Shown here in pieces: positions 1-64,000 of a stretch of DNA of 64,000 nt; position 1 is the first letter of the stretch, and each line of letters opens with the position of its first letter. Position numbers and translations under genes: made by a program. Location of the stretch: assembly GCA_947497945.1 (NCBI GenBank), contig CANMIP010000027.1, positions 1-64,000 on the forward strand, given 5' to 3'. The notes beneath the pieces were generated by a model. The model was not told the DNA's origin, did no database searches, and worked only from the letters and a program-made list of their open reading frames with translations. The DNA is from an uncultured Tropicimonas sp. Its GTDB lineage: Bacteria > Pseudomonadota > Alphaproteobacteria > Rhodobacterales > Rhodobacteraceae.

Positions 1-1341
1 CACGGCCATCGTGATCGAGGCCATCGGCATCGTTTCGGACCTTCTGCGCTGAGCCAAGGGCGCTACTTGAGTCATTGCCTCTCCATTTGGCGATGAGGGC
101 ACCTGCGGCCTCGCAATACCGCTGTCGCGCGAGAGCAAACTCCGGGTCCTTGGAGAGTTGGGGGAGTATATGCGAAACTGTCTCACTGCCGCATCGGCCG
201 CATTGCCTGCACCGCCCCAGATACTATCGTCGCCCGCACCGCCCGATACGTTATCGTCGCCGTCGCCAAGCCAGACCTGGTCGCTTCCACTGCCGCCGAT
301 GACGATAACATTGCCGCCATCGGTCACCGCCATGATCCCCAGCCCCGAGGCACTGGCGTCGATCAGGTCGGCATGGTCGGTGGTTTCGATTACCTCGATC
401 GAGGTGAACTCGTTCGTGGCGCCGCCAATGTCGTCTCCGAACTCGCAGACGCCGGAACTGTCTCCAGTATAGCTGACCTGGCCCCCCTGTTCGGCGTTCT
501 CATCGGCAAAGACGAGCGTGTCATACCAGCCCTCGCCATGCATATCGGTGGTCCCGTCGTCGAAATACGAACTGTCGCGGGAAAGCAGCGCGCCTTTGCC
601 GCTGGTCGCTTGGGTGGATTCGAGCAGGATCGTGCCTTCGCCGAGTTGGAATGCATCGTCAGGCTCGACCAGGACATAATCGTCCACCCCGTCCAGGTAG
701 AACCCGCCATCAAACGGCGTCGCGCCGTTCACATCGGTGCCGTCCTGCGCCACGCCGTCAAGCGCCGTGGCATCGTCGCCGGCGAGGTCCGTGGCCGATG
801 TCTTGTCGAAATTCCAATCCACGATCAGGCCGGTAGCGACGAGATCCTCCGGGACGACCAGTGTCTCGACCGACAGGGTGATATCGTCGATGGCACCAGA
901 AGAATAGAAGGTGACCTCCATCGAAGAGACAGCCTCCGCACCGATATCGATCCAGGTTTCTCCCCCGTCCACGGTCCCGGAAATCTCGACCGTCTTTACC
1001 AGGGTTCCATCCGCATCGTAGCAGGAGATCGTCCCTCCACCCTCGCCGTCGATGACATTCAGGCCGCTGACATCGGTCGAGTATGCGAAATCGAGGGTCA
1101 GGGTGCCGCCGGCGGCATTGTCATCGGGATCCGTGCTGTCTCCATCCTCCGAGATGATCAGTGCCATGCCCGCAGTGTCGGAGGCGAGATCCGTGTCCTC
1201 CCCCGTGGGGTTGGCCGTGTCGAAGATCATCGCAGCGTTGGCGGCATTCGAAGACGAAATTGTCACGCCATATTGCGCGTATTGATCGCTGACGAGCGTT
1301 CCCGCCGTCAGGTCATTAAAATCAAGTACGACATCAACCAT
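1..1341 (-). CDS. RTX/LamG-like secreted protein, 3' end outside window
   Basis: The minus frame opens with an ATG at 1341 and has no stop before base 1. The N-terminal 160 or so residues are an acidic, Ser/Gly/Asp-rich beta-type domain (DFNDLTAGTLV, then FDTANPTGEDTD and ISEDGDSTDPDDN). A LamG/concanavalin-like stretch follows (FYLDGVDDYVLVEPDD). Near plus positions 200-300 there are calcium-binding RTX-type turns (GGSGSDQVWLGDGDDN, GGAGDDSIWGG). Proteins of this build in Rhodobacteraceae are type I secreted, calcium-binding extracellular proteins, usually with a C-terminal secretion signal. Below about position 187 the glycine/aspartate pattern stops abruptly although the frame stays open. 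The true C-terminus may therefore be frameshifted, truncated or replaced. Function is inferred from composition only. Confidence 0.6.
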   Translation of the reverse strand, partial: MVDVVLDFNDLTAGTLVSDQYAQYGVTISSSNAANAAMIFDTANPTGEDTDLASDTAGMALIISEDGDSTDPDDNAAGGTLTLDFAYSTDVSGLNVIDGEGGGTISCYDADGTLVKTVEISGTVDGGETWIDIGAEAVSSMEVTFYSSGAIDDITLSVETLVVPEDLVATGLIVDWNFDKTSATDLAGDDATALDGVAQDGTDVNGATPFDGGFYLDGVDDYVLVEPDDAFQLGEGTILLESTQATSGKGALLSRDSSYFDDGTTDMHGEGWYDTLVFADENAEQGGQVSYTGDSSGVCEFGDDIGGATNEFTSIEVIETTDHADLIDASASGLGIMAVTDGGNVIVIGGSGSDQVWLGDGDDNVSGGAGDDSIWGGAGNAADAAVRQFRIYSPNSPRTRSLLSRDSGIARPQVPSSPNGEAMTQVAPLAQRRRSETMPMASITMAV

Positions 1342-2082
1342 GTTGTTCACCGAGCAGTTCCGATGGCCGGAAAACAGACCCAATGCATTGAATAGAGAGT
1401 CCATTCTGGACCGCAGGGGGGCGTTTTGCTCGAATTCTGTGCCAGGGGCAGCAGGCTGGTGCCCGTCCCGTGCACCCGCTCAGCGCAAAAGCGAAAGGTG
1501 CCAGACAGATCTATCCCGAATGTGTCCCGCAGAGTGGCAGTCTACATCTCGAGAGTGCTGCGTGGGAGGATAAGAAAAACTGAGTTCTTCCAATGCAGTC
1601 GAGGCAAGGTTGCGAAGAATTCGTTTCAAATCAATCCCACTCGAACCAACGGTTTTTTCTTGTTGCGCAGAGGTTCGAGAAGGATGCATCCAAAGCTGCC
1701 GCGATGGCTGGATGACAGCATATTTCTTGCTGAAGCGGCAAGCTGTGCCTGCCACGACAACCGGCACCATGAGGTTGATTGAGCCCTTTTCCGCAGCGGG
1801 CGGGAGTGACAAAAAACGGACCCGGATTGCGATCTGCCGAATGATGATCGAGTGACCGCATTATCCGCTTGCCTGACCTCAATGCGAACCGCCGCGAACG
1901 AGTGGATTCCGCCCATCTTGACTGGTGATGCGTCAGGGACAGTAGATTTCTCGCGCTCGCAGCGTAGGTTCGGATGGTCGGCATGGCCGCCGCTGGCGCA
2001 GTCGCAATATGTTGAACTATCGGTTCATTCCGGTCATCCGCTGCTGCTCCTGACAGTCTGGACTATCCCGTATGGAATCGAA
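1342..2082. other. Non-coding stretch, no gene recognised
   Basis: About 740 bases lie between the start of the RTX-like gene and the terminator of icd. Short open frames on both strands give low-complexity or basic translations without any recognisable domain or ribosome site. I see no gene, RNA gene or repeat here. The part next to 1342 presumably holds the promoter of the minus-strand RTX gene. Confidence 0.5.
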
Positions 2083-2110
2083 ACGCCCGCCCCGTTCCCG
2101 GGACGGGCGT
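2083..2110 (-). terminator. Stem-loop terminator of icd
   Basis: An 11-bp GC-rich stem (2083-2093 with 2100-2110, one G-U pair when read on the minus strand) closes a 6-base loop just downstream of the icd stop. On the minus strand it is followed by a short T run (TTTCGATT), consistent with intrinsic termination. Confidence 0.65.
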
Positions 2111-2133
2111 CATTTCTGTCACCGGGTCTCTCT

Positions 2134-4347
2134 TCAGCCGATGATCGCGTTCAATGTCGCCGAGGGGCGCATCACTGCCGCGGTCTTGGCCGGGTCGGTG
2201 TTGTAGTACCCACCGAGATCGACGGCATCGCCCTGGGCTGCGGCCAGCTCACCGAGGATCGCCGCCTCGCCATCGGCCAGCGCCTTCGCGATAGGCGCAA
2301 AATGCGCGGCCAGATCGGCATCGTCGGCTTGCGCGGCCAGCGCTTCAGCCCAGTAGCGGGCGAACCAGTAATGGCTGTCGCGGTTGTCCGGTTGACCGAC
2401 CTTGCGCGACGGCGAGCGGTTGTCGTCGAGAATGCCCTGGGTCGCGGCCTCGGCGGCGGCGCCGAGCACGCCGGCCTTGGCATTGCCGGTGCTGTCGGCG
2501 AGGAAGTTGAAGCTCTCGCCAAGCGCGCAGAACTCGCCCATGGAATCCCAGCGCAGGTGACCTTCGGCCACGAGCTGTTGAACGTGCTTGGGCGCGGAGC
2601 CGCCGGCGCCGGTCTCGAACAGGCCGCCGCCATTCATCAGCTTGACGATGGAAAGCATCTTGGCCGAGGTCCCGAGCTCCAGGATCGGGAAGAGATCCGT
2701 CAGGTAGTCGCGCAGCACGTTGCCGGTGACGGCGATGGAATCCTTGCCGGCGGTGATCGTTTCCAGCGACTGGCGGGTTGCTTCACGCGGCGCCATGATC
2801 TGGAATTTATCCGAAACGCCAGCGGCTTCCAGTGCGGGCTTCACATATTCGATCAGTTCGGAATCATGGGCGCGGCTGGCATCGAGCCAGAAGATCGCTT
2901 CCGATCCGGTCAGGCGCTGGCGGTCGATCGCAAGCTGGATCCAGTTCTCGATCGGAGCTTTCTTCACGGTGCAGGCGCGCCAGATATCGCCGGTCTCGAC
3001 CTCATGCGAAAGCAGCACCTCACCATTGGCCAGAACGATGCGGATCACGCCATCGGCCGGGGCCTCGAAGGTGGTCGGGTGGGAGCCGTATTCCTCCGCT
3101 TTCTGCGCCATCAGGCCGACATTGGCGACAGCACCGGCGGTGGCCGGGTTCAGCGCGCCATTGGCTTTGAAGAAGTTGATCGTCTCGTCATAGATGGTCG
3201 CGTAGCAGCGGTCGGGGATGACGCAATTGGCGTCGCCCTTGGCGCCGGTCTGGTCCCAGCCCTTGCCGCCGGCGCGTATCACGGCCGGCATGGAGGCGTC
3301 GATGATGACATCGGACGGCACGTGCAGGCCGGTGATGCCCTTGTCGCTGTCGACCATGTAGATCGAGGGGCGCTCGGCGGTCACGGCCTCTATGGCGGCC
3401 ATGATCTCGGCATTGCCCTTGACCCGCTCCAGCAGGTCGCCCATGCCGGAATTGGCATTGACGCCAAGGGCTTCCATTTCGGCGCCGAATTTCTCGAAGA
3501 CCGGCGCAAGCCAGGCCTTGACGCCGAAGCCGAAGATGATCGGGTCCGAGACCTTCATCATCGTCGCCTTCAGGTGCAGCGAGAACATGGTGCCATCGGC
3601 TTTCGTGTCCTCGATCGCCTCGGCGAGGAAGGCGGAGAGCGCCTTCACGGACATGAAGGTCGCGTCACAGATCGTGCCTTCTTCCAGCGGCCAGTTCTCT
3701 TTCTTGGCGCCGACCGAGCCGTCCTTGGCAACGAACTCGATCTTCGCCGGGCCGGCCTGGGCGGCGGTGATGGTGGCGGATTTCTCGTTGGCGTAGAAGT
3801 CGTCGCCGGACATGGACGAGACCTTGGTCTTGCTGTCGGCACTCCAGGTTCCCATCGAATGCGGGTTCGCCTGGGCGAAGTTCTTCACCGCCTTGGCGGC
3901 GCGGCGGTCGGAATTGCCCTCGCGCAGCACCGGGTTCACGGCCGAGCCCTTGATCGCGTCATACTTGGCGCGCGCGTCCTTTTCGGCGTCGGTCTTCGGT
4001 TCCTCGGGATAATCCGGCACCGGGAAACCCTGGCCCTGCAGCTCGGCGATGGCGGCGGTCAGCTGCGGCACGGAGGCCGAGATGTTGGGCAGCTTGATGA
4101 CATTGGCGCCCGGCGTCTTCACCAGCTCACCCAGCTCGGCCAGATCGTCGGAGATCCGCTGATCCTCGGCGAGATATTCGGGGAAGGCAGACAGAATGCG
4201 GCCAGCGACCGAAATATCCTTGGTGCCGACATTGATTCCGGCCGCATCGGCGAATTTCCGGATGATCGGCAGCAGCGAGGCAGAGGCCAGTTCGGGCGCT
4301 TCGTCTACCTTTGTATACAGAATGTCGGGCGTCTGGTTATCAGTCAT
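2134..4347 (-). CDS. icd: NADP-dependent isocitrate dehydrogenase, monomeric type
   Basis: This is the 737-residue monomeric isocitrate dehydrogenase. It converts isocitrate and NADP+ to 2-oxoglutarate, CO2 and NADPH in the cytosolic TCA cycle. The length matches the roughly 740-residue monomeric family and not the 400-residue homodimer. The N-terminus ([19 protein letters not shown]) and the NSDRRA stretch at residues 145-150, which belongs to the substrate-binding region of this family, are typical. The downstream core ([31 protein letters not shown]) also fits. It stands alone with its own terminator at 2083-2110. The upstream gene is divergent, so it has its own promoter within 4348-4613. 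Confidence 0.96.
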
Positions 4348-4613
4348 TTGTCTTTACCTCACAAGCGATTAGTTGATGTTCCTCATGCCGGATCGTCACG
4401 GTTTGGCATCCCCCAATGCCGGATTCCATGGCCGCAGCCCCGGTTCGGGCGGCACATTAGCGCGTCTGGCGGAACATGCAAATGCGACCTTAGGTGTGCA
4501 GTTGCGGCATTTCCGGTCTGCGTCCTGCGAAAGGCTCGGCCGCGCCGTACTTCCGCCGTTTACCTTCGCTTCTCGGCGCCGCATCATGCGCGGGCAGGAA
4601 ACGGGAGAAGATC

Positions 4614-6827
4614 ATGGGGCAGGGGCCGGATCTGGGAGGCAGGATCGTTGCGCATCGGAACGACCGCATGGGCGGGCGCCTGATCTCGATCCTCAACGCC
4701 ATCCGGATCTCGCGCGATTACGATATTCCCTATGTCATCGCCTGGGTCAGCCACGGCCGCACGGCCGAAGAGCTCAAGGAACCGACCGATATCTTCACGC
4801 CGGATTTCGTCGAGCGCTATTTCGTCCCCGGCGATATAACTGCCGAGCAATGGGCCGCGCTGGACGATCTCGACGCCACGCATCGCACGACCGAAGCCGC
4901 GTTTCGCGAGGCAATCGCCTCCGGAGCCGGGTTCCTGTCGCAGCGGCCGGTCGGTACGACCGTGCTGCCTTGGGAGGAAGAGGGCCCGGTCGCCGAACGG
5001 CTGGCCGCCTGTTTCGACGGGATCGGCTTTTGCAACACGATCCGCCGCGTCTCCGCGAAGATCGACGAAAAGCTCGCCGGCACCCATCTGAGCGCCTATC
5101 ACATTCGCCGCGGTGACATCATCTCCAACCCGATCACCTCGCAGAAGCTCTGGCCGAACAAGTATATCCCGCGCGAGTTCTACGAGGTCCATCTCAGGCA
5201 CCAGCTCGAAGATCCCGACGCCGCCTGTCTCGTCTTTTCGGATACCCGCCACGAAGTCGACCAGCTCAAGGCGGCTGGCGGCGACCGGGTGATGACCTTC
5301 GAGGAGCTTGTGGGCGACGAGGAGCTCAAGCTCGGACAGCGCGACTTCCTCGAACTCTTCGCCATGTCGCGCTGCAAGGAGATCTACGGACCGCCGCATT
5401 CCGCCTTCTCGCAGACGGCGGCGACGATGGGCGGCGGGACGGTCTATCCGGTCGAAGACGCGCTCACGCCCGAGGCGCATTCCGAGGCGATGGAGCTGCT
5501 GATCTCGCGCATGGATGCGCCGAAGCGGCATTTCCTTGGCGATGGCGACATGGGGCAGTGCTTTCCCTTCGTGATCGCGCATCTGCGGGGGCGGGGCGAA
5601 GCGGACCGGGCGCGAACCCTGCTGGCAACGCAGGTCAATCGCGGCTTCTCCAAGCCCTATATCTATCCGGCGATCAGCGAGCTCTGCGTCGAGTGCAACG
5701 ACCTCGAGGGGGCAAAGAAGGTGATTGCGGCGGCCTGGTCGCGCCCGGTTTCGGGCGACGACGCGCTCTGTTCGGTCGCCGCCCATGCCGCGCTGGCGCA
5801 TCTGCAGGCCGGGGAGGTGCGGGACGCGCATCGCTGGGCGCATGTTGCCTGGTGGCTGGGACCGATGGACCGGATCGTGCCCAGCGTGCTGTCGGCGCTG
5901 CTCTCGGCCGGGGTCATGGATGTGGCCCCGAGCTACCCGATCGACAGGCGGATGCTCGTGCGCAAGGGCAACCTCTTCCCGGGCGCAGATGCCTATCTGT
6001 CGAAGCTCAATGCGGTGGAGCCGCCGGAAGGCTGGGGCGCGCAAGGCAAGGTCGCCTATCCCTGGGAAGTGGCGCTGCGGGACTGGCGGCTCATCCACGG
6101 CAAGCGGGTCGGGCGCGGGTTCTGGAACCACACGCGGATCCGCAACGGGCTTGGCCGGCTGGAAAAGACCAACTCGCGGATGGCCGGCGCGCCGGAACTC
6201 GAAAGCGCGGCCTCGGTGATGCTGCGCGATCTTGGTGAGCATGACGCGGCTTTGGCGCGCAACCGGGCCGCGCTGCGCGCCTATCCCGACGAGCCTCTCT
6301 ATCTCAAGCGCGAGGCCGATACGCTGCTGGAAGCCGGGATGGCGCAGGCAGCGCTGGTGCGGCTGGAGGAGGCCACGGAGGCCTCGGGGCGGCAGGCCTG
6401 CTATCTCGCCGCGCTTGGCAATGCCTATGGCAAGGCGGGCCGGCCCGAGGAAATGACCGAAGCCTTCACCGACCTGGCGGGGCAGGAACATGATCTGATC
6501 GAACTCCTGTTGATGACAGCCGATGTGCTGCGGCGGCGTCCGGCGACACGGGAGGCGGCGCTGGTGCAGATCAACAAGGCGGCGCGGCTCGGACATGGCT
6601 CGCTGCGGCTGCAGACGCTCAAGGCCCGGATCCTGGCCGAGACCGGGCAGATGGAGGCCGCGGCGGGGCTGTTTCGGCAAATGGCGCGCGGCGGTCTCGC
6701 TCAGCCGGCGAGCTTCGCACATATGTACCGGATCTTCGGCAAGGCCGGGGAGCTGGCCATGGTCGAGGCGGTTGTGGCGGAAAGCCCCTACGAGATGGCG
6801 GAGATCCGGGACCTGGCGGGCGGTTAG
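4614..6827 (+). CDS. Fucosyltransferase-like protein with C-terminal TPR-like region
   Basis: A 737-residue protein. The start at 4614 is chosen because GGGAGAAG lies just upstream; an open frame extends further 5' but without a ribosome site. Residues 1-300 look like the GT11/GT23 alpha-fucosyltransferase fold: VAHRNDRMGGRL near the N-terminus, HIRRGD at 163-168 (the conserved nucleotide-sugar binding motif), then LVFSDT and DFLELFAMSRCKEIYGPPHSAFS. The C-terminal 400 residues are alanine-rich helical repeats resembling TPRs (ALARNRAALRAYPDEPLYLK). It probably acts in cytoplasmic glycan assembly or protein glycosylation. Donor and acceptor cannot be read from the sequence. The next gene follows 208 bases downstream on the same strand. 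Confidence 0.7.
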   Translation: MGQGPDLGGRIVAHRNDRMGGRLISILNAIRISRDYDIPYVIAWVSHGRTAEELKEPTDIFTPDFVERYFVPGDITAEQWAALDDLDATHRTTEAAFREAIASGAGFLSQRPVGTTVLPWEEEGPVAERLAACFDGIGFCNTIRRVSAKIDEKLAGTHLSAYHIRRGDIISNPITSQKLWPNKYIPREFYEVHLRHQLEDPDAACLVFSDTRHEVDQLKAAGGDRVMTFEELVGDEELKLGQRDFLELFAMSRCKEIYGPPHSAFSQTAATMGGGTVYPVEDALTPEAHSEAMELLISRMDAPKRHFLGDGDMGQCFPFVIAHLRGRGEADRARTLLATQVNRGFSKPYIYPAISELCVECNDLEGAKKVIAAAWSRPVSGDDALCSVAAHAALAHLQAGEVRDAHRWAHVAWWLGPMDRIVPSVLSALLSAGVMDVAPSYPIDRRMLVRKGNLFPGADAYLSKLNAVEPPEGWGAQGKVAYPWEVALRDWRLIHGKRVGRGFWNHTRIRNGLGRLEKTNSRMAGAPELESAASVMLRDLGEHDAALARNRAALRAYPDEPLYLKREADTLLEAGMAQAALVRLEEATEASGRQACYLAALGNAYGKAGRPEEMTEAFTDLAGQEHDLIELLLMTADVLRRRPATREAALVQINKAARLGHGSLRLQTLKARILAETGQMEAAAGLFRQMARGGLAQPASFAHMYRIFGKAGELAMVEAVVAESPYEMAEIRDLAGG

Positions 6828-7035
6828 CTCCCGCGCGCCATCCGCGCCCGATCCTGCGCTTGACGCAACGTCCGTCATTGGCGCATCGTTGGGGAATGCA
6901 TTTCGCATGGAGACGGCACACGCGGCGCCAATTGGGGCCTGCGTGGATTTTACCCGGGGCTTCCTGTTAAAGAAAACAGTTTTGTTTCATGGTTTTGGCG
7001 GCCTTTCTTGATGGACGCAAAGCAGGAGAGATACA

Positions 7036-7563
7036 TTGGTTGGACGGATTGATCAGCTCAAGGCGCAATTGTTCCAGCGCCAGACATTCGTGGCTGGCGG
7101 GCATGGCGCGCGCCGCCCGGCACATGGGACGATGACGCTTCCAAAGGGGATCACGCTCTATTTTTACGTGCGCGACACCGAGAGCCTGCCCAACAGCGTC
7201 GGCCAGAAAGTCGACAAGATCCTGGCCGGCGGCGCGGCGCCCGCGCCCGTGGCGGTGCTGCGCGGCGGCAGCTATTGCTGGAACTACCATCTCTACAGCC
7301 CGCGCAATGGCGGCTATCTGAGCCTGGCCTCCTCGAGCAAGGCCGACAGCCATTACATCACGACCGATGACAGCGCCAATGGCATCTCGCTCAAGAGCAT
7401 CTGCGAGACGATTGTCCGGGCCTGTCCGGTCGCGGACCTGCATTGGAGTGCCTGCCGGTCGACCGAGGCCGATGGCGATGTCTTCCCGGACACGCTGACG
7501 CCGACTTATCCGCCGGGCTCGGCGCTGGCGAATCTTGCGGCGAAAGCCGGAAAGATCGCCTAG
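7036..7563 (+). CDS. Stv-like putative adhesin-domain protein
   Basis: A 175-residue protein beginning at a TTG, supported by a strong AGGAGAG ribosome site 7-13 bases upstream. Residues 20-110 (VAGGHGARRPAHGTMTLP, then GITLYFYVRD, LRGGSYCWNYHLYSPRNGGY, HYITTDDSANGISLKSIC) resemble the Stv domain found in small bacterial proteins annotated as putative adhesins: a Gly-His-Gly start, a P-G-I/V-T-L-x-F-Y strand and a final G-I-S-L-x-x-I-C. There is no signal peptide or membrane segment, so a surface role is doubtful. It could be a small enzyme-like or toxin-like domain. It lies downstream of the fucosyltransferase-like gene on the same strand and converges on fdsA. Confidence 0.5.
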   Translation: MVGRIDQLKAQLFQRQTFVAGGHGARRPAHGTMTLPKGITLYFYVRDTESLPNSVGQKVDKILAGGAAPAPVAVLRGGSYCWNYHLYSPRNGGYLSLASSSKADSHYITTDDSANGISLKSICETIVRACPVADLHWSACRSTEADGDVFPDTLTPTYPPGSALANLAAKAGKIA

Positions 7564-7731
7564 AGAATCGGCCTGTTTCAGCGGCGGGACTGGTCGTCGT
7601 CTTCATCGCGGCGGAGGGCATCCGGCACGGAAGCCATGCGACGCCTCCGCGCCATGCGACGCCAATGCGGGGCGACGCCGGCTCGGTTTCCGTGGCGCGT
7701 TTTTCCTCCGCAGGGGCTATTCCGCCCGTTC

Positions 7732-10494
7732 TCAGGCCTCCACCGCCTCGACCTTGACGGCTGAATACTTGAACTCCGGGATCTTGCCGACAGGATCCAG
7801 CGCCGGATTGGTCAACAGGTTCGCCGCCGCCTCGACAAAGGCGAAGGGGACGAAGACCATGTCCGGCGAGATCGCCCGATCCGCCCGCGCCATGATCTCG
7901 ATCGAGCCACGCCGGGTCGACAACCGGACCATCTCGCCCGGCGCGACACCGAGCTTGCGCAGGGTCGCGGGATGGAGCGAGCAATTCGCCTCCGGCTCCA
8001 TCGCGTCGAGCACCCTGGAGCGCCGGGTCATCGAGCCGGTATGCCAATGTTCGAGCTGCCGGCCGGTTGTCATCACCATCGGGAAATCGGCATCCGGCGC
8101 CTCGTCCGGCGCCACGATGGCGGCGGGGGTGAACTTCGCCCGACCCTCGGCGCGCGGGAAACCATCGCCGAAGACAACAGCCTGTCCCGGGTCGCTCGGG
8201 GAGAGCGACGGGTAGGTCACCGTCTCGCGCTCCAGCCGCTCCCAGGTGATATTGTCGAGGCTCGCCATCACCTGTTTCATCTCGGCGAAGATCTCGCTGG
8301 GATGGGCATAGCTCCAGCCCAGGCCGAGCCGTCTCGCCAGTTCGGTCGTGATCTGCCAATCCTCGCGGGCCTCGCCCGGCGGCGCGACCGCCGCGCGCAC
8401 CATCTGGACCTGCCGGTTGGTGTTGGAGACGGTTCCCGTCTTCTCGTAGAGGGCAGAGGCCGGCAGGATCACATCGGCATAATTCGCTGTTTCCGTGAGG
8501 AAAATATCCTGCACTACGAGATGTTCCAACTTGGCCAGCGCGTCGCGGGCATGGGCCACATCCGGGTCCGACATGGCCGGGTTCTCGCCGAGAATATACA
8601 TGCCGCGGATTGCCCCCGCATGCACATCATCAAGGATCTCGGTGACGGTCTGGCCCTTCTGGGCGGAGAAATCCTCCATCTCCCAGAGCGAGGTGAATGT
8701 CGCCCGGATGCCGTCATCGGTCACGCTTTGGTAATCGGGCAGGAACATCGGGATCAGCCCGGCATCGGAGGCGCCCTGCACGTTGTTCTGGCCGCGCAGC
8801 GGGTGCAGCCCCGTGCCGGGCCGGCCGACATGGCCGCACATGAGCGCGAGGCTGATCAGGCAGCGGGAATTGTCGGTGCCGTGGATATGCTGGCTGACGC
8901 CCATGCCCCAGAAGATCATCCCGGCTTTCGCCCCGGCGAAGGTCCGGGCAACGTCCCGCAATGTCTCGGCATCTATGCCGCAGAGATCGGCCATCTTTTC
9001 CGGCGCGAAATCAGCCAGATGCGCCTTCTCCGCCTCCCAGTTCTCGGTGAAACGGTCGATATAGGACGCGTCGAAAAGCTCCTCCTCGACAATGGTCGCC
9101 ATGATCGCGTTGAGCATGGCCACATCCGTTCCGGGACGGAATTGCAGGTTATGCGAGGCGAAACGTTTCAGCCCGGTGCCGCGCGGATCCATCATGATCA
9201 GCTTGCCGCCCCTCTGCGTGAACTGCTTGAAGAAGGTCGCGGCGACGGGATGGTTTTCCAGCGGGTTGCAGCCGATCAGGATGGCAACATCGGCATTCTC
9301 GATCTCGTTGAACGTCGCCGTCACCGCGCCCGAACCGACATTCTCCAGCAGGGCCGCGACCGAGGAAGCATGGCAGAGCCGGGTGCAGTGATCGACATTG
9401 TTATGTCCGAAGCCTTCGCGGATGAGCCGCTGGAAGAGATAGGCCTCTTCATTGGTGCATTTCGCCGAGCCGAACCCGGCCACGGCCCGCCCGCCATGCG
9501 CCGCGCGCAGACCGGCCAGCCCGCCCGCCGCCGCGTCCAGCGCCTCGTCCCAGCTTGCCTCGCGGAAATGGGTCAAGAGGTTGCCGGGATCGACATTGAG
9601 CCCCTTCGCCGGCGCATCCTCGCGCCGGATCAGGGGCTTGGTCAGCCGGTGCCCGTGGTGGATATAATCATAGCCGAAGCGCCCCTTGACGCAGAGCCGC
9701 CCTTCATTGGCCGGCCCGTTGATCCCCTCGACATGGGCGATCTTGCCGTCCTTCACCTTGAGATTGACGAGGCAACCAACCCCGCAGAAGGGGCAGACCG
9801 ACTGCGTCTCGCTGTCGAAATCATTCTTGTCGCCGCGTTGCGCCGCGTCGAGGATCGACGCCGGCATCAGCGCCCCCGTCGGGCAGGCCTGCACGCATTC
9901 ACCGCAGGCCACGCAGGTTGAACTTCCCATCGCATCCGACTGATCGAACACGGGAAAAGCGTCATGCCCGCGCCCGGCCATGCCGATCACGTCATTGACC
10001 TGCACCTCACGGCAAGCGCGCACGCAGAGCCCGCACTGGATGCAGGCATCGAGATTGACCCGCATCGCGACATGGCTGTCATCGAGCAGCGGGATGCGTT
10101 CTTTCTCCAGCGCCGGGAAGCGGCTCTCCTTGACGCCGACCTGGTCGGCCGTCTCCCAGAACTGGCTGGAGAGGTCATGCGCGTCCTCTCGCTCCGGCTG
10201 GTCCGCCATCAGCATCTCGACCACCATCTTGCGCGCGCGCTCGGCCCGCACGGTGTCGGTTTTCACGACCATGCCGTCCACCGGCTCGCGGATGCAGGAG
10301 GCGGCAAGCGTGCGCTCACCCTCGATCTCCACCATGCAGGCGCGGCAATTGCCGTCCGGCCTGTAGCCGGGGGCGGGCTTGTGGCAGAGATGCGGGATCT
10401 TCAGGCCAGCGCCATTGGCAACCTCCCAGATCGACTGTCCGGGTTCGGCCTCGGCGGGCTTGCCATCAAGGGTGAAACGGATGGTTTCGGACAT
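7732..10494 (-). CDS. fdsA: NAD-dependent formate dehydrogenase, molybdenum catalytic alpha subunit
   Basis: A 920-residue protein with the FdsA architecture. It has an N-terminal [2Fe-2S] NuoG-like domain (Cys37, 50, 53, 67) and two [4Fe-4S] ferredoxin motifs (CIQCGLCVRAC at 151-161, CVACGECVQAC at 194-204). These are followed by the molybdopterin oxidoreductase domain with its own cluster (CPFCGVGC, from residue 234). The Mo ligand is a cysteine (Cys374 in DHCTRLCHASS), where E. coli FdhF has selenocysteine. The C-terminal MGD-binding domain ends the protein. It oxidises formate to CO2 and passes electrons to the FdsB/FdsG module. Its start overlaps the stop of the preceding small gene by one base (TGATG), so the two are translationally coupled. 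Confidence 0.95.
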   Translation of the reverse strand: MSETIRFTLDGKPAEAEPGQSIWEVANGAGLKIPHLCHKPAPGYRPDGNCRACMVEIEGERTLAASCIREPVDGMVVKTDTVRAERARKMVVEMLMADQPEREDAHDLSSQFWETADQVGVKESRFPALEKERIPLLDDSHVAMRVNLDACIQCGLCVRACREVQVNDVIGMAGRGHDAFPVFDQSDAMGSSTCVACGECVQACPTGALMPASILDAAQRGDKNDFDSETQSVCPFCGVGCLVNLKVKDGKIAHVEGINGPANEGRLCVKGRFGYDYIHHGHRLTKPLIRREDAPAKGLNVDPGNLLTHFREASWDEALDAAAGGLAGLRAAHGGRAVAGFGSAKCTNEEAYLFQRLIREGFGHNNVDHCTRLCHASSVAALLENVGSGAVTATFNEIENADVAILIGCNPLENHPVAATFFKQFTQRGGKLIMMDPRGTGLKRFASHNLQFRPGTDVAMLNAIMATIVEEELFDASYIDRFTENWEAEKAHLADFAPEKMADLCGIDAETLRDVARTFAGAKAGMIFWGMGVSQHIHGTDNSRCLISLALMCGHVGRPGTGLHPLRGQNNVQGASDAGLIPMFLPDYQSVTDDGIRATFTSLWEMEDFSAQKGQTVTEILDDVHAGAIRGMYILGENPAMSDPDVAHARDALAKLEHLVVQDIFLTETANYADVILPASALYEKTGTVSNTNRQVQMVRAAVAPPGEAREDWQITTELARRLGLGWSYAHPSEIFAEMKQVMASLDNITWERLERETVTYPSLSPSDPGQAVVFGDGFPRAEGRAKFTPAAIVAPDEAPDADFPMVMTTGRQLEHWHTGSMTRRSRVLDAMEPEANCSLHPATLRKLGVAPGEMVRLSTRRGSIEIMARADRAISPDMVFVPFAFVEAAANLLTNPALDPVGKIPEFKYSAVKVEAVEA

Positions 10495-11039
10495 CAGTGG
10501 CTGCCTCCATGACCTGTATGGCCGGAATGGTCTGCTTGCGCGCCGCCTTCATAGCCGCGCATCCTGGCATAGATCATGCGCTGATGCGGGGTCAGGAGCG
10601 GCGTGGTCTCCAAATGCGCGGAGAGATGGACTTCGCGCAAAACGCCGCGGGCAGCGGCGGCCTCTTCGAGCAGGGTTTTCAGCCGCGCAGCGTCGATTTC
10701 GCCGCTCTTGAAGGCCGCGTCCAGCGCCCGCTCGGCGTCCAGAAGACGCGCTCCGGCGGCCTGCGCGTCAGTTTTCATCGCGGCAAAGAGAGCTTCGACC
10801 CGCTCGGTTTGCGTTGGATCGAGCTCCAGCGCGGACGCGAGTTCCAGCACATGGGCCGGTCCGGGCCAGCCGTTGAGCTCCGCAGGAAGCGCAAGCCCCC
10901 AGCCTTCGCCAGCCTCGATGGACGCGATATCCGCCTCGGAAAAGGAGGAGATGGCGCGGCTCTGCTGGCCGGCATAGGGGGCGTTTTCGGCAAACAGCGG
11001 GGAGGCGGCGCAGAGCGCCACGATCAGCGGAAACCGCAT
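10494..11039 (-). CDS. Periplasmic Spy/CpxP-like protein with His-rich tail
   Basis: A 181-residue exported protein. The start ATG at 11039 sits 2 bases after the fdsGB stop and opens a clear signal peptide (MRFPLIVALCAASPLFA, likely cut before ENAPY). The mature part is alpha-helical and Ala/Glu-rich with a LTPHQRMIYARMRG segment near the end, as in Spy/CpxP or heavy-metal-sensor-type periplasmic proteins. The tail ADHSGHTGHGGSH carries four histidines and could bind metal. It is embedded between fdsGB and fdsA with coupled junctions on both sides, an unexpected place for a periplasmic protein beside a cytosolic enzyme. Function unknown. The family assignment is tentative. Confidence 0.6.
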   Translation of the reverse strand: MRFPLIVALCAASPLFAENAPYAGQQSRAISSFSEADIASIEAGEGWGLALPAELNGWPGPAHVLELASALELDPTQTERVEALFAAMKTDAQAAGARLLDAERALDAAFKSGEIDAARLKTLLEEAAAARGVLREVHLSAHLETTPLLTPHQRMIYARMRGYEGGAQADHSGHTGHGGSH

Positions 11040-11041
11040 CG

Positions 11042-12736
11042 TCAGATCTCCTCCGGGAAATGCTCGATGGTCAGTCGGATCGCGTTCGGGGCGGCCTGTC
11101 CCAGTCCGCAGATCGAGGCATCGACCATGGTGGTGGACAGCTCTTCCAGCAGGTCCCGGTCCCAGCTCTCCGCCTGCATCAGCTTCACCGCCTTCTCGCA
11201 GCCGACCCGGCAGGGGGTGCACTGCCCGCAGCTCTCATCCTCGAAAAACCGCATCATGTTGAGCGCGGCCTCGCGGATGCTGTCCTTGTCCGAGAGCACC
11301 ACGACGGCCGCCGAGCCGATGAAACTGCCATGTTCCTGCAACGTGTCGAAATCGAGCGGCACGTCGCAGAGCGTGGCCGGCAGGATTCCGGAAGAGGGGC
11401 CGCCGGGCTGGAAGGCCTTGAAAACATGGCCCTCGACCATGCCGCCCGCGGCTTCGATGACATCGGTGATCGAGGAACCGGCGGGCAGCAGATAGACGCC
11501 CGGCCGTTTCACCCGCCCCGAGACCGAGTAGTTCCGCAAGCCCGTCCGCCCGTTATGGGTGACATCGTTGAGCACTTCCGGCCCGAACCGCGCGATGCGG
11601 GCGACCCAGTAGAGCGTCTCGACATTGTTGACCAGCGTCGGCTGTCCGAAGAGCCCGACCTGCGCGACATAAGGCGGGCGGTGGCGGGGGATGCCGCGCT
11701 TACCCTCGATCGACTCGATCATCGCGCTCTCTTCGCCGCAGATATAAGCGCCCGCGCCGCGCCGCATCTCGATATAGCCCGGCTCGACAACGCCCGCCGC
11801 TTCAAGCGCGGCAATCTCCTGGCGCAGGATCTCTCGCGCGGCCGGGTATTCGTCGCGCATGTAGAGATAGCAGCGCTCCGCCTCGATGGCCCAGGCCGAG
11901 ATCAGCATGCCTTCGAGGAACATATGCGGTTCACGCTCGAGATGGATCCGGTCCTTGAAGGTCCCCGGCTCGCCCTCGTCGCCATTGACGGCCACGTAGC
12001 GCGGCCCCGGATGGGCGCGCACGAAGCCCCATTTCTTGCCCGAGGGAAAGCCGGCGCCGCCAAGCCCGCGCAACCCGGCCTCGGCGAGCTTTTCCTGCAT
12101 CTGCTCCCAGTCGCCGGCCGCGCGCAGCAGGCGCAGCGTCCGGTAGCCGCCCTGGGCGCGGTATTCGAGGAAGGACTGATGCGCGGGAATATAAGGCTCG
12201 CGCTCGCCGGAATGGATCGTCGCCACGACCTTTTCCGCCGTCGCATGGCCGATATGGAAATGCCCGACTTCCGCAGACGGGGCCTCGTCGCAGCGGCCCA
12301 TGCAAGGCGCACGGAGGATGCGGACCTCGGCCGGATCGAGCCCGTCTTCCAGTGCTTGGCGCATCTGGGCCGCGCCGGCCATCTCGCAGGTGAGACTGTC
12401 GCAGATCCGGATCGTCAGGGCAGGGGGCGGCGCCTCGTCCTCGCGGACCACGTCGAAATGGGCATAGAAGGTGGCGACTTCGTAGATCTCCGCCTGTGAA
12501 ATCCGCATCTCTTCGGCCAGGGCGCGGATATGGGCGGCCGAGAGATGGCCATAGGCGTCCTGGATCAGGTGCAGGAACTCGATCAGCAGGTCCCGCCGCC
12601 GCTCGGTCTCGCCCAGCAGCGCCCGGACCTGTGCGAGCGCGTCATCGTCCAGCCCGCGCCCCTTGGGCCGGTGCCGTCCCTTGCCACGCCCCGATTTCCA
12701 GATCCCGGAAGTCTCGTTCATTCGGTCCCCATCCAT
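11042..12736 (-). CDS. fdsB: Fused formate dehydrogenase gamma-beta subunit (FdsG-FdsB)
   Basis: A 564-residue fusion. The first 170 residues or so are a NuoE/FdsG thioredoxin-like [2Fe-2S] domain (CDSLTCEMAG, CMGRCDEAP). The remainder is the NuoF/FdsB diaphorase: GLGGAGFPSGKKWG and NGDEGEPGTFKDR for FMN/NADH binding, YICGEESAMIESIEG, and a [4Fe-4S] site SCGQCTPCRVGC near the C-terminus. It takes electrons from FdsA and reduces NAD+. In Cupriavidus and Rhodobacter the two subunits are separate proteins, so this is a fusion. The start at 12736 is preferred for AGGGGG just upstream; an ATG at 12721 is also possible. It is first in the operon. No fdhD or fdsD gene lies in the window. Confidence 0.92.
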   Translation of the reverse strand: MDGDRMNETSGIWKSGRGKGRHRPKGRGLDDDALAQVRALLGETERRRDLLIEFLHLIQDAYGHLSAAHIRALAEEMRISQAEIYEVATFYAHFDVVREDEAPPPALTIRICDSLTCEMAGAAQMRQALEDGLDPAEVRILRAPCMGRCDEAPSAEVGHFHIGHATAEKVVATIHSGEREPYIPAHQSFLEYRAQGGYRTLRLLRAAGDWEQMQEKLAEAGLRGLGGAGFPSGKKWGFVRAHPGPRYVAVNGDEGEPGTFKDRIHLEREPHMFLEGMLISAWAIEAERCYLYMRDEYPAAREILRQEIAALEAAGVVEPGYIEMRRGAGAYICGEESAMIESIEGKRGIPRHRPPYVAQVGLFGQPTLVNNVETLYWVARIARFGPEVLNDVTHNGRTGLRNYSVSGRVKRPGVYLLPAGSSITDVIEAAGGMVEGHVFKAFQPGGPSSGILPATLCDVPLDFDTLQEHGSFIGSAAVVVLSDKDSIREAALNMMRFFEDESCGQCTPCRVGCEKAVKLMQAESWDRDLLEELSTTMVDASICGLGQAAPNAIRLTIEHFPEEI

Positions 12737-13069
12737 GTTTCCCCCTGTCTGCCAGATACCTGCGCCGGCAGTCTGCGCCTCTCCTGCTCCCGGCGCATAG
12801 GTCCAGATGACAGTCTTGTATCCGGCCACGCCACGCTGAAAACGACAGACGATGTCGGCTCCGCGACCGGGCGGGTGTCGGCGCCGATGATATTTGCAGA
12901 CCGGGCAAGAGGTGGAAAGCCATGTCTTTGCTTAAGCTGAGCCGGCCCTGCGCCGGCATCGCGGCTCCGGATCGGCGTCTTGCGTCCATTGCCGGGGCGG
13001 GTTTGGGCTGGTTTCCACATCGGAAATTCCCGATAGAGAGGCCGGGCGCGGAAAACGGAGGCAGGAAAG

Positions 13070-14125
13070 ATGGTCAATTCGGATGGACAGGAGCGTGTCG
13101 GCGTGGCGCTTGTCGGCGCGGGCATGATCGCGAAGACCCATGTGGCGGCCCTGTCGGCGGCGCGCGACAAGGCGCGGCTGGCAGCCATCGTCTCGCGGCA
13201 TCCCGAGCGCGCGGGGTATCTCAGGCAGTTCCAGGACGCATCGGAGACCGCGCCGCTCTTCACCTCCGACCTGTCCGCGGTCGCCGCGGATCCGCAGATC
13301 CAGATGGCCATCATCGCAACCCCGCCAAATGTCCGCAGCGAGGTGATCGGCCTTCTTGCCGGGGCAGGCAAGCATATCTTGCTGGAGAAGCCGGTGGGGC
13401 GCAATTCTGCCGAAGCGCTGGAGGTCGTGGAGATCTGCGAACGCGCCGGCGTCACGCTCGGGGTGTTGTTCCAGCACCGCGCCCGCGCCCCGGCGATCGC
13501 CGCGGCCCGCCATGTCGCGAGCGGTGCGCTTGGCACGCTCGGCCTGGTCGAGATCGAGGTGCCGCTCTGGCGCGACCAGTCCTATTACGACGAGCTGGGC
13601 CGCGGCACCTATGCGCGCGACGGCGGCGGCGTGATGATGACCAACGCGATCCACTCCATCGATCTCGCGCTCAGCCTGGCCGGTCCGGTCACGCGGGTGC
13701 AGGCGATGACGGCGACGACGCCGCTGCACCGGATGGAGGCCGAGGATTTCGCCATTGCGGGCCTGCAATTCGCCTGCGGCGCGGCGGGGTCCTTTGTCGC
13801 CAGCACGGCGATGTACCCGCACCGGACGGAGACGATCCGTCTCCATTTCCAGAACGGATCGCTGAAGATCGACAAGGATGCGCTGGAACTGGACTGGCGC
13901 GATGGGCGCCACGAGATCGAGGCAAGGGCCGCGCCCGGCCCCGAGGCACCGCCCCTGACCGGCAAGTTCGAATGGCACCAGGCCGTGATCGAGGATTTCG
14001 TCGCGGCCATTCGCGGCGGGCGAGCGCCCATGGTCACCGGCCGCGAGGCGCTGCTGTCGCATCACCTGATCGCGGCGATCGAGACATCGTCGCGGACGGG
14101 ACAGCCGGTCGACCTGCCGTCCTGA
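13070..14125 (+). CDS. Gfo/Idh/MocA family oxidoreductase
   Basis: A 351-residue NAD(P)-dependent oxidoreductase. The N-terminal Rossmann domain shows [13 protein letters not shown] at residues 12-24, and the family signature EKPVGR follows near residue 107. The C-terminal alpha/beta domain has [14 protein letters not shown], which matches the G-G-G-x-x-x-D/N-x-x-x-H catalytic region. The usual substrates are sugars, inositols or sugar-like acids; the exact one cannot be read. GAGGCAGGAAAG lies directly before the ATG. It is transcribed away from the fds operon, so the 333 bases between the two start codons probably hold both promoters. The stop at 14125 is followed by msrA in the same direction. 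Confidence 0.88.
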
Positions 14126-14261
14126 CCGGCAAGACGCCGGGGGCTGGACGTTTTTGACGACGGATCAATCCTGCGGCACCTCGCGAAATGGTAACCCGCT
14201 GAACGCTGGACCGGACCGGTCGGACAGCCCATATTGGCACGGTAGCAACAGGAGAGGCCGG

Positions 14262-14924
14262 ATGTTCGCACGCAGCACAGAGAAGACGCAGATGGTCGGC
14301 CCCGGGGAGGCGCTGCCGGGACGCGACAGCCCGATCCCGACCGCCCAGACCCATTTCGTCAATGGCCGCCCGCTCACGCTCGACATCCCCGAGGGGATGG
14401 AGAGCATCCTGTTCGGCATGGGCTGTTTCTGGGGCGCGGAGCGGCTGCTCTGGCAGCTTCCGGGCGTCTGGCTGACCATGGTCGGCTATTCCGGCGGCAC
14501 CACGCCGAACCCGACCTATGAAGAGACCTGCACGGCGAGAACGGGTCATGCGGAGGTCGTCCGCGTTGTCTTCGATCCCGCCATCCTGCCCGTAGAACAG
14601 CTGCTGCGCGTCTTCTGGGAGAGCCATGACCCGACCCAGGGTATGCGCCAGGGCGGCGATGTCGGCACCCAGTATCGCTCGGCGATCTACACGAGCAGCG
14701 CCGCGCAACGCGCCGCCGCACTCGCCAGCAAGGACGCGTACCAGGAGGCGCTTTCAACCGCCGGGCGAGGGGCTGTCACGACAGAAATCGCCGATGCACA
14801 AGAATTCTACTTCGCCGAGGGCTATCACCAACAATACCTGGCAAAGAACCCCTCCGGCTATTGCGGAATCGGCGGAACCGGGGTGTCTTGCCCGGCAACT
14901 CCGGGGGCAGCCCCGGCCGAGTGA
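14262..14924 (+). CDS. msrA: Peptide-methionine (S)-S-oxide reductase
   Basis: A 220-residue MsrA. It repairs oxidised methionine (S-sulfoxide form) in proteins using thioredoxin. The active site GCFWGAE is present near residue 50, with the catalytic cysteine. [14 protein letters not shown] and [20 protein letters not shown] are diagnostic. A C-terminal [11 protein letters not shown] supplies candidate recycling cysteines. The start at 14262 has CAGGAGAGG just upstream; the open frame begins earlier but without a ribosome site. The N-terminal extension of about 45 residues is common in this family. The next gene starts 14 bases after the stop, so the two are probably co-transcribed. Confidence 0.95.
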
Positions 14925-14938
14925 CGGACAGGGACATT

Positions 14939-15484
14939 ATGGCGGGCAACCGCATACACATATTCGGTGCAAGCGGGGCGGGGACGACGACCCTCGGCCG
15001 TGCGCTGGCCTCCGCGCTCGAAACCCAACATTTCGACACTGACGATTTCTACTGGTATCCGACCGACCCGCCATTTCGCTCCAAGCGCCCGGTCCCCGAG
15101 CGCCATGCGCTGATGGAGCAGATGTTCCTGCCGCGCCGCGACTGGGTGCTGTCGGGCTCGCTGGACAGTTGGTCGGACGGGATCGACCACCGCTTCACCT
15201 TCGCGGTCTTCCTGACCTTGCAGACCGAGACCCGCCTGCGGCGCCTGCGTGCCCGCGAAGGGTGGCGGTTGCAGAATCCCTCCGAGCGCCCCGGCATGGA
15301 AGCCTTCCTGAGCTGGGCCGCGGCCTATGACGATGCCCTGCTGCCCGGCCGCAACCGCGCCCGGCACCTGGCCTGGGCGGACACGCTGGACTGCCCGATC
15401 ATGACGCTCGATTCCGGCCGCCCGATCTCGCTTCTGGTCCATGACATCACCGACACCCTTGACCAGTTGGCCGCAAGGGCCTAG
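14939..15484 (+). CDS. P-loop nucleotide kinase-like protein (adenylate kinase-related)
   Basis: A 181-residue protein with an N-terminal Walker A (IFGASGAGTTTLGRALA), followed by FDTDDFYWYPTDPPF, the typical early acidic strand of AAA-type or FLAR-like adenylate kinase relatives. LRRLRAREGWRL in the middle is a possible LID-like arginine cluster. No protein-substrate domain is visible. It follows msrA closely with AGGG before the ATG. It is likely a small nucleoside or nucleotide kinase-like ATPase, but its substrate is unknown. Confidence 0.7.
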   Translation: MAGNRIHIFGASGAGTTTLGRALASALETQHFDTDDFYWYPTDPPFRSKRPVPERHALMEQMFLPRRDWVLSGSLDSWSDGIDHRFTFAVFLTLQTETRLRRLRAREGWRLQNPSERPGMEAFLSWAAAYDDALLPGRNRARHLAWADTLDCPIMTLDSGRPISLLVHDITDTLDQLAARA

Positions 15485-15569
15485 CGCCTGTCCGACTTCG
15501 ACCGACTGACACAATGCCGGAGGCACGCGCCGCGCGTTCGCGCGCGACCGGTCCATCAAGGAGCCCGCC

Positions 15570-16439
15570 ATGCCAACCTTTACCGCCTTGACCACACTCA
15601 AGGGCAAGGAACGGGCCGAGGCCCTCTGCGCCGCGATGGAAAACCTCGTGCCCGAACCCACGGGCGTCGGCATTTTCGAACTCGAAGACGGCTCCGGCCT
15701 ATGGGAGATTGGCGGCTATTTCACCGAAGCGCCCGACGAGATCGCGCTGGCGCTGCTCGCCGCGGCCCAGGGCGCCAGGCCCTTCGCCATCTCCGAGCTT
15801 CCGGAAACGGACTGGGTCGCCAAGGTCAAGCGCGAGCTCGCGCCGGTACGCGCCGGTCGCTTCTACCTCCATGGCAGCCATGACGCCGAAACCATTCCGG
15901 AAGATGTCGAACCGCTGCTGATCGAAGCCGCCATGGCTTTCGGCACCGGGCATCATGGCACCACGCTTGGCTGCCTAAAGGCGCTGGACCGGCTTGCCAG
16001 CGAGGGCCATCAGGCGCTCCCGGTCGCTGACATCGGCTGCGGCACGGCGGTGCTGGCCATGGCCGCGGCGCGGATCTGGCCGGGCACCATGCTGGCCTCC
16101 GATATCGACCCTCTCGCCGTCGAGGTCGCGCAGGCGAATGCGGATGCGAACGGCCTTGCGGACCGGTTGCGCTGCATCGAGGCGACCGGCTTCGATCACC
16201 CCGAGCTTGCCGCCGCCGCGCCTTTCGGCCTGATCTTCGCCAATATCCTCAAGGCGCCGCTCGTGGCGCTGGCGCCGGTCATTGCCGGCGCGCTCAAATG
16301 CGGCGGATTCGCCATACTCTCGGGGATCCTCAACGAGCAGGCCGACGATGTGGTCGCCGCCTATGCCCCCGAAGGTCTGATTGTTCACGAGCGGGAAGAA
16401 ATCGGCGACTGGACGACGCTTTGTATGCGTAAAACTTGA
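15570..16439 (+). CDS. prmA: Ribosomal protein L11 methyltransferase
   Basis: A 289-residue class I SAM methyltransferase. It trimethylates lysines and the N-terminus of ribosomal protein L11. Visible marks are AMAFGTGHHGTTLGCL (PrmA family signature), motif I VADIGCGTAVLAMAAA, SDIDPLAVEVAQANA and the NPPY-like position FANILKAPL. AAGGAG precedes the ATG at the proper distance. It is monocistronic or the last gene of the msrA group, ahead of a small membrane protein gene in the same direction. Confidence 0.93.
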   Translation: MPTFTALTTLKGKERAEALCAAMENLVPEPTGVGIFELEDGSGLWEIGGYFTEAPDEIALALLAAAQGARPFAISELPETDWVAKVKRELAPVRAGRFYLHGSHDAETIPEDVEPLLIEAAMAFGTGHHGTTLGCLKALDRLASEGHQALPVADIGCGTAVLAMAAARIWPGTMLASDIDPLAVEVAQANADANGLADRLRCIEATGFDHPELAAAAPFGLIFANILKAPLVALAPVIAGALKCGGFAILSGILNEQADDVVAAYAPEGLIVHEREEIGDWTTLCMRKT

Positions 16440-16515
16440 TTGTTCAACCCTATTTGCGCCACATTTCCGCCCTAGTCTAAGCGCTAACGGGGGCGTTTAG
16501 CGCAAGGATTGAGCC

Positions 16516-16863
16516 ATGCGGGATCCGCAGATGAAAGCATTCTCCGGCCGTTTGCGCCGGATCGAGAAGACACAACGCAGTGGCGGCGGATTCGAGGCCG
16601 CCGGCACCTTGGGACAGTCCCATTACACCCGCGCGCGCCGCCGCGCGGAGCGCCGTCCGCTGTTGCGTCCGGCATTGACCATCGTCACCGTCATCGTGGC
16701 GATGAAAGGCTGCCTGCTCGCCGCGATCGGCGAACGTTCCTATCTCGAAAAGGTCCAGGGCCTGATGGACGGGAACCTGTTCGAACAGGGCATGGCCTTC
16801 GTTATGGCCGCTGACCCGGTGTCGAACGCGGTGGCACATGTGATCGCGCCGCTCTTCGGCTGA
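16516..16863 (+). CDS. Small conserved-type membrane protein, function unknown
   Basis: A 115-residue protein with AAGGA eight bases before its ATG. The first 50 residues are basic and hydrophilic (GRLRRIEKTQR, HYTRARRRAERRPLLRP). One hydrophobic segment follows (PALTIVTVIVAMKGCLLAAI), and a weaker hydrophobic stretch lies at the C-terminus. This looks like an N-in single-pass inner-membrane protein. I recognise no domain. It ends before a perfect hairpin at 16901-16926 that separates it from a convergent small gene. Confidence 0.6.
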   Translation: MRDPQMKAFSGRLRRIEKTQRSGGGFEAAGTLGQSHYTRARRRAERRPLLRPALTIVTVIVAMKGCLLAAIGERSYLEKVQGLMDGNLFEQGMAFVMAADPVSNAVAHVIAPLFG

Positions 16864-16900
16864 TCTCCGCCTCGGTTTTACCCGCCTGCCTGAAATGCAA

Positions 16901-16926
16901 GAACGCCGGCGAAACCGCCGGCGTTC
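16901..16926. terminator. Bidirectional stem-loop between convergent small genes
   Basis: A perfect 10-bp stem (16901-16910 with 16917-16926) closes the loop GAAACC between the stop at 16863 (+) and the stop at 16977-16979 (-). There is no long T run, but the location between two convergent ends argues for a terminator serving both. Confidence 0.6.
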
Positions 16927-16976
16927 GTCATTTCGGATCGTGCCACTGTCTCCGGGGGGAGACGGTGGTCCGACAC

Positions 16977-17153
16977 TCAGTTGGTCGCGACGCGGCCGCT
17001 GAACAGGCTGGCCGGGGCCTTGATGAGGCGGCGGATGGAGGCGCCAATCCAGATCGCCATCTCGCGGGAGAACCGCGCCTGCTCCTTGCGGACATCGGCT
17101 TCGATCGCGAGCCAGTTGACGTTTTGTTCGTCGGAATTATTCAGGATGTTCAT
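16977..17153 (-). CDS. Small basic amphipathic protein, function unknown
   Basis: A 58-residue protein starting at the ATG at 17153, with GGAG about 9 bases upstream. A longer frame start at 17192 lacks a ribosome site. The sequence is polar at the N-terminus (MNILNNSDEQNVNWLAIEAD), followed by an amphipathic helix with paired arginines (SIRRLIKAPASLFSGR). Short proteins of this kind occur in Rhodobacteraceae, but I cannot assign a family. It is convergent with the 16516 gene and divergent from ruvC. Confidence 0.6.
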   Translation of the reverse strand: MNILNNSDEQNVNWLAIEADVRKEQARFSREMAIWIGASIRRLIKAPASLFSGRVATN

Positions 17154-17534
17154 AATGTTAATCTCCGAGTGAGGATCTCTGTGTTTCTGCACTCAAGATA
17201 GCTGTTAGCGCCAACATTTCCAGTGCTGCGCCTGCAATGCGGCAATGCGGCATACGCAAGGGTAAATCTCCCGGCTTGCTGCGCGGTTCAGCATGACGGG
17301 CAATAAACAGGCAGGCCGAAAACATCCGCGCGCCGGTTTCAATGTTTCCGGGTCGTTTCTCGACGCATCGCAGAGGACCTGAGGCGTCACGGCTGATCAG
17401 GGAATACCCTTGCGGTCCCCATCGCCACGCCGGGGCGCGCCGTCGCCTGTCTTCCGCATGGCCTCTGGCCGATGTTCCCTTTTCGTGCTAACCACGTCTC
17501 AACAAAACGACAAAAGAGCAGGACAGGTACAGCC
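17154..17534. other. Intergenic region upstream of ruvC
   Basis: About 380 bases between two divergent genes. It should hold the promoters of the small gene at 17153 (-) and of ruvC (+). No further gene, repeat or convincing regulatory motif was recognised. Confidence 0.4.
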
Positions 17535-18038
17535 ATGCGTGTCATCGGCATCGATCCGGGGTTGCGAAACCTCGGCTGGGGCGTGATCGAAAGCCAGGGA
17601 TCGCGCCTGACCCATATCGCCAACGGTTTGTGCAAATCGGCGGGAACCGATCTCGGCGTGCGGCTTCTCTCGCTGCATGAACAGCTTACAGACGTGTTCC
17701 ACCGGTTTTCCCCCGAAGCAGCGGCCGTCGAACAGACTTTCGTCAACCGCGACGGGGCAGGGACATTGAAGCTCGGCCAGGCCCGCGGCATCGCCATGCT
17801 CGTGCCCGCGCAAGCCGGGCTGGAGATTGGCGAATACGCTCCGAATGCGGTAAAAAAGGCGATTGTCGGGGTCGGCCATGCCGAGAAGCACCAGATCGCC
17901 CATATGATCGGCATTCATTTCCCGGGCGTGAAACTCGCCGGGCCGGATGCCGCCGACGCGCTCGCCATCGCCATCACCCATGCCCATCACCTGCAATCGG
18001 GCTCCCGCCTCTCGGCGGCCATCGCGAGGGCGTCATGA
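17535..18038 (+). CDS. ruvC: Crossover junction endodeoxyribonuclease RuvC
   Basis: A 167-residue Holliday-junction resolvase. The start [19 protein letters not shown] carries the first catalytic aspartate (Asp7). EQTFVNRDG supplies the glutamate, and [14 protein letters not shown] holds the C-terminal acidic pair. It cleaves four-way junctions after RuvAB branch migration. The ATG at 17535 is chosen because the family starts there; the open frame extends further upstream. It overlaps ruvA by 4 bases (ATGA), giving translational coupling. Confidence 0.96.
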
Positions 18039-18706
18039 TCGGTCGCCTCGCCGGACGGATCGACTATCGTGGCCCCGACCATGTCCTGCTCGACGTGAAT
18101 GGCGTCGGCTATGTCGTCTATATCTCCGAACGCACCCTGATAGAGCTGCCCGGCACCGGCGAATTCGCCGCCCTCTACACGGATCTGGTCGTGCGCGAAG
18201 ACCTGCTCCAACTCTATGGCTTCCCGAGCCAGCAGGAAAAGGAGTGGCACCGGCTGCTGACCTCCGTGCAGGGCATCGGCGCCAAGGCCTCGATGGCCAT
18301 TCTCGGCGCGCTCGGCCCCGACGGCACCTCCCGCGCCATCACCCTGGGGGACTGGTCCGCCATCCGCGCCGCGCCCGGCGTCGGCCCGAAGCTCGCTCAA
18401 AGGGTCGTCAATGAACTCAAGGACAAGGCCCCGGCGGTCATGGCCATGGCCGGCGCGCTCGATCAGGTCATCGAAGCCACCCCGAGTGCGCCCTCCGCGC
18501 AGGCGCCAACCCCAAGCCCGGCCTCCAAGCAAACAGCCACCCCCCGTGCCGCCGCGCAATCGGACGCACTCTCGGCGCTGACCAATCTCGGATACCAACC
18601 CGGCGAGGCGGCCTCCGCCGTGGCCCAGGCCCTGACCCATGACCCGGAGTCAGACACCTCTGCGCTCATTCGGGCGGCGCTGAAACTGCTGGCGCCCAAA
18701 GGATGA
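18035..18706 (+). CDS. ruvA: Holliday junction branch migration protein RuvA
   Basis: A 223-residue RuvA. It has an N-terminal OB fold ([31 protein letters not shown]), two helix-hairpin-helix elements ([20 protein letters not shown] and [19 protein letters not shown]) and a C-terminal RuvB-contact domain ([16 protein letters not shown]), joined by a Pro/Ala/Ser linker. It binds four-way junctions as a tetramer and recruits RuvB. ruvB follows after a 104-base gap containing a GC-rich palindromic patch around 18736-18766. Confidence 0.96.
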
Positions 18707-18810
18707 AAATGCTTCCTTTTTCCGAAAAAATCCTCGGGGGGGCGCGCATCGCGCGCGGGGGGCAGACAGCCCCCCTCTGTGCTCACCTGCCGCGCAGTGG
18801 AACCGCATAG

Positions 18811-19860
18811 ATGACCGATCCTGACCCGCTCCTGCGCCCTGACCCGCAACCGGGCGAGCAGCAAGGCGAAGACCGCGCGTTGCGCCCGCAACAGCTTTCC
18901 GATTTCATCGGCCAGGCCGAGGCCCGCGCCAATCTCCGTGTCTTCGTCGAGAGCGCCCGACGCCGCGGCGAGGCGATGGACCATACGCTTTTCCATGGCC
19001 CGCCGGGCCTCGGCAAGACCACGCTGGCCAATATCATCTCCCGCGAGCTTGGCGTGAACTTCCGCATGACCTCCGGCCCGGTCCTCGCCCGCCCCGGCGA
19101 TCTCGCCGCGATCCTGACCAATCTGGAGGCCCGGGACGTCCTCTTCATCGACGAGATCCACCGGCTCAACCCGGTGGTCGAAGAGGTGCTTTACCCGGCG
19201 ATGGAGGATTTCGAGCTCGATCTCGTTATCGGTGAAGGCCCAGCGGCCCGCACCGTTCGCATCGAGTTGCAACCCTTTACGCTGATCGGCGCCACGACCC
19301 GGCTCGGCCTGCTGACCACGCCGCTCCGGGACCGGTTCGGCATTCCGACGCGGCTGCAATTCTACACCGTGGGCGAGTTGCACGAGATCGTCACCCGCAA
19401 CGCCCGCCTCCTCGGTATCCCGTCCGAATCCGACGGTGCCCGCGAGATCGCTGCCCGCGCCCGTGGCACGCCGCGTATCGCCGGTCGGCTCCTGCGCCGC
19501 GTGGTCGATTTTGCGCTGGTCGAGGGGGATGGCAGGCTCACCCGTGCGCTGGCCGACAACGCGCTGACCCGGTTGGAGGTCGACCACCTCGGCCTCGACG
19601 GCGCGGACAGGCGTTACCTGCGGATGATCGCCGAGAATTTTGCCGGCGGCCCGGTGGGCGTAGAGACCATGTCCGCTGCGCTCTCCGAAAGCCGGGATGC
19701 GCTCGAAGAGGTGATCGAGCCCTATTTGCTTCAGCAAGGCCTGATCCAGCGCACCCCGCGCGGGCGTATGCTGGCGCAGAAGGCCTGGACCCATCTCGGT
19801 CTCGACGCACCGAACCAACAGCAAAGCGAGAAGCCGGGGCAAGGCAAACTCTTCGAGTAG
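18811..19860 (+). CDS. ruvB: Holliday junction DNA helicase RuvB
   Basis: A 349-residue AAA+ motor. [16 protein letters not shown] is the Walker [16 protein letters not shown] the Walker B, and [21 protein letters not shown] contains sensor 1 and the arginine finger region. The C-terminal winged helix ends in [12 protein letters not shown]. It drives branch migration on RuvA-bound junctions. It is the last gene of ruvCAB. Two hairpins lie downstream, at 19935-19951 and 19972-19992. Confidence 0.97.
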
Positions 19861-20457
19861 AGCCGCGCCGAACTGGACATCCCTCCGAGCCATCCGGAAG
19901 TGCAAGCGGGAAGCGGGCTGCCCGCCGACCTCTAGCGCATCAAGGATGCGCAACAGCCCGAGCGGTGGTGGCCGCGCGCCGGGGGCGCGCGGCGGTTGCG
20001 CTTCGTCCGAAGGAAAGGCTGCGGTCTCACAGCAAGCGCAAACCTTTTCCAGCCGGGCATGTATTCCGGTCGGTCGATGGAAATCTGGCAAAGGAAAGTG
20101 CTGGGAAGGCCTCTATGCCGAAATGCGCCGTCCAGGATCGCTGGGGAGCCGGACTGGCGACCGACGACGCAATGCGAAGGGTCACGCTCTTCGAACGCGT
20201 CGCAGCTGCAGCCTGATCTCCACCGTTGGAAGCGGACACTCACTGCTTGCGCGGTGAACGGCGACGTTTCCAGTCGTCCTCCGTTCCATGCTCAACTCTC
20301 CTCAATGAGAGCTGTGCGCAAGTTTTTGTTTCGGTTGGCAACATGGTCGCCTTTCGCAGGCGAAGCGCGCCGATGCCAACTTGTTAAGCTGATCTTAGAG
20401 GGACTCGTGCATCCCATTGTGAGCAAACTGTATGAGAGTCGGGCGCGCGTCTGTTCC
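19861..20457. other. Region between ruvB and the GGDEF-EAL gene, no gene recognised
   Basis: About 600 bases. The left part has two perfect hairpins after ruvB (7-bp stem 19935-19941/19945-19951 and 9-bp stem 19972-19980/19984-19992). The remainder is open in several frames, but none shows a recognisable domain. The upstream open extension of the GGDEF-EAL frame through this region looks non-coding. Confidence 0.45.
19972..19992 (+). terminator. GC-rich hairpin downstream of ruvB
   Basis: A perfect 9-bp inverted repeat (19972-19980 with 19984-19992) around a GGG loop, 112 bases after the ruvB stop. No T run follows, so this may be a Rho-assisted or weak terminator. Confidence 0.4.
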
Positions 20458-22041
20458 ATGAGAAAAATACTGTCTCCACAAGGACTTTCGCTTCCTGCAA
20501 CTTGGTTGATTGGCGGCACCTTGTTTGGATGTTGCTTCCCGACAATCGCAATCGTGTTCGATCGTGTTGTCGCTGGGAACAACCCGTCTTCGATCTGGGC
20601 GACTCTCGTATCCAATCCGATCCACTTCATCATCCTGTCCGCGCCCCTGGTTCTGGGATCAATGGGCCTGATGATTGGCCGTTCGCATGAACGACTGCGC
20701 GAGACAGTCCAGAAATTGTCGGCGGCCGAAAGGGAGCAGTGGCGTCTTGCAAATCACGACACGCTGACCGGCCTTGGCAACCGGCTGAAGCTGATGTCCG
20801 ATATGGTAGACGCGCAACGGGAAGACCGTGGGCAATTCATTATCCTGATGGATCTGAACCGGTTCAAATCCATCAATGACACCTACGGGCATGATGCCGG
20901 AGACTCGGTGCTCTGCCATTTTGCCCAGACCCTGCGGTCCGTCCTGCCCTCCGATGTCGCGCTATATCGACTGGGGGGAGACGAGTTCCTCGCCTTATTC
21001 CCAACCGGCGTGGATGGTGAGCGCGCCTGTCAGGCCGCCGACGCGATATTGTCGCGAAGCATGGAACCGAAACTCATAGGAAGCGCGGAACTCAAGATCG
21101 GTGTCAGCCTCGGCCTCACCGCCCTGAGATCGGAAGATCAGCAATCGAGCGATGCGATCCAACGTGCAGATATAGCGCTCTACCGTGCGAAATCGGATGC
21201 CAACAGCGCATTCGTGGTGTTCGAGGACAAGATGCTGGAAGAAATTGGGCACGCAAAGACCATACAGGCGGATCTCGATGCCGCTTTGCGGCGCGGCGAG
21301 CTCTATGTCGAATACCAACCGATCCACAAGGGTGAGACCCGCGCCCTGGTTGGCGCGGAAGCATTGCTGCGCTGGCGGCATCCGCTTTACGGGAACCTGC
21401 CACCAGAGCAGTTTATCAGCGTCGCAGAAGAGACCGACCAGATCGTGCAACTGGGGCATCTCGTTCTCGAAAACGCTTGCAAGGCGGCAACGTTCTGGCC
21501 GGATGATCTGTGGGTCTCCGCGAACATCTCCATCAAGCATTTTCAGCGTGCGGATTTCCATGAGGAGGTTCTGGATATCCTGCTTGTGACAGGTCTGCCG
21601 CCTCATCGGCTCGTGATCGAGATAACGGAGACGATGCTGATCGAGGACCGGGATGCGGTGATGGCCGCGATCCGGAAACTGCACGAGGATGGTGTAAGGG
21701 TCTCGCTCGACGATTTTGGAGAAGGGTACACCAGCGTGAAAAACCTTGTCTCGCTCGGCCTCGATCAATTGAAGATCGACATGTCCCTGACTCGCGGCAT
21801 TGATGAAAGCGCCCGTTCGCGCGGAATCGTTTCCGGCATCGTAACGATCGGCAAGGCAATGGAACTGGAATCCGTCATCGAAGGGATCGAACGGAACTCC
21901 GAACTCCAGGAAGCCAGGAAAATGGGTATCGACCTCGTACAGGGGTATTATTTTTCCAAGCCCCTGGGACGTGATCAATTCGCCGACTATTGCCGCTCAA
22001 ACGCTCTGGGATCGTCTGATTTTCTTTCGTCTCAGGCATAA
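20458..22041 (+). CDS. Membrane-anchored GGDEF-EAL cyclic-di-GMP protein
   Basis: About 527 residues. Two N-terminal hydrophobic segments (WLIGGTLFGCCFPTIAIVF and PIHFIILSAPLVLGSMGLMI) anchor it in the membrane. A diguanylate cyclase domain follows with intact GGDEF at residues 173-177 and no RxxD inhibitory site before it. The EAL phosphodiesterase domain has EAL at 301-303, DDFGEGYTS and ITETMLIED. Both active sites look intact, so the protein could make or degrade c-di-GMP. No sensory domain beyond the membrane part is seen. The start is uncertain: the ATG at 20458 lacks a good ribosome site, and GTGs at 20407 and 20419 are alternatives. It borders the insertion-sequence graveyard. Confidence 0.85.
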   Translation: MRKILSPQGLSLPATWLIGGTLFGCCFPTIAIVFDRVVAGNNPSSIWATLVSNPIHFIILSAPLVLGSMGLMIGRSHERLRETVQKLSAAEREQWRLANHDTLTGLGNRLKLMSDMVDAQREDRGQFIILMDLNRFKSINDTYGHDAGDSVLCHFAQTLRSVLPSDVALYRLGGDEFLALFPTGVDGERACQAADAILSRSMEPKLIGSAELKIGVSLGLTALRSEDQQSSDAIQRADIALYRAKSDANSAFVVFEDKMLEEIGHAKTIQADLDAALRRGELYVEYQPIHKGETRALVGAEALLRWRHPLYGNLPPEQFISVAEETDQIVQLGHLVLENACKAATFWPDDLWVSANISIKHFQRADFHEEVLDILLVTGLPPHRLVIEITETMLIEDRDAVMAAIRKLHEDGVRVSLDDFGEGYTSVKNLVSLGLDQLKIDMSLTRGIDESARSRGIVSGIVTIGKAMELESVIEGIERNSELQEARKMGIDLVQGYYFSKPLGRDQFADYCRSNALGSSDFLSSQA

Positions 22042-22160
22042 GCTCAGGACTGTTTGGCAGGACGTTGTTTCGCAAGGCGGTGAGAGGAATTCACCTGGCA
22101 AATCCTGGCGGTTGGTTCGGGAGGCATGCCGAAACTCTTTTTCCGACCCGCGACCGTAAC

Positions 22161-22167
22161 GTAAGCG
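22161..22167 (+). repeat. Candidate left end of an IS66-type element
   Basis: GTAAGCG at 22161, followed by ACGGCTGAACCCC, resembles the conserved outer end of IS66-family elements. It lies just ahead of a broken IS66 tnpA. I could not find the matching right end (CGCTTAC), which fits a truncated element. Confidence 0.45.
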
Positions 22168-22204
22168 ACGGCTGAACCCCAGGTCGTAGGATCGACCGGC
22201 TGCT

Positions 22205-22612
22205 GCGAGATCTCTCCTATCTCATGAAGGGGAGTGCGTTTCGCAATGTGAGCGCAGAGTTCGTTTCTCGGATCGTCGGGCGTCGGGATCTACGCTTCGG
22301 GACATCGTCGCCGGCCGGATGATGTGACGGGGCGGGTTGTTGCGGAGACGCTGGCACCGGGTGCGACCGTGAACGACCTGGCGGCGCGGTATGGCCTTCT
22401 TCCGAACCAGCTCTCGGCCTGACGGCGTTTTGCCAGGCAGGGGAAACGGGCACTGCCGGCGCCGGAGGTCGATGAGCCCGTTTTGCGCCATTGGTGGTGT
22501 GTGAGGCGGAGCAGGAGGAACCGCCGCGAAAGACAGCGCCTATCGAAGAGGGCATCCGGATCCTGGTTGGCGAAGTGAAGATCGAGCTTTCCATCGACAC
22601 GCCGCAGCCCGA
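22205..22612 (+). pseudogene. Broken IS66-family TnpA (accessory transposase protein)
   Basis: The plus strand reads [30 protein letters not shown], the helix-turn-helix of IS66 TnpA. A TGA then stands where a conserved tryptophan codon is expected (22420-22422). After a further frameshift near 22480 the reading continues as EEGIRILVGEVKIELSIDTP, matching the TnpA C-terminal part. A stop codon and frameshift together make it non-functional. It is cut off near 22612, where an IS5-like remnant begins soon after. Confidence 0.65.
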
Positions 22613-22649
22613 CATTGCCTGGAACTCTGAGAAATCCGGCAAACGGGAA

Positions 22650-23450
22650 CGGCCCGAGACTATCTCGGAATGGGGAGGAGCAGAAAGCCGTTCCGTGGGA
22701 CGGTTATCCCGACGAATGCGAACCAAACCCGGCTGACGCTGAAAATCATGTCCGGCTTTTCGCCCTGCCAGGCTGTCGGATCGTTCGAGAGCCTGATCCG
22801 GATGGCCGGTCTCGACTGGCGTACCGGATTACTCGACATTGTGCCGGTGCGGCCGAGCAGATCCCGTATCGCGCCTCCGGGCAGCAGCTGAACCTTCAGA
22901 TCGATAACCTTGGCCCCAAATGCCGCAGCGATGGCGCGTGGCTGGCACGCAAGCGTGGCACTTCACGCCGCAGTCAATGGAGAAAGACTCATATCGCGAT
23001 GGATGTCGGCACGGGCGATGTGCTTCGGTCGAGTTCATTCCGAGCCTTCAGGATGACAGCTTCTTGCTGCCGGAGCGTCTGACGCAGATTCCGCCAGGCG
23101 AAATGATCTGCCGACGAGGCTTGTGATACGAGGCGGTGCCATGGGGTGATCATCGACCGATCCGCCGCGACGGCTGTGTCTGGAGGCAAGACTGTCCCTC
23201 TGCCGTTGCGAGAAACGACATCTTGCGAGCAACCCGGAATCTGGGCCGGACGTGCTGGAATACGTGAGAGGGTTCCCTTGTCAGAACTCGCGTCCAGCCA
23301 ATATCTTCCAGCCTGAAGCTCTTCGGTGCAAGGATCCTGTCACGAGACCCCAACCGCCAAACATCTGAAATCCCGATCCGTATCTTTCGCGGGCACTCTC
23401 GAAGCAATGGCGTTCACCTGCCCAGTCATGAAACGCCTCTCGGCGCTCGG
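22650..23450 (+). pseudogene. Broken IS5-family transposase
   Basis: Pieces of an IS5-type DDE transposase appear in order but in changing frames. TLKIMSGFSPCQAVGSFES and LIRMAGLDW come first (about 22740-22820). IPYRASGQQLNLQIDNLG and SQWRKTHIAMDVGTGDV follow (22860-23020), then SVEFIPSLQDDSFLLPERL, then ADEACDTRRCHGVI (about 23110-23150). SSLKLFGARILSRDPNRQTS is last (about 23305-23365). At least three frameshifts and internal stops are needed to join them, so the gene is long dead. The order and spacing match an intact IS5 transposase of roughly 260-300 residues. Confidence 0.7.
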
Positions 23451-23963
23451 CAGGGCCGAGATTGGAGTTGTCTCCGGATTTCTGGCGGGAAGGGGCGGTT
23501 TCGGGTCCGGGCCTGACTTGCGCAATATCGCCATGCCGCTGTCAGGCATGCGGCTGCCAACACACGTGATCCGCAGCTTTCAGCGGTCCCGTCTTGCAAG
23601 CGCGGATCCGAAAGCCCTTTGGAGCCGCATGAGACCAAGGTCGAGGTCAGCCTTATTACCGGCAGTGCCTTCCGCATCTCTGCCCCGCTCCCGGGCACCG
23701 TTCCAGATCGCCCGAAAACAAGCTTTCCTTGCGCGGTTTCATGGTCCGGGGCAGTGGGCGAAATACAGACGCCAGCAAGGACGTCTTTCCGCTAACGTCA
23801 ATCAATGTGAGACTTGTTTCATCCTGAAACACGGGGTGAGGCGAAACTGCCCGTTGCCGAGAATGTCGGTGCCGTCTATCAGGCGCGGACATTGCCTTGC
23901 CGGGTTGACGATGGGTAAGGTGGTGCGCGAGGGGGCGGGCGCGCTCCGAAGGCTGGAGGATTC
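23451..23963. other. Upstream region of the acyl-CoA ligase, no gene recognised
   Basis: About 510 bases between the IS5 remnant and the ligase start. One plus frame stays open for about 70 codons (HETKVEVSLITGSAFRISAP) but has no start signal or known domain. The region may be more decayed mobile DNA plus the ligase promoter. Confidence 0.4.
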
Positions 23964-25757
23964 ATGCGCAAGAACAATATCCCCGTGGAGACGGTCAACA
24001 CGCTCTACGAACTCCTGGTCGAGCGCGCGCGAAGGACGCCCAAGCTGACCGCCTATCGCCTCTATGACCGCAAGACGGGGAAATGGCGCAAATTCAACTG
24101 GACACAGGTCGTGGAACGGACGGATCGCTTCGCCGCGGCCTTCCTCGCCGCCGGCATGCAGCCGGGCGACCGGGTCGGCATCCTGCTGCAGAACTGCGTC
24201 GACTGGGTGTGCTACGACATGGCGGCGGCGCGCAGCGGGCTGACCGTCGTGCCGCTCTATACCAATGACGCCATCTCCAACGGCGCCTTCATGCTGGCCG
24301 ATGCCCGGCCCCGCATTATCTTCGTCGACACGGATCGCCGCTGGCGCGACCTCGAAAAGGCGCTGTCGGACCATTCCTTCATCGAACGCGTCTGGCTGCA
24401 GGAGGTCACGTCGGATTTCGTTGCCGGCGCGGACGAGAATGTCGATCACCTCGAAGCCGTGCTGCCGACCGATACAGGCGCGCTGCCCGAGCCTGCCAGC
24501 GACGACCAGTCGCCGGCCACGCTGATCTATACCTCCGGCACCACGGGCAATCCCAAGGGCGTCATGCTCTCGCATCGCGCGATCCTGAGCAATGCGGAGG
24601 TCACCGCCGGGGTGGTGTCGGGCTATGAGGGCGATGTCTTCCTGTCGATCCTGCCGCTGGCCCATGCGTTCGAACGCACGCTGGGCTATGTGCTGCCGGT
24701 GATGTGCGGCTGCTGCAACGCCTATCCGCAATCGCTGCTGCGCCTGCGCCAGGACATGACCGCCGTCCGTCCGACCGTGATCATCGGCGTGCCGCGCTTC
24801 TACGAGACGATCTATACCGGCGCGCGCCGCAACGCCACGACGAGCAAGTTCAAGGAACGGCTCTTCGACATGACCGGGCGCATCGGCTACAAGCGCCACC
24901 TCGCCAAGGCCGGCAACGGGGCCGGGCCGACGCTGGGCGAGCGGCTGGTCTGGCCGCTTCTGGACCGGCTGGTGGCCAAGAAGGTCAAGGCTGCCTTTGG
25001 CGGGCGCCTGCGGCTGGCGGTTGCCGGCGGCGCGAGCCTGCCCGACGAGATCGGCCAGTCGCTGCTCGGGCTCGGCGTGCCGCTGGTCGAGGGCTACGGG
25101 CTCTCCGAAGCCGGGCCCACGGCCACCGCTTCGCTGCAATCGCAATGCATTCCCGGAACGGTCGGCTATGCGCTGCCCGGCTGCGAGGCCAAGATCGGCG
25201 ATCGGAGCGAGCTCCTGCTCAAGACCCCGTCGCGCATGCTCGGCTACTGGCAGCGCGAGGACGCCACCGCCGAAAGCTTCGACAGCGAGGGCTGGCTGCG
25301 GACCGGCGACATGGCCGAGATCACCGATGGCCGCATCCGCATCACCGGCCGGCTCAAGCATATCCTCGTCATGTCCAATGGCGAGAACGTCAATCCGCGC
25401 CCGATCGAGCTGGGCATCGAGAGCGATCCGCTGGTCGAACAGGTCTGCGTGGTTGGGGACGGGCGGAATTTCCTGTCGGCGCTTTTGGTGCTCAATCGCG
25501 ATTACTGGACCGAGATGGCCAACGAGCTGGGGCTCGACGGGAACGATCCGAATGCGCCCGAAGCCGAGCGCTACATTCTCGAGCGCATCCGCAAGGCCTC
25601 GGGCGATATCCCGTCCTGGCAGCAGATGAAGGGCTATTACGCGACGCTGGACGAATGGACCGTCGAGCGCCGGCTGATCACGCCGACGCTGAAGCTGCGC
25701 CGCGAGCGGGTGATTGACGAGTACAAGGACGAGATCCGCGCGATCTACGCGAAATAG
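23964..25757 (+). CDS. Long-chain fatty acid-CoA ligase-like AMP-forming enzyme
   Basis: A 597-residue ANL-superfamily adenylate-forming enzyme. The P-loop-like motif TLIYTSGTTGNPKGVMLSH is at residues 187-205, VEGYGLSEAGP is the A5 motif, WLRTGDMAEI the A7 motif, and ITGRLKHILVMSNGENVNP the hinge and A8 region. The sequence ends shortly after, with GYYATLDEWTVERRLITPTLKLRR containing the family's late lysine. The layout matches FadD15-type long-chain acyl-CoA synthetases, which activate fatty acids to acyl-CoA for beta-oxidation or lipid synthesis. GGAGG stands five bases before the ATG. Its chain-length preference cannot be read. It lies next to mobile-element debris but looks intact. Confidence 0.9.
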   Translation: MRKNNIPVETVNTLYELLVERARRTPKLTAYRLYDRKTGKWRKFNWTQVVERTDRFAAAFLAAGMQPGDRVGILLQNCVDWVCYDMAAARSGLTVVPLYTNDAISNGAFMLADARPRIIFVDTDRRWRDLEKALSDHSFIERVWLQEVTSDFVAGADENVDHLEAVLPTDTGALPEPASDDQSPATLIYTSGTTGNPKGVMLSHRAILSNAEVTAGVVSGYEGDVFLSILPLAHAFERTLGYVLPVMCGCCNAYPQSLLRLRQDMTAVRPTVIIGVPRFYETIYTGARRNATTSKFKERLFDMTGRIGYKRHLAKAGNGAGPTLGERLVWPLLDRLVAKKVKAAFGGRLRLAVAGGASLPDEIGQSLLGLGVPLVEGYGLSEAGPTATASLQSQCIPGTVGYALPGCEAKIGDRSELLLKTPSRMLGYWQREDATAESFDSEGWLRTGDMAEITDGRIRITGRLKHILVMSNGENVNPRPIELGIESDPLVEQVCVVGDGRNFLSALLVLNRDYWTEMANELGLDGNDPNAPEAERYILERIRKASGDIPSWQQMKGYYATLDEWTVERRLITPTLKLRRERVIDEYKDEIRAIYAK

Positions 25758-25977
25758 GGCAGGGCGCGCAGCCGCGCATGACCGCTTCGCACGGGTCTTT
25801 TCCTCCGCTGGGTTTTGATCCATAGACGCCGGCAAGGGGGCCACCGGGCCGTCCGGCCGGTGCGGGTCGGAAACGGCCTGCGGCGATCTCGTCATCCTGC
25901 ATCGCCCCGATGTCCAGGAACCTGCCGCCCGGTCACAGCATGCTGGCCGGCGGCACGCGCAAGGAAGGTCTGGAACC

Positions 25978-26346
25978 GTGATATCGGAAGTGAAATATGC
26001 CCGGCTGCAACGCGTCTGGCGCGTTGTTCGGCTGACCATACTGGCGGTGGTCTTCGTGATCCTCGCCCTGTCTGTGCTTGTCGCCGCGTTGGGCGCCTGG
26101 CGGGGGCAGACCTCCCGGTCGGAGATGCTCGGCGAGGACAGCGTCCATGTGATCCCGCACGTGTTGCGCAACACCTATATCGGGGGGGGCCGGTTCGACG
26201 CCATTTGCGCGGAAATCGAACCCTGCCATGAGGCCGCCGCCGAAATCTGCGGCGATGCGGTGGTGATCCTTGAGGAGACCCGGGATGCGGATGGCATCTG
26301 GGTGCTGACGGCGGAATGCGAAGAGGGGATCTCGCCCACCTGGTGA
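25978..26346 (+). CDS. Small single-pass membrane protein, function unknown
   Basis: A 122-residue protein with a GTG start preceded by AAGGAAGG at about 9 bases. A single transmembrane segment spans roughly residues 18-40 (VRLTILAVVFVILALSVLVA). The outer part of about 80 residues contains four cysteines (ICAEIEPCHEAAAEICGD, then TAECEEG) that could form disulfides in the periplasm. No family recognised. It lies 220 bases after the acyl-CoA ligase and ends before a terminator. Confidence 0.55.
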   Translation: MISEVKYARLQRVWRVVRLTILAVVFVILALSVLVAALGAWRGQTSRSEMLGEDSVHVIPHVLRNTYIGGGRFDAICAEIEPCHEAAAEICGDAVVILEETRDADGIWVLTAECEEGISPTW

Positions 26347-26462
26347 TGATCCGGCGGGCTTGCCCGCCACCCCGTCTTCGCCAGCTTGGACGGGATGCGG
26401 AGCGAGGATCACCTTTCCCGCCTCGTCGGGAAAGGTCCTGGCCGATACGTCCTGGCGCTCCG

Positions 26463-26481
26463 AAACCGGGAGCCGGTTTTT
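26463..26481 (+). terminator. Intrinsic terminator after the small membrane protein gene
   Basis: A 7-bp stem, AAACCGG (26463-26469) with CCGGTTT (26473-26479), closes a GAG loop and runs into TT. A second, shorter palindrome (GGCGGGC/GCCCGCC, 26353-26368) lies nearer the stop codon. The structure sits between this gene and the convergent pncC. Confidence 0.55.
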
Positions 26482-26506
26482 ACAGCGTCCCCGCCACGGT
26501 GCAAAC

Positions 26507-27001
26507 CTAGCGCGCGCGCTCCGTAAGCGCTCCGATCAGCAGCGCCAGCGCATGCGCCACCGTTGCCTGCCGCACCATCTCGCGACCGAGCGCGCCGAAA
26601 TCCACGGTTTCGGTCACCGTGCTTCCATCCCTGCGTGCGAGGCCGAAACAGACCCGTCCTTCGGGCTTGTGCTCGCTGCCGCCCGGACCGGCGATCCCGG
26701 TGACCGAAACCGCGAGGGCGGCGGCCGAGCGGGCAAGCGCGCCGTCGGCCATCTCGCGGGCGATCTCCTCGGAGACCGCGCCATGGGTTGCGAGGGTCTC
26801 AGGACGGATGCCGAGCATCTCCTGCTTGGCGGCGTTGGAATAGGTGACGAAGCCCCGGTCAAAGACATCCGAGGAGCCGGGGATCTCGGTGATTGCCCCG
26901 GCGATCAGCCCTCCGGTGCAGCTTTCGGCCGTGGCCAGCAGGGCGCCGCGCGCGCGGGCGGTATCGAGCAGGCGGCGGGCGAGGGGGGCAATCTCTTCCA
27001 T
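26507..27001 (-). CDS. pncC: Nicotinamide-nucleotide amidohydrolase, CinA C-terminal domain type
   Basis: A 164-residue stand-alone CinA C-terminal domain. ATAESCTGGLIAGAITEIPGSS is the family signature, with the catalytic serine in ESCTGG; SVTGIAGPGGS and KPEGRVCFGLA follow. The enzyme deamidates nicotinamide mononucleotide to nicotinate mononucleotide in NAD recycling. It starts 4 bases after the pgpA stop and is the last gene of the ispDF-pgpA-pncC operon. Confidence 0.92.
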   Translation of the reverse strand: MEEIAPLARRLLDTARARGALLATAESCTGGLIAGAITEIPGSSDVFDRGFVTYSNAAKQEMLGIRPETLATHGAVSEEIAREMADGALARSAAALAVSVTGIAGPGGSEHKPEGRVCFGLARRDGSTVTETVDFGALGREMVRQATVAHALALLIGALTERAR

Positions 27002-27005
27002 CCGA

Positions 27006-27506
27006 TCAGCCCATCAGGAAACCGTGCGAGATCGCGGCAGCGCCCGCAACCACCACGGCCGCCATCACGCCGGCAATGACATCGTCCAGCATCACGCCCA
27101 TGGGTGTATGCATCGCATCGGCGCGCGAGACCGGCCAGGGCTTCCAGATGTCGAACAGCCGGAACATCAGAAAGCCGCCGATCCAGCCCGGATAGGGAAA
27201 GAGCGTCGGCGACAGCCCGGCATGCCAGAGACCGAAGGAGAGCGGCCAGAGCGCGATCCACATGCCGACCACCTCGTCGATGACGATCTCGGACGGGTCG
27301 GGATTGTCCGACCCGGCCGTGGCGGCCTTCGTGGCCCACCAGCCGACGGCGAATGCCACCAGCGTGGCCACGAAAAGCGCGGGGAATCCGCCCAGCACAT
27401 GCAGGGCGTAGCCGATCGGGATCGCGGCAAGCGAGCCCCAGGTGCCGGGGGCGGGCTTCAGCAGACCCGCGCCGAAGAAGGTCGCGAAGAGCCGGGCCGC
27501 ATTCAT
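27006..27506 (-). CDS. pgpA: Phosphatidylglycerophosphatase A
   Basis: A 166-residue membrane phosphatase that converts phosphatidylglycerophosphate to phosphatidylglycerol. Conserved features are [17 protein letters not shown] near the N-terminus, the acidic [13 protein letters not shown], and [11 protein letters not shown] with [10 protein letters not shown] in the C-terminal half. Several hydrophobic helices are visible. The start at 27506 overlaps the ispDF stop in an ATGA junction, showing translational coupling. Family length is about 160-170, as here. Confidence 0.94.
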
Positions 27507-28693
27507 GCCGCCACCAGCGTCGCTGTGGCGATGGAGGCGATGCCCTCCTCGCGCCCGGTGAAGCCAAGCCGCTCCGAGGTCGTCGCCTTGACCGAGATCC
27601 GGCCGGGCTCCAGCCCCATGATCGCCGAGAGCGCCTGCCGCATCGCCTGCGCATGCGGGCCGATCTTGGGTCGTTCGCAGACCAGCGTGCAGTCGATATT
27701 GGCGATCCGGTAGCCGCGCGCTGTGGCCAACTCGACCGCGTGGCGCAGGAATATCTCGCTGGCCGCGCCCTTCCATTGCGGGTCCGAGGGCGGGAAATGC
27801 TGGCCGATATCGCCCTCCGCCAGGGCGCCATAGATCGCATCCGTGATCGCATGCATGCCGACATCCGCATCCGAATGCCCCTGCAGCCCGCGCGGATGCG
27901 GCACCTCTACACCGCAGAGCACAACGTGATCGCCGGTCCCGAACCGGTGCACGTCATAGCCATTGCCAAGCCTCACATCCATATCCTGTCCTTTCGAGAG
28001 GATCTTTTCCGCCCGGGCGAAATCCCCCGGCAGCGTCACCTTGATATTGTCCTCGTGGCCCTGCGTGATCGCCACGTCCAGACCCGCGGCCAGCGCGACC
28101 TCGACATCATCGGCCGCACCGCCCGGATGGGCGTCATGCGCGGACCGGATCGCCGCAAGGTCGAAACCCTGCGGGGTCTGGGCCCGGTAAAGCCCGTCGC
28201 GCGGGGTCGGGGCCGCTACCAGCCCCGCGGCGCCACGCCAGAGCGCGTCGGTCACGGCAAGGGCAGGGGCGGCGCCGGGATGGGTCTCCAGCGCGTCGAG
28301 AACACCGTCTATCACCGCCTGCGGCACAAGCGGTCGGGCGCCGTCATGGATCAACACATGGGTCACATCCGGCCCGAGCGCGGCCAGCCCGTTCTCGACC
28401 GAGCCGTCGCGGCTGGCACCGCCGGGAGCGCGTGCCACATCTTCGGGCAAGGCCGCATCGGCCAGCGCGCCATCCGCCGGGTTCAGCACCACGACGACCT
28501 GCGCCACGCGCGGATGGTCCCGGAAGCGCTCGACCGTGTGAGCCAGGATCGCGCGCCCGGCAAGGCGCTGAAATTGCTTCGGAACCGGGCCACCCGCCCG
28601 GCTGCCACGCCCGGCCGCGACGATCACCGCCGCAACCTTTCCCACATTGGCCGCGTGCGGGGCCTCTCTCTCGCTCTTGCTCATGTCTCCCAT
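27503..28693 (-). CDS. ispDF: Bifunctional IspD/IspF isoprenoid biosynthesis enzyme
   Basis: A 396-residue fusion. The IspD half (about residues 18-232) makes 4-diphosphocytidyl-methylerythritol: [27 protein letters not shown] and [11 protein letters not shown]. The IspF half (about 238-396) makes the cyclodiphosphate: [33 protein letters not shown] and the C-terminal [16 protein letters not shown]. The fusion is usual in alphaproteobacteria. A second ATG three codons in (28684) has GGGAGA just upstream, so the true start may be either. It is first in an operon with pgpA and pncC and is divergent from dusB. Confidence 0.96.
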
Positions 28694-28855
28694 CTATTCG
28701 GTGACGAAAGGCAGGGCAACGGGCTAGCCGACGGGCGGTCAATTCGACTAAATATTAGGCATTGGCTGTTTTCCATTCACTTTGCACAGCTTGTCACCTT
28801 GGAACTCGGGACGGCTTCGAGATACCACCGTGAAAGCTGCACAAGGATTGAGCAT

Positions 28856-29851
28856 TTGACGGTTTGCGTTGCAAACTTGACCCTGACACCGCCTGTTCTG
28901 CTGGCGCCGCTCGCCGGGATCACGGATCTGCCCTTCCGGCAGCTCGTGTCCCGCTTTGGTGCCGGGCTGGTCGTGTCCGAGATGGTTGCCAGCCAGGAGA
29001 TGGTCCAGGCCAAGCCCGGTGTCCGGGAAAAGGCGGAACTCGGCTTTGGCGAGGGCAACACATCGGTGCAGATCGCCGGGCGCGAGGCGCATTGGATGGC
29101 GGAAGCGGCGCGGGTCGTGGAGGGCAATGGCGCGCGGATCATCGATATCAATATGGGCTGTCCGGCCAAGAAGGTGACCTCGTCGAGCGGCGCGGGGGCC
29201 TCCGGCTCGGCCTTGATGCGCGATCTCGACCATGCGCTGAGCCTGATCGAGGCGGTTGTCGGCGCGGTCTCCATCCCGGTGACGTTGAAATGCCGGTTGG
29301 GCTGGGATGACGAGAGCTGCAACGCCGCCGAACTGGCGCGGCGCGCAGAGGCGGCGGGCGTGAAGATGGTCACCATCCATGGCCGCACTCGGCAGCAATT
29401 CTACAAGGGCCGCGCCAATTGGGAGGCGATTGCCGAGGTCAAACAGGCGGTCTCGATCCCGGTCATCGCCAATGGCGACATCGTGGACGCGACAAGCGCG
29501 CGGGCGGCGCTGGCGGCTTCGGGCGCCGACGGCGTGATGGTCGGACGCGGCGCGCAGGGGCGGCCCTGGCTGCTGGCGCAGATCGCCGCCGAACTCTTTG
29601 GAACCCCGACGCCCGAGGTGCCCCGGGGCGCGGCTCTGGCCGGCATGGTGGCGGAGCATTTCGAAGCCATGCTGGAATTCTACGGCCCCGCGCTCGGCAA
29701 CAGGATGTCGCGCAAGCATCTGGGCTGGTATCTCGACCATGCAGGCGATCCGGCCGGGCTGCGGCGCCGGCTGCAGACAGAGACCGATAACACGGAGGTC
29801 CTGCGGCTCATCGCGGAAGCCTTCGACACGAGCAGGAAGGAAGCCGCGTAA
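28856..29851 (+). CDS. dusB: tRNA-dihydrouridine synthase
   Basis: A 331-residue FMN-dependent Dus enzyme that reduces uridines in tRNA. Marks are PLAGITDLPFRQL, IDINMGCPAKKVTSSSGAGA with the catalytic cysteine in GCP, VTLKCRLGWDDES, TIHGRTRQQFYKG and GADGVMVGRGAQGRPWLL. The best start is TTG at 28856 with AAGGA eight bases ahead; no ATG lies in the right place. It overlaps ntrB in a TAATG junction. The dusB-ntrB order is the classic alpha- and gammaproteobacterial one (first named nifR3), so dusB and ntr genes are likely one transcript. Confidence 0.94.
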   Translation: MTVCVANLTLTPPVLLAPLAGITDLPFRQLVSRFGAGLVVSEMVASQEMVQAKPGVREKAELGFGEGNTSVQIAGREAHWMAEAARVVEGNGARIIDINMGCPAKKVTSSSGAGASGSALMRDLDHALSLIEAVVGAVSIPVTLKCRLGWDDESCNAAELARRAEAAGVKMVTIHGRTRQQFYKGRANWEAIAEVKQAVSIPVIANGDIVDATSARAALAASGADGVMVGRGAQGRPWLLAQIAAELFGTPTPEVPRGAALAGMVAEHFEAMLEFYGPALGNRMSRKHLGWYLDHAGDPAGLRRRLQTETDNTEVLRLIAEAFDTSRKEAA

Positions 29852-30942
29852 TGCCGGGTTCAGGACGTATCTGGGCCTCGCTGCCCATCCCAGCCCTGGT
29901 CCTCGATCCCGAGGACCGGATCACCGCGATCAACCCCGCCGGGGAGCTGTTTTTCAACAAGACAATCAAGTCCCTGGAGGGCGATCTTGTCTATGACCGC
30001 TTGGCCATCGACGCGCCGATGGAGGAGGCGTTGGCCCGCGTGCGCAAGAACCGCTCGCCGCTCTTCATCAATGATGTCGATGTCGGCACGGGCGACAAGG
30101 CGCCGGTGATCTGCACCATCCAGGTCGCGCCATTCTCCAACGATACCGACCGGCTGCTCTTTCTCGTCTCGCCACGCGAGATTGCCGGCCGGCTCGGGCG
30201 TTCGATCTCGGCCGACAAGGCGGCAAAATCGGCGATCGGCATGGCCGAGATGCTGGCCCATGAGATCAAGAACCCGCTCGCAGGGATCACCGGGGCGGCA
30301 CAGCTTCTCAGCATGAACCTGTCCAAGGACGATCTCGAACTGACCGATCTCATCGTCGCCGAGACCCGGCGCATCGTGAAGCTGCTCGACCAGGTGGAGC
30401 AGTTCGGCAATCTGCGCCCGCCGCAGCTCAGGCCGGTGAACATCCACGATGTACTCGACCGGGCCCGCAAATCTGCCATGCTCAGCTTTGCCGCGCATAT
30501 GCATGTGGTCGAGGATTATGACCCTTCGCTGCCGCCGACCCATGCCGATGCGGACCAGCTTCTGCAGATCTTCCAGAACATGCTGAAGAACGCCGCCCAG
30601 GCTTCCGGGGGGCAGCCCGGCACGATCCGGCTGCGGACCTTCTACGACCAGAGCCTGCGTGTGCGCCGCAAGGGGCAGCCGACAAGCCGCGTGCCGCTCC
30701 AGATCGAGATCATCGATGATGGGCCGGGCCTTGCGCCCGAGATCGCAGACGAGATCTTCGAGCCCTTCGTCTCCGGCCGCGAGAACGGCACCGGGCTGGG
30801 GCTGGCGCTGGTCAGCAAGATCATCGCCGAACACAAGGGCTGGATTTCGGTGGAGTCGGTGCCCGGACGCACCGCATTCCGCATTTCCCTGCCCATTGCG
30901 CCGAAACAGAAAGTAGAACACCCCGACGAGGAGATCCTATAA
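29851..30942 (+). CDS. ntrB: Nitrogen regulation sensor kinase NtrB
   Basis: A 363-residue soluble histidine kinase. The N-terminal PAS domain (about residues 8-110; IPALVLDPEDRITAINPAG) precedes the dimerisation/phosphoacceptor region MLAHEIKNPLAGITGAAQLL with His137. The ATPase domain follows, with the N box QNMLKNAAQA and the G boxes IDDGPGLA and GTGLGLALV. It phosphorylates NtrC when nitrogen is short and is normally controlled by PII. Its ATG overlaps the dusB stop by one base, and ntrC begins at the next base after its own stop. Confidence 0.95.
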   Translation: MPGSGRIWASLPIPALVLDPEDRITAINPAGELFFNKTIKSLEGDLVYDRLAIDAPMEEALARVRKNRSPLFINDVDVGTGDKAPVICTIQVAPFSNDTDRLLFLVSPREIAGRLGRSISADKAAKSAIGMAEMLAHEIKNPLAGITGAAQLLSMNLSKDDLELTDLIVAETRRIVKLLDQVEQFGNLRPPQLRPVNIHDVLDRARKSAMLSFAAHMHVVEDYDPSLPPTHADADQLLQIFQNMLKNAAQASGGQPGTIRLRTFYDQSLRVRRKGQPTSRVPLQIEIIDDGPGLAPEIADEIFEPFVSGRENGTGLGLALVSKIIAEHKGWISVESVPGRTAFRISLPIAPKQKVEHPDEEIL

Positions 30943-32316
30943 ATGGACGGTACAGTTCTTGTCGCCGATGACGACCGCACGATCCGCACAGTTCTCACCC
31001 AGGCGCTGACGCGCGCCGGCTGCAAGGTCCACGCGACCTCGTCGCTGGTCACGCTGATGCGGTGGGTCGAGGAGGGAAAGGGCGATCTCGTTATCTCCGA
31101 TGTCATCATGCCGGACGGCAACGGCCTGGAAACCCTGCCGAAAATCACCGAGGCCCGGCCAGGCTTGCCGGTGATCGTGATCTCGGCGCAAAACACGATC
31201 ATGACGGCGATCCAGGCCGCCGAGGCGGATGCCTATGATTACCTGCCCAAGCCCTTCGACCTGCCGGACCTGATGAAACGCGCCTCCAAGGCGCTGGAGA
31301 CCAAGCGGCGCGCCCCGGTGAACCGTCCGGAGATCGACGTCACCGCGAGCCCAACCGACGATCTGCCGCTGGTTGGCCGCACGCCGGTGATGCAGGCGCT
31401 CTACCGGCTGGTGGCGCGGGTGATGAACACCGATCTCGCGGTGCTGATCACCGGCGAATCCGGCACCGGAAAATCGCTGATTGCCCGCGCGATCCATGAT
31501 TTCTCCGACCGCCGCACGCTGCCTTTCGTGGTCGCTGGCGCCGAGGAACTGGCGACCACGGACGGTCCGGCGACAATCCTCGCCAAGGCGCGCGGCGGCT
31601 CGGTGCTGTTCGACGAGGTGGCCGATCTCGACATGGAGACGCAGGGCCGCATCGTGCGGATGCTGGACGCGCTCTCCGACAGCGCTCCACGCGTCATGGC
31701 GACCTGCCAGGGCGACCTGATGCAGAAGATGGAAGCCGGCGCCTTCCGGCAGGATCTCTATTACCGGCTCGGCGGCGTGACGCTGAACGTGCCGAGCTTG
31801 CGCGAGCGGGTCGACGATATCCCGCTTCTGGCCGAGCATTTCCTTGCCCGCGCCGAGCGCGACGGCGCCGGGACGCGGCGGCTCTCGCCGGCGGCGATGG
31901 AACTCGTGCGCGCCTATTCCTGGCCGGGCAATGTACGCCAACTCGAGAACACCGTTCGGCGGCTGGTCATCACCTCCTCGGAGGAGGAGATCGGGCGCAC
32001 GGATGTCGAGTTGGTGCTGGGCAACCAGCCCGAGATCGAGCCGCTTGTCGGCGGCGGCGACGGCGAGAAGCTCTCGTCTTCGGTCGCCAAGCATCTGCGC
32101 CGCTATTTCGACCTGCATGGTGGTGTGCTGCCGCCGCCGGGGCTCTACCAGCGAATCCTCAAGGAGGTGGAAATCCCGCTGATCGAGATCGCGCTGGACG
32201 CCACGGGCGGCAACCAGGCCAAATGCGCGGACCTTCTTGGCATTAATCGCAATACCTTGCGCAAGAAGATCACCGATCTCGATATTCGCGTGACACGGCG
32301 CCGCAAATTGATGTAA
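30943..32316 (+). CDS. ntrC: Nitrogen regulator NtrC, Rhodobacter type without GAFTGA
   Basis: A 457-residue response regulator. The receiver domain has phosphoacceptor Asp53 (ISDVIMPDG). The AAA+ domain has Walker [13 protein letters not shown] at about 170-180 and Walker [11 protein letters not shown] at about 221. The C-terminal Fis-type helix-turn-helix reads [20 protein letters not shown]. The sigma-54 contact loop GAFTGA, expected near residues 203-215, is absent: the sequence runs [19 protein letters not shown] instead and is shorter. In Rhodobacter capsulatus, NtrC lacks this loop and activates sigma-70-type RNA polymerase. The same is inferred here. Confidence 0.95.
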
Positions 32317-32435
32317 AACCGCAACAGAGCCGTGGCAGCGGAGGCACGCCCTTCGGAAAGACCACGGGATATGGCGGTTCGCCGCCCGGATACCGCGACA
32401 TCTGGGTGGCTTAAACATCACGGGGCGCGAGAGTC

Positions 32436-34682
32436 TTGGCAGGCGCTTTCTGGCGGTTGAATTGGGATGGGTTTTCCCGGCTGCGCAATGCGCGGCGGGT
32501 ACAGACGGCTGGCACCTTCGCGCTGGTCGTGCTGGCGCCTGTCCTGGTCATCCTGACATTCCTGTTGCTCGGACCGCTGGCGCGAGGCGCGGGCTCTCCG
32601 GCGCTGCGCTTCGTGCTGATGATCGACCTGGTCTATGTGCTGGTGGTGGCGACGCTGGTGTTGCGCCGCATCATGGCGATGGTGGCGGCGCGGCGGGCGG
32701 ATTCCGCGGGCTCGCGGCTGCATATGCGCCTGACGGCGGCCTTTGCGGTGATCGCGCTGATCCCGGCCATCCTTGTTGCCATCTTCGCGGGTCTGACGAT
32801 CAATATCGGGCTTGAGGGCTGGTTCTCCGACCGGGTCCGAAATGTCGTCGGCGCCTCGCTGGCGGCGGCGGAGGCCTATGAAGAGGAGCACCGCCGGGAC
32901 CTGGAGGCGGATGCCTTGGTGCTGGCGACCTATATCAACGTTGCCCGCTCGACCCGCTTCGCGCTGTCCGATGGCGAGGTGCGGCAGGTCCTCACGCAGG
33001 GCCAAAGCCAGGTCCAGAGGGGGCTGCGCGAGGCCTATGTCATCGATTCCGCCGGCGAGATCCGCGCACGCGGCGAGCGGTCCTACCTTTTCGATTTCGA
33101 ACAGCCGAGCGCGGAGGCGATCGCCCAGGCGGAGGAGGGCGGCACCGTCATCATTCAGGACTGGGATGCCGACGAGTTTCGCGCCCTTATCAAGCTCAAG
33201 GCCTTTGGCGACCGCTATCTCTATGTCAGTCGCGATGTGGACGGCGACATCCTGGCACTGCTGGACGAGACACAGGAATCGATCCGCCTCTACAACCAGC
33301 TGGAAAACGAACGCGGGCGGATTCTGTTCGAGTTTTCGCTGCTCTATCTCGGCTTCGCGGTGATCCTCGTGCTGGCGGCGATCTGGATGGGGCTTTGGTA
33401 TGCGGAACGGCTCTCGCGACCGATCGGGCGGCTCGCCGGGGCGGCGGAGAAGGTTGGGCAGGGCGATTTGTCGGTTCAGGTCGCCGAGCCCGACAGCGAA
33501 GACGAAATCACGACATTGTCCCGTGTTTTCAACCAGATGACCCTGCAGCTCAAGGCGCAGCGGCAGGCGTTGCTGGAGACAAACGCCCAGATCGAGGCAA
33601 GACGGCGGCTGTTCGAGACGGTGCTGACCTCCATCACCGCCGGTGTAATCGGGCTCGATCCGGAAGGGCGCGTCGATTTCATGAACCCGGCGGCGGTGCG
33701 GCTACTGCAGCTGGACGAGGATGCCGGGGACCATCACGACGCGCTTGCCAAGACGGTGCCGGAATTCGCCGGGCTGCTGGCGCGGCTGCGGGCGGATGAA
33801 CGGTCGGTCACGCAGCAGGAAATCCGGATAACCCGCGATGGCCGCATGGAAAACCTGCTTGTCCGGCTGGCCGAACGGCGCTCGGAAGACGGGCGTCTTG
33901 AGGGCTATGTCGTGGCTTTCGACGATGTGACCGAGCTGGTCACGGCGCAACGCATGGCCGCCTGGGGCGATGTTGCGCGGCGGATCGCGCATGAGATCAA
34001 GAACCCGCTGACGCCGATCCAGCTCTCGGCAGAGCGGATCAAGCGGAAATTCGGCCGCAAGCTGGATCCCGAGGACAGCGAGTCACTCTCTTCAATGACG
34101 GACGTTATTGTGCGTCAAACCAATGACTTGCGGCGCATTGTGGACGAGTTTTCGAAATTCGCCCGGATGCCGGAACCGGACCGTCGCGATGCGGACCTGA
34201 CGCAACTGGTGCAATCTGCGGTGACCCTGCAGCGCCAGCAACTGGGCGAAACGCTGAGCTGGGACCTGCCCGAGACGCCGACCCCGGTGCTTGTAGACGA
34301 GACGATGATCGGCCAGGCGCTGACGAATATCATCAAGAATGGCGGTGAGGCCATTGAAAGCCTTGAGGAAAAAGGGGCTCCCGACGGGTTTGTGCCGGAG
34401 GTTCGGGTGAGTCTCGCCATGGTCGGATCGCAAGCCGTCATTCGGGTGGCCGACAATGGGATCGGGCTTCCGGAAGATCGCGGACGGCTCTTCGAGCCCT
34501 ACGTGACGACGCGCGCGAAGGGGACGGGCCTTGGTCTGCCAATCGTCAAGAAGATCATCGAGGAACATGGTGGCACGCTGGAATTGCGAGACGCGCCGGT
34601 CTTCGAGGGGAATGAACATCATGGGGCGCTGGCAGAGATCCTGCTGCCGCTCAGATCGGCTGTCGAAGCGGCGGCCGAGTAA
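32436..34682 (+). CDS. ntrY: Nitrogen regulation sensor kinase NtrY
   Basis: A 748-residue membrane histidine kinase. Transmembrane segments lie at about residues 28-48, 58-76, 101-122 and 301-322. A periplasmic loop sits between the last two, followed by HAMP (about 323-378), PAS (about 390-500), the phosphoacceptor RRIAHEIKNPLTPIQL with His519, and an ATPase domain (ADNGIGLP, GTGLGLPIV). It partners NtrX in an extracytoplasmic nitrogen or redox pathway of alphaproteobacteria. The start is a TTG at 32436 with a weak GAGAG ahead. It lies 119 bases after ntrC, suggesting a possible second promoter. Confidence 0.94.
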   Translation: MAGAFWRLNWDGFSRLRNARRVQTAGTFALVVLAPVLVILTFLLLGPLARGAGSPALRFVLMIDLVYVLVVATLVLRRIMAMVAARRADSAGSRLHMRLTAAFAVIALIPAILVAIFAGLTINIGLEGWFSDRVRNVVGASLAAAEAYEEEHRRDLEADALVLATYINVARSTRFALSDGEVRQVLTQGQSQVQRGLREAYVIDSAGEIRARGERSYLFDFEQPSAEAIAQAEEGGTVIIQDWDADEFRALIKLKAFGDRYLYVSRDVDGDILALLDETQESIRLYNQLENERGRILFEFSLLYLGFAVILVLAAIWMGLWYAERLSRPIGRLAGAAEKVGQGDLSVQVAEPDSEDEITTLSRVFNQMTLQLKAQRQALLETNAQIEARRRLFETVLTSITAGVIGLDPEGRVDFMNPAAVRLLQLDEDAGDHHDALAKTVPEFAGLLARLRADERSVTQQEIRITRDGRMENLLVRLAERRSEDGRLEGYVVAFDDVTELVTAQRMAAWGDVARRIAHEIKNPLTPIQLSAERIKRKFGRKLDPEDSESLSSMTDVIVRQTNDLRRIVDEFSKFARMPEPDRRDADLTQLVQSAVTLQRQQLGETLSWDLPETPTPVLVDETMIGQALTNIIKNGGEAIESLEEKGAPDGFVPEVRVSLAMVGSQAVIRVADNGIGLPEDRGRLFEPYVTTRAKGTGLGLPIVKKIIEEHGGTLELRDAPVFEGNEHHGALAEILLPLRSAVEAAAE

Positions 34683-34706
34683 ATTTAGTTGAGGGAGATC
34701 AGGAAT

Positions 34707-36119
34707 ATGGGCGACATTCTTATCACCGACGACGAACGCGACATCCGCGAACTTGTGGGCGATATCCTGCGGGACGAGGGCTTCTCTGTCCGTCTCGCAG
34801 CCAATTCCGAGGAGTGCATGGACGCCATCGAGGACGAGCCTCCGGCGTTGATGATCCTGGATATCTGGCTGAAGGACAGCAAGATGGACGGGATCGACAT
34901 CCTGAAATCGGTCAAGCGCGACAAGCCGGAAATCCCGATCGTGATCATTTCCGGCCATGGCAATATCGAGATCGCCGTCGCCGCGATCAAGCAGGGCGCC
35001 TATGACTTCATCGAAAAGCCTTTCAATATAGACCAGTTGCTGGTGGTGATCCGGCGTGCGATGGAGACATCCCGGTTGCGGCGGGAGAACACCGAACTGC
35101 GCCGCAAGGATACCAGCTCGGCCGATATGATCGGCTCAAGCGCGGCTTTCAAGGCACTGAAAAGCCACCTGGAAAAAGTCACGAAGTCCAATGGCCGGGT
35201 TATGCTGACCGGGCCGGCCGGTGCCGGCAAGGAGCTGGCGGCGCGCTATATTCACAGTGCGTCGAACCGGGCGGATGCGCCTTTCGTGACCGTGAATTCC
35301 GCCTCTATCGAGCCGGAGCGGATGGAAGAGGTCCTCTTCGGACGCGAGAGCTCCGAACGCGGCGTCGAGCCGGGCCTTCTGGAGGAGGCGCATGGGGGCG
35401 TGCTCTATTTCGACGAGATCGCCGATATGCCGCTGGGCACGCAGTCCAAGATCCTGCGGGTGCTGGTCGATCAACAGTTTCAACGGGTTGGCGGCGGCGA
35501 CAAGATCCGCGTCGATATCCGTGTCGTATCTTCGACAAATCGGGATCTGGAGACTGAGATCCAGGCCGGCAATTTCCGCGAGGAACTCTATCACCGCCTG
35601 AACGTGGTTCCGATCCGGGTGCCGGGTCTGGACGAGCGCCGCGAGGACATTCCGGAGCTGGCCGAGTATTTCATCGGCAGCTTCAATGAAAGCCAAGGCT
35701 TGCCGCTGCGCCGTTTGAGCGAGGAAGCGGTGGCGCTGCTGCAGACCATGCATCTTCCCGGCAATGTACGCCAACTGAAGAATGTCATAGAACGCGTTCT
35801 TATCCTTGGAGAATCCAACGAGGTGATCGGTGCACAGGAACTCGAAGGCGCCGAGCCCGGCGATGCCGAGGAAGGTCGTGTCGTCCTCTCCGGCGGGTTG
35901 GCAACGCTGCCGTTGCGGGAAGCGCGGGAGCTGTTCGAGCGCGAGTATCTCCTGACCCAGATCAACCGTTTCGGCGGCAATATCAGCCGTACGGCGACCT
36001 TTGTCGGGATGGAGCGTTCGGCGCTGCACCGCAAGCTCAAGTCGCTCGGCGTGGTGACCTCGTCCAAGGCCGGAACGCGCGTGGCGCATCTGGAAGAGAA
36101 CTCGGAGGCCGCCGAATAG
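34707..36119 (+). CDS. ntrX: Response regulator NtrX, GAFTGA replaced
   Basis: A 470-residue NtrC-family regulator. The receiver Asp52 lies in LMILDIWLKDSKMDG. Walker A is LTGPAGAGKELAARY (about 167-181) and Walker B LYFDEIADMP. The Fis-type DNA-binding end contains NISRTATFVGMERSALHRKL. At the L1 loop position the sequence is LFGRESSERGVEPG (about 210-223) instead of the canonical GAFTGA, so sigma-54 activation is unlikely. Loss of GAFTGA is known for NtrX of several alphaproteobacteria, including Brucella. The ATG at 34707 has GGGAGATCAGGA ahead. It follows ntrY by 24 bases. Confidence 0.95.
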   Translation: MGDILITDDERDIRELVGDILRDEGFSVRLAANSEECMDAIEDEPPALMILDIWLKDSKMDGIDILKSVKRDKPEIPIVIISGHGNIEIAVAAIKQGAYDFIEKPFNIDQLLVVIRRAMETSRLRRENTELRRKDTSSADMIGSSAAFKALKSHLEKVTKSNGRVMLTGPAGAGKELAARYIHSASNRADAPFVTVNSASIEPERMEEVLFGRESSERGVEPGLLEEAHGGVLYFDEIADMPLGTQSKILRVLVDQQFQRVGGGDKIRVDIRVVSSTNRDLETEIQAGNFREELYHRLNVVPIRVPGLDERREDIPELAEYFIGSFNESQGLPLRRLSEEAVALLQTMHLPGNVRQLKNVIERVLILGESNEVIGAQELEGAEPGDAEEGRVVLSGGLATLPLREARELFEREYLLTQINRFGGNISRTATFVGMERSALHRKLKSLGVVTSSKAGTRVAHLEENSEAAE

Positions 36120-36161
36120 GGGGGCGTTGACGCTCCTCGCGACCTCTGCCATGCCTGTCAC

Positions 36162-36180
36162 ACCCGGCGGATGGCCGGGT
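36162..36180 (+). terminator. Hairpin between ntrX and trkA
   Basis: A perfect 7-bp stem, ACCCGGC (36162-36168) with GCCGGGT (36174-36180), closes a GGATG loop and is followed by TTC. It sits 43 bases after ntrX and 26 before trkA. It may attenuate read-through from the ntr genes into trk. Confidence 0.4.
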
Positions 36181-36205
36181 TTCGGCATTCCGGGATTAAG
36201 GCGCG

Positions 36206-37582
36206 ATGAAAGTCATCATCTGTGGGGCGGGCCAGGTTGGCTGGCAGATCGCCCGGCATCTTGCCAGCGAACAGAACGACGTAACGGTGGTGGACAACAA
36301 TCCGGAGCTTGTTCGGCGGGCGACGGATACGCTGGATGTGCAGGGTATCGCGGGCTTCGCGAGCTATCCTGATGTGCTCGATCGCGCCGGGGCGCGGGAT
36401 GCCGACATGGTGATTGCGGCGACCTATTCCGACGAGGTCAACATGGTCACCTGCCAGGTGGCGCATTCGGTCTTCGGCGTGACCCGCAAGATCGCGCGGC
36501 TGCGGGCGCAATCCTATCTCGAAGCGATCTATCGCGATCTCTACAAGCGCGATCACATGCCGATCGACGTGGTGATCAGCCCGGAGCGCGAGGTGGCCGA
36601 GGCCGCGTTGCAACGGATCTATGCGCCCTCGACCTTCGACACCGAGAGCTTCCTCGACGGTAAGGTCCGGCTCCTCGGCATCCAGCTCGACGAGGATTGC
36701 CCGGTGCTGGACACGCCGCTGCGGCAATTGACCGACCTTTTCTCGACCCTGCGCGCCGTGGTCGTGGGGGTGCGCCGCGAGGAGCGGCTTTTTGCGCCGG
36801 AAGCCGGCGACCAGCTTTTTGCAGGCGACCAGATCTATGTCACCGCCTATCGCGGCGATGTCGAACGGACGCTGAGCATCTTCGGCAAGCCCGGGCGAAA
36901 GCAGGAACGTGTGGTGATCGTCGGCGCGGGCAATGTCGGCCTGGCGGTGGCCAAGGCGCTGGAGAAGAGCGAGACGCGGATCCGCGCACGGGTCATCGAG
37001 CAGAACCGCGCGCGGGCGGAGCTTGCGGCGGACGCGCTGGAGCGCACCATCGTGCTCAATGGCGACGGCATGGATGCCGAGGTGCTGGCCGAGGCCAGCA
37101 TCGACCGCGCCGATGCGGTGATCTGTGTCACCGATGACGACAAGGTCAATCTCCTGGCCGCGGTGCGCGCCAAAACAGCTGGCTGCAAGATGACCATCGC
37201 GCTGATCAACGACCCGACAATGGCCTCGCTGATGTCTCCGCTCGATATCGACGCCTATATCAACCCGCGCGCGACCACGGTCAGCTCGATCCTGCGCCAT
37301 ATCCGGCACGGGCGGGTGCGCGGCGTCTATTCGATCGGCGATGCCGAGGCGGAGATCATCGAGGCCCAGGTGCTCTCGACCTCACCGATCTCCGGCAAGG
37401 CGGTGCGCGAGATCGATTTCCCGGAAGGGGCGCTGCTGGGGGCGATCCTGCGCGACGAGGAAGTGATCAAGCCCCAGGGCGGCACCCGGATCCACGAAGG
37501 TGACTACGTGGTCATCTTTGCCATGGCAGCGGATGTGCCCGAGGTGGAGCGCCTGTTGCAGGTCTCCATCGACTTCTTCTAG
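36206..37582 (+). CDS. trkA: Trk potassium uptake regulatory subunit TrkA
   Basis: A 458-residue cytoplasmic peripheral subunit with the usual internal duplication. The first RCK/Rossmann domain starts at MKVIICGAGQVGWQIARHLA and the second at VVIVGAGNVGLAVAKALE (about residue 235). Each is followed by a TrkA-C ligand domain. It binds NAD(H) and gates the TrkH potassium channel. trkH starts 14 bases after its stop. The trkA-trkH pair downstream of ntrX is the standard alphaproteobacterial layout. Confidence 0.96.
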   Translation: MKVIICGAGQVGWQIARHLASEQNDVTVVDNNPELVRRATDTLDVQGIAGFASYPDVLDRAGARDADMVIAATYSDEVNMVTCQVAHSVFGVTRKIARLRAQSYLEAIYRDLYKRDHMPIDVVISPEREVAEAALQRIYAPSTFDTESFLDGKVRLLGIQLDEDCPVLDTPLRQLTDLFSTLRAVVVGVRREERLFAPEAGDQLFAGDQIYVTAYRGDVERTLSIFGKPGRKQERVVIVGAGNVGLAVAKALEKSETRIRARVIEQNRARAELAADALERTIVLNGDGMDAEVLAEASIDRADAVICVTDDDKVNLLAAVRAKTAGCKMTIALINDPTMASLMSPLDIDAYINPRATTVSSILRHIRHGRVRGVYSIGDAEAEIIEAQVLSTSPISGKAVREIDFPEGALLGAILRDEEVIKPQGGTRIHEGDYVVIFAMAADVPEVERLLQVSIDFF

Positions 37583-37596
37583 GGGCGCGCCGCGCG

Positions 37597-39117
37597 ATGT
37601 CCCGGCTTCTCGCCCTGCCGTTGATCGTCCTCATGATGGGGATGGGGGCCATCGCGATGATGGTTCCGGCGATCCACGCGATGCTGATCGAGGATTACCG
37701 GCTGTCGCATGTCTTCGGCCTGTCCTCGATGCTTTTCCTGTTCCTGACCGCGATCCTCGGCATCGCGCTCGGAAATCACCGCTCCCGAAGCCTCGCCCGC
37801 AGCCATCTCGCCGCGCTCGCCGCCGCCTATACGCTCCTGCCGCTGATGCTGGCCGTGCCCTTCCAGCAGGGCGTGCAGTCGACCTCTTTCACCAATGCCT
37901 GGTTCGAGATGGTCTCTGCTATCACCACCACCGGCGCGACGCTGTTCGAGCCCGGCCGGCTGCAGGACCCGCTGCATCTCTGGCGGGCGCTTGTCGGCTG
38001 GATGGGTGGTTTTCTTGCCTGGGTGGCGGCCTTTGCGCTGATGGCGCCGATGAATCTCGGCGGGTTCGAGGTGATCTCCTCCGAGCGGGTCGGCGCCGGG
38101 GTCCGGCCGGGACGGCGGCTCGGCAACATGGCCACGGGTGATCCGCGCGAGCGGCTTGTCCGGGTGACGCTGCAGTTGCTGCCGATCTATCTCAGCCTGA
38201 CCCTGCTGCTGGCGATGCTGCTCGTGCTGGTGAACGAAGAGCCCTTTGTCGCTGTCTGTCACGCGATGGCGACCATGGCGACCAGCGGCATCAGCCCGAT
38301 CGGCGGGCTGGAGGGGGCGCAGTCCGGGATCGCGGGCGAGTTGATGATATTCCTCTTCCTGCCTTTCGCCGTCACCCGCCAGACCTTCGCCGGCACCTTC
38401 ACGCCGCGTGGCGCCTCCAATCTCGCCCAGGACCCCGAGGCGCGGATTGCGTTGGTCGTGGTGCTGCTGGTGCCGAGCCTGCTCTTCCTGCGCCACTGGA
38501 TCGGCGCCTATGAGGTCAACACCGTGGACTCGCTGCCCTCCGCGCTTCATGCGCTCTGGGGGTCGGTCTTCTCGGTGCTCTCCTTCCTGACCACAAACGG
38601 CTTCGTCAGCTCCGAATGGGATGTTGCCTCGACCTGGTCTGGGCTGCAGACGCCGGGGCTGGTCCTGCTCGGGCTGGCGCTGGTCGGCGGCGGGGTGGCA
38701 ACCACGGCCGGCGGGGTCAAGCTGCTGCGCGTCTTCGCGCTCTACCAGCACTCCGCGCGGGAAATGGAGCGGCTGGTCTATCCGTCCTCGGTCGGCGGTT
38801 CCGGCAGTGAGTTGCGGCACATGCGGCGGCAGGGGGCCTATGTGGCCTGGATTTTCTTCATGCTCTTCGCGCTTTCGATGGCGGCCATCGCCTCGGCGCT
38901 GGCGCTGACCGGCATCGATTTCGACGAATCCCTGGTGATGACGATCGCGGCGCTCTCGACCACCGGGCCGGCCGCGCAGATCGTCCTGAACCATCCGCTG
39001 AGCTACATCATGCTCGACGATCCGGGGAAGTTCATCCTGATCCTGGCGATGGCCCTGGGGCGGCTGGAGACGCTGGCGCTGCTGGCGCTGTTCAATCCGC
39101 AGTTCTGGCGCCGGTAG
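37597..39117 (+). CDS. trkH: Trk potassium transporter membrane subunit TrkH
   Basis: A 506-residue integral membrane protein with many hydrophobic helices and the repeated selectivity-filter-like segments of the TrkH/KtrB family: TTTGATLF, TMATSGISPIGG, FLTTNGFVS and LSTTGPAAQ. It carries potassium across the inner membrane with TrkA. It lies directly after trkA and is the last trk gene; hfq follows after 220 bases. Confidence 0.95.
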   Translation: MSRLLALPLIVLMMGMGAIAMMVPAIHAMLIEDYRLSHVFGLSSMLFLFLTAILGIALGNHRSRSLARSHLAALAAAYTLLPLMLAVPFQQGVQSTSFTNAWFEMVSAITTTGATLFEPGRLQDPLHLWRALVGWMGGFLAWVAAFALMAPMNLGGFEVISSERVGAGVRPGRRLGNMATGDPRERLVRVTLQLLPIYLSLTLLLAMLLVLVNEEPFVAVCHAMATMATSGISPIGGLEGAQSGIAGELMIFLFLPFAVTRQTFAGTFTPRGASNLAQDPEARIALVVVLLVPSLLFLRHWIGAYEVNTVDSLPSALHALWGSVFSVLSFLTTNGFVSSEWDVASTWSGLQTPGLVLLGLALVGGGVATTAGGVKLLRVFALYQHSAREMERLVYPSSVGGSGSELRHMRRQGAYVAWIFFMLFALSMAAIASALALTGIDFDESLVMTIAALSTTGPAAQIVLNHPLSYIMLDDPGKFILILAMALGRLETLALLALFNPQFWRR

Positions 39118-39337
39118 CGCGACGGCTATCAAATATCGGAATATGTGAGGCGGTCCGGCGCATCGATTTTGCCGTAATGTGCTGAAAATCGGTTAAAAAG
39201 GACGCAACTCACGATTGTGTGGCGCTTCTGGGCTGGAATCTGCTCCGAACACATATCATAGTGGCCACGACGGGTGGGTGGCTGCCCGCAAATGAGAGAC
39301 AGCGATCCGCTAACTATAACAAAACAAGGCAAGAATA

Positions 39338-39571
39338 ATGGCTGCAGATAAGCAGAACTTGCAGGATGCATTCCTTAATCACGTTCGCAAGACCAAGGTC
39401 CCGGTGACGATTTTCCTGATCAACGGGGTCAAGTTGCAGGGTGTTATCACCTGGTTCGACAATTTCTGTGTGCTTTTGCGCCGCGACGGACAGTCGCAGC
39501 TCGTCTACAAGCACGCGATCTCGACCATCATGCCGGCCCAGCCGATCAACCTGTATGAGGGCGAAGACTGA
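39338..39571 (+). CDS. hfq: RNA-binding protein Hfq
   Basis: A 77-residue Sm-like hexameric RNA chaperone that helps small RNAs pair with mRNAs. The Sm1 region reads [20 protein letters not shown] and the Sm2 motif YKHAISTI; the short C-terminus is normal for alphaproteobacteria. The 220-base upstream gap from trkH probably holds its own promoter. It lies directly before hflX, as in many proteobacteria. Confidence 0.97.
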
Positions 39572-39624
39572 CCCGGCCTGACCATGACACCGAAGATCCC
39601 GCCGGCCCGTCCGAGCGGGCTTTT

Positions 39625-40863
39625 GTGCTGCATCCCGATATCACGTCCAATCCCGAGCGTCGCGATGCGAAGGCCCGGCTGGAAGAAGCTGTCGCGCTCG
39701 CAGCCGCGCTGCCCGGTCTGGAGATCGTGGGCAGTGATGTCGTTGGCTTGCGCGCACCGCAGCCGGGCACGCTGTTCGGCTCCGGCAAGCTCGAGGAGCT
39801 GAAGGCCCGGATCAAGGCCGAGGATGTCGGGCTGGTGCTGGTCGACGGGCCGGTGACGCCGGTGCAGCAGCGCAATCTCGAGAAGGAGTGGGGCGTCAAG
39901 CTCCTCGACCGGACCGGGCTGATCCTGGAGATCTTCGCCGATCGCGCGGCGACGCGCGAGGGCGTGTTGCAGGTCGAACTGGCGGCGCTGTCCTATCAGC
40001 GCACGCGGCTGGTCCGCGCCTGGACGCACCTTGAGCGGCAGCGGGGCGGGCTCGGTTTCGTCGGCGGCCCCGGCGAGACCCAGATCGAGGCCGACCGTCG
40101 CGCCATTGACGACGCGATCATCCGCATCCGCCGGCAACTGGAGAAGGTCGTGAAGACCCGGGCGCTGCACCGCGCCTCGCGCGCCAAGGTGCCGTTCCCG
40201 GTGGTTGCCCTTGTCGGCTACACCAATGCGGGGAAATCCACGCTGTTCAACCGGCTGACCGGCGCCGATGTCCTCGCCAAGGACATGCTCTTCGCCACGC
40301 TGGACCCGACCATGCGCGGCGTGACCCTGACCACTGGCCAGAAGGTGATCCTGTCGGACACGGTGGGTTTCATCTCGGACCTGCCGCACCAGCTTGTCGC
40401 CGCCTTTCGGGCGACGCTGGAAGAGGTGCTGTCGGCGGATCTGGTCTTGCATGTGCGCGACATCTCGCATGGTGAGACCGAGGAACAGGCGGAGGATGTC
40501 GAGGCGATCCTGCATGAGTTGGGCGTGGCCGACGAGACGCCGCGGCTTGAGGTCTGGAACAAGATTGACCTTGTCCCGGACACTGCGCGCGAGTCGCTCG
40601 AGGTGCTGGCCGCGCGGCGCGAGGATGTGATGACGCTCTCGGCCTGGACCGGCGAGGGGATGGATCATCTGGTCGAGAGGGTGACCGAAGCGCTGGACGG
40701 CGCGCGCAGCGACGCGACGCTGGAGCTTGGCTTCGCCGAGGGGCGGCGGCATGCGTGGTTGCATGAGCAGCGTGTGGTGACCGGGGAACGGCAGACGGAG
40801 ACCGGCTGGGAGCTGGAAGTGCGCTGGACGCCGACGCAGGAACGACGCTACCGGGATCTGTGA
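39625..40863 (+). CDS. hflX: Ribosome-associated GTPase HflX, start uncertain
   Basis: A 412-residue or longer GTPase. The N-terminal HflX domain (LHPDITSNPERRDAKA, GTLFGSGKLEELKA) is followed by the G domain with G1 GYTNAGKST, G3 DTVGFI and G4 NKID. It binds 50S subunits and rescues stalled ribosomes. The GTG at 39625 begins in the middle of the first conserved strand. The same frame upstream reads PSERAFVLHPDI, as expected for the family, and stays open back to the hfq stop without an ATG, GTG or TTG. Either a CTG at 39568, overlapping the hfq stop, is used or a base is missing in this sequence. Confidence 0.92.
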   Translation: MLHPDITSNPERRDAKARLEEAVALAAALPGLEIVGSDVVGLRAPQPGTLFGSGKLEELKARIKAEDVGLVLVDGPVTPVQQRNLEKEWGVKLLDRTGLILEIFADRAATREGVLQVELAALSYQRTRLVRAWTHLERQRGGLGFVGGPGETQIEADRRAIDDAIIRIRRQLEKVVKTRALHRASRAKVPFPVVALVGYTNAGKSTLFNRLTGADVLAKDMLFATLDPTMRGVTLTTGQKVILSDTVGFISDLPHQLVAAFRATLEEVLSADLVLHVRDISHGETEEQAEDVEAILHELGVADETPRLEVWNKIDLVPDTARESLEVLAARREDVMTLSAWTGEGMDHLVERVTEALDGARSDATLELGFAEGRRHAWLHEQRVVTGERQTETGWELEVRWTPTQERRYRDL

Positions 40864-40935
40864 CCTCGGCGCGCTCCGGGCATGTCGCCGGCTTTGAATG
40901 TCTCTGACATCACACCAGGAGATCGAGAGAGGGAG

Positions 40936-41331
40936 ATGGACGTGGAGACTGCCGTCAGAATTCCTGAAGGATATCAGTCAATCACGCCCTATTTTACGGT
41001 CATCGACGCAGACCGGCTGATCGATTTCCTGACCGCGGCCTTCGATGCCACCGTGATCAAAGACAGCAGATACGCCGACAATCGCGTCCAGCACGCCCGT
41101 TTGCGCATCGGCAGCTCGATCATCATGTTGAACGAAGCCACGGATGACTACCCGCCCAACAGGTCCCAGATGCACCTCTATGTGGGCGATGCTGACGGGA
41201 TCTACGAAACGGCGCTGAAATTGGGCGCGGTCTCGCTGATGGAACCGAATGATCGGCCGCATGGTGACCGGATGGCGGGTTTCACGGACCCGTGCGGCAA
41301 TATCTGGTGGATCGCCACAGCTCGCTCATAG
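40936..41331 (+). CDS. VOC/PhnB-like glyoxalase-fold protein
   Basis: A 131-residue protein of the vicinal oxygen chelate superfamily: ITPYFTVIDADRLIDFLTAAFDA, then the second half with MHLYVGDADGIYETALKLGA and HGDRMAGFTDPCGNIWWIA. The C-terminal segment matches PhnB-like family members. Metal ligands are not certain. AGAGGGAG abuts this ATG, so a GTG at 40942 is an equally good start; an earlier ATG at 40882 is less likely. It lies 72 bases after hflX on the same strand and is convergent with the GlxA-type regulator. Confidence 0.75.
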   Translation: MDVETAVRIPEGYQSITPYFTVIDADRLIDFLTAAFDATVIKDSRYADNRVQHARLRIGSSIIMLNEATDDYPPNRSQMHLYVGDADGIYETALKLGAVSLMEPNDRPHGDRMAGFTDPCGNIWWIATARS

Positions 41332-41391
41332 GATGAACGCAAGCGCGGCCGGCCGTTGTCTTGCGGTCACGGCGTCCCGGTGCGGCCGATT

Positions 41392-42408
41392 TCAAACCGT
41401 CAGCCGGCTCGCCTGCGCCCCGCGCTCGCGATAGGGCGTGGTCTGGTAATGCGCCCGGTAGCATTTGGAGAAATGGCTGGGCGAGGTGAATCCACAGGCC
41501 AGCGCCACGTTGATCACGCTCATATCCGTCTGCATCAGCAGGTTGCGCGCCTTTTGCAGCCGCAATTCCATGTAATAGCGCTTCGGCGATCGGTTGAGAT
41601 AGCGCCGGAACAGCCGTTCCAGCTGCCGCGTCGAGAGCGCGACCTCCTTGGCCAGAAGCGCCGGCGAGATCGGCTCTTCCAGGTTCTGTTCCATGATCTG
41701 GATGACCTGGCTGAGCTTGGGGTGGCGCACACCGATCCGGGTCGGGATCGAGAGGCGCTGCGTGTCCTGGTCGGTTCGGATCGAGGAATAGATCAGCTGG
41801 TCGGCCACGGCCCCGGCCAGCTCCTCGCCGTGATCGTCGGCGATGATCTTCAGCATCAGGTCGATCGAGGCGGTGCCGCCGGCGGTGGTGATCCGGTTCC
41901 CGTCCATGACGAAGACCGACTTGGTCAGGGTCACCGCGTCGAACTCCTCGGCAAAGCTGTCCTGGTTCTCCCAGTGGATCGTCGCCCGCTTGCCGTCGAG
42001 CAGCCCGGCCCGCGCCAGCGTATAGCCGGCGGTGCAGAGCCCGCCCATGGTTGCGCCACGCCGGGCCTCGCGCCGCACCCAGTTCAACAGCCGCTTGTTG
42101 GTCGCCGCCTGAACATCGACTCCGCCGCAGATCAGCACCGTATCGTCGCGGCCAACCTCCTCGAGGTCCTTGTCCAGCATGAACTCGACCCCGTTGGAAC
42201 AGGCAATTCTGTCACCGCCTTCGCCCGCCGTGACCCAATCGTAAAGGGCCTTGCCCGAGACGCGATTGGCAATCCGCAACGGCTCGATCGCGCAGGCGAA
42301 GCAGAGCATGGTGAAGCGATCAAGCAGCACGAAGACGAAGCGGCGCGGACGGCTGCCGTCATCTGTCACCTCGACAATGATCTCTGGCGTGTCGGAGAAT
42401 GCGGTCAT
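41392..42408 (-). CDS. GlxA/AraC family transcriptional regulator
   Basis: A 338-residue protein with an N-terminal DJ-1/PfpI-like amidotransferase-fold domain (about 12-200; RFVFVLLDRFTMLCFACAIEPLR, MGGLCTAGYTLARAG) and a C-terminal AraC double helix-turn-helix (ALLAKEVALSTRQLERLFRRY, ALACGFTSPSHFSKCYRAHY). In this family the DJ-1 domain is a ligand-sensing module without proven catalysis. Relatives control choline, betaine, carnitine or arginine catabolism. No such genes lie here, so the target is unknown. The start at 42408 is preferred over an open extension to 42483. It is divergent from the DAHP synthase gene. Confidence 0.87.
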   Translation of the reverse strand: MTAFSDTPEIIVEVTDDGSRPRRFVFVLLDRFTMLCFACAIEPLRIANRVSGKALYDWVTAGEGGDRIACSNGVEFMLDKDLEEVGRDDTVLICGGVDVQAATNKRLLNWVRREARRGATMGGLCTAGYTLARAGLLDGKRATIHWENQDSFAEEFDAVTLTKSVFVMDGNRITTAGGTASIDLMLKIIADDHGEELAGAVADQLIYSSIRTDQDTQRLSIPTRIGVRHPKLSQVIQIMEQNLEEPISPALLAKEVALSTRQLERLFRRYLNRSPKRYYMELRLQKARNLLMQTDMSVINVALACGFTSPSHFSKCYRAHYQTTPYRERGAQASRLTV

Positions 42409-42702
42409 GGGAGTCTCGCGCGTTTCGTACCCGCTATCGAAAGCCGGAAACGCCGCCCACCGCAAGAGGGGGATTTCCGCCAAGAGCGCGGCAGCGGGAG
42501 CGATTCCATCGTAACGCGCTGATATCTAGTGCTAAAGCGGGGGATAGGCGACGGAAAATACCTGTCTCGGCGGGGTGCGACCGGGAAACGCAAGAATATA
42601 AGGCCAGGCGCGCTGGAAATGCCCTGAAATTTCCCGTTTTCAACTCTGGACGGCGCAGATATACACGCCGGACCGATATCGCAAACACCTTTGGAGGAAG
42701 AC

Positions 42703-44070
42703 ATGACACGGGTCTGGAACAAATCCGATTGGCGCGCCAAGCCGCGGGTACAGATGCCCGAGTATCCCGACCAGGATGCTCTCGCCACTGTCGAGGCCCG
42801 TCTTGCCAAGTATCCGCCCCTGGTCTTTGCCGGGGAATCCCGCCGCCTGCGCGGCGAGCTGGCCAAGGCCGCGCGGGGCGAGGCCTTCCTGCTGCAGGGC
42901 GGCGATTGCGCCGAGAGCTTCGGGGAGTTCTCCGCGGACTCGATCCGCGAGACCTTCAAGGTCATGCTTCAGATGGCGATCGTGCTGACCTATGGCGCCA
43001 AGGTGCCGGTGGTGAAGGTCGGCCGCATGGCCGGGCAATTCGCCAAGCCGCGCTCGGCGCCGACCGAGATCAAGGATGGGATCGAGCTGCCGAGCTACCG
43101 CGGCGACATCATCAACGAGCTCGATTTCACCTCCGAGTCCCGCATTCCGGACCCGGAGAAGATGCTGCGCGCCTATACCCAGGCCGCCGCCTCGCTGAAC
43201 CTGCTGCGCGCCTTCTCGACGGGTGGTTTCGCCGATATTCACCACGTCCATTCCTGGACCACCGGTTTCGCCGAGGCCGACAAGGCCGAGCGCTATCGCA
43301 CGCTGTCTGACCGGATCTCGGACGCGCTGCATTTCATGACCGCCGCCGGGATCAGCTCCGACCGGGTGCACACGATGTCGATGGTGGATTTCTACACCTC
43401 GCATGAGGCGCTGCTGCTCGAATATGAGGAAGCGCTGACGCGGGTCGATTCCACCACCGGTCAGACCATCGCCGGCTCCGGCCATATGCTCTGGATCGGC
43501 GACCGGACGCGGCAGCCCGATGGCGCCCATGTCGAGTTCTGCCGCGGCGTGATCAACCCGATCGGGCTGAAATGCGGTCCCTCGATGACCTCGGACGACC
43601 TCAAGCTGCTGATGTCGAAGCTGAACCCGGAGAACGAGGCCGGCCGGCTGACCCTGATCGCACGGTTCGGCGCCGGCAAGGTTGCCGAGAACCTGCCGCG
43701 CCTGATCGAGACGGTGAAATCCGAGGGCGCCAATGTCGTCTGGTGCTGTGACCCGATGCATGGCAACACGATCAAATCGGCCACCGGCTACAAGACCCGG
43801 CCCTTCGACCTGGTTCTTTCCGAGGTGCGCGAGTTCTTCGCGGTGCATCGGGACCAGGGCACGATCCCGGGCGGCGTGCATTTCGAGATGACCGGGCAGG
43901 ACGTGACCGAATGCACCGGCGGCGTGCGCGCGGTGACGGAAGAGGACCTGTCGGACCGCTATCACACCGCCTGCGATCCGCGCCTCAACGCCTCGCAATC
44001 GCTGGAACTGGCCTTCCTCGTCGCCGAGGAACTGTCCAACCGGCGCGACGAGGCCCGGGCCGCAAGTTGA
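42703..44070 (+). CDS. 3-Deoxy-7-phosphoheptulonate synthase, class II
   Basis: A 455-residue class II (plant-type) DAHP synthase. It joins phosphoenolpyruvate and erythrose-4-phosphate in the first step of the shikimate pathway. Conserved stretches are [51 protein letters not shown] and [10 protein letters not shown], which include metal- and substrate-binding residues. GGAGGAAGAC lies directly before the ATG. It is followed by a strong terminator and appears to be monocistronic. aroQ of the same pathway is about 17 kb away. Confidence 0.96.
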
Positions 44071-44103
44071 TGTGATTTCTGCGCTCTGCGTCGCAAGGAA
44101 TTG

Positions 44104-44131
44104 AAAAGGCAGCCAATTGGCTGCCTTTTTT
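44104..44131 (+). terminator. Strong intrinsic terminator after the DAHP synthase gene
   Basis: An 11-base arm AAAAGGCAGCC (44104-44114) pairs with GGCTGCCTTTT (44119-44129) around an AATT loop and runs into a T tract. It is 34 bases after the stop codon. This is the clearest intrinsic terminator in the window. Confidence 0.9.
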
Positions 44132-44202
44132 CGTGAAGCGGCCTTGGCTGGCCGAGCTGGACCGGGCTTCCGGGCCGCGGCGTGCAGCCGGGACCCGGAC
44201 GA

Positions 44203-44934
44203 TCAATCGTCGCTTTTGACCAGCCGCAGATGCGGTTTCTCGGTCCGGTCCGGACGGTGCGGCGAGGGTCTGAAGTCGCGGACGGGTTCGGCAAAGCCCG
44301 ACACGTCCTGAAGCGCCGGGCGCGGCGGCAAGGGCGATGTCGGCCAATCCGCATCGAGTGTGTCGTCGGCTTCGGTATTGCCCAGCCCGAGGATCGGGGT
44401 CACCGAGGTCGATCGGACATCGAAGCGGCGCGGCGCCCGGCCGACCGGGCCAAGCGTCGCCAGGCAGCCGAGCACCCGCGAGATCTCGCCGCTATCGGAG
44501 CGCAGCGGCAGCAGGAGCAGGCCCGCATCCAGCGGCGGCTTGCCGATGCCACGATCGCCGGCCAGCGCCATCCAGACCTTTGCCGGCTTGCGGAAGCTCT
44601 GCTCCAGCGCGGCTCCGACCCGTTTGCGGCTCTCGGGCAGGAAGAAGGAGGTCAGCGGCATGCCGCGCACTTCCATCCCCATCAACTCGTTGAGATGGCT
44701 TCCCGCGAGGCGGAAACGTGCAATGCCGGGGGCCAGCCTTTCGAGGATGAAGGCGGAGGCGAGCGCGTGCTGAATCTGGCGTGGATCAAGATCGGCCCGG
44801 TCCGGCACAAGCCTGTCCCCGCGCAACCGATCCCAATAGGCTTCGACATTCTGCAGCACCGGAAAGCGCATTGTCTCTCCTCCGGCATCCCCAAGTGATA
44901 CCACGTTGCGACCTTCGACAAAATCGTCGTTCAT
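44203..44934 (-). CDS. PAS-domain protein (PAS_5 / DUF1457-like), function unknown
   Basis: A 243-residue protein. Residues 20-150 form a PAS-type sensory domain as found in alphaproteobacterial stand-alone PAS proteins: LQNVEAYWDRLRGDRLVPDR, LDPRQIQHALASAFILERL, RFRLAGSHLNELMGMEVRGM and SFFLPESRKRV. The C-terminal part is a proline- and arginine-rich tail. No output domain is seen, so it may be an adaptor or a partner of a kinase or cyclase. The start at 44934 has AAGGACC ahead; the open frame to 45006 is probably non-coding. It is divergent from yicC. Confidence 0.72.
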   Translation of the reverse strand: MNDDFVEGRNVVSLGDAGGETMRFPVLQNVEAYWDRLRGDRLVPDRADLDPRQIQHALASAFILERLAPGIARFRLAGSHLNELMGMEVRGMPLTSFFLPESRKRVGAALEQSFRKPAKVWMALAGDRGIGKPPLDAGLLLLPLRSDSGEISRVLGCLATLGPVGRAPRRFDVRSTSVTPILGLGNTEADDTLDADWPTSPLPPRPALQDVSGFAEPVRDFRPSPHRPDRTEKPHLRLVKSDD

Positions 44935-45099
44935 GGTCCTTGCCCCATAATTGACCGGATGGCACGGCGAATGCGCCATATCCGGTTCACCCGCATTATT
45001 GTTCAAGGATTAACTGTCTGTTAACTCAGGACTCAACAATGCTTACCCAAGTCTTAATATGCCACGGATTGGCAATGAAGTGGTGCGAAAAGAGGGAAA

Positions 45100-45990
45100 A
45101 TGGTTAACTCGATGACCGGCTTCGCGGCCCATTCCGGGCAAGGCGGGGAGTATATCTGGAACTGGGATCTGCGGAGCCTGAACTCCAAGGGAATGGACCT
45201 TCGCCTGCGGGTTCCGGACTGGGTCGAGGGGTTGGAAGCCGCGCTGCGGGCGCGGATCGGCAAGGCTGCGCGGCGGGGCTCGGTGACCATCGGCCTGAAG
45301 CTCGCGCGCGCGGTGCCGGACGGCACGCTGTCGATCGATCCGGATGGGTTGGCCGCGGCTCTTGCGGCGCTTTCCGAGGTTGCGCAGGCCGCGGATGCCG
45401 CGGGGGTGGAGCTTGCGCCAGCAAGCGCCGCTGACCTTCTTTCCATGAAAGGCGTGCAGGGGCAGGGGGCGTCGATCGTCGACACGGCCCCGATCAAGGC
45501 GGCGCTGCTGGAGGATTTCGAAACGGTGCTGGCCGAGTTCCTGGAGATGCGTGCGCGGGAAGGGGCGGCGCTGGCCGCGATCCTCTCCGAACAGCTCGAC
45601 CGGATCGAGGCGCTCCGGGTGGAAGCTGTCGGCCGGCTGGAGGCGCGGGCGGAGAATGCGGCGCTCGCGCTCCGTGCGGCGCTGGCGCGGGTGATGGAAC
45701 ATGCCGACGGGGCCGATGAGGGGCGCGTGGCGCAGGAAATGGCGATGCTGGCCGTTAAGGCTGATATCACCGAGGAGCTTGACAGGCTTGCGGCCCATGT
45801 AGAGGCTGCGCGCGCCTTGCTGGAAACCGACGGGCCGCTCGGGCGCAAGCTCGAATTCCTGACGCAGGAATTCAACCGCGAGGCCAATACGCTCTGCTCG
45901 AAATCCCAGGATGTCGCGCTCACCCGCATCGGGCTTGACCTGAAAGCGGTCATCGACCAGATGCGCGAACAGGTTCAAAACGTGGAGTAA
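45100..45990 (+). CDS. YicC family protein (endoribonuclease-type stress protein)
   Basis: A 296-residue YicC-like protein. The N-terminal domain starts MVNSMTGFAAHSGQG and continues DLRSLNSKGMDLRLRVP. The C-terminal domain (DUF1732) ends KLEFLTQEFNREANTLCSK followed by VIDQMREQVQNVE. E. coli YicC is reported to cut RNA and to affect small-RNA stability. GAGGG precedes the ATG. gmk follows after 3 bases, the conserved yicC-gmk arrangement. Confidence 0.93.
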   Translation: MVNSMTGFAAHSGQGGEYIWNWDLRSLNSKGMDLRLRVPDWVEGLEAALRARIGKAARRGSVTIGLKLARAVPDGTLSIDPDGLAAALAALSEVAQAADAAGVELAPASAADLLSMKGVQGQGASIVDTAPIKAALLEDFETVLAEFLEMRAREGAALAAILSEQLDRIEALRVEAVGRLEARAENAALALRAALARVMEHADGADEGRVAQEMAMLAVKADITEELDRLAAHVEAARALLETDGPLGRKLEFLTQEFNREANTLCSKSQDVALTRIGLDLKAVIDQMREQVQNVE

Positions 45991-45993
45991 GCC

Positions 45994-46641
45994 ATGACAT
46001 CCGAGCGCCGGGGTCTTCTCATCATTCTTTCCTCGCCCTCGGGCGCCGGGAAATCGACTTTGGCGCATCGGCTGATGGATTGGGACGAGACGCTGCGCTT
46101 TTCCGTCTCCGCCACGACCCGCGCGCCGCGCGAGGGCGAGCGCGACGGGGTGGATTACCGCTTCCTGGAGGTCTCCGAGTTCAAGCAGATGGTCGCCGAG
46201 GGGCGGATGCTGGAACATGCGCATGTCTTCGGCAATTTCTACGGCTCGCCGCAGGGCCCGGTCGAAGAGGCCATCGAGGCGGGGCGCGACGTGCTCTTCG
46301 ATGTCGACTGGCAGGGCGCGCAGCAGATCGTGAACTCGGATCTCGGCAAGCACACGCTGTCGATCTTCCTGCTGCCGCCCTCGATCACCGAGCTGCGTCG
46401 CCGCCTTGTCTCGCGCGGCAAGGACAGCGAGGACGTGATCTCCAAGCGGATGCAGAAGAGCTGGGACGAGATCAGCCATTGGGGCAGCTATGATTATGTT
46501 CTGGTCAATGACGACCTGGACGCGACCTTCGAGAAGCTGAAGGGCATCGTGACCGCCGAGCGGATGCGCCGGGCGCAGCAACCCCGGTTGCAGGAGGTCG
46601 TGCGCCACCTGCAGGCCGAGTTCGAGGAAGGACTGCAATGA
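45994..46641 (+). CDS. gmk: Guanylate kinase
   Basis: A 215-residue guanylate kinase that phosphorylates GMP to GDP with ATP. The P-loop [18 protein letters not shown] is at the N-terminus. The GMP-binding segment [21 protein letters not shown] and the lid region ([19 protein letters not shown]) are intact. The last four bases overlap the start of the next gene (ATGA). It lies between yicC and the hexapeptide-repeat gene in one operon. Confidence 0.97.
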
Positions 46642-47156
46642 TCTATGCACTGGACGGCATCGCGCCGCAGATCGACGAGAGCGCCTGGGTTGCGCCGGAT
46701 GCCAACCTGATCGGGAAGATCGCCCTCGAGGCCGGGGCGTCTGTCTGGTTCGGCTCGACGCTGCGCGGGGATAACGAGCTGATCCGGATCGGCGCGGGCA
46801 GCAATGTCCAGGAGAACTGCGTACTGCACACGGATATGGGCTTCCCGCTCGATATCGGTCCGAATTGCACCATCGGACACAAGGCGATGCTGCATGGCTG
46901 CGTGATCGGCGAGCAGAGCCTCGTTGGCATGGGGGCGACGATCCTGAACGGTGCAAAGATCGGGCGGAACTGCCTGATCGGTGCATGCGCGCTCATCACC
47001 GAGGGAAAGGAGATCCCCGACAATTCCCTCGTCATGGGCTCTCCGGGCAAGGTCGTGCGGCAGCTCGACGAAGCGGCGGCACAGCGGTTGCTGGTCTCGG
47101 CGCTGAATTACCAGCAAAACGCGAAACGCTACGCAAAGGGCCTGCAAGCGGTCTGA
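46638..47156 (+). CDS. Gamma-carbonic anhydrase-like hexapeptide-repeat protein
   Basis: A 172-residue left-handed beta-helix protein of the gamma-class carbonic anhydrase/YrdA family. Repeated hexapeptides run from [20 protein letters not shown] to [20 protein letters not shown]. The three histidines that bind metal in the family are visible in CVLHTD, TIGHKA and MLHGC. A role in CO2 hydration or as a metal-bound transferase-like protein is possible. It is translationally coupled to gmk. Confidence 0.9.
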
Positions 47157-47422
47157 AACGGGCCTTGAGCCGGGGCAGGGCGGTGTCCTGGGCGAGTGCG
47201 CGACGGGTCGCGTCGCGCGCGATCCCGAGGCCGGGCTGCGGCGCGACGGGACCTGCCGGGGACCTTTCGCGCCCCGGGTTCCGGACAATGAGGCAGCCCC
47301 GGGCCGAAACGACATGGCGCCGACCTGATTGACACGGTTGATGCGCATCGTAAGAACTGGGCGCGAACGAATTGACACCCCAGCAGCCGCCAGAGCTATC
47401 TCATCAGGAAGAGAGCAAGATT

Positions 47423-49270
47423 ATGCGCTATCGTGGAGAGGTGGATGGGCTGCGTGCCGTCGCCGTTGTTCCGGTCATTCTCTTTCATGCCGGATTTGGC
47501 GCGTTTTCGGGCGGGTTCATCGGGGTCGACGTGTTTTTCGTCATCAGCGGATACCTGATCACCACCATCATCGTTGACGATATCGAGCGCGGCCAGTTCA
47601 GCATCCGGCGCTTCTACGAGCGGCGCGCGCGGCGCATCCTTCCCGCGCTGTCGCTGGTTCTTCTCGCCTGCATTCCCTTCGCCTGGTGGCTGATGGACCC
47701 GTTCGAGATGAAGGAGTTCGGCCAGAGCATCGTCAGCACGGCGACCTTCTCGTCCAATGTCTATTTCTACCTGAAGACAGGCTATTTCGACACGGCCAGC
47801 GAGTTGAAACCGCTGCTTCATACCTGGAGCCTCGCGGTCGAGGAGCAGTTCTACATCGTCTTCCCGGTCCTGCTGGTCCTGATATGGCGGTTCGGAACCC
47901 GCGTGGTGGTCGGGACGGCAATTCTCGCCACGGTGGTCAGTTTCTGGCTGGCCGAGCGCGGCGTGCAGTCCGCGCCCTCCGCGACGTTCTTCCTGCCGCA
48001 TTCCCGCGCCTGGGAGCTTTCCATCGGGTCGCTGGTCGCGCTCTACCTGCGCCGCCCGGATCTCCGCGCCCCGCCTGCGATCCTGTCCCAGGGCCTGACC
48101 CTGGCGGGGCTGGCGATGATCCTGCTGCCGGTCGGCCTGTACAGCGCCGAAACGCCCTTCCCGGGCCTCTATGCGCTGCCGCCGGTGATCGGTACGTCGC
48201 TCATTATCCTGTTCGCGACACCGGGAACGCTCGTGCACCGGGTGCTCGCCAGCCGGTCCTTCATTGCCGTCGGGGTGTTGAGCTACTCGGCCTATCTCTG
48301 GCATCAGCCGATCTTCGCCTTTTCGCGGATCTACCGTCTCGACGAGCTGACACCGGCCATCGCGCTTGCCGGGATTGCCCTGACATTCCTCCTGGCGATG
48401 GCGACGAAGCGGTTTGTCGAAGACCCGGCGCGCTTCCGCCTTCTCAAGGGGAAGCAGAACGCGGTTCTTGCCAGCGCGGCGCTTGTCTCGGTCGCTTTCG
48501 TAGCCTTCGGGGCCTTTCTCCATGTTGAGAGGGGGCTGCCGGGGCGCTCCTCGCTCGGGTTGCAACTGGCACAGAATTACGGGCTCTCGCCGCGCTGTTC
48601 AGGGGCCGCGCTCGACGATGCGGCCTGCCAGCGCGGCGCCGATCCCGCGACCCTGCTCTGGGGCGACAGCATTGCCATGCATGTCGGGCGCGCGGTTGCG
48701 GAGGCGGGGGACGGGGTTGTCCAGGCCACGCTGTCGGCCTGCCCGCCGATCATCGGCTACACGAAGGCGCAACGGCGCGCGGCCATTTCCTGCGCGGAGT
48801 TCAACGAGACGGTGTTCACCGCGCTGTCCGACAAGACCTTTCCCTCGGTGCAGAGAGTGGTGATGGCCTCGACCTTCGGGATGCTGCGCGACGAAGACTC
48901 CGCCACGTTGCTGCGCGAGACGCTTGAGGCAACGCGGGACCTCGGCTACGAGGTGATCCTGCTCAGCCCGACACCGACGCATGGCGCTATCCTGAAATGC
49001 ATCAAGCAGCAGTCGCGCGGAAACGGGCAATTCGCCGCCTGCGATTTTCCGCAGGCAAGTGCGGCCAATCAGGACATTTTTGACGAGCTTTCGACAATCG
49101 CGCGCGACGCCGGCATCCGGTTTGTCGATTTGCGCGAGCTGATTTGCGCGGATGCGCAATGCACAGTGAAGGTCGGCGATACGATCCTGTACCGGGACAA
49201 TATCCATCTCGCGAACGGGGCCGATCAGAAGGTGGAGACGTTTCTTCGCTATGCCTTTGCGCAGCCATAG
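47423..49270 (+). CDS. OafA-type acyltransferase with C-terminal SGNH domain
   Basis: A 615-residue membrane enzyme. The N-terminal acyltransferase-3 domain has about ten hydrophobic helices and the motifs YRGEVDGLRAVAVVPVILFH, GFIGVDVFFVISGYLI and the conserved HTWSLAVEEQFY. The C-terminal 200 residues form a periplasmic SGNH hydrolase-like domain: LLWGDSIAMH near its start and DNIHLANGADQ at the end give the Ser and Asp-x-x-His. Such proteins O-acetylate lipopolysaccharide or other surface polysaccharides. The start at 47423 is chosen as the family N-terminus. It lies 266 bases after the carbonic-anhydrase-like gene and probably has its own promoter. Confidence 0.9.
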   Translation: MRYRGEVDGLRAVAVVPVILFHAGFGAFSGGFIGVDVFFVISGYLITTIIVDDIERGQFSIRRFYERRARRILPALSLVLLACIPFAWWLMDPFEMKEFGQSIVSTATFSSNVYFYLKTGYFDTASELKPLLHTWSLAVEEQFYIVFPVLLVLIWRFGTRVVVGTAILATVVSFWLAERGVQSAPSATFFLPHSRAWELSIGSLVALYLRRPDLRAPPAILSQGLTLAGLAMILLPVGLYSAETPFPGLYALPPVIGTSLIILFATPGTLVHRVLASRSFIAVGVLSYSAYLWHQPIFAFSRIYRLDELTPAIALAGIALTFLLAMATKRFVEDPARFRLLKGKQNAVLASAALVSVAFVAFGAFLHVERGLPGRSSLGLQLAQNYGLSPRCSGAALDDAACQRGADPATLLWGDSIAMHVGRAVAEAGDGVVQATLSACPPIIGYTKAQRRAAISCAEFNETVFTALSDKTFPSVQRVVMASTFGMLRDEDSATLLRETLEATRDLGYEVILLSPTPTHGAILKCIKQQSRGNGQFAACDFPQASAANQDIFDELSTIARDAGIRFVDLRELICADAQCTVKVGDTILYRDNIHLANGADQKVETFLRYAFAQP

Positions 49271-49391
49271 GGCAATTGCATGCGACGGTTCGAACCGAAA
49301 GGGCATTTCCGGCAGGTGACAGAGCGCCACCTTGATCGAAGGCGCATCGCTTGCAGGATGGCCGAAACTCTTACTCGGGCAAGGTAATCGC

Positions 49392-50441
49392 ATGGCTGAT
49401 TTCTCGGACCTCCTGCTGGAAGGCGTGCCGATACCGCTGGTCCTTGTCGGACCCGACCAGCGAATCCGGTCGATGAATTCCGGCGCGCTGGAAATCTTCG
49501 CCGGCTCTGGGGTCGGACGGCATTACGTGACCGTGATGCGACAGCCCGCGCTGATCGAATGTGTCGAACGGGCGATGCAACAGGGCAGCGAGGGGCGCAC
49601 GCGCTATATCGACAAGGGGCTCGACCGCGAGGCGAGCTACAGGGTCCGGGCGGTGGCGCTCGACGCGGAGGACGGCATGCATGTGTTGCTGTCCTTCGAG
49701 GATGTCACGGAGTTCGAAAAGGCCGGCGAGATGCGGCGGGATTTCGTCGCCAATGTCAGCCATGAGTTGAAGACGCCGCTGACGGCGCTGATCGGATTCA
49801 TCGAGACGCTGCGCGGGGCCGCGCGGGACGATGCCGTTGTGCGCGAGCGGTTCCTGGGGATCATGGAACGCGAGGCCGAGCGGATGAACAGGCTGGTTTC
49901 GGACCTACTCTCGCTCAGCCGGGTGGAGTCGGCCGAGCGGCAGCGGCCGACGGATCCGGTCGATGTCGACGATCTCGTGGCCGCGACCCTGTCGCCGCTG
50001 CAAGCGCTGGCAAAGACGGAATCGGTGACGCTGGAGGTCATGCGTCCCAAGGATGTGCCGGACCCGCTGGTCGTACCGGGCGACCGGGACCAGCTGCAGC
50101 AGGTGCTGACCAACCTCATCGAGAACGGCATCAAATACGGGCGCGAGGGCGGGACGGTCCGGATCATGCTCGACTATTCGCCGCGCGAGCTCGCCTTCCG
50201 GGGGCCTGGCGTCCGGATCCAGGTCGTCGATGATGGCGAGGGGTTCGATCCGATCCATATCCCGCGCCTGACGGAGCGGTTCTACCGAGTCGACAATCAC
50301 CGCTCGCGCGCCGTGGGCGGAACCGGTCTCGGCCTCGCGATCGCCAAGCATATCATCAACCGCCACCGCGGCCGGTTTCGAATCGAGACCGAGCCGGGCA
50401 AGGGGGCGCGCTTCTCGATTCTCCTCCCGGCCCTGACCTGA
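49392..50441 (+). CDS. phoR: Phosphate regulon sensor kinase PhoR, without membrane segments
   Basis: A 349-residue histidine kinase. An N-terminal PAS domain (about 8-105; GVPIPLVLVGPDQRIRSMNS) is followed by FVANVSHELKTPLTALIGF with His124 and an ATPase domain (N box NLIENGIKYG, then DDGEGFD and GTGLGLAIAKH). No hydrophobic N-terminal helix is present, unlike E. coli PhoR, so the kinase would be cytosolic and depend on PhoU/Pst for input. The start at 49392 has AAGG ahead. It lies just upstream of pstS and is separated from it by the Pho box. Confidence 0.93.
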   Translation: MADFSDLLLEGVPIPLVLVGPDQRIRSMNSGALEIFAGSGVGRHYVTVMRQPALIECVERAMQQGSEGRTRYIDKGLDREASYRVRAVALDAEDGMHVLLSFEDVTEFEKAGEMRRDFVANVSHELKTPLTALIGFIETLRGAARDDAVVRERFLGIMEREAERMNRLVSDLLSLSRVESAERQRPTDPVDVDDLVAATLSPLQALAKTESVTLEVMRPKDVPDPLVVPGDRDQLQQVLTNLIENGIKYGREGGTVRIMLDYSPRELAFRGPGVRIQVVDDGEGFDPIHIPRLTERFYRVDNHRSRAVGGTGLGLAIAKHIINRHRGRFRIETEPGKGARFSILLPALT

Positions 50442-50555
50442 TCCGGGCCGGGCTTCGGGCAAGTTGTCCCCTGGGTACAGGTTCTGGAGCGTTGGCGGTC
50501 ACTCTCGGTGCTGCCGGTGGGGCAATCGGCAATTCTTTGTCACGAAAACCGGCCA

Positions 50556-50584
50556 CTGTCATCGTCCTGTTACATGCCTGTCAC
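50556..50584 (+). promoter_or_regulatory. Pho box upstream of pstS
   Basis: Three 7-base direct repeats, CTGTCAT (50556-50562), CTGTTAC (50567-50573) and CTGTCAC (50578-50584), are spaced by exactly 4 bases. This 11-base periodicity matches the PhoB binding site consensus. It lies 85 bases before the pstS start, so PhoB probably activates the pst-pho operon from here under phosphate limitation. Confidence 0.9.
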
Positions 50585-50668
50585 AAAAAGCCAACGCGTC
50601 GCCGCTAAACGCCAACCGAGGCCGTCGGGGAGCGACGGTCCGTTAACACTCTGCCATGGAGAACACCT

Positions 50669-51709
50669 ATGTCTCTCGTGAAGCTGACCGCCTCCGCCCT
50701 GGCGATCGCTGCCGTTTCGGCAACCGCTGCCTCTGCCCGTGACAACGTCCAGGTCGCCGGTTCCTCGACTGTTCTGCCCTATGCCTCCATCGTTGCCGAG
50801 GCGTTCGGCGAGAACTTCGATTTCCCGACCCCGGTCGTCGAGTCCGGCGGTTCCTCTGCCGGCCTGAAGCGCTTCTGCGAAGGCGTCGGTGAAAACACCA
50901 TCGACATCGCCAATGCCTCGCGCGCCATCAAGGACTCTGAGATCAAGGCCTGTGCCGAAGCCGGCGTGACCGACATCATCGAGGTTCGCATCGGCTATGA
51001 CGGCATCGTCTTCGCCTCGCAGACCGATGGCCCGGCCTTCACCGCCCTGGAAGCCGCCGACATCTTCAACGCCCTGTCCGACAAGGTTCTCGTCGACGGC
51101 GCGCTGGTCGACAACCCGCACCAGCAATGGGCCGATTTCAACGCCGAGCTGCCGGCCGTCGACATCATCGCCTTCCCTCCGGGCACCAAGCACGGCACCC
51201 GTGAAGTCTTCGAAGACAAGGTCGTGCTCGCCGGCTGTGAAGAGACCGGTGCTTTCGAAGCCTTCAAGGCTGCCAATGGCGGCGACAAGAAGGCCGCCGA
51301 GAAGGCCTGTATCGCCCTGCGCACCGACGGCAAGTCGGTCGATGTCGACGGTGACTACACCGAGACCCTGGCCCGTATCGACGCCAACCCGAACGGTGTC
51401 GGCATCTTCGGCCTGGCCTTCTACGAGAACAACACCGACAAGCTGAAGGTCGCCACCATGGGCGGCGTCGTTCCGTCGACCGAGTCCATCGCCACCGGCG
51501 AGTACCCGGTCTCCCGTCCGCTGTTCTTCTACGTCAAGAAGGCCCATATCGGCGTCATCCCCGGCCTGAAGGAATACGCCTCCTTCTTCGTCGCTGACGA
51601 GATCGCCGGTGGCGACGGCCCGCTGGCCGCCTACGGCCTTGTTGCCGACCCCGAACTGGCCGCCACCCAGGCTGCCGTCGAGGCCGAAGACGTCATGGGC
51701 GGCATGTAA
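50669..51709 (+). CDS. pstS: Phosphate ABC transporter substrate-binding protein
   Basis: A 346-residue periplasmic phosphate-binding protein. A signal peptide (MSLVKLTASALAIAAVSATAASA) is followed directly by VQVAGSSTVLPYASIVAEAF and the phosphate-contacting SGGSSAGLKRFCEG. DIANASRAI and GTKHGTREVFED are also conserved. It hands phosphate to PstCA. GGAG sits eight bases before the ATG. It is first of the operon after the Pho box, and an 11-bp stem-loop separates it from pstC. Confidence 0.95.
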   Translation: MSLVKLTASALAIAAVSATAASARDNVQVAGSSTVLPYASIVAEAFGENFDFPTPVVESGGSSAGLKRFCEGVGENTIDIANASRAIKDSEIKACAEAGVTDIIEVRIGYDGIVFASQTDGPAFTALEAADIFNALSDKVLVDGALVDNPHQQWADFNAELPAVDIIAFPPGTKHGTREVFEDKVVLAGCEETGAFEAFKAANGGDKKAAEKACIALRTDGKSVDVDGDYTETLARIDANPNGVGIFGLAFYENNTDKLKVATMGGVVPSTESIATGEYPVSRPLFFYVKKAHIGVIPGLKEYASFFVADEIAGGDGPLAAYGLVADPELAATQAAVEAEDVMGGM

Positions 51710-51732
51710 CTGCCCCCGGGCTCACGCCCTTC

Positions 51733-51758
51733 GGGAGGGTGGCGCAGGCCACCCTCCC
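51733..51758 (+). terminator. Stable stem-loop between pstS and pstC
   Basis: A perfect 11-bp stem, GGGAGGGTGGC (51733-51743) with GCCACCCTCCC (51748-51758), closes a GCAG loop 23 bases after pstS. There is no T tract. It probably protects the pstS message and reduces read-through, giving more PstS than membrane subunits. Confidence 0.65.
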
Positions 51759-51883
51759 ACCCAGGATACCTTCCTCCCCTGGTGCCCCGCTCAGACATGC
51801 CGGAAAGGCTGCCGGCGGGCGCCGTCGTTCAAGGGCCGCGCTTGCACCCCCGGGACGAAAAACGCGAATGAATGAGGTTGCCG

Positions 51884-53365
51884 ATGCCGGTGCTCTGGAT
51901 CGTCCTTGCAGTCTTCGGACTCGGACTGATCGGTTATTTCGCCGGGCGCATGCGTGCGCTTGGCTCAGCTGGAGGCGATGCGCGTCGGCTTCACTCCCTT
52001 CCGAACTATTATGGCTGGCACGCGTTCATGTTGACGGTTGTGCCGGCCTTGCTCGTTCTGGCGGCATGGTTGCTCGTCGCACCGTCCATGATCGACACCA
52101 GGATCGGTGACTCGCTGCCCGAGAGCGCCATCGCGGAAGGCGGCAGCCGCAGCCTCGTGATGGCGGAAGTGCGCCGCGCGGCCGTTGCGCTCGACATGGC
52201 GATCGAACAGGGCAGGATGGACAGCGAAACGGCTGCGAACCTGCGCTCGGACATGGCCGATGTAACGGCGCGGCTCAAGGAAACCGGCGCGATCATCACC
52301 TCGACGATCACCCAGCCCGTGCTGCGCGCGGCGCAGGAATTCCGGGTGCTGTCCGGAATTTCGAATTTCTGGATGACGGTGGTGGTCGGCCTGCTCGCGA
52401 TCGCGGGGTTCGCGCTGGCGCTCCTGCAGACACACAAGGATTTCCGGGCCCGCAACACGGTGGAGGCCGGGATCAAGACGATCCTCATCCTGGCATCGAC
52501 CATCGCCATCCTGACCACGGTCGGCATCGTGCTGTCGATGTTCTTCGAGACCGGCAATTTCTTCGAGAAATACGCCTGGACGGAGTTCTTCTTCGGCACC
52601 AAATGGGCGCCGGATTTCCGGGGCGACTCGGAGCTGGGCATGCTGCCGCTGCTCTGGGGCACGCTTTATATCTCCTTCGTGGCGCTCGCCGTTGCGGTGC
52701 CGGTCGGGCTGTTCGCGGCGATCTACCTGTCGGAATATGCCGGGCCGAAGCTGCGCGCGGTGGCCAAGCCGATGATCGAGATCCTCGCCGGCATCCCGAC
52801 CATCGTCTACGGCCTCTTCGCGCTGATCACGGTCGGCCCGATTGTCCGGGACTGGATCGCCCAGCCGCTGGGCCTGGGCAATTCGACCAACTCGGTGATG
52901 ACCGCGGGCCTCGTCATGGGCATCATGCTGATCCCCTTCGTCTCCTCGCTCTCCGATGACATCATCAACGCGGTGCCGCAGGCGATGCGGGACGGTTCCT
53001 TCGGCCTTGGCGCCACCCATTCGGAGACGATCAAGCAGGTCGTGCTACCGGCGGCGCTGCCGGGCATTGTCGGCGCCGTGCTGCTGGCCGCGTCGCGCGC
53101 CATCGGCGAAACCATGATTGTCGTCATGGGGGCAGGGGCCGCGGCCGCCCAGTTCCAGGAAGGGCTGGGCGCGGTGATCAACCCGTTCGAGGCCATGACC
53201 ACGGTGACGGTGAAGATCGTCTCGCAGCTGACCGGGGATACCGATTTCGCCAGCCCCGAGACGCTTGTCGCCTTCGCGCTCGGCCTGACCCTCTTCGTCA
53301 TCACGCTGGGCCTCAATGTTCTGGCCCTCTATATCGTGCGCAAGTACCGGGAGCAGTACGAATGA
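51884..53365 (+). CDS. pstC: Phosphate ABC transporter permease PstC
   Basis: A 493-residue inner-membrane permease, longer than the E. coli protein (about 320) because of an N-terminal extension with two hydrophobic segments and a helical periplasmic loop. The core permease has LLPLLWGTLYISFVALAVAVP and the coupling region SHGLGATH-like FGLGATHSETIKQVVLPAALPG. The start at 51884 is preferred because GAGG lies six bases ahead; an ATG at 51872 is possible. It overlaps pstA in an ATGA junction. Confidence 0.94.
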   Translation: MPVLWIVLAVFGLGLIGYFAGRMRALGSAGGDARRLHSLPNYYGWHAFMLTVVPALLVLAAWLLVAPSMIDTRIGDSLPESAIAEGGSRSLVMAEVRRAAVALDMAIEQGRMDSETAANLRSDMADVTARLKETGAIITSTITQPVLRAAQEFRVLSGISNFWMTVVVGLLAIAGFALALLQTHKDFRARNTVEAGIKTILILASTIAILTTVGIVLSMFFETGNFFEKYAWTEFFFGTKWAPDFRGDSELGMLPLLWGTLYISFVALAVAVPVGLFAAIYLSEYAGPKLRAVAKPMIEILAGIPTIVYGLFALITVGPIVRDWIAQPLGLGNSTNSVMTAGLVMGIMLIPFVSSLSDDIINAVPQAMRDGSFGLGATHSETIKQVVLPAALPGIVGAVLLAASRAIGETMIVVMGAGAAAAQFQEGLGAVINPFEAMTTVTVKIVSQLTGDTDFASPETLVAFALGLTLFVITLGLNVLALYIVRKYREQYE

Positions 53366-54729
53366 CCGACGCAACGGCAAACACGCCCGCCGCTCCGAAA
53401 GAGGGCAAACATGCGGGCTCGCTCTTCGATGCGGATGCCCGCACGCAGAAGCGCAATGCCTCCGAGGCGCGGTTCCGGGCGCTTGGGCTTGGCGCCATCG
53501 GGATCGGCGTCGCCGCGCTGATCGTGCTGCTGGTCTCGATCCTGTCCCAGGGCCTGCCGGCCTTCCAGCAGACCTTCATCACGCTGGATGTCTATCTGGA
53601 CGAGGCCAAGCTGGACAAGAATGGCGAGCGCGACATCGAGAAGATCAAGAAGGTCTCGACCTTCGGCTACGCGCCGCTGATCAAGAACGCCATGACCTCC
53701 CGCAATGAGGAACTGGGCATCGACATGGCGGCCCTGGGCGTATCCGACAAGGAAATGTCGGCGATGGTTTCCAAGGAAGCCGCCGCGCAGCTGCGCCGCT
53801 TCGTCATCGCCAACCCGGACCGGATCGGCGACACGGTGGAGTTCGAGTTTCTCGCCTCCGGCCGGATCGACGGCTATTACAAGGGCCGCGTGACCCTGGA
53901 GAGCGCCGAGCGTGACAGCAATGTCTCCCCCGGCCAGCTCCAATATGCCGACGCGCTGAAAGAGGGCGGGGCGCTGAGCACCCATTTCAACTGGGGCTTC
54001 CTGACCATGGCGGATGCCTCCGAGAACCGCCCCGAGGCCGCCGGGATCGGCGTGGCGATGATCGGCTCGCTCTACATGATGCTGGTCGTGCTCTTCCTCG
54101 CGCTGCCAATCGGTGTCGCCGCTTCGATCTACCTGGAGGAATTCGCGCCGAAGAACTGGTTCACCGACATGATCGAGGTGAATATCTCCAACCTCGCGGC
54201 CGTGCCCTCCATCGTCTTCGGCATCCTGGGCCTGGCGATCTTCATCAACTATGCCGGCCTGCCGCAGTCGGCGCCCATCGTCGGCGGCCTCGTGCTGACG
54301 CTGATGACGCTGCCGACCATCATCATCTCGACCCGCGCCTCGCTGAAATCGGTGCCGCCGAGCATCCGCGATGCGGCCCTCGGGGTAGGGGCCTCGAAGA
54401 TGCAATCCGTGTTCCACCATGTGCTGCCGCTGGCCATGCCCGGCATCCTCACCGGCACCATCATCGGCCTGGCGCAGGCGCTTGGGGAAACCGCTCCGCT
54501 GATGCTGATCGGCATGGTGGCCTTCGTGCGCGAATTCCCCTCGGCGCCGCCGGAAGGCTTCTTCGACCCGGCCTCGGCCTTGCCGGTGCAGGTTTATAAC
54601 TGGACCACCCGTGCCGACCCGGCCTTTGTGGAGCGCGCTTCCGGGGCTATCATTGTCCTGCTGTGCTTCCTGCTCTGCATGAACTTTCTCGCCATCATCC
54701 TCCGTCGCCGCTTCGAGCGCCGCTGGTAA
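53362..54729 (+). CDS. pstA: Phosphate ABC transporter permease PstA
   Basis: A 455-residue permease with an unusually long N-terminal part: a hydrophobic segment at about residues 45-70 followed by a soluble loop of about 150 residues before the permease core. The core shows GSLYMMLVVLFLALPIGVAA, VFGILGLAIF and the coupling motif LGVGASKMQSVFHHVLPLA. Extended PstC/PstA pairs are typical of alphaproteobacteria. It is coupled to pstC and lies 20 bases before pstB. Confidence 0.94.
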   Translation: MTDATANTPAAPKEGKHAGSLFDADARTQKRNASEARFRALGLGAIGIGVAALIVLLVSILSQGLPAFQQTFITLDVYLDEAKLDKNGERDIEKIKKVSTFGYAPLIKNAMTSRNEELGIDMAALGVSDKEMSAMVSKEAAAQLRRFVIANPDRIGDTVEFEFLASGRIDGYYKGRVTLESAERDSNVSPGQLQYADALKEGGALSTHFNWGFLTMADASENRPEAAGIGVAMIGSLYMMLVVLFLALPIGVAASIYLEEFAPKNWFTDMIEVNISNLAAVPSIVFGILGLAIFINYAGLPQSAPIVGGLVLTLMTLPTIIISTRASLKSVPPSIRDAALGVGASKMQSVFHHVLPLAMPGILTGTIIGLAQALGETAPLMLIGMVAFVREFPSAPPEGFFDPASALPVQVYNWTTRADPAFVERASGAIIVLLCFLLCMNFLAIILRRRFERRW

Positions 54730-54749
54730 CCCTCTGGAGGACCTGAAAA

Positions 54750-55547
54750 ATGAACGATTTGCGACCAGTGGAGCGCACCGTGGACACCAAGGAAATCAAG
54801 TTCGACTGCAGCGACGTGCAGGTGCATTACGGCGCGACCCACGCCATCAAGGACGTGGCGGTCAAGCTCGAGGACAAGACCGTGACGGCTTTCATCGGCC
54901 CCTCTGGCTGCGGCAAGTCCACCTTCCTGCGCTGTCTCAACCGGATGAACGACACGATCGATATCTGCCGTGTTCAGGGCAAGCTGCTGCTCGATGGCGA
55001 AGATATCTATGACAAGCGGGTGGACCCGGTCCAGCTGCGCGCCAAGGTGGGGATGGTGTTCCAGAAGCCGAACCCCTTCCCGAAGTCGATCTATGACAAC
55101 ATCGCCTATGGGCCGCGCATCCATGGGCTGGCTAGGAACAAGGCCGAGCTGGACGAGATCGTCGAGAAATCCCTGCGGCGCGGTGCGATCTGGGACGAGG
55201 TCAAGGACCGGCTCGACGCGCCGGGCACCGGCCTCTCGGGCGGCCAGCAGCAGCGCCTGTGCATCGCCCGCGCCATCGCCACCGAGCCGGAAGTGCTGCT
55301 GATGGACGAGCCCTGCTCGGCGCTCGACCCGATTGCGACCGCACAGGTCGAGGAACTGATCGACGAGCTGCGCGAGAACTACTCGGTGGTCATCGTGACC
55401 CACTCGATGCAGCAGGCCGCGCGGGTCAGCCAGAAGACGGCCTTCTTCCACCTCGGCAACTTGGTGGAATTCGGCGAGACCGGGCAGATCTTCACCAATC
55501 CGAAAGATCCGCGTACGGAGAGCTATATCACTGGCCGGATCGGCTAA
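54750..55547 (+). CDS. pstB: Phosphate ABC transporter ATP-binding protein
   Basis: A 265-residue ATPase. Walker A is [20 protein letters not shown], the signature [18 protein letters not shown] and Walker [14 protein letters not shown]; the H-loop is [14 protein letters not shown]. It powers phosphate import through PstCA and, with PhoU, transmits phosphate status to PhoR. CTGGAGGA is well placed before the ATG. phoU follows after 17 bases. Confidence 0.97.
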
Positions 55548-55564
55548 GGGAGAGAACAGACGCA

Positions 55565-56290
55565 ATGGTTATGGACAAGACCGAACGGCATATCGCACGT
55601 GCCTATGACCGCGACCTGGAAGCGATCCAGGCGCATATCATGAAGATGGGCGGGCTCGTCGAGGCCGCTATCCTGGATGCCGCCGAGGCGCTGTCCTCCC
55701 GGGACGAGGAACTGGCCGAGAAGGTCCGCAACTCCGACCGCGCCATCGACGAGCTGGAAACGCTGATCCAGAACGAGGCGGCGCTGACGATTGCCGAGCG
55801 CCAGCCGATGGCGTTCGACCTGCGCACCATTCTCGCGGTGATGAAGATCGCCTCGAACCTGGAGCGCATCGGCGACTACGCCAAGAACATGGCCAAGCGG
55901 ACCGGTGTCCTCGTGCAGATGAAGCCGATCGAGGAAAACTCGTCTTCGATCCGCCGGATGGCGAAGATGGTCGAGGTCATGCTCAAGGATGCGCTGGACG
56001 CCTTCGTGCAGCGCGACCCGGAGCTGGCCGAGGATGTGCGCCAGCGCGACCTCGAAGTGGACCAGATGTACAACTCGCTGTTCCGCAACTACCTGACCTA
56101 CATGATGGAAGATCCGCGCAACATCACGGCCTGCATGCACCTGCATTTCATCGCCAAGAATATCGAGCGGATGGGCGACCATGTGACGGCGGTCGCCGAG
56201 CAGGTGATCTATCTCGCCACGGGCGAGTTGCCCGAAGACACCCGTCCCAAAGGGGACCGGACCTCGGTCCATCTGGGCGAGGGCACCTGA
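55565..56290 (+). CDS. phoU: Phosphate signalling protein PhoU
   Basis: A 241-residue helical protein made of two three-helix repeats. Each repeat carries a metal-binding motif of the type E/D-x-x-x-D: NLERIGDYAKNMAKR near residue 100 and NIERMGDHVTAVAEQ near residue 200. It links PstB to PhoR and represses the Pho response when phosphate is plentiful. GGGAGAG precedes the ATG. Its stop overlaps the start of phoB by one base. Confidence 0.96.
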   Translation: MVMDKTERHIARAYDRDLEAIQAHIMKMGGLVEAAILDAAEALSSRDEELAEKVRNSDRAIDELETLIQNEAALTIAERQPMAFDLRTILAVMKIASNLERIGDYAKNMAKRTGVLVQMKPIEENSSSIRRMAKMVEVMLKDALDAFVQRDPELAEDVRQRDLEVDQMYNSLFRNYLTYMMEDPRNITACMHLHFIAKNIERMGDHVTAVAEQVIYLATGELPEDTRPKGDRTSVHLGEGT

Positions 56291-56982
56291 TGTCGCCGAC
56301 GGAGCAACCAAGGGTGCTTGTTGTCGAGGACGAGCCTGCGCAGCGGGAAGTCCTCGCCTACAATCTCGAAGCCGAGGGGTTCCATGTCGAGAAGGCCGAG
56401 AACGGCGAGGAGGCGCTCCTGCTGGTCGATGAAGAGGCGCCCGACGTGATTGTGCTGGACTGGATGCTGCCCAATGTCTCGGGCATCGAGATCTGCCGCC
56501 AGCTCAAGACCCGCTCGGAGACCCGCAACGTGCCGATCATCATGCTGAGCGCCCGCTCCGAAGAGATCGACCGGGTGCGCGGGCTGGAGACCGGTGCCGA
56601 CGACTATGTCGTCAAACCCTATTCCGTTGCCGAGCTGATGGCCCGTATCCGCGCGCAGCTCCGGCGGACACGCCCCTCCAGCGTCGGCGAGAAACTGACC
56701 TTCGAGAACATCGTGCTCGATGCCGAGACCCACAAGGTTTTCCGCGACGAGAAGCTCCTGAAACTCGGTCCGACCGAGTTCCGGCTGCTGACCACCTTCA
56801 TGGAGAAGCCGGGCCGGGTCTGGAGCCGGGAACAGCTGCTGGACCGGGTCTGGGGCCGCGACATCTATGTCGACACCCGGACAGTGGATGTGCATATCGG
56901 CCGGTTGCGCAAGGCGCTCTGCCAGCATGGCGGCAACGATCCGGTGCGCACGGTGCGCGGTGCGGGCTACGCGCTCGGCTGA
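56290..56982 (+). CDS. phoB: Phosphate regulon response regulator PhoB
   Basis: A 230-residue OmpR-type regulator. The receiver domain has phosphoacceptor Asp57 (VIVLDWMLPN) and the C-terminal winged helix contains LGPTEFRLLTTFMEKPGRVWSREQLL and TVDVHIGRLRKAL. It binds Pho boxes such as the one at 50556. Translational coupling to phoU and the downstream terminator make it the last gene of the operon. Confidence 0.97.
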   Translation: MSPTEQPRVLVVEDEPAQREVLAYNLEAEGFHVEKAENGEEALLLVDEEAPDVIVLDWMLPNVSGIEICRQLKTRSETRNVPIIMLSARSEEIDRVRGLETGADDYVVKPYSVAELMARIRAQLRRTRPSSVGEKLTFENIVLDAETHKVFRDEKLLKLGPTEFRLLTTFMEKPGRVWSREQLLDRVWGRDIYVDTRTVDVHIGRLRKALCQHGGNDPVRTVRGAGYALG

Positions 56983-57029
56983 GAGGGTGTTTCGCGGGCC
57001 GGGGCCGAACAGGCGGCTCGAACAGGGCA

Positions 57030-57055
57030 GGGCGCTTCGGCGCCCGCTTTCGTTT
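57030..57055 (+). terminator. UUCG-tetraloop terminator after phoB
   Basis: GGGCGC (57030-57035) pairs with GCGCCC (57040-57045) around a TTCG tetraloop, followed by a T-rich stretch (GCTTTCGTTT). It closes the pst-pho transcript about 50 bases after phoB. Confidence 0.75.
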
Positions 57056-57284
57056 CAGCGCTCCGCTTGACTTGCGTCATGGAGATTTAGGGCCAGCTGT
57101 GTGATGATCTGCGGCGTTGCAGGTCCGGAAATGCTCGTCGGACTTCGCCCGGGATTCGGTCCGTTTCGACGATTTCATGGGAGCCCAGGCAGCGGCGATG
57201 TCCATTTCAGGAAGCTCCGGCAGAGGTGAGCGGCACGCCTTTCTCGCGTCAGTGCGTGTTCGCGCAATGGGGAGGATGTGGCGC

Positions 57285-57815
57285 ATGTTTTCGCGAACGG
57301 GCTGGCAAATCACGAGATGGAACGGGGAGACTCTTGGCCTGACCATCGGCCTCGGGCTTGCGGGCGGCACTCTTGAGATCGGGCTTTCGCACGGCTCCCG
57401 GATGCATACCCTGTCCTGCATTGGCGCCGGCGGTGCCATCGGGCTCGGCGCCGACATCACGCCGCCCTCCGGGGCGCTCGGATTCCAGACGCCGACACGG
57501 ACCGATTACGGCAGGCTCTACAAGAACGACCTTGTCGTCGAGGACGAACTCGACTTCGACCTGCTGCGAAGCTCCACGCTCATGGTAACCGGTGTCGAGC
57601 TGCCAATCCTGGACGAAGGAGGCGCGGGATATGTGGTGCTGTTTTCGTCCGGCACCGCAACCGTCGCGACCATCGTGGCCGGCGCCGGCGGGATGTTGTC
57701 CATGCTAGTGGCCGGCGCGACCTGCCGGGCGATCGCCTTCGTCGGCACCGCCGCGCGGGGCGTGCCGGCAGCGGAACTGGCCGGCTATCGCTACAGGATC
57801 ATCGGCGGCTCCTGA
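57285..57815 (+). CDS. Glycine-rich beta-type protein, function unknown
   Basis: About 176 residues from the preferred ATG at 57285, which has GGGGAGG ahead; ATGs further 5' (for example 57198) are possible. The sequence is rich in Gly, Ala, Val and Thr with alternating hydrophobic strands (LGLTIGLGLAGGTLEIGLSHG, then CIGAGGAIGLGADITPPSGALGF and ATIVAGAGGMLSMLVAGATC), which suggests a compact beta barrel or sheet. There is no signal peptide. I recognise no family. It lies alone between the Pho terminator and a strong hairpin at 57881. Confidence 0.5.
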   Translation: MFSRTGWQITRWNGETLGLTIGLGLAGGTLEIGLSHGSRMHTLSCIGAGGAIGLGADITPPSGALGFQTPTRTDYGRLYKNDLVVEDELDFDLLRSSTLMVTGVELPILDEGGAGYVVLFSSGTATVATIVAGAGGMLSMLVAGATCRAIAFVGTAARGVPAAELAGYRYRIIGGS

Positions 57816-57880
57816 GCGGAGATCTCACAGGATTGAACGCGTGGCGTTGAGAGACCCCGCTGCGGCGGGCAGTTTGGGTT

Positions 57881-57913
57881 GCCGGCATCCGATGATCTGG
57901 ATCGGATGCCGGC
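57881..57913. terminator. Bidirectional terminator, 13-bp perfect stem
   Basis: GCCGGCATCCGAT (57881-57893) pairs perfectly with ATCGGATGCCGGC (57901-57913) around a 7-base loop. It lies between the orphan gene ending at 57815 (+) and the sodium symporter ending at 57960 (-), so it can serve both. Confidence 0.7.
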
Positions 57914-57959
57914 CTTGCAAGGTTCCAGCGGATGTCTCCGGCGTCCCGGCAGGGCGGTC

Positions 57960-59303
57960 CTAGAACTTCAGGATTTCCAGACCGCTCAGGAGGATCAGCA
58001 AGATCGCGATCGGGGCGACGTAGCGCAAGATGAACATCCAGGCCTTGGTCAGGACGCCTGGTTCACCATCTCCCGACACTTCCCGGATCGCAATCGGCGC
58101 AATGACCCAGCCGGTGAAGATGCAGATCAGCATGCCGCCGACCGGCAGCATCAGCTTGTCCGTCAGCCAGCTTGCGGAATCGAGGAACCCTTGGCCCTTG
58201 ATGAAGTGGATGTCGCTCCAGATGCCGACCGACAGCGACGACGGTATGCCAAGCAGGAAAATCACCACGCCGGAGCCGATCGTGGCCGTCTTGCGGGACA
58301 GGCCCATATTGGTGAAGAAAGCGACGACCGGCTCGAGGATCGAGATCGACGAGGTCAGCGCCGCGATGGTCAGCAGCACGAAGAAGATGATGGCGAAGAA
58401 ATACCCGCCGGGCATCGAGTTGAAGACCGTCGGCAAGGTGACGAATGTCAGGCCCGGCCCGGCCGCGGGGTCCATGCCGAAGGCAAAGACGGCCGGCAGG
58501 ATGGCAAGCCCTGCCAGGATGGCGACCAGCGTATCCAGGAACGCGATCTGGACCACGGATTTTCCGATATTCGTCTGCCTGTCGACATAGGATCCGAAGG
58601 TCAACAGAATGGCCATGCCGAGCGACAGGGAGAAGAATGCCTGCCCGAGCGCGGCCATGACCGTGTGGGCTGAGATCTTGGAGAAGTCCGGCGCGAGGAA
58701 GAATTCCAGGCCCTTTTCTGCGCCGGGGAGGGTCACCGAGCGCGCCACAAGGGCAACAAGGATGACAAAGAACAATGGCATCAGGAACTTGCTGGTCTTC
58801 TCGATGCCACCGGAAACGCCCCCGATGACGATGGTGATGGTCACCGCCGCGAAGATGCCGTGATAGACGATCGGTGCCACCGGCGATCCGATGAAGGCCC
58901 CGAAGGATCCTCCGATTGCTTCCGCGTCCATGCCCGAGAAAGTGCCACCGGCGGATTTGACGATATAGGCGATGCACCAGCCGGCGACGACGGAATAGAA
59001 GGACAGGATAATCACGGCCGTTATGACCGCCAGGACGCCAACGAAGGTCCAGCCGGGCTTCCCGATCTTCCGGAACGCGTTGATGGCATCGGTCTGGGCG
59101 CTGCGGCCAATGGCGATTTCCGCCAGCATGACGGACAGGCCGATGGTGAAGACGATCCCGAGATAGATGATGATGAAGGCCGCGCCTCCATTCTCTCCGG
59201 CGATATAGGGGAATTTCCAGATATTTCCGAGACCGATCGCAGAGCCTGCGGTGGCCAGGATGAAACCAAGGCGCGAGCCCCAGTTTTCATGTGTTGTGTT
59301 CAT
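57960..59303 (-). CDS. Sodium-dependent transporter, SNF/NSS family
   Basis: A 447-residue membrane symporter of the neurotransmitter:sodium symporter family (LeuT fold). The N-terminus shows the signature GFILATAGSAIGLGNIWKFP followed by YIAGENGGAAFIIIY. About eleven hydrophobic helices follow. The sixth helix region reads ALGQAFFSLSLGMAILLTFGSY, the unwound substrate-site segment. Bacterial members import amino acids or related amines with Na+. The substrate is not predictable here. The ATG at 59303 has AGGA ahead and is preferred over 59321. Confidence 0.92.
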   Translation of the reverse strand: MNTTHENWGSRLGFILATAGSAIGLGNIWKFPYIAGENGGAAFIIIYLGIVFTIGLSVMLAEIAIGRSAQTDAINAFRKIGKPGWTFVGVLAVITAVIILSFYSVVAGWCIAYIVKSAGGTFSGMDAEAIGGSFGAFIGSPVAPIVYHGIFAAVTITIVIGGVSGGIEKTSKFLMPLFFVILVALVARSVTLPGAEKGLEFFLAPDFSKISAHTVMAALGQAFFSLSLGMAILLTFGSYVDRQTNIGKSVVQIAFLDTLVAILAGLAILPAVFAFGMDPAAGPGLTFVTLPTVFNSMPGGYFFAIIFFVLLTIAALTSSISILEPVVAFFTNMGLSRKTATIGSGVVIFLLGIPSSLSVGIWSDIHFIKGQGFLDSASWLTDKLMLPVGGMLICIFTGWVIAPIAIREVSGDGEPGVLTKAWMFILRYVAPIAILLILLSGLEILKF

Positions 59304-59986
59304 TTTCCTGTCCCTGAACATTCTGCATTCGAAGTGAATGCAGGTGAAACATTAGGCTCCTGACGAGCTTTGGCGGCGGTAGATCACACCAGATCACTGA
59401 CGGGAATGCGGCATCTGCTGACCGGACCTTGCGTCGCGCTGTTCTACCGACAATTTTGCGCTTCAGGCGCCGTTCGAGGTTTCTGACCGTCCGAAGCGGA
59501 GCAGGGGAGCGAGATACCCTGTTGCCGGAAACCCGGTCACCGGTCCGCGTCTACGCAGGTATCGAAATGTTTGCCGGTCAGGCCACAGCTGTTCTCGGCA
59601 TCGTTCAGAAAGATCCGCTTGCGTCTCTATGACAGCACCGGTCGCTTGCCGACATGGCGTTCGTCGCGTGGACAGACGATGTCTCACGGCCAATCGGCTT
59701 CAAGTTCAGGGTCCACTCCAGGGACTCGCTACAACGCTGGAAGGTGATGAGCCGGGCGGTTTTCGATACGCGAACGCAAGGCCGCCATTCGCCTTTGGCG
59801 GAACGGTGAAACGTAAGAGCCGGTCAGCAGAGGTCGAAACCGGGGGGGGCGCGCAGGTCAGAACAGATCGCGCCAAAGCGACATACATAAGTCCTGTAAT
59901 CGGTATTATGTAAATATTACGTTGATGTCCGACCGGGCACCCCGTGCCCGGTACATATGAGACTCGCGTCGTAACCCGCAGACAAG
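59304..59986. other. Intergenic region with palindromes, no gene recognised
   Basis: About 680 bases between the symporter start and the end of rquA. Short open frames on both strands translate to arginine- and proline-rich sequence without domains. Near the right end a 9-bp perfect stem, ACCGGGCAC (59932-59940) with GTGCCCGGT (59944-59952), lies just downstream of rquA and may terminate it. The AT-rich patch at 59880-59925 is unexplained. Confidence 0.45.
59932..59952 (-). terminator. Hairpin downstream of rquA
   Basis: A perfect 9-bp stem with a 3-base loop lies 35 bases beyond the rquA stop codon. No T run follows on the minus strand, so termination strength is uncertain. Confidence 0.45.
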
Positions 59987-60733
59987 TCAGGCTTTCTTGA
60001 TGCCCACGACCTTCTGGTACAACCCACCGAAGATCGTCTCCTTGCGCCACTCGAACTGGTCACGATCGTCGACATACTCCCAGAGCTCATGGCTCCAGAG
60101 CGCCTTTGCAAATGGTTCGAGCCATTTGAAGACCAGCCAGATGATCGGACGCATCGGATGCAGCAATGCCGGCTCATGGTAATCGACGAACATGAGTTTC
60201 CCGCCCGGCTTGACGTGGCTGGCCAGGTTGTTGGCGATGTCGCGTTTGTAGTCGTCCGGAACCTCGTGCATGAGGAAATAGGAATTGACCACGTCATAGA
60301 GTCCGTCACCCGTCACGCGCGCGTCGCAAATCCCGGTCCGGGTTTGCGGCAATTGCGCGATCTTGCGGTTCACGTGATCGATCTGCACCTGTTGAATATC
60401 GGTGACGTGATACTCGCCCTCCGGCCCGACCTTGCCGGCCAGGTGCGACACGAGCTTGCCATAGACGGCGGCCGGCTGCAGCACGCGCGAACCCGCTTCG
60501 ATTTCATCCCGCGCCGCGCGCATCAGCTTGTTCTGTTGCATCCAGAGGATTGTCGCGACGACAACTTCCCGGTCCAGGAGCTCGACCATGTTCGGCGCCA
60601 CATAGGCCCAAGTGTAGACGTCGACGAGGTAATCCGGCAGCTTTGGCGCAGGCATGTCTTCCCAGGCGACCGACGGCGCGGACGATGCGACGTTCACCTT
60701 CTCTTTTCCGGCGAAATCTACGCTGGCATTCAT
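59987..60733 (-). CDS. rquA: Rhodoquinone biosynthesis enzyme RquA
   Basis: A 248-residue methyltransferase-fold protein. It shows RquA-type features: PDYLVDVYTWAYVAPNMVEL (residues 33-52), EVVVATILWMQQNKLMRAA, a degenerate SAM motif I VLQPAAVYG at 84-92 in place of the usual VLDxGCGxG, FLMHEVPDDYKRDIANNL (about 153-170) and VDYHEPALLHPMRPI at 183-197. RquA replaces a methoxy group of ubiquinone by an amino group, using S-adenosylmethionine as amino donor, to make rhodoquinone at the inner membrane. The ATG at 60733 has AAAGGG ahead; an open extension to 60877 is unlikely to be coding. It is monocistronic and opposite to aroQ. Confidence 0.88.
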   Translation of the reverse strand: MNASVDFAGKEKVNVASSAPSVAWEDMPAPKLPDYLVDVYTWAYVAPNMVELLDREVVVATILWMQQNKLMRAARDEIEAGSRVLQPAAVYGKLVSHLAGKVGPEGEYHVTDIQQVQIDHVNRKIAQLPQTRTGICDARVTGDGLYDVVNSYFLMHEVPDDYKRDIANNLASHVKPGGKLMFVDYHEPALLHPMRPIIWLVFKWLEPFAKALWSHELWEYVDDRDQFEWRKETIFGGLYQKVVGIKKA

Positions 60734-61236
60734 GGCTGGACCCTTTCCAAGTACGGAAGCGATTCCGCTCCCAGAATTTCGCGGCGCAAAGCCGACGCGC
60801 CGCTTTCGCAACCGATAGCGTCTAAACCGGCTTTGCGGCGACATTATCTGCCTTTTCACACCCCGAAAATGCGTCAAACCCGGTAAAGAAGCGCAATGGC
60901 TGCATTGCCGATTTCACGGGAGCGCAAGGCTCTGGTCCTGGAGGTTTCGAAACCGAGGCCGCCGCAAGGAGCAAAACGGGTCCCCCAGATGCGCTACAGC
61001 GAGAGAAACCCCTCTGGCGCACTGCCGAAAATGCCGAAAATTCATTAAAATTCAAATAGATTCGCTGCGAAATTGAAGTATTTGGACGATCCCGCGTTGA
61101 TTGTGCCGGGCGACACGCCATCAACCACCCCTGCCCCGACGCCGCGTCCATTCGCCACGACCTGCTTTCCCTAGCGTCTCGACACAAACCGTTCTTCGGA
61201 CTATTTTGCCGCGAACTCACGGGACGACTTATATAA
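60734..61236. other. Divergent intergenic region between rquA and aroQ
   Basis: About 500 bases with an AT-rich centre (61030-61085). It should hold the promoters of rquA (-) and aroQ (+). TTATATAA just before aroQ could be part of a promoter. I see no gene and no convincing FNR or other operator. Confidence 0.4.
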
Positions 61237-61680
61237 ATGACCTCAATTCTTGTATTGAACGGGCCCAACATCAACCTGTTGGGAACCCGCCAACCCGAAG
61301 TCTACGGGACCACCACATTGGCGCAAATCGAGGAGAGCTGTCACCAGACAGCCGCCGAACTCGGTTGCGAGATCGCATTCCGGCAATCGAATCATGAAGG
61401 TACGATGATCGACGAGATCCATGCCGCGCGCGGTGTGCATGCCGGCATCGTTCTCAATGCGGGCGCCTATACCCACACCTCCATCGCGCTGATGGACGCG
61501 ATCGCTTCCGTCGAATTACCGGCCATCGAACTCCACCTGAGCAATGTGCATGCGCGCGAGCCCTTCCGCCATGTGTCCTACATCTCGAAAGTCTCGATCG
61601 GGATCATCTGCGGCTTCGGCCCGGCTGGCTATCCGCTCGCATTGAGGGCGATGGCCGATCATCTGGGAGCGGCCGTTTGA
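61237..61680 (+). CDS. aroQ: 3-Dehydroquinate dehydratase, type II
   Basis: A 147-residue type II dehydroquinase. It dehydrates 3-dehydroquinate to 3-dehydroshikimate in the shikimate pathway. It shows ILVLNGPNINLLGTRQPEVYG with the catalytic tyrosine in the flexible loop, FRQSNHEGTMIDEIH, LNAGAYTHTSIALMDAI, ELHLSNVHAREPFRHVSYIS and GFGPAGYPLAL. No strong ribosome site precedes the ATG. Its stop overlaps the TTG start of the LuxR-type gene. Confidence 0.96.
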   Translation: MTSILVLNGPNINLLGTRQPEVYGTTTLAQIEESCHQTAAELGCEIAFRQSNHEGTMIDEIHAARGVHAGIVLNAGAYTHTSIALMDAIASVELPAIELHLSNVHAREPFRHVSYISKVSIGIICGFGPAGYPLALRAMADHLGAAV

Positions 61681-62429
61681 TTCTGGACTATGTGGAACGG
61701 GTCACTGCGCTCTCCGAGATGCAGGACATCTGGAGCTACCACAAGGAGGTGATGGCCACCTATGGATTCAACCGTGTCCTCTATGGCTTCACCCGATTCC
61801 GCACAGAGCGCTCGCTCGGCGACCCGCAGGATCTCCTTGTCCTGAGCAATCACGACCGCGCCTATATCCGGCCCTTCCTCGATGAAGGCCTCTACCTGAA
61901 CGCTCCGATGACGCTGTGGGCCCTCAACAATGTTGGTGTCTCTTCCTGGCGGCAGACCGACGAGATGGTGTCCGATGGCAGCATGAACGACAGTTCGTCT
62001 CGGATCTGGGAGTTCAACAAGCGTCACGGCCTCGGCGCCGGATACACCGTCAGTTTCAAGACCAACTCGAAGCGCTCCAAGGGCGCCATCAGCCTGACAT
62101 CGGTTCCGGCCCTGTCCTTCGACGAGGCGGACCGGATCTGGGCGGAGCACGGTCGCGAACTGGAGGCGATGAGCAATATCCTGCATCTGCGACTCTCCTC
62201 TTTGCCCAACCCCGACACCGGACGTTCCCTGACGACGCGCCAGCGCCAGGCGCTCGAATGGGTCGGCGATGGCAAGACGACCGCCGAGATCGCCGCAATC
62301 ATGGGGCTGACCTCGGCCACGATCGAGAAACATCTCCGCCTGGCCCGCGAAGCGCTCGATGTCTCGACCACCGCTCAGGCCGTTCTCAAGGCCGCCTTCC
62401 TCAACCAGATCTACATTGTCGAAGAGTGA
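61677..62429 (+). CDS. LuxR-family regulator with autoinducer-binding-like domain
   Basis: A 250-residue regulator. The N-terminal 165 residues resemble the autoinducer-binding domain (IWSYHKEVMATYGFNRVLYGF, then RIWEFNKRHGLGAGYTVSFK). The C-terminal LuxR helix-turn-helix is clear: LTTRQRQALEWVGDGKTTAEI followed by MGLTSATIEKHLRLAREAL. The tryptophan/tyrosine ligand pattern of acyl-homoserine-lactone receptors is only partly kept, and there is no luxI gene nearby, so it is a solo regulator that may sense another ligand. It starts at a TTG overlapping the aroQ stop, with GGGAG seven or more bases ahead, so the two are coupled. Confidence 0.85.
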   Translation: MILDYVERVTALSEMQDIWSYHKEVMATYGFNRVLYGFTRFRTERSLGDPQDLLVLSNHDRAYIRPFLDEGLYLNAPMTLWALNNVGVSSWRQTDEMVSDGSMNDSSSRIWEFNKRHGLGAGYTVSFKTNSKRSKGAISLTSVPALSFDEADRIWAEHGRELEAMSNILHLRLSSLPNPDTGRSLTTRQRQALEWVGDGKTTAEIAAIMGLTSATIEKHLRLAREALDVSTTAQAVLKAAFLNQIYIVEE

Positions 62430-62652
62430 ATCCGGAAAAAAGGGAAATTTTCCTCGTCCAACCTGCCCATTCCGGTAGGTTGGTCCGGGATTCCGTACTT
62501 CCTTAACCAAACGTAAACTGGCATTCTGAGGGAGTTCCGTGAGTGGTGGCAATTAGCCAAGGAACTACGGGCTGTAAGAGCTGCGAGATTACGCGGTGTA
62601 CGGTCTGTTCCGGGAAACCGGTTGTCGGCTCGGTTCGGTGTATAGTCCATCG

Positions 62653-62758
62653 GCCGAGTCGACACGTTTATCCACGAGCAGGGGGCATCCCCAAATTCCC
62701 TGTGAGACAGGTGGATTTGAAACGGCGCAGCCCGCCCGTGCTGCGCCGTTTCTCTTTT
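62653..62758 (+). ncRNA. Candidate structured small RNA
   Basis: A possible -10 box TATAGT at 62641-62646 (with a weak -35) precedes about 105 bases that can fold into three successive hairpins. These are GGGG/CCCC around CAT (62682-62692), CCTGT/ACAGG around GAG (62699-62711) and a 13-bp GC-rich terminator stem (62719-62731 with 62740-62752). No ribosome site or open frame is conserved in it. It does not match tmRNA, RNase P RNA or SRP RNA as far as I can judge. It could also be a long 3' end of the LuxR gene. Confidence 0.4.
62719..62758 (+). terminator. Strong intrinsic terminator of the candidate small RNA
   Basis: A 13-bp stem (62719-62731 with 62740-62752, loop of 8) is followed by TCTTTTCC. 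It lies about 290 bases from the nearest upstream gene, so it must end an otherwise unannotated transcript or a very long leader or trailer. Confidence 0.8.
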
Positions 62759-63018
62759 CCCAGATATGGTTTTGAGCAAGGAACCTCAACGCGAAGTCCA
62801 GAAACATCCTGGCGGCGTCTGTTTTGCGCTCCGAGAGGGTCTGCGCCTGGGCCATGCTTGTGGCGGGTCGGGGCGGCATGCCCGGGCCGGACAGGAAAGA
62901 TATCGAAGCCAGCCGGACCGTCGGGTTTGTCGCCGCGCCTTCATGAAAAATCCATTTCTTTCTGGCGATAAATGGCCGGGGCATCACTGGACCAATGCAG
63001 GAGCTTGAGCTGGAACAC

Positions 63019-63399
63019 ATGAATTATCCCGTGCTCGCCCCTACGGGGCAGGTCAACACGCCCCCTATGGCGGAGATTCTCGCCAGGATCGCTTCGGAGC
63101 TGACAAGCACCAGCGAGATGCTGCAGACCATACAGCAGCATTTTTCCGTGTTGACCGGGGCGCTCGACACCGAGAGCAGTACCTTCAAGGATATCCAGAA
63201 TCTGGACCTGGCGACGCAATTGGTTGCGGATCTTGCCAGGGCGGTCTCCTATCTGTCGGATAACGAAACCGGGCATGGCTATTGCGACACGATTGCGCTG
63301 TCGCGGAGTCTCACGCTTCAGGCGCTGCGCGGGAGCCTGTGTGACATGCCGGAAATTACCGCCGAGGAGTCAGAGGCCGGCGCACTCGACCTGTTCTAG
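63019..63399 (+). CDS. Small helical protein, function unknown
   Basis: About 126 residues from the ATG at 63019 (an ATG at 62995 is also in frame). It is predicted to be largely helical with a long amphipathic stretch (ILARIASELTSTSEMLQTIQ, then DIQNLDLATQLVADLARAVSYL) and ends with an acidic tail (EITAEESEAGALDLF). This resembles small regulatory or motility-associated helical proteins, but I recognise no family. It is convergent with the M32 peptidase gene. Confidence 0.55.
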   Translation: MNYPVLAPTGQVNTPPMAEILARIASELTSTSEMLQTIQQHFSVLTGALDTESSTFKDIQNLDLATQLVADLARAVSYLSDNETGHGYCDTIALSRSLTLQALRGSLCDMPEITAEESEAGALDLF

Positions 63400-63582
63400 C
63401 GCGGAGGGAAACGGATCCGCACCATCTCGAACCATCCGTAGGATCTGACCGACGACCGGCAACGCCCGGTCGTGTTGATTGCTCGGCCACGCCAGGTGGC
63501 CAGCCTGCCTGCGTGGCCTGGCCCGCGAATTCTCCGCTGTTCCGGACCGACGCCCCCTGCCCTGCGGCGCGTCCGAGTTCGG

Positions 63583-64000
63583 TCAAAGACCGTATAGCCC
63601 GGAGAATTTCCGCTCCAGATAGGCAAGGAACGGCTCCGCAGAAACCGACCCGCCCACGGCATGTTCGATTGTCTCTTTCGGACCGCGCAGCGCGCCATGG
63701 CATTGCAGCCGGGTACGCAGCCACGCGGTCGCAACCGTCGCATCACCGCGCGCCAGCGCTTCCTCCCATTCCGGAACCTCCCGCTGCATCGCGTCAAAGA
63801 GGCAGCCGGCATAGACATTGCCCAGAGAATAGGTCGGGAAATACCCGAAAAGGCCCACCGGCCAGTGAACATCCTGCAGAACACCATTCGAGGGCCGATC
63901 CACTGCAAGGCCAAAATCCGCCTCGAATCGCTCGTTCCAGGCCGCTTCCAGGTCCCGCACCGTCAGGTCGCCGGCGATCAATGCCCGCTCGAGATCGAAT
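63583..64000 (-). CDS. M32 family metallocarboxypeptidase, C-terminal part
   Basis: The reading frame enters from the right edge and ends at the stop at 63583-63585; about 138 residues are visible. The C-terminal region of Taq-type carboxypeptidases is recognisable: FDLERALIAGDLTVRDLEAA, VLQDVHWPVGLFGYFPTYSL and GNVYAGCLFDAM. The HEXXH zinc site lies in the missing part. These enzymes trim C-terminal residues from peptides in the cytosol. Confidence 0.9.
   Translation of the reverse strand, partial: FDLERALIAGDLTVRDLEAAWNERFEADFGLAVDRPSNGVLQDVHWPVGLFGYFPTYSLGNVYAGCLFDAMQREVPEWEEALARGDATVATAWLRTRLQCHGALRGPKETIEHAVGGSVSAEPFLAYLERKFSGLYGL

Follow-up and report, generated by a model that had tools for sequence, protein, structure and literature searches.

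The rquA locus

The window, by which we mean the whole stretch of 64,000 nucleotides that was analysed, carries rquA, a single-copy gene in a 5.79-Mb genome, among the landmarks listed in Table 1. Its neighbours are a sodium symporter-family transporter gene, 665 bases away, and aroQ, 503 bases away; because the flanks are of this length, the first-pass annotation was right that the gene stands alone between a symporter gene and aroQ with long non-coding sequence on either side. The product of aroQ lies outside the rhodoquinone pathway. We found no complex II or quinone genes among the Pfam-scanned genes of the window, and no respiratory complex gene beside rquA in this genome. The window holds no known RNA element at gathering score, and a promoter and terminator scan of positions 59300-61300 gave no excess over shuffles (1 vs 0.7; 2 vs 2.2).

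Two further open frames of the window have coding-like base composition. One, of 777 residues (4494-6827), has no Pfam match at E 1e-5. The other, of 232 residues (57117-57815), has neither a Pfam nor an NCBIfam match at that threshold, and no match at E 1e-5 in the stretches fetched from nine named relatives.

Table 1. Features at and around rquA, with window positions except where another contig is named
Feature	Position	Strand	Description
phoR-pstS-pstC-pstA-pstB-phoU-phoB	49332..56982	plus	landmark; names from Pfam domains and gene order
Sodium symporter-family (SNF) transporter gene	57960..59321	minus	PF00209, 191 bits
rquA	59987..60733	minus	248 aa; ATG at 60733, stop ends at 59987
Conserved non-coding element upstream of rquA	60865..60930	minus	TTGC ... 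ATGC/TTGC ... GGNTTTGCCGCAT
aroQ	61237..61680	plus	type II 3-dehydroquinate dehydratase; neighbour
LuxR-type regulator gene	61677..62429	plus	autoinducer-binding domain, PF03472, 87 bits
ubiT-ubiU-ubiV in a row	G000:C24:82218-84690 (own genome)		NCBIfam models

The encoded protein is a member of the RquA family

The protein scores 289 bits against the NCBIfam RquA equivalog model NF038261, for which the curated cut-off is 175, and the match runs from residue 32 to residue 244 over profile positions 1-216 of 218. The next families are far behind: UbiE reaches 26.2 bits, short of its curated cut-off of 378, and MenG-type models reach 25 bits. At an E-value of 0.001 the RquA model finds matches in 12 of the 14 control genomes, and in none of the 14 does a match rise above the cut-off. 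The score also falls inside the range of 180-310 bits spanned by the other alphaproteobacterial RquA proteins over the cut-off. The identification as RquA, which had been made from the letters of the DNA, is thus borne out, and the three segments on which it leaned (VLQPAAVYG, MHEVPDD and VDYHEP) can all be read in the 248-residue translation of the minus strand, a strand that the first-pass annotation left unstated.

The first of these segments, VLQPAAVYG, occupies residues 84-92 and is a non-canonical form of S-adenosylmethionine (SAM) motif I, which has been described as a trait of the RquA family (PMC5953543). Among 63 aligned homologues, Q86 is shared by 60 and G92 by all 63, and wherever conservation reaches 85% or more the window protein has the prevailing residue. 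We took D112 and D137 as the counterparts of D118 and D143 of the Rhodospirillum rubrum enzyme, a mapping made through the printed numbering and the spacing, which is 25 in both proteins. D112 is aspartate in 63/63 homologues; D137 is aspartate in 58 and asparagine in five. The R. rubrum protein is a SAM-dependent rhodoquinone synthase in which a double alanine change at these two aspartates abolished RQ8 synthesis, and in which the first 40 residues are dispensable (PMC9814641).

An AlphaFold2 model built from a 30-row alignment (mean pLDDT 91.2, pTM 0.86) predicts a class I methyltransferase fold of alternating strands and helices. It is confident from about residue 31, close to where the family core (32-244) begins, and the first 30 or so residues are of low confidence, much as the N-terminus of R. 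rubrum RquA is disordered. Foldseek returned many SAM-dependent methyltransferases for this model, including yeast Coq5 (4obw_A; TM-score 0.63, 11% identity), whereas a search of solved structures by sequence found none that matches well (best E 0.29). The window protein and R. rubrum RquA are alike in family, degenerate motif I, aspartate spacing and predicted fold; they differ in that R. rubrum belongs to another bacterial order and that the activity of the window protein is a prediction. UbiE and COQ5 resemble RquA in their class I fold and quinone substrates but have a canonical SAM motif I (PMC5953543).

Distribution of rquA in the genus, family and phylum

Of the ten relatives that we found, nine come from Aliiruegeria or Tropicimonas records (73-85% identity), the tenth being a proteobacterial metagenome bin at 46% identity. 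Together with the tree described below, this kinship upholds the earlier reading of the host as a member of the Rhodobacterales (Roseobacteraceae). All nine genomes of the genus that we examined carry rquA over the cut-off. Outside it the picture changes: rquA is over the cut-off in only 4 of the 394 genomes of a family sample that holds nearly one genome per genus, and two of those four belong to this genus. In the class sample the count is 23 of 385 and in the phylum sample 61 of 398; all three samples include the genome studied here. Even within one genus of the same family (g321), rquA is over the cut-off in one genome (G1096) and not in another (G328). Within the family, then, the gene is rare and patchy outside the Tropicimonas/Aliiruegeria genus. 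No match to the protein was found at E 1e-20 among 72,556 plasmid records.

A patchy distribution has been reported before. Stairs et al. (2018) counted rquA in 6 of 513 Rhodobacterales genomes (PMC5953543); those six are from the order of the window's host and may include Tropicimonas or Aliiruegeria, although the main text of that paper names none of Tropicimonas, Aliiruegeria, Pseudoruegeria and Ruegeria. This bears on the suggestion of the first-pass annotation that rquA is a surprise in this order. The surprise is overstated, because rquA in Rhodobacterales is already in print and because the gene is present throughout the genus, which implies that it has long been established in the lineage. 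The window gene is of a known kind, already documented in Rhodobacterales, and it is genuine and conserved.

Inheritance of rquA

We constructed a phylogenetic tree of 63 RquA sequences and E. coli UbiE. The class sample contributed 24 of its 29 new loci, the five left out being weak matches under 81 bits; loci were obtained from 30 of the 61 phylum-sample genomes over the cut-off, and 24 of them entered the tree (23 plus G1104). The remaining RquA rows include relatives of the protein and loci from the family sample. The window protein falls among the RquA rows, in a clade of ten Tropicimonas and Aliiruegeria rows with support of 100/100. This clade lies within a set of 36 rows (100/97) that are all alphaproteobacterial save one bin of unknown class, and four other alphaproteobacterial rows (G515, G617, G442 and G505) lie outside the set. 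A long stem, with 0.9 changes per column, leads to the genus clade, and the relations of the alphaproteobacterial rows around it have no resolution in the tree, from which no donor emerges. UbiE is the only outgroup, and since its branch, of length 10, joins the tree at another long row, the rooting carries little information.

A grouping of the genus clade with three other family members as a single clade is compatible with the data (p-AU 0.284 on a quick tree, in a test that left out rows L060, L064, L065, L076 and L077 and the outgroup), and therefore both one entry and several entries of rquA into the family are possible. Because the gene is so rare in the family, it was likely acquired at some point before the genus arose.

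The genomic context of rquA is largely kept among the named relatives. In 9/9 of them a LuxR-type gene lies 0.4-2.0 kb from rquA and is divergent from it, with aroQ between the two in five. On the other side, phoB lies within the fetched flank in eight of the nine, in one of them merely at the edge. The symporter gene lies outside this conserved neighbourhood, having no match in the rquA stretches fetched from these nine relatives. When we examined ten relatives that lack rquA, fetching the sequence around their LuxR-type gene, we found pst-phoB and aroQ-luxR 3.5-4.4 kb apart in three, in differing orientation and with no rquA between them; in the remaining seven, phoB is absent from the fetched stretch. 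These neighbourhoods fit an insertion of rquA into an older arrangement of genes.

The gene is under purifying selection. Against nine relatives dN/dS is about 0.09-0.13, with dS approaching saturation for the more distant of them; the pair A. sabulilitoris and A. lutimaris gives 0.05.

Other rquA loci in the family and class

Two other members of the host's family, G230 and G1096, encode RquA proteins that are over the cut-off like that of the window (294.7 and 290.7 bits) and only 36-37% identical to it. Unlike the window gene, theirs adjoin nirK-type and ethylbenzene-dehydrogenase-type genes; NirK itself has no match at E 1e-40 in any of the nine genomes of the Tropicimonas/Aliiruegeria genus. 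The G230 cassette (L048:8327-12518) reads nirK, an ethylbenzene-dehydrogenase-like gene (PF09459), a gene for a DUF2231 membrane protein and rquA, and lies close to DUF3141 and cyclopropane-fatty-acid synthase genes. At the G1096 locus (L113:8577-12657), nirK and an acetate kinase gene were tested by search and the other neighbours were matched by eye only. Beside the nirK-rquA cassette of G230 there is also a complex I-like operon (L048:13998-17948, L208:534-5542) with NuoA-, NuoH- and NuoJ-type genes by Pfam and look-alikes of NuoK, NuoL and NuoM by eye. One of its products, of 707 residues, joins NuoB-like and NuoD-like stretches, between which lie three heavy-metal-binding stretches (PF19335).

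Two further copies are damaged. The rquA of G215 is truncated to 135 residues and ends just before an FAD oxidoreductase gene (L050:6933-8475), and that of G100 (L051, about 7770-8430) is decayed; both adjoin ethylbenzene-dehydrogenase-like genes, recognised by Pfam in G215 and by eye in G100. These two copies suggest that other family members are in the course of losing the gene. The alphaproteobacterial genome G452 encodes two full-length and different rquA genes over the cut-off (L119, L120). In G382 (L049:9704-10762) rquA and a frame that we read by eye as a transposase overlap at their 3' ends, and because of this overlap that rquA copy may be mobile.

Ubiquinone supply and complex II

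Elsewhere in the genome, ubiT, ubiU and ubiV stand in a row (Table 1). Their NCBIfam scores are 67.8 bits for ubiT (cut-off 46.9), 444.5 for ubiU (440, narrowly passed) and 354.6 for ubiV (275). UbiU and UbiV are 43% and 31% identical to the E. coli proteins. A 92-residue piece of E. coli UbiT gave no significant tblastn match to the ubiT gene, which therefore owes its name to the NCBIfam model alone. Along with the Q-10 described for Aliiruegeria, the three genes point to a host that makes ubiquinone. An adjacent pair of U32-family genes, which we took as ubiU and ubiV, is present in 9/9 genomes of the genus; of the 61 genomes searched, 18 have rquA over the cut-off, and 13 of these have the pair. 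Counted by genus, the pair occurs in only 5 of 10 rquA genera as against 8 of 40 family genomes without rquA, both sets being hand-picked. Of three remaining genomes, the one with the truncated rquA (G215) and one with a match under the cut-off (G515) have the pair, and the one with the decayed gene (G100) does not. The co-occurrence figure in print is 73 of 84 genomes (PMC11707229).

We found one complex II flavoprotein over the cut-off in the genome studied here and in each member of the genus. The sdhA gene of this genome adjoins genes with an SdhB-type and two Sdh_cyt-type domains, which together give domains for all parts of complex II. None of the nine genomes of the genus has a second complex II, and none has a flavocytochrome c fumarate reductase over the cut-off (best 236 against 285 bits, in G003). 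In this the genus differs from two other alphaproteobacteria: G724 and G547 have the gene for a second complex II flavoprotein at 2.4 and 2.2 kb from rquA; arrangements like theirs were described by Stairs et al. (PMC5953543).

A conserved element upstream of rquA

The non-coding element upstream of rquA could be aligned in 10/10 genus members, where its last block, GGNTTTGCCGCAT, is placed at -134 to -178 relative to the start of rquA. With a leave-one-out matrix for this block, the aligned site was the best site in each of the ten; its score was reached by none of 300 shuffles in eight members, by one in a ninth and by two in a tenth. The alignment makes the element a probable regulatory site, with the qualification that shared ancestry adds to its conservation. 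The genome has nine occurrences of a 16-base form, including the one at rquA, compared with four of a reversed control. A form made of two half-sites occurs at 86 places against 16 for the control, a count that is uninformative, 84 of the 86 having one mismatch.

We also considered other regulatory signals. One copy of the element, with one mismatch, lies 272 bases before ubiT; we treated it as chance because a similar site (one mismatch) stands upstream of ubiT in only one of eight relatives (L205). Boxes of the form TTGACnnnnGTCAA are present upstream of ubiT in 4 of the 9 genus genomes and absent in the genome studied here. The FNR box TTGAYnnnnRTCAA, allowing at most one mismatch, has 4 sites in the window against 3.28 expected, and the stretch from 57081 to the end of the window holds none of them; when the sequence upstream of rquA was scanned with looser settings, one relative (L003) showed a single site, with one mismatch, and no site was conserved. 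With no FNR box found upstream, FNR control of rquA was rejected. As for the neighbouring LuxR-type regulator, its gene has matches in 17 of the 27 family genomes of other genera that we searched, and a functional link to rquA is only a guess, since the gene is also found in relatives without rquA.

A predicted rhodoquinone synthase and its partner in the respiratory chain

The explanation that we hold, with good confidence, to be the best as a whole is that the window gene is an orthologue of rquA with a predicted ubiquinone-to-rhodoquinone activity, that rhodoquinol would feed a reversed complex II, and that the gene probably entered an ancestor and was then inherited vertically. In a single step the enzyme would turn ubiquinone into rhodoquinone by exchanging a methoxy group of the ring for an amino group from S-adenosylmethionine, as R. 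rubrum RquA does. The products of ubiT, ubiU and ubiV could supply the ubiquinone substrate in the absence of oxygen. Under low oxygen, rhodoquinol would carry the electrons of complex I to the one complex II, which would run in reverse as a fumarate reductase. The ancestor that acquired rquA would be that of the Tropicimonas/Aliiruegeria lineage, with vertical inheritance since. The rhodoquinone-linked fumarate reduction named in the first-pass annotation is an inference here; if rhodoquinone is used in this way here, one complex II must work in both directions, which a complex II can in principle do.

That last step is where the alternative with the most to recommend it departs from our reading, though we consider it unlikely. 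Rhodoquinone may be made and yet not have complex II as its main partner, serving some other low-potential quinone reaction or acting as a redox buffer instead. The single complex II, the lack of a dedicated fumarate reductase among our matches, and the absence of a respiratory complex gene beside rquA, unlike in G724 and G547, would all agree with this. Against it stands the capacity of one complex II to run both ways. The role of rhodoquinone in print, moreover, is fumarate reduction (PMC9814641, PMC13386864).

An improbable alternative is that the protein is a diverged relative of RquA that no longer makes rhodoquinone. A Desulfobacterota rquA expressed in E. coli gave no rhodoquinone (PMC13386864), so homology alone is no proof of RquA activity, and the long stem of the genus clade would also suit such divergence. 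Yet the protein keeps the common residue at all of the well-conserved positions, its score is typical of alphaproteobacterial RquA, and the gene is under purifying selection.

It is highly improbable that an ordinary ubiquinone methyltransferase, or another methyltransferase, has been misread as RquA. The superfamily is the same, and two generic methyltransferase Pfam models pass their cut-offs on the protein with 30 and 35 bits; but the UbiE score is dwarfed by the RquA score, motif I has the non-canonical form known from RquA, and in the tree the E. coli UbiE outgroup stands at a very great distance. Contamination or misassembly has next to no likelihood: the genome is in 115 contigs, but rquA lies within one of 95.6 kb in the same order of neighbours as in named relatives, and the contamination estimate is 0.37%.

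Beyond the preferred reading of an active RquA feeding complex II, we entertain as a speculation, and a doubtful one, that rquA may be under a lineage-specific switch, made up of the upstream element and possibly the LuxR-type regulator, rather than under FNR, the reported regulator of the ubiquinone genes that supply the pathway, with one bidirectional complex II serving both quinones. If this were true, the direction of the respiratory chain would depend on more than oxygen, and cell density or some other signal would set it.

What has been published on the physiology of the group includes life without oxygen. Tropicimonas has been emended as aerobic or facultatively anaerobic, and Aliiruegeria has Q-10 as its primary ubiquinone, most isolates reducing nitrate (PMC8267831); EMP fermentation and anoxic respiration are reported for a Tropicimonas isolate (PMC10939381). 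A species description that gives Q-10 does not by itself rule rhodoquinone out. Magnetococcus marinus was reported as having ubiquinone only until rhodoquinone was found in it (PMC11707229). By literal word match, the open-licence papers that we searched include none that joins Tropicimonas with rhodoquinone or Aliiruegeria with a word beginning in quinone, and nothing relevant that joins rquA with Roseobacter.

The marine roseobacters of the Tropicimonas/Aliiruegeria group are culturable and include named strains; rhodoquinone is predicted for them and, in the open-licence literature that we found, unreported. With one complex II found and the genes of oxygen-independent ubiquinone synthesis in place, the group is well suited as a test case for whether a single complex II can switch direction by the type of quinone alone.
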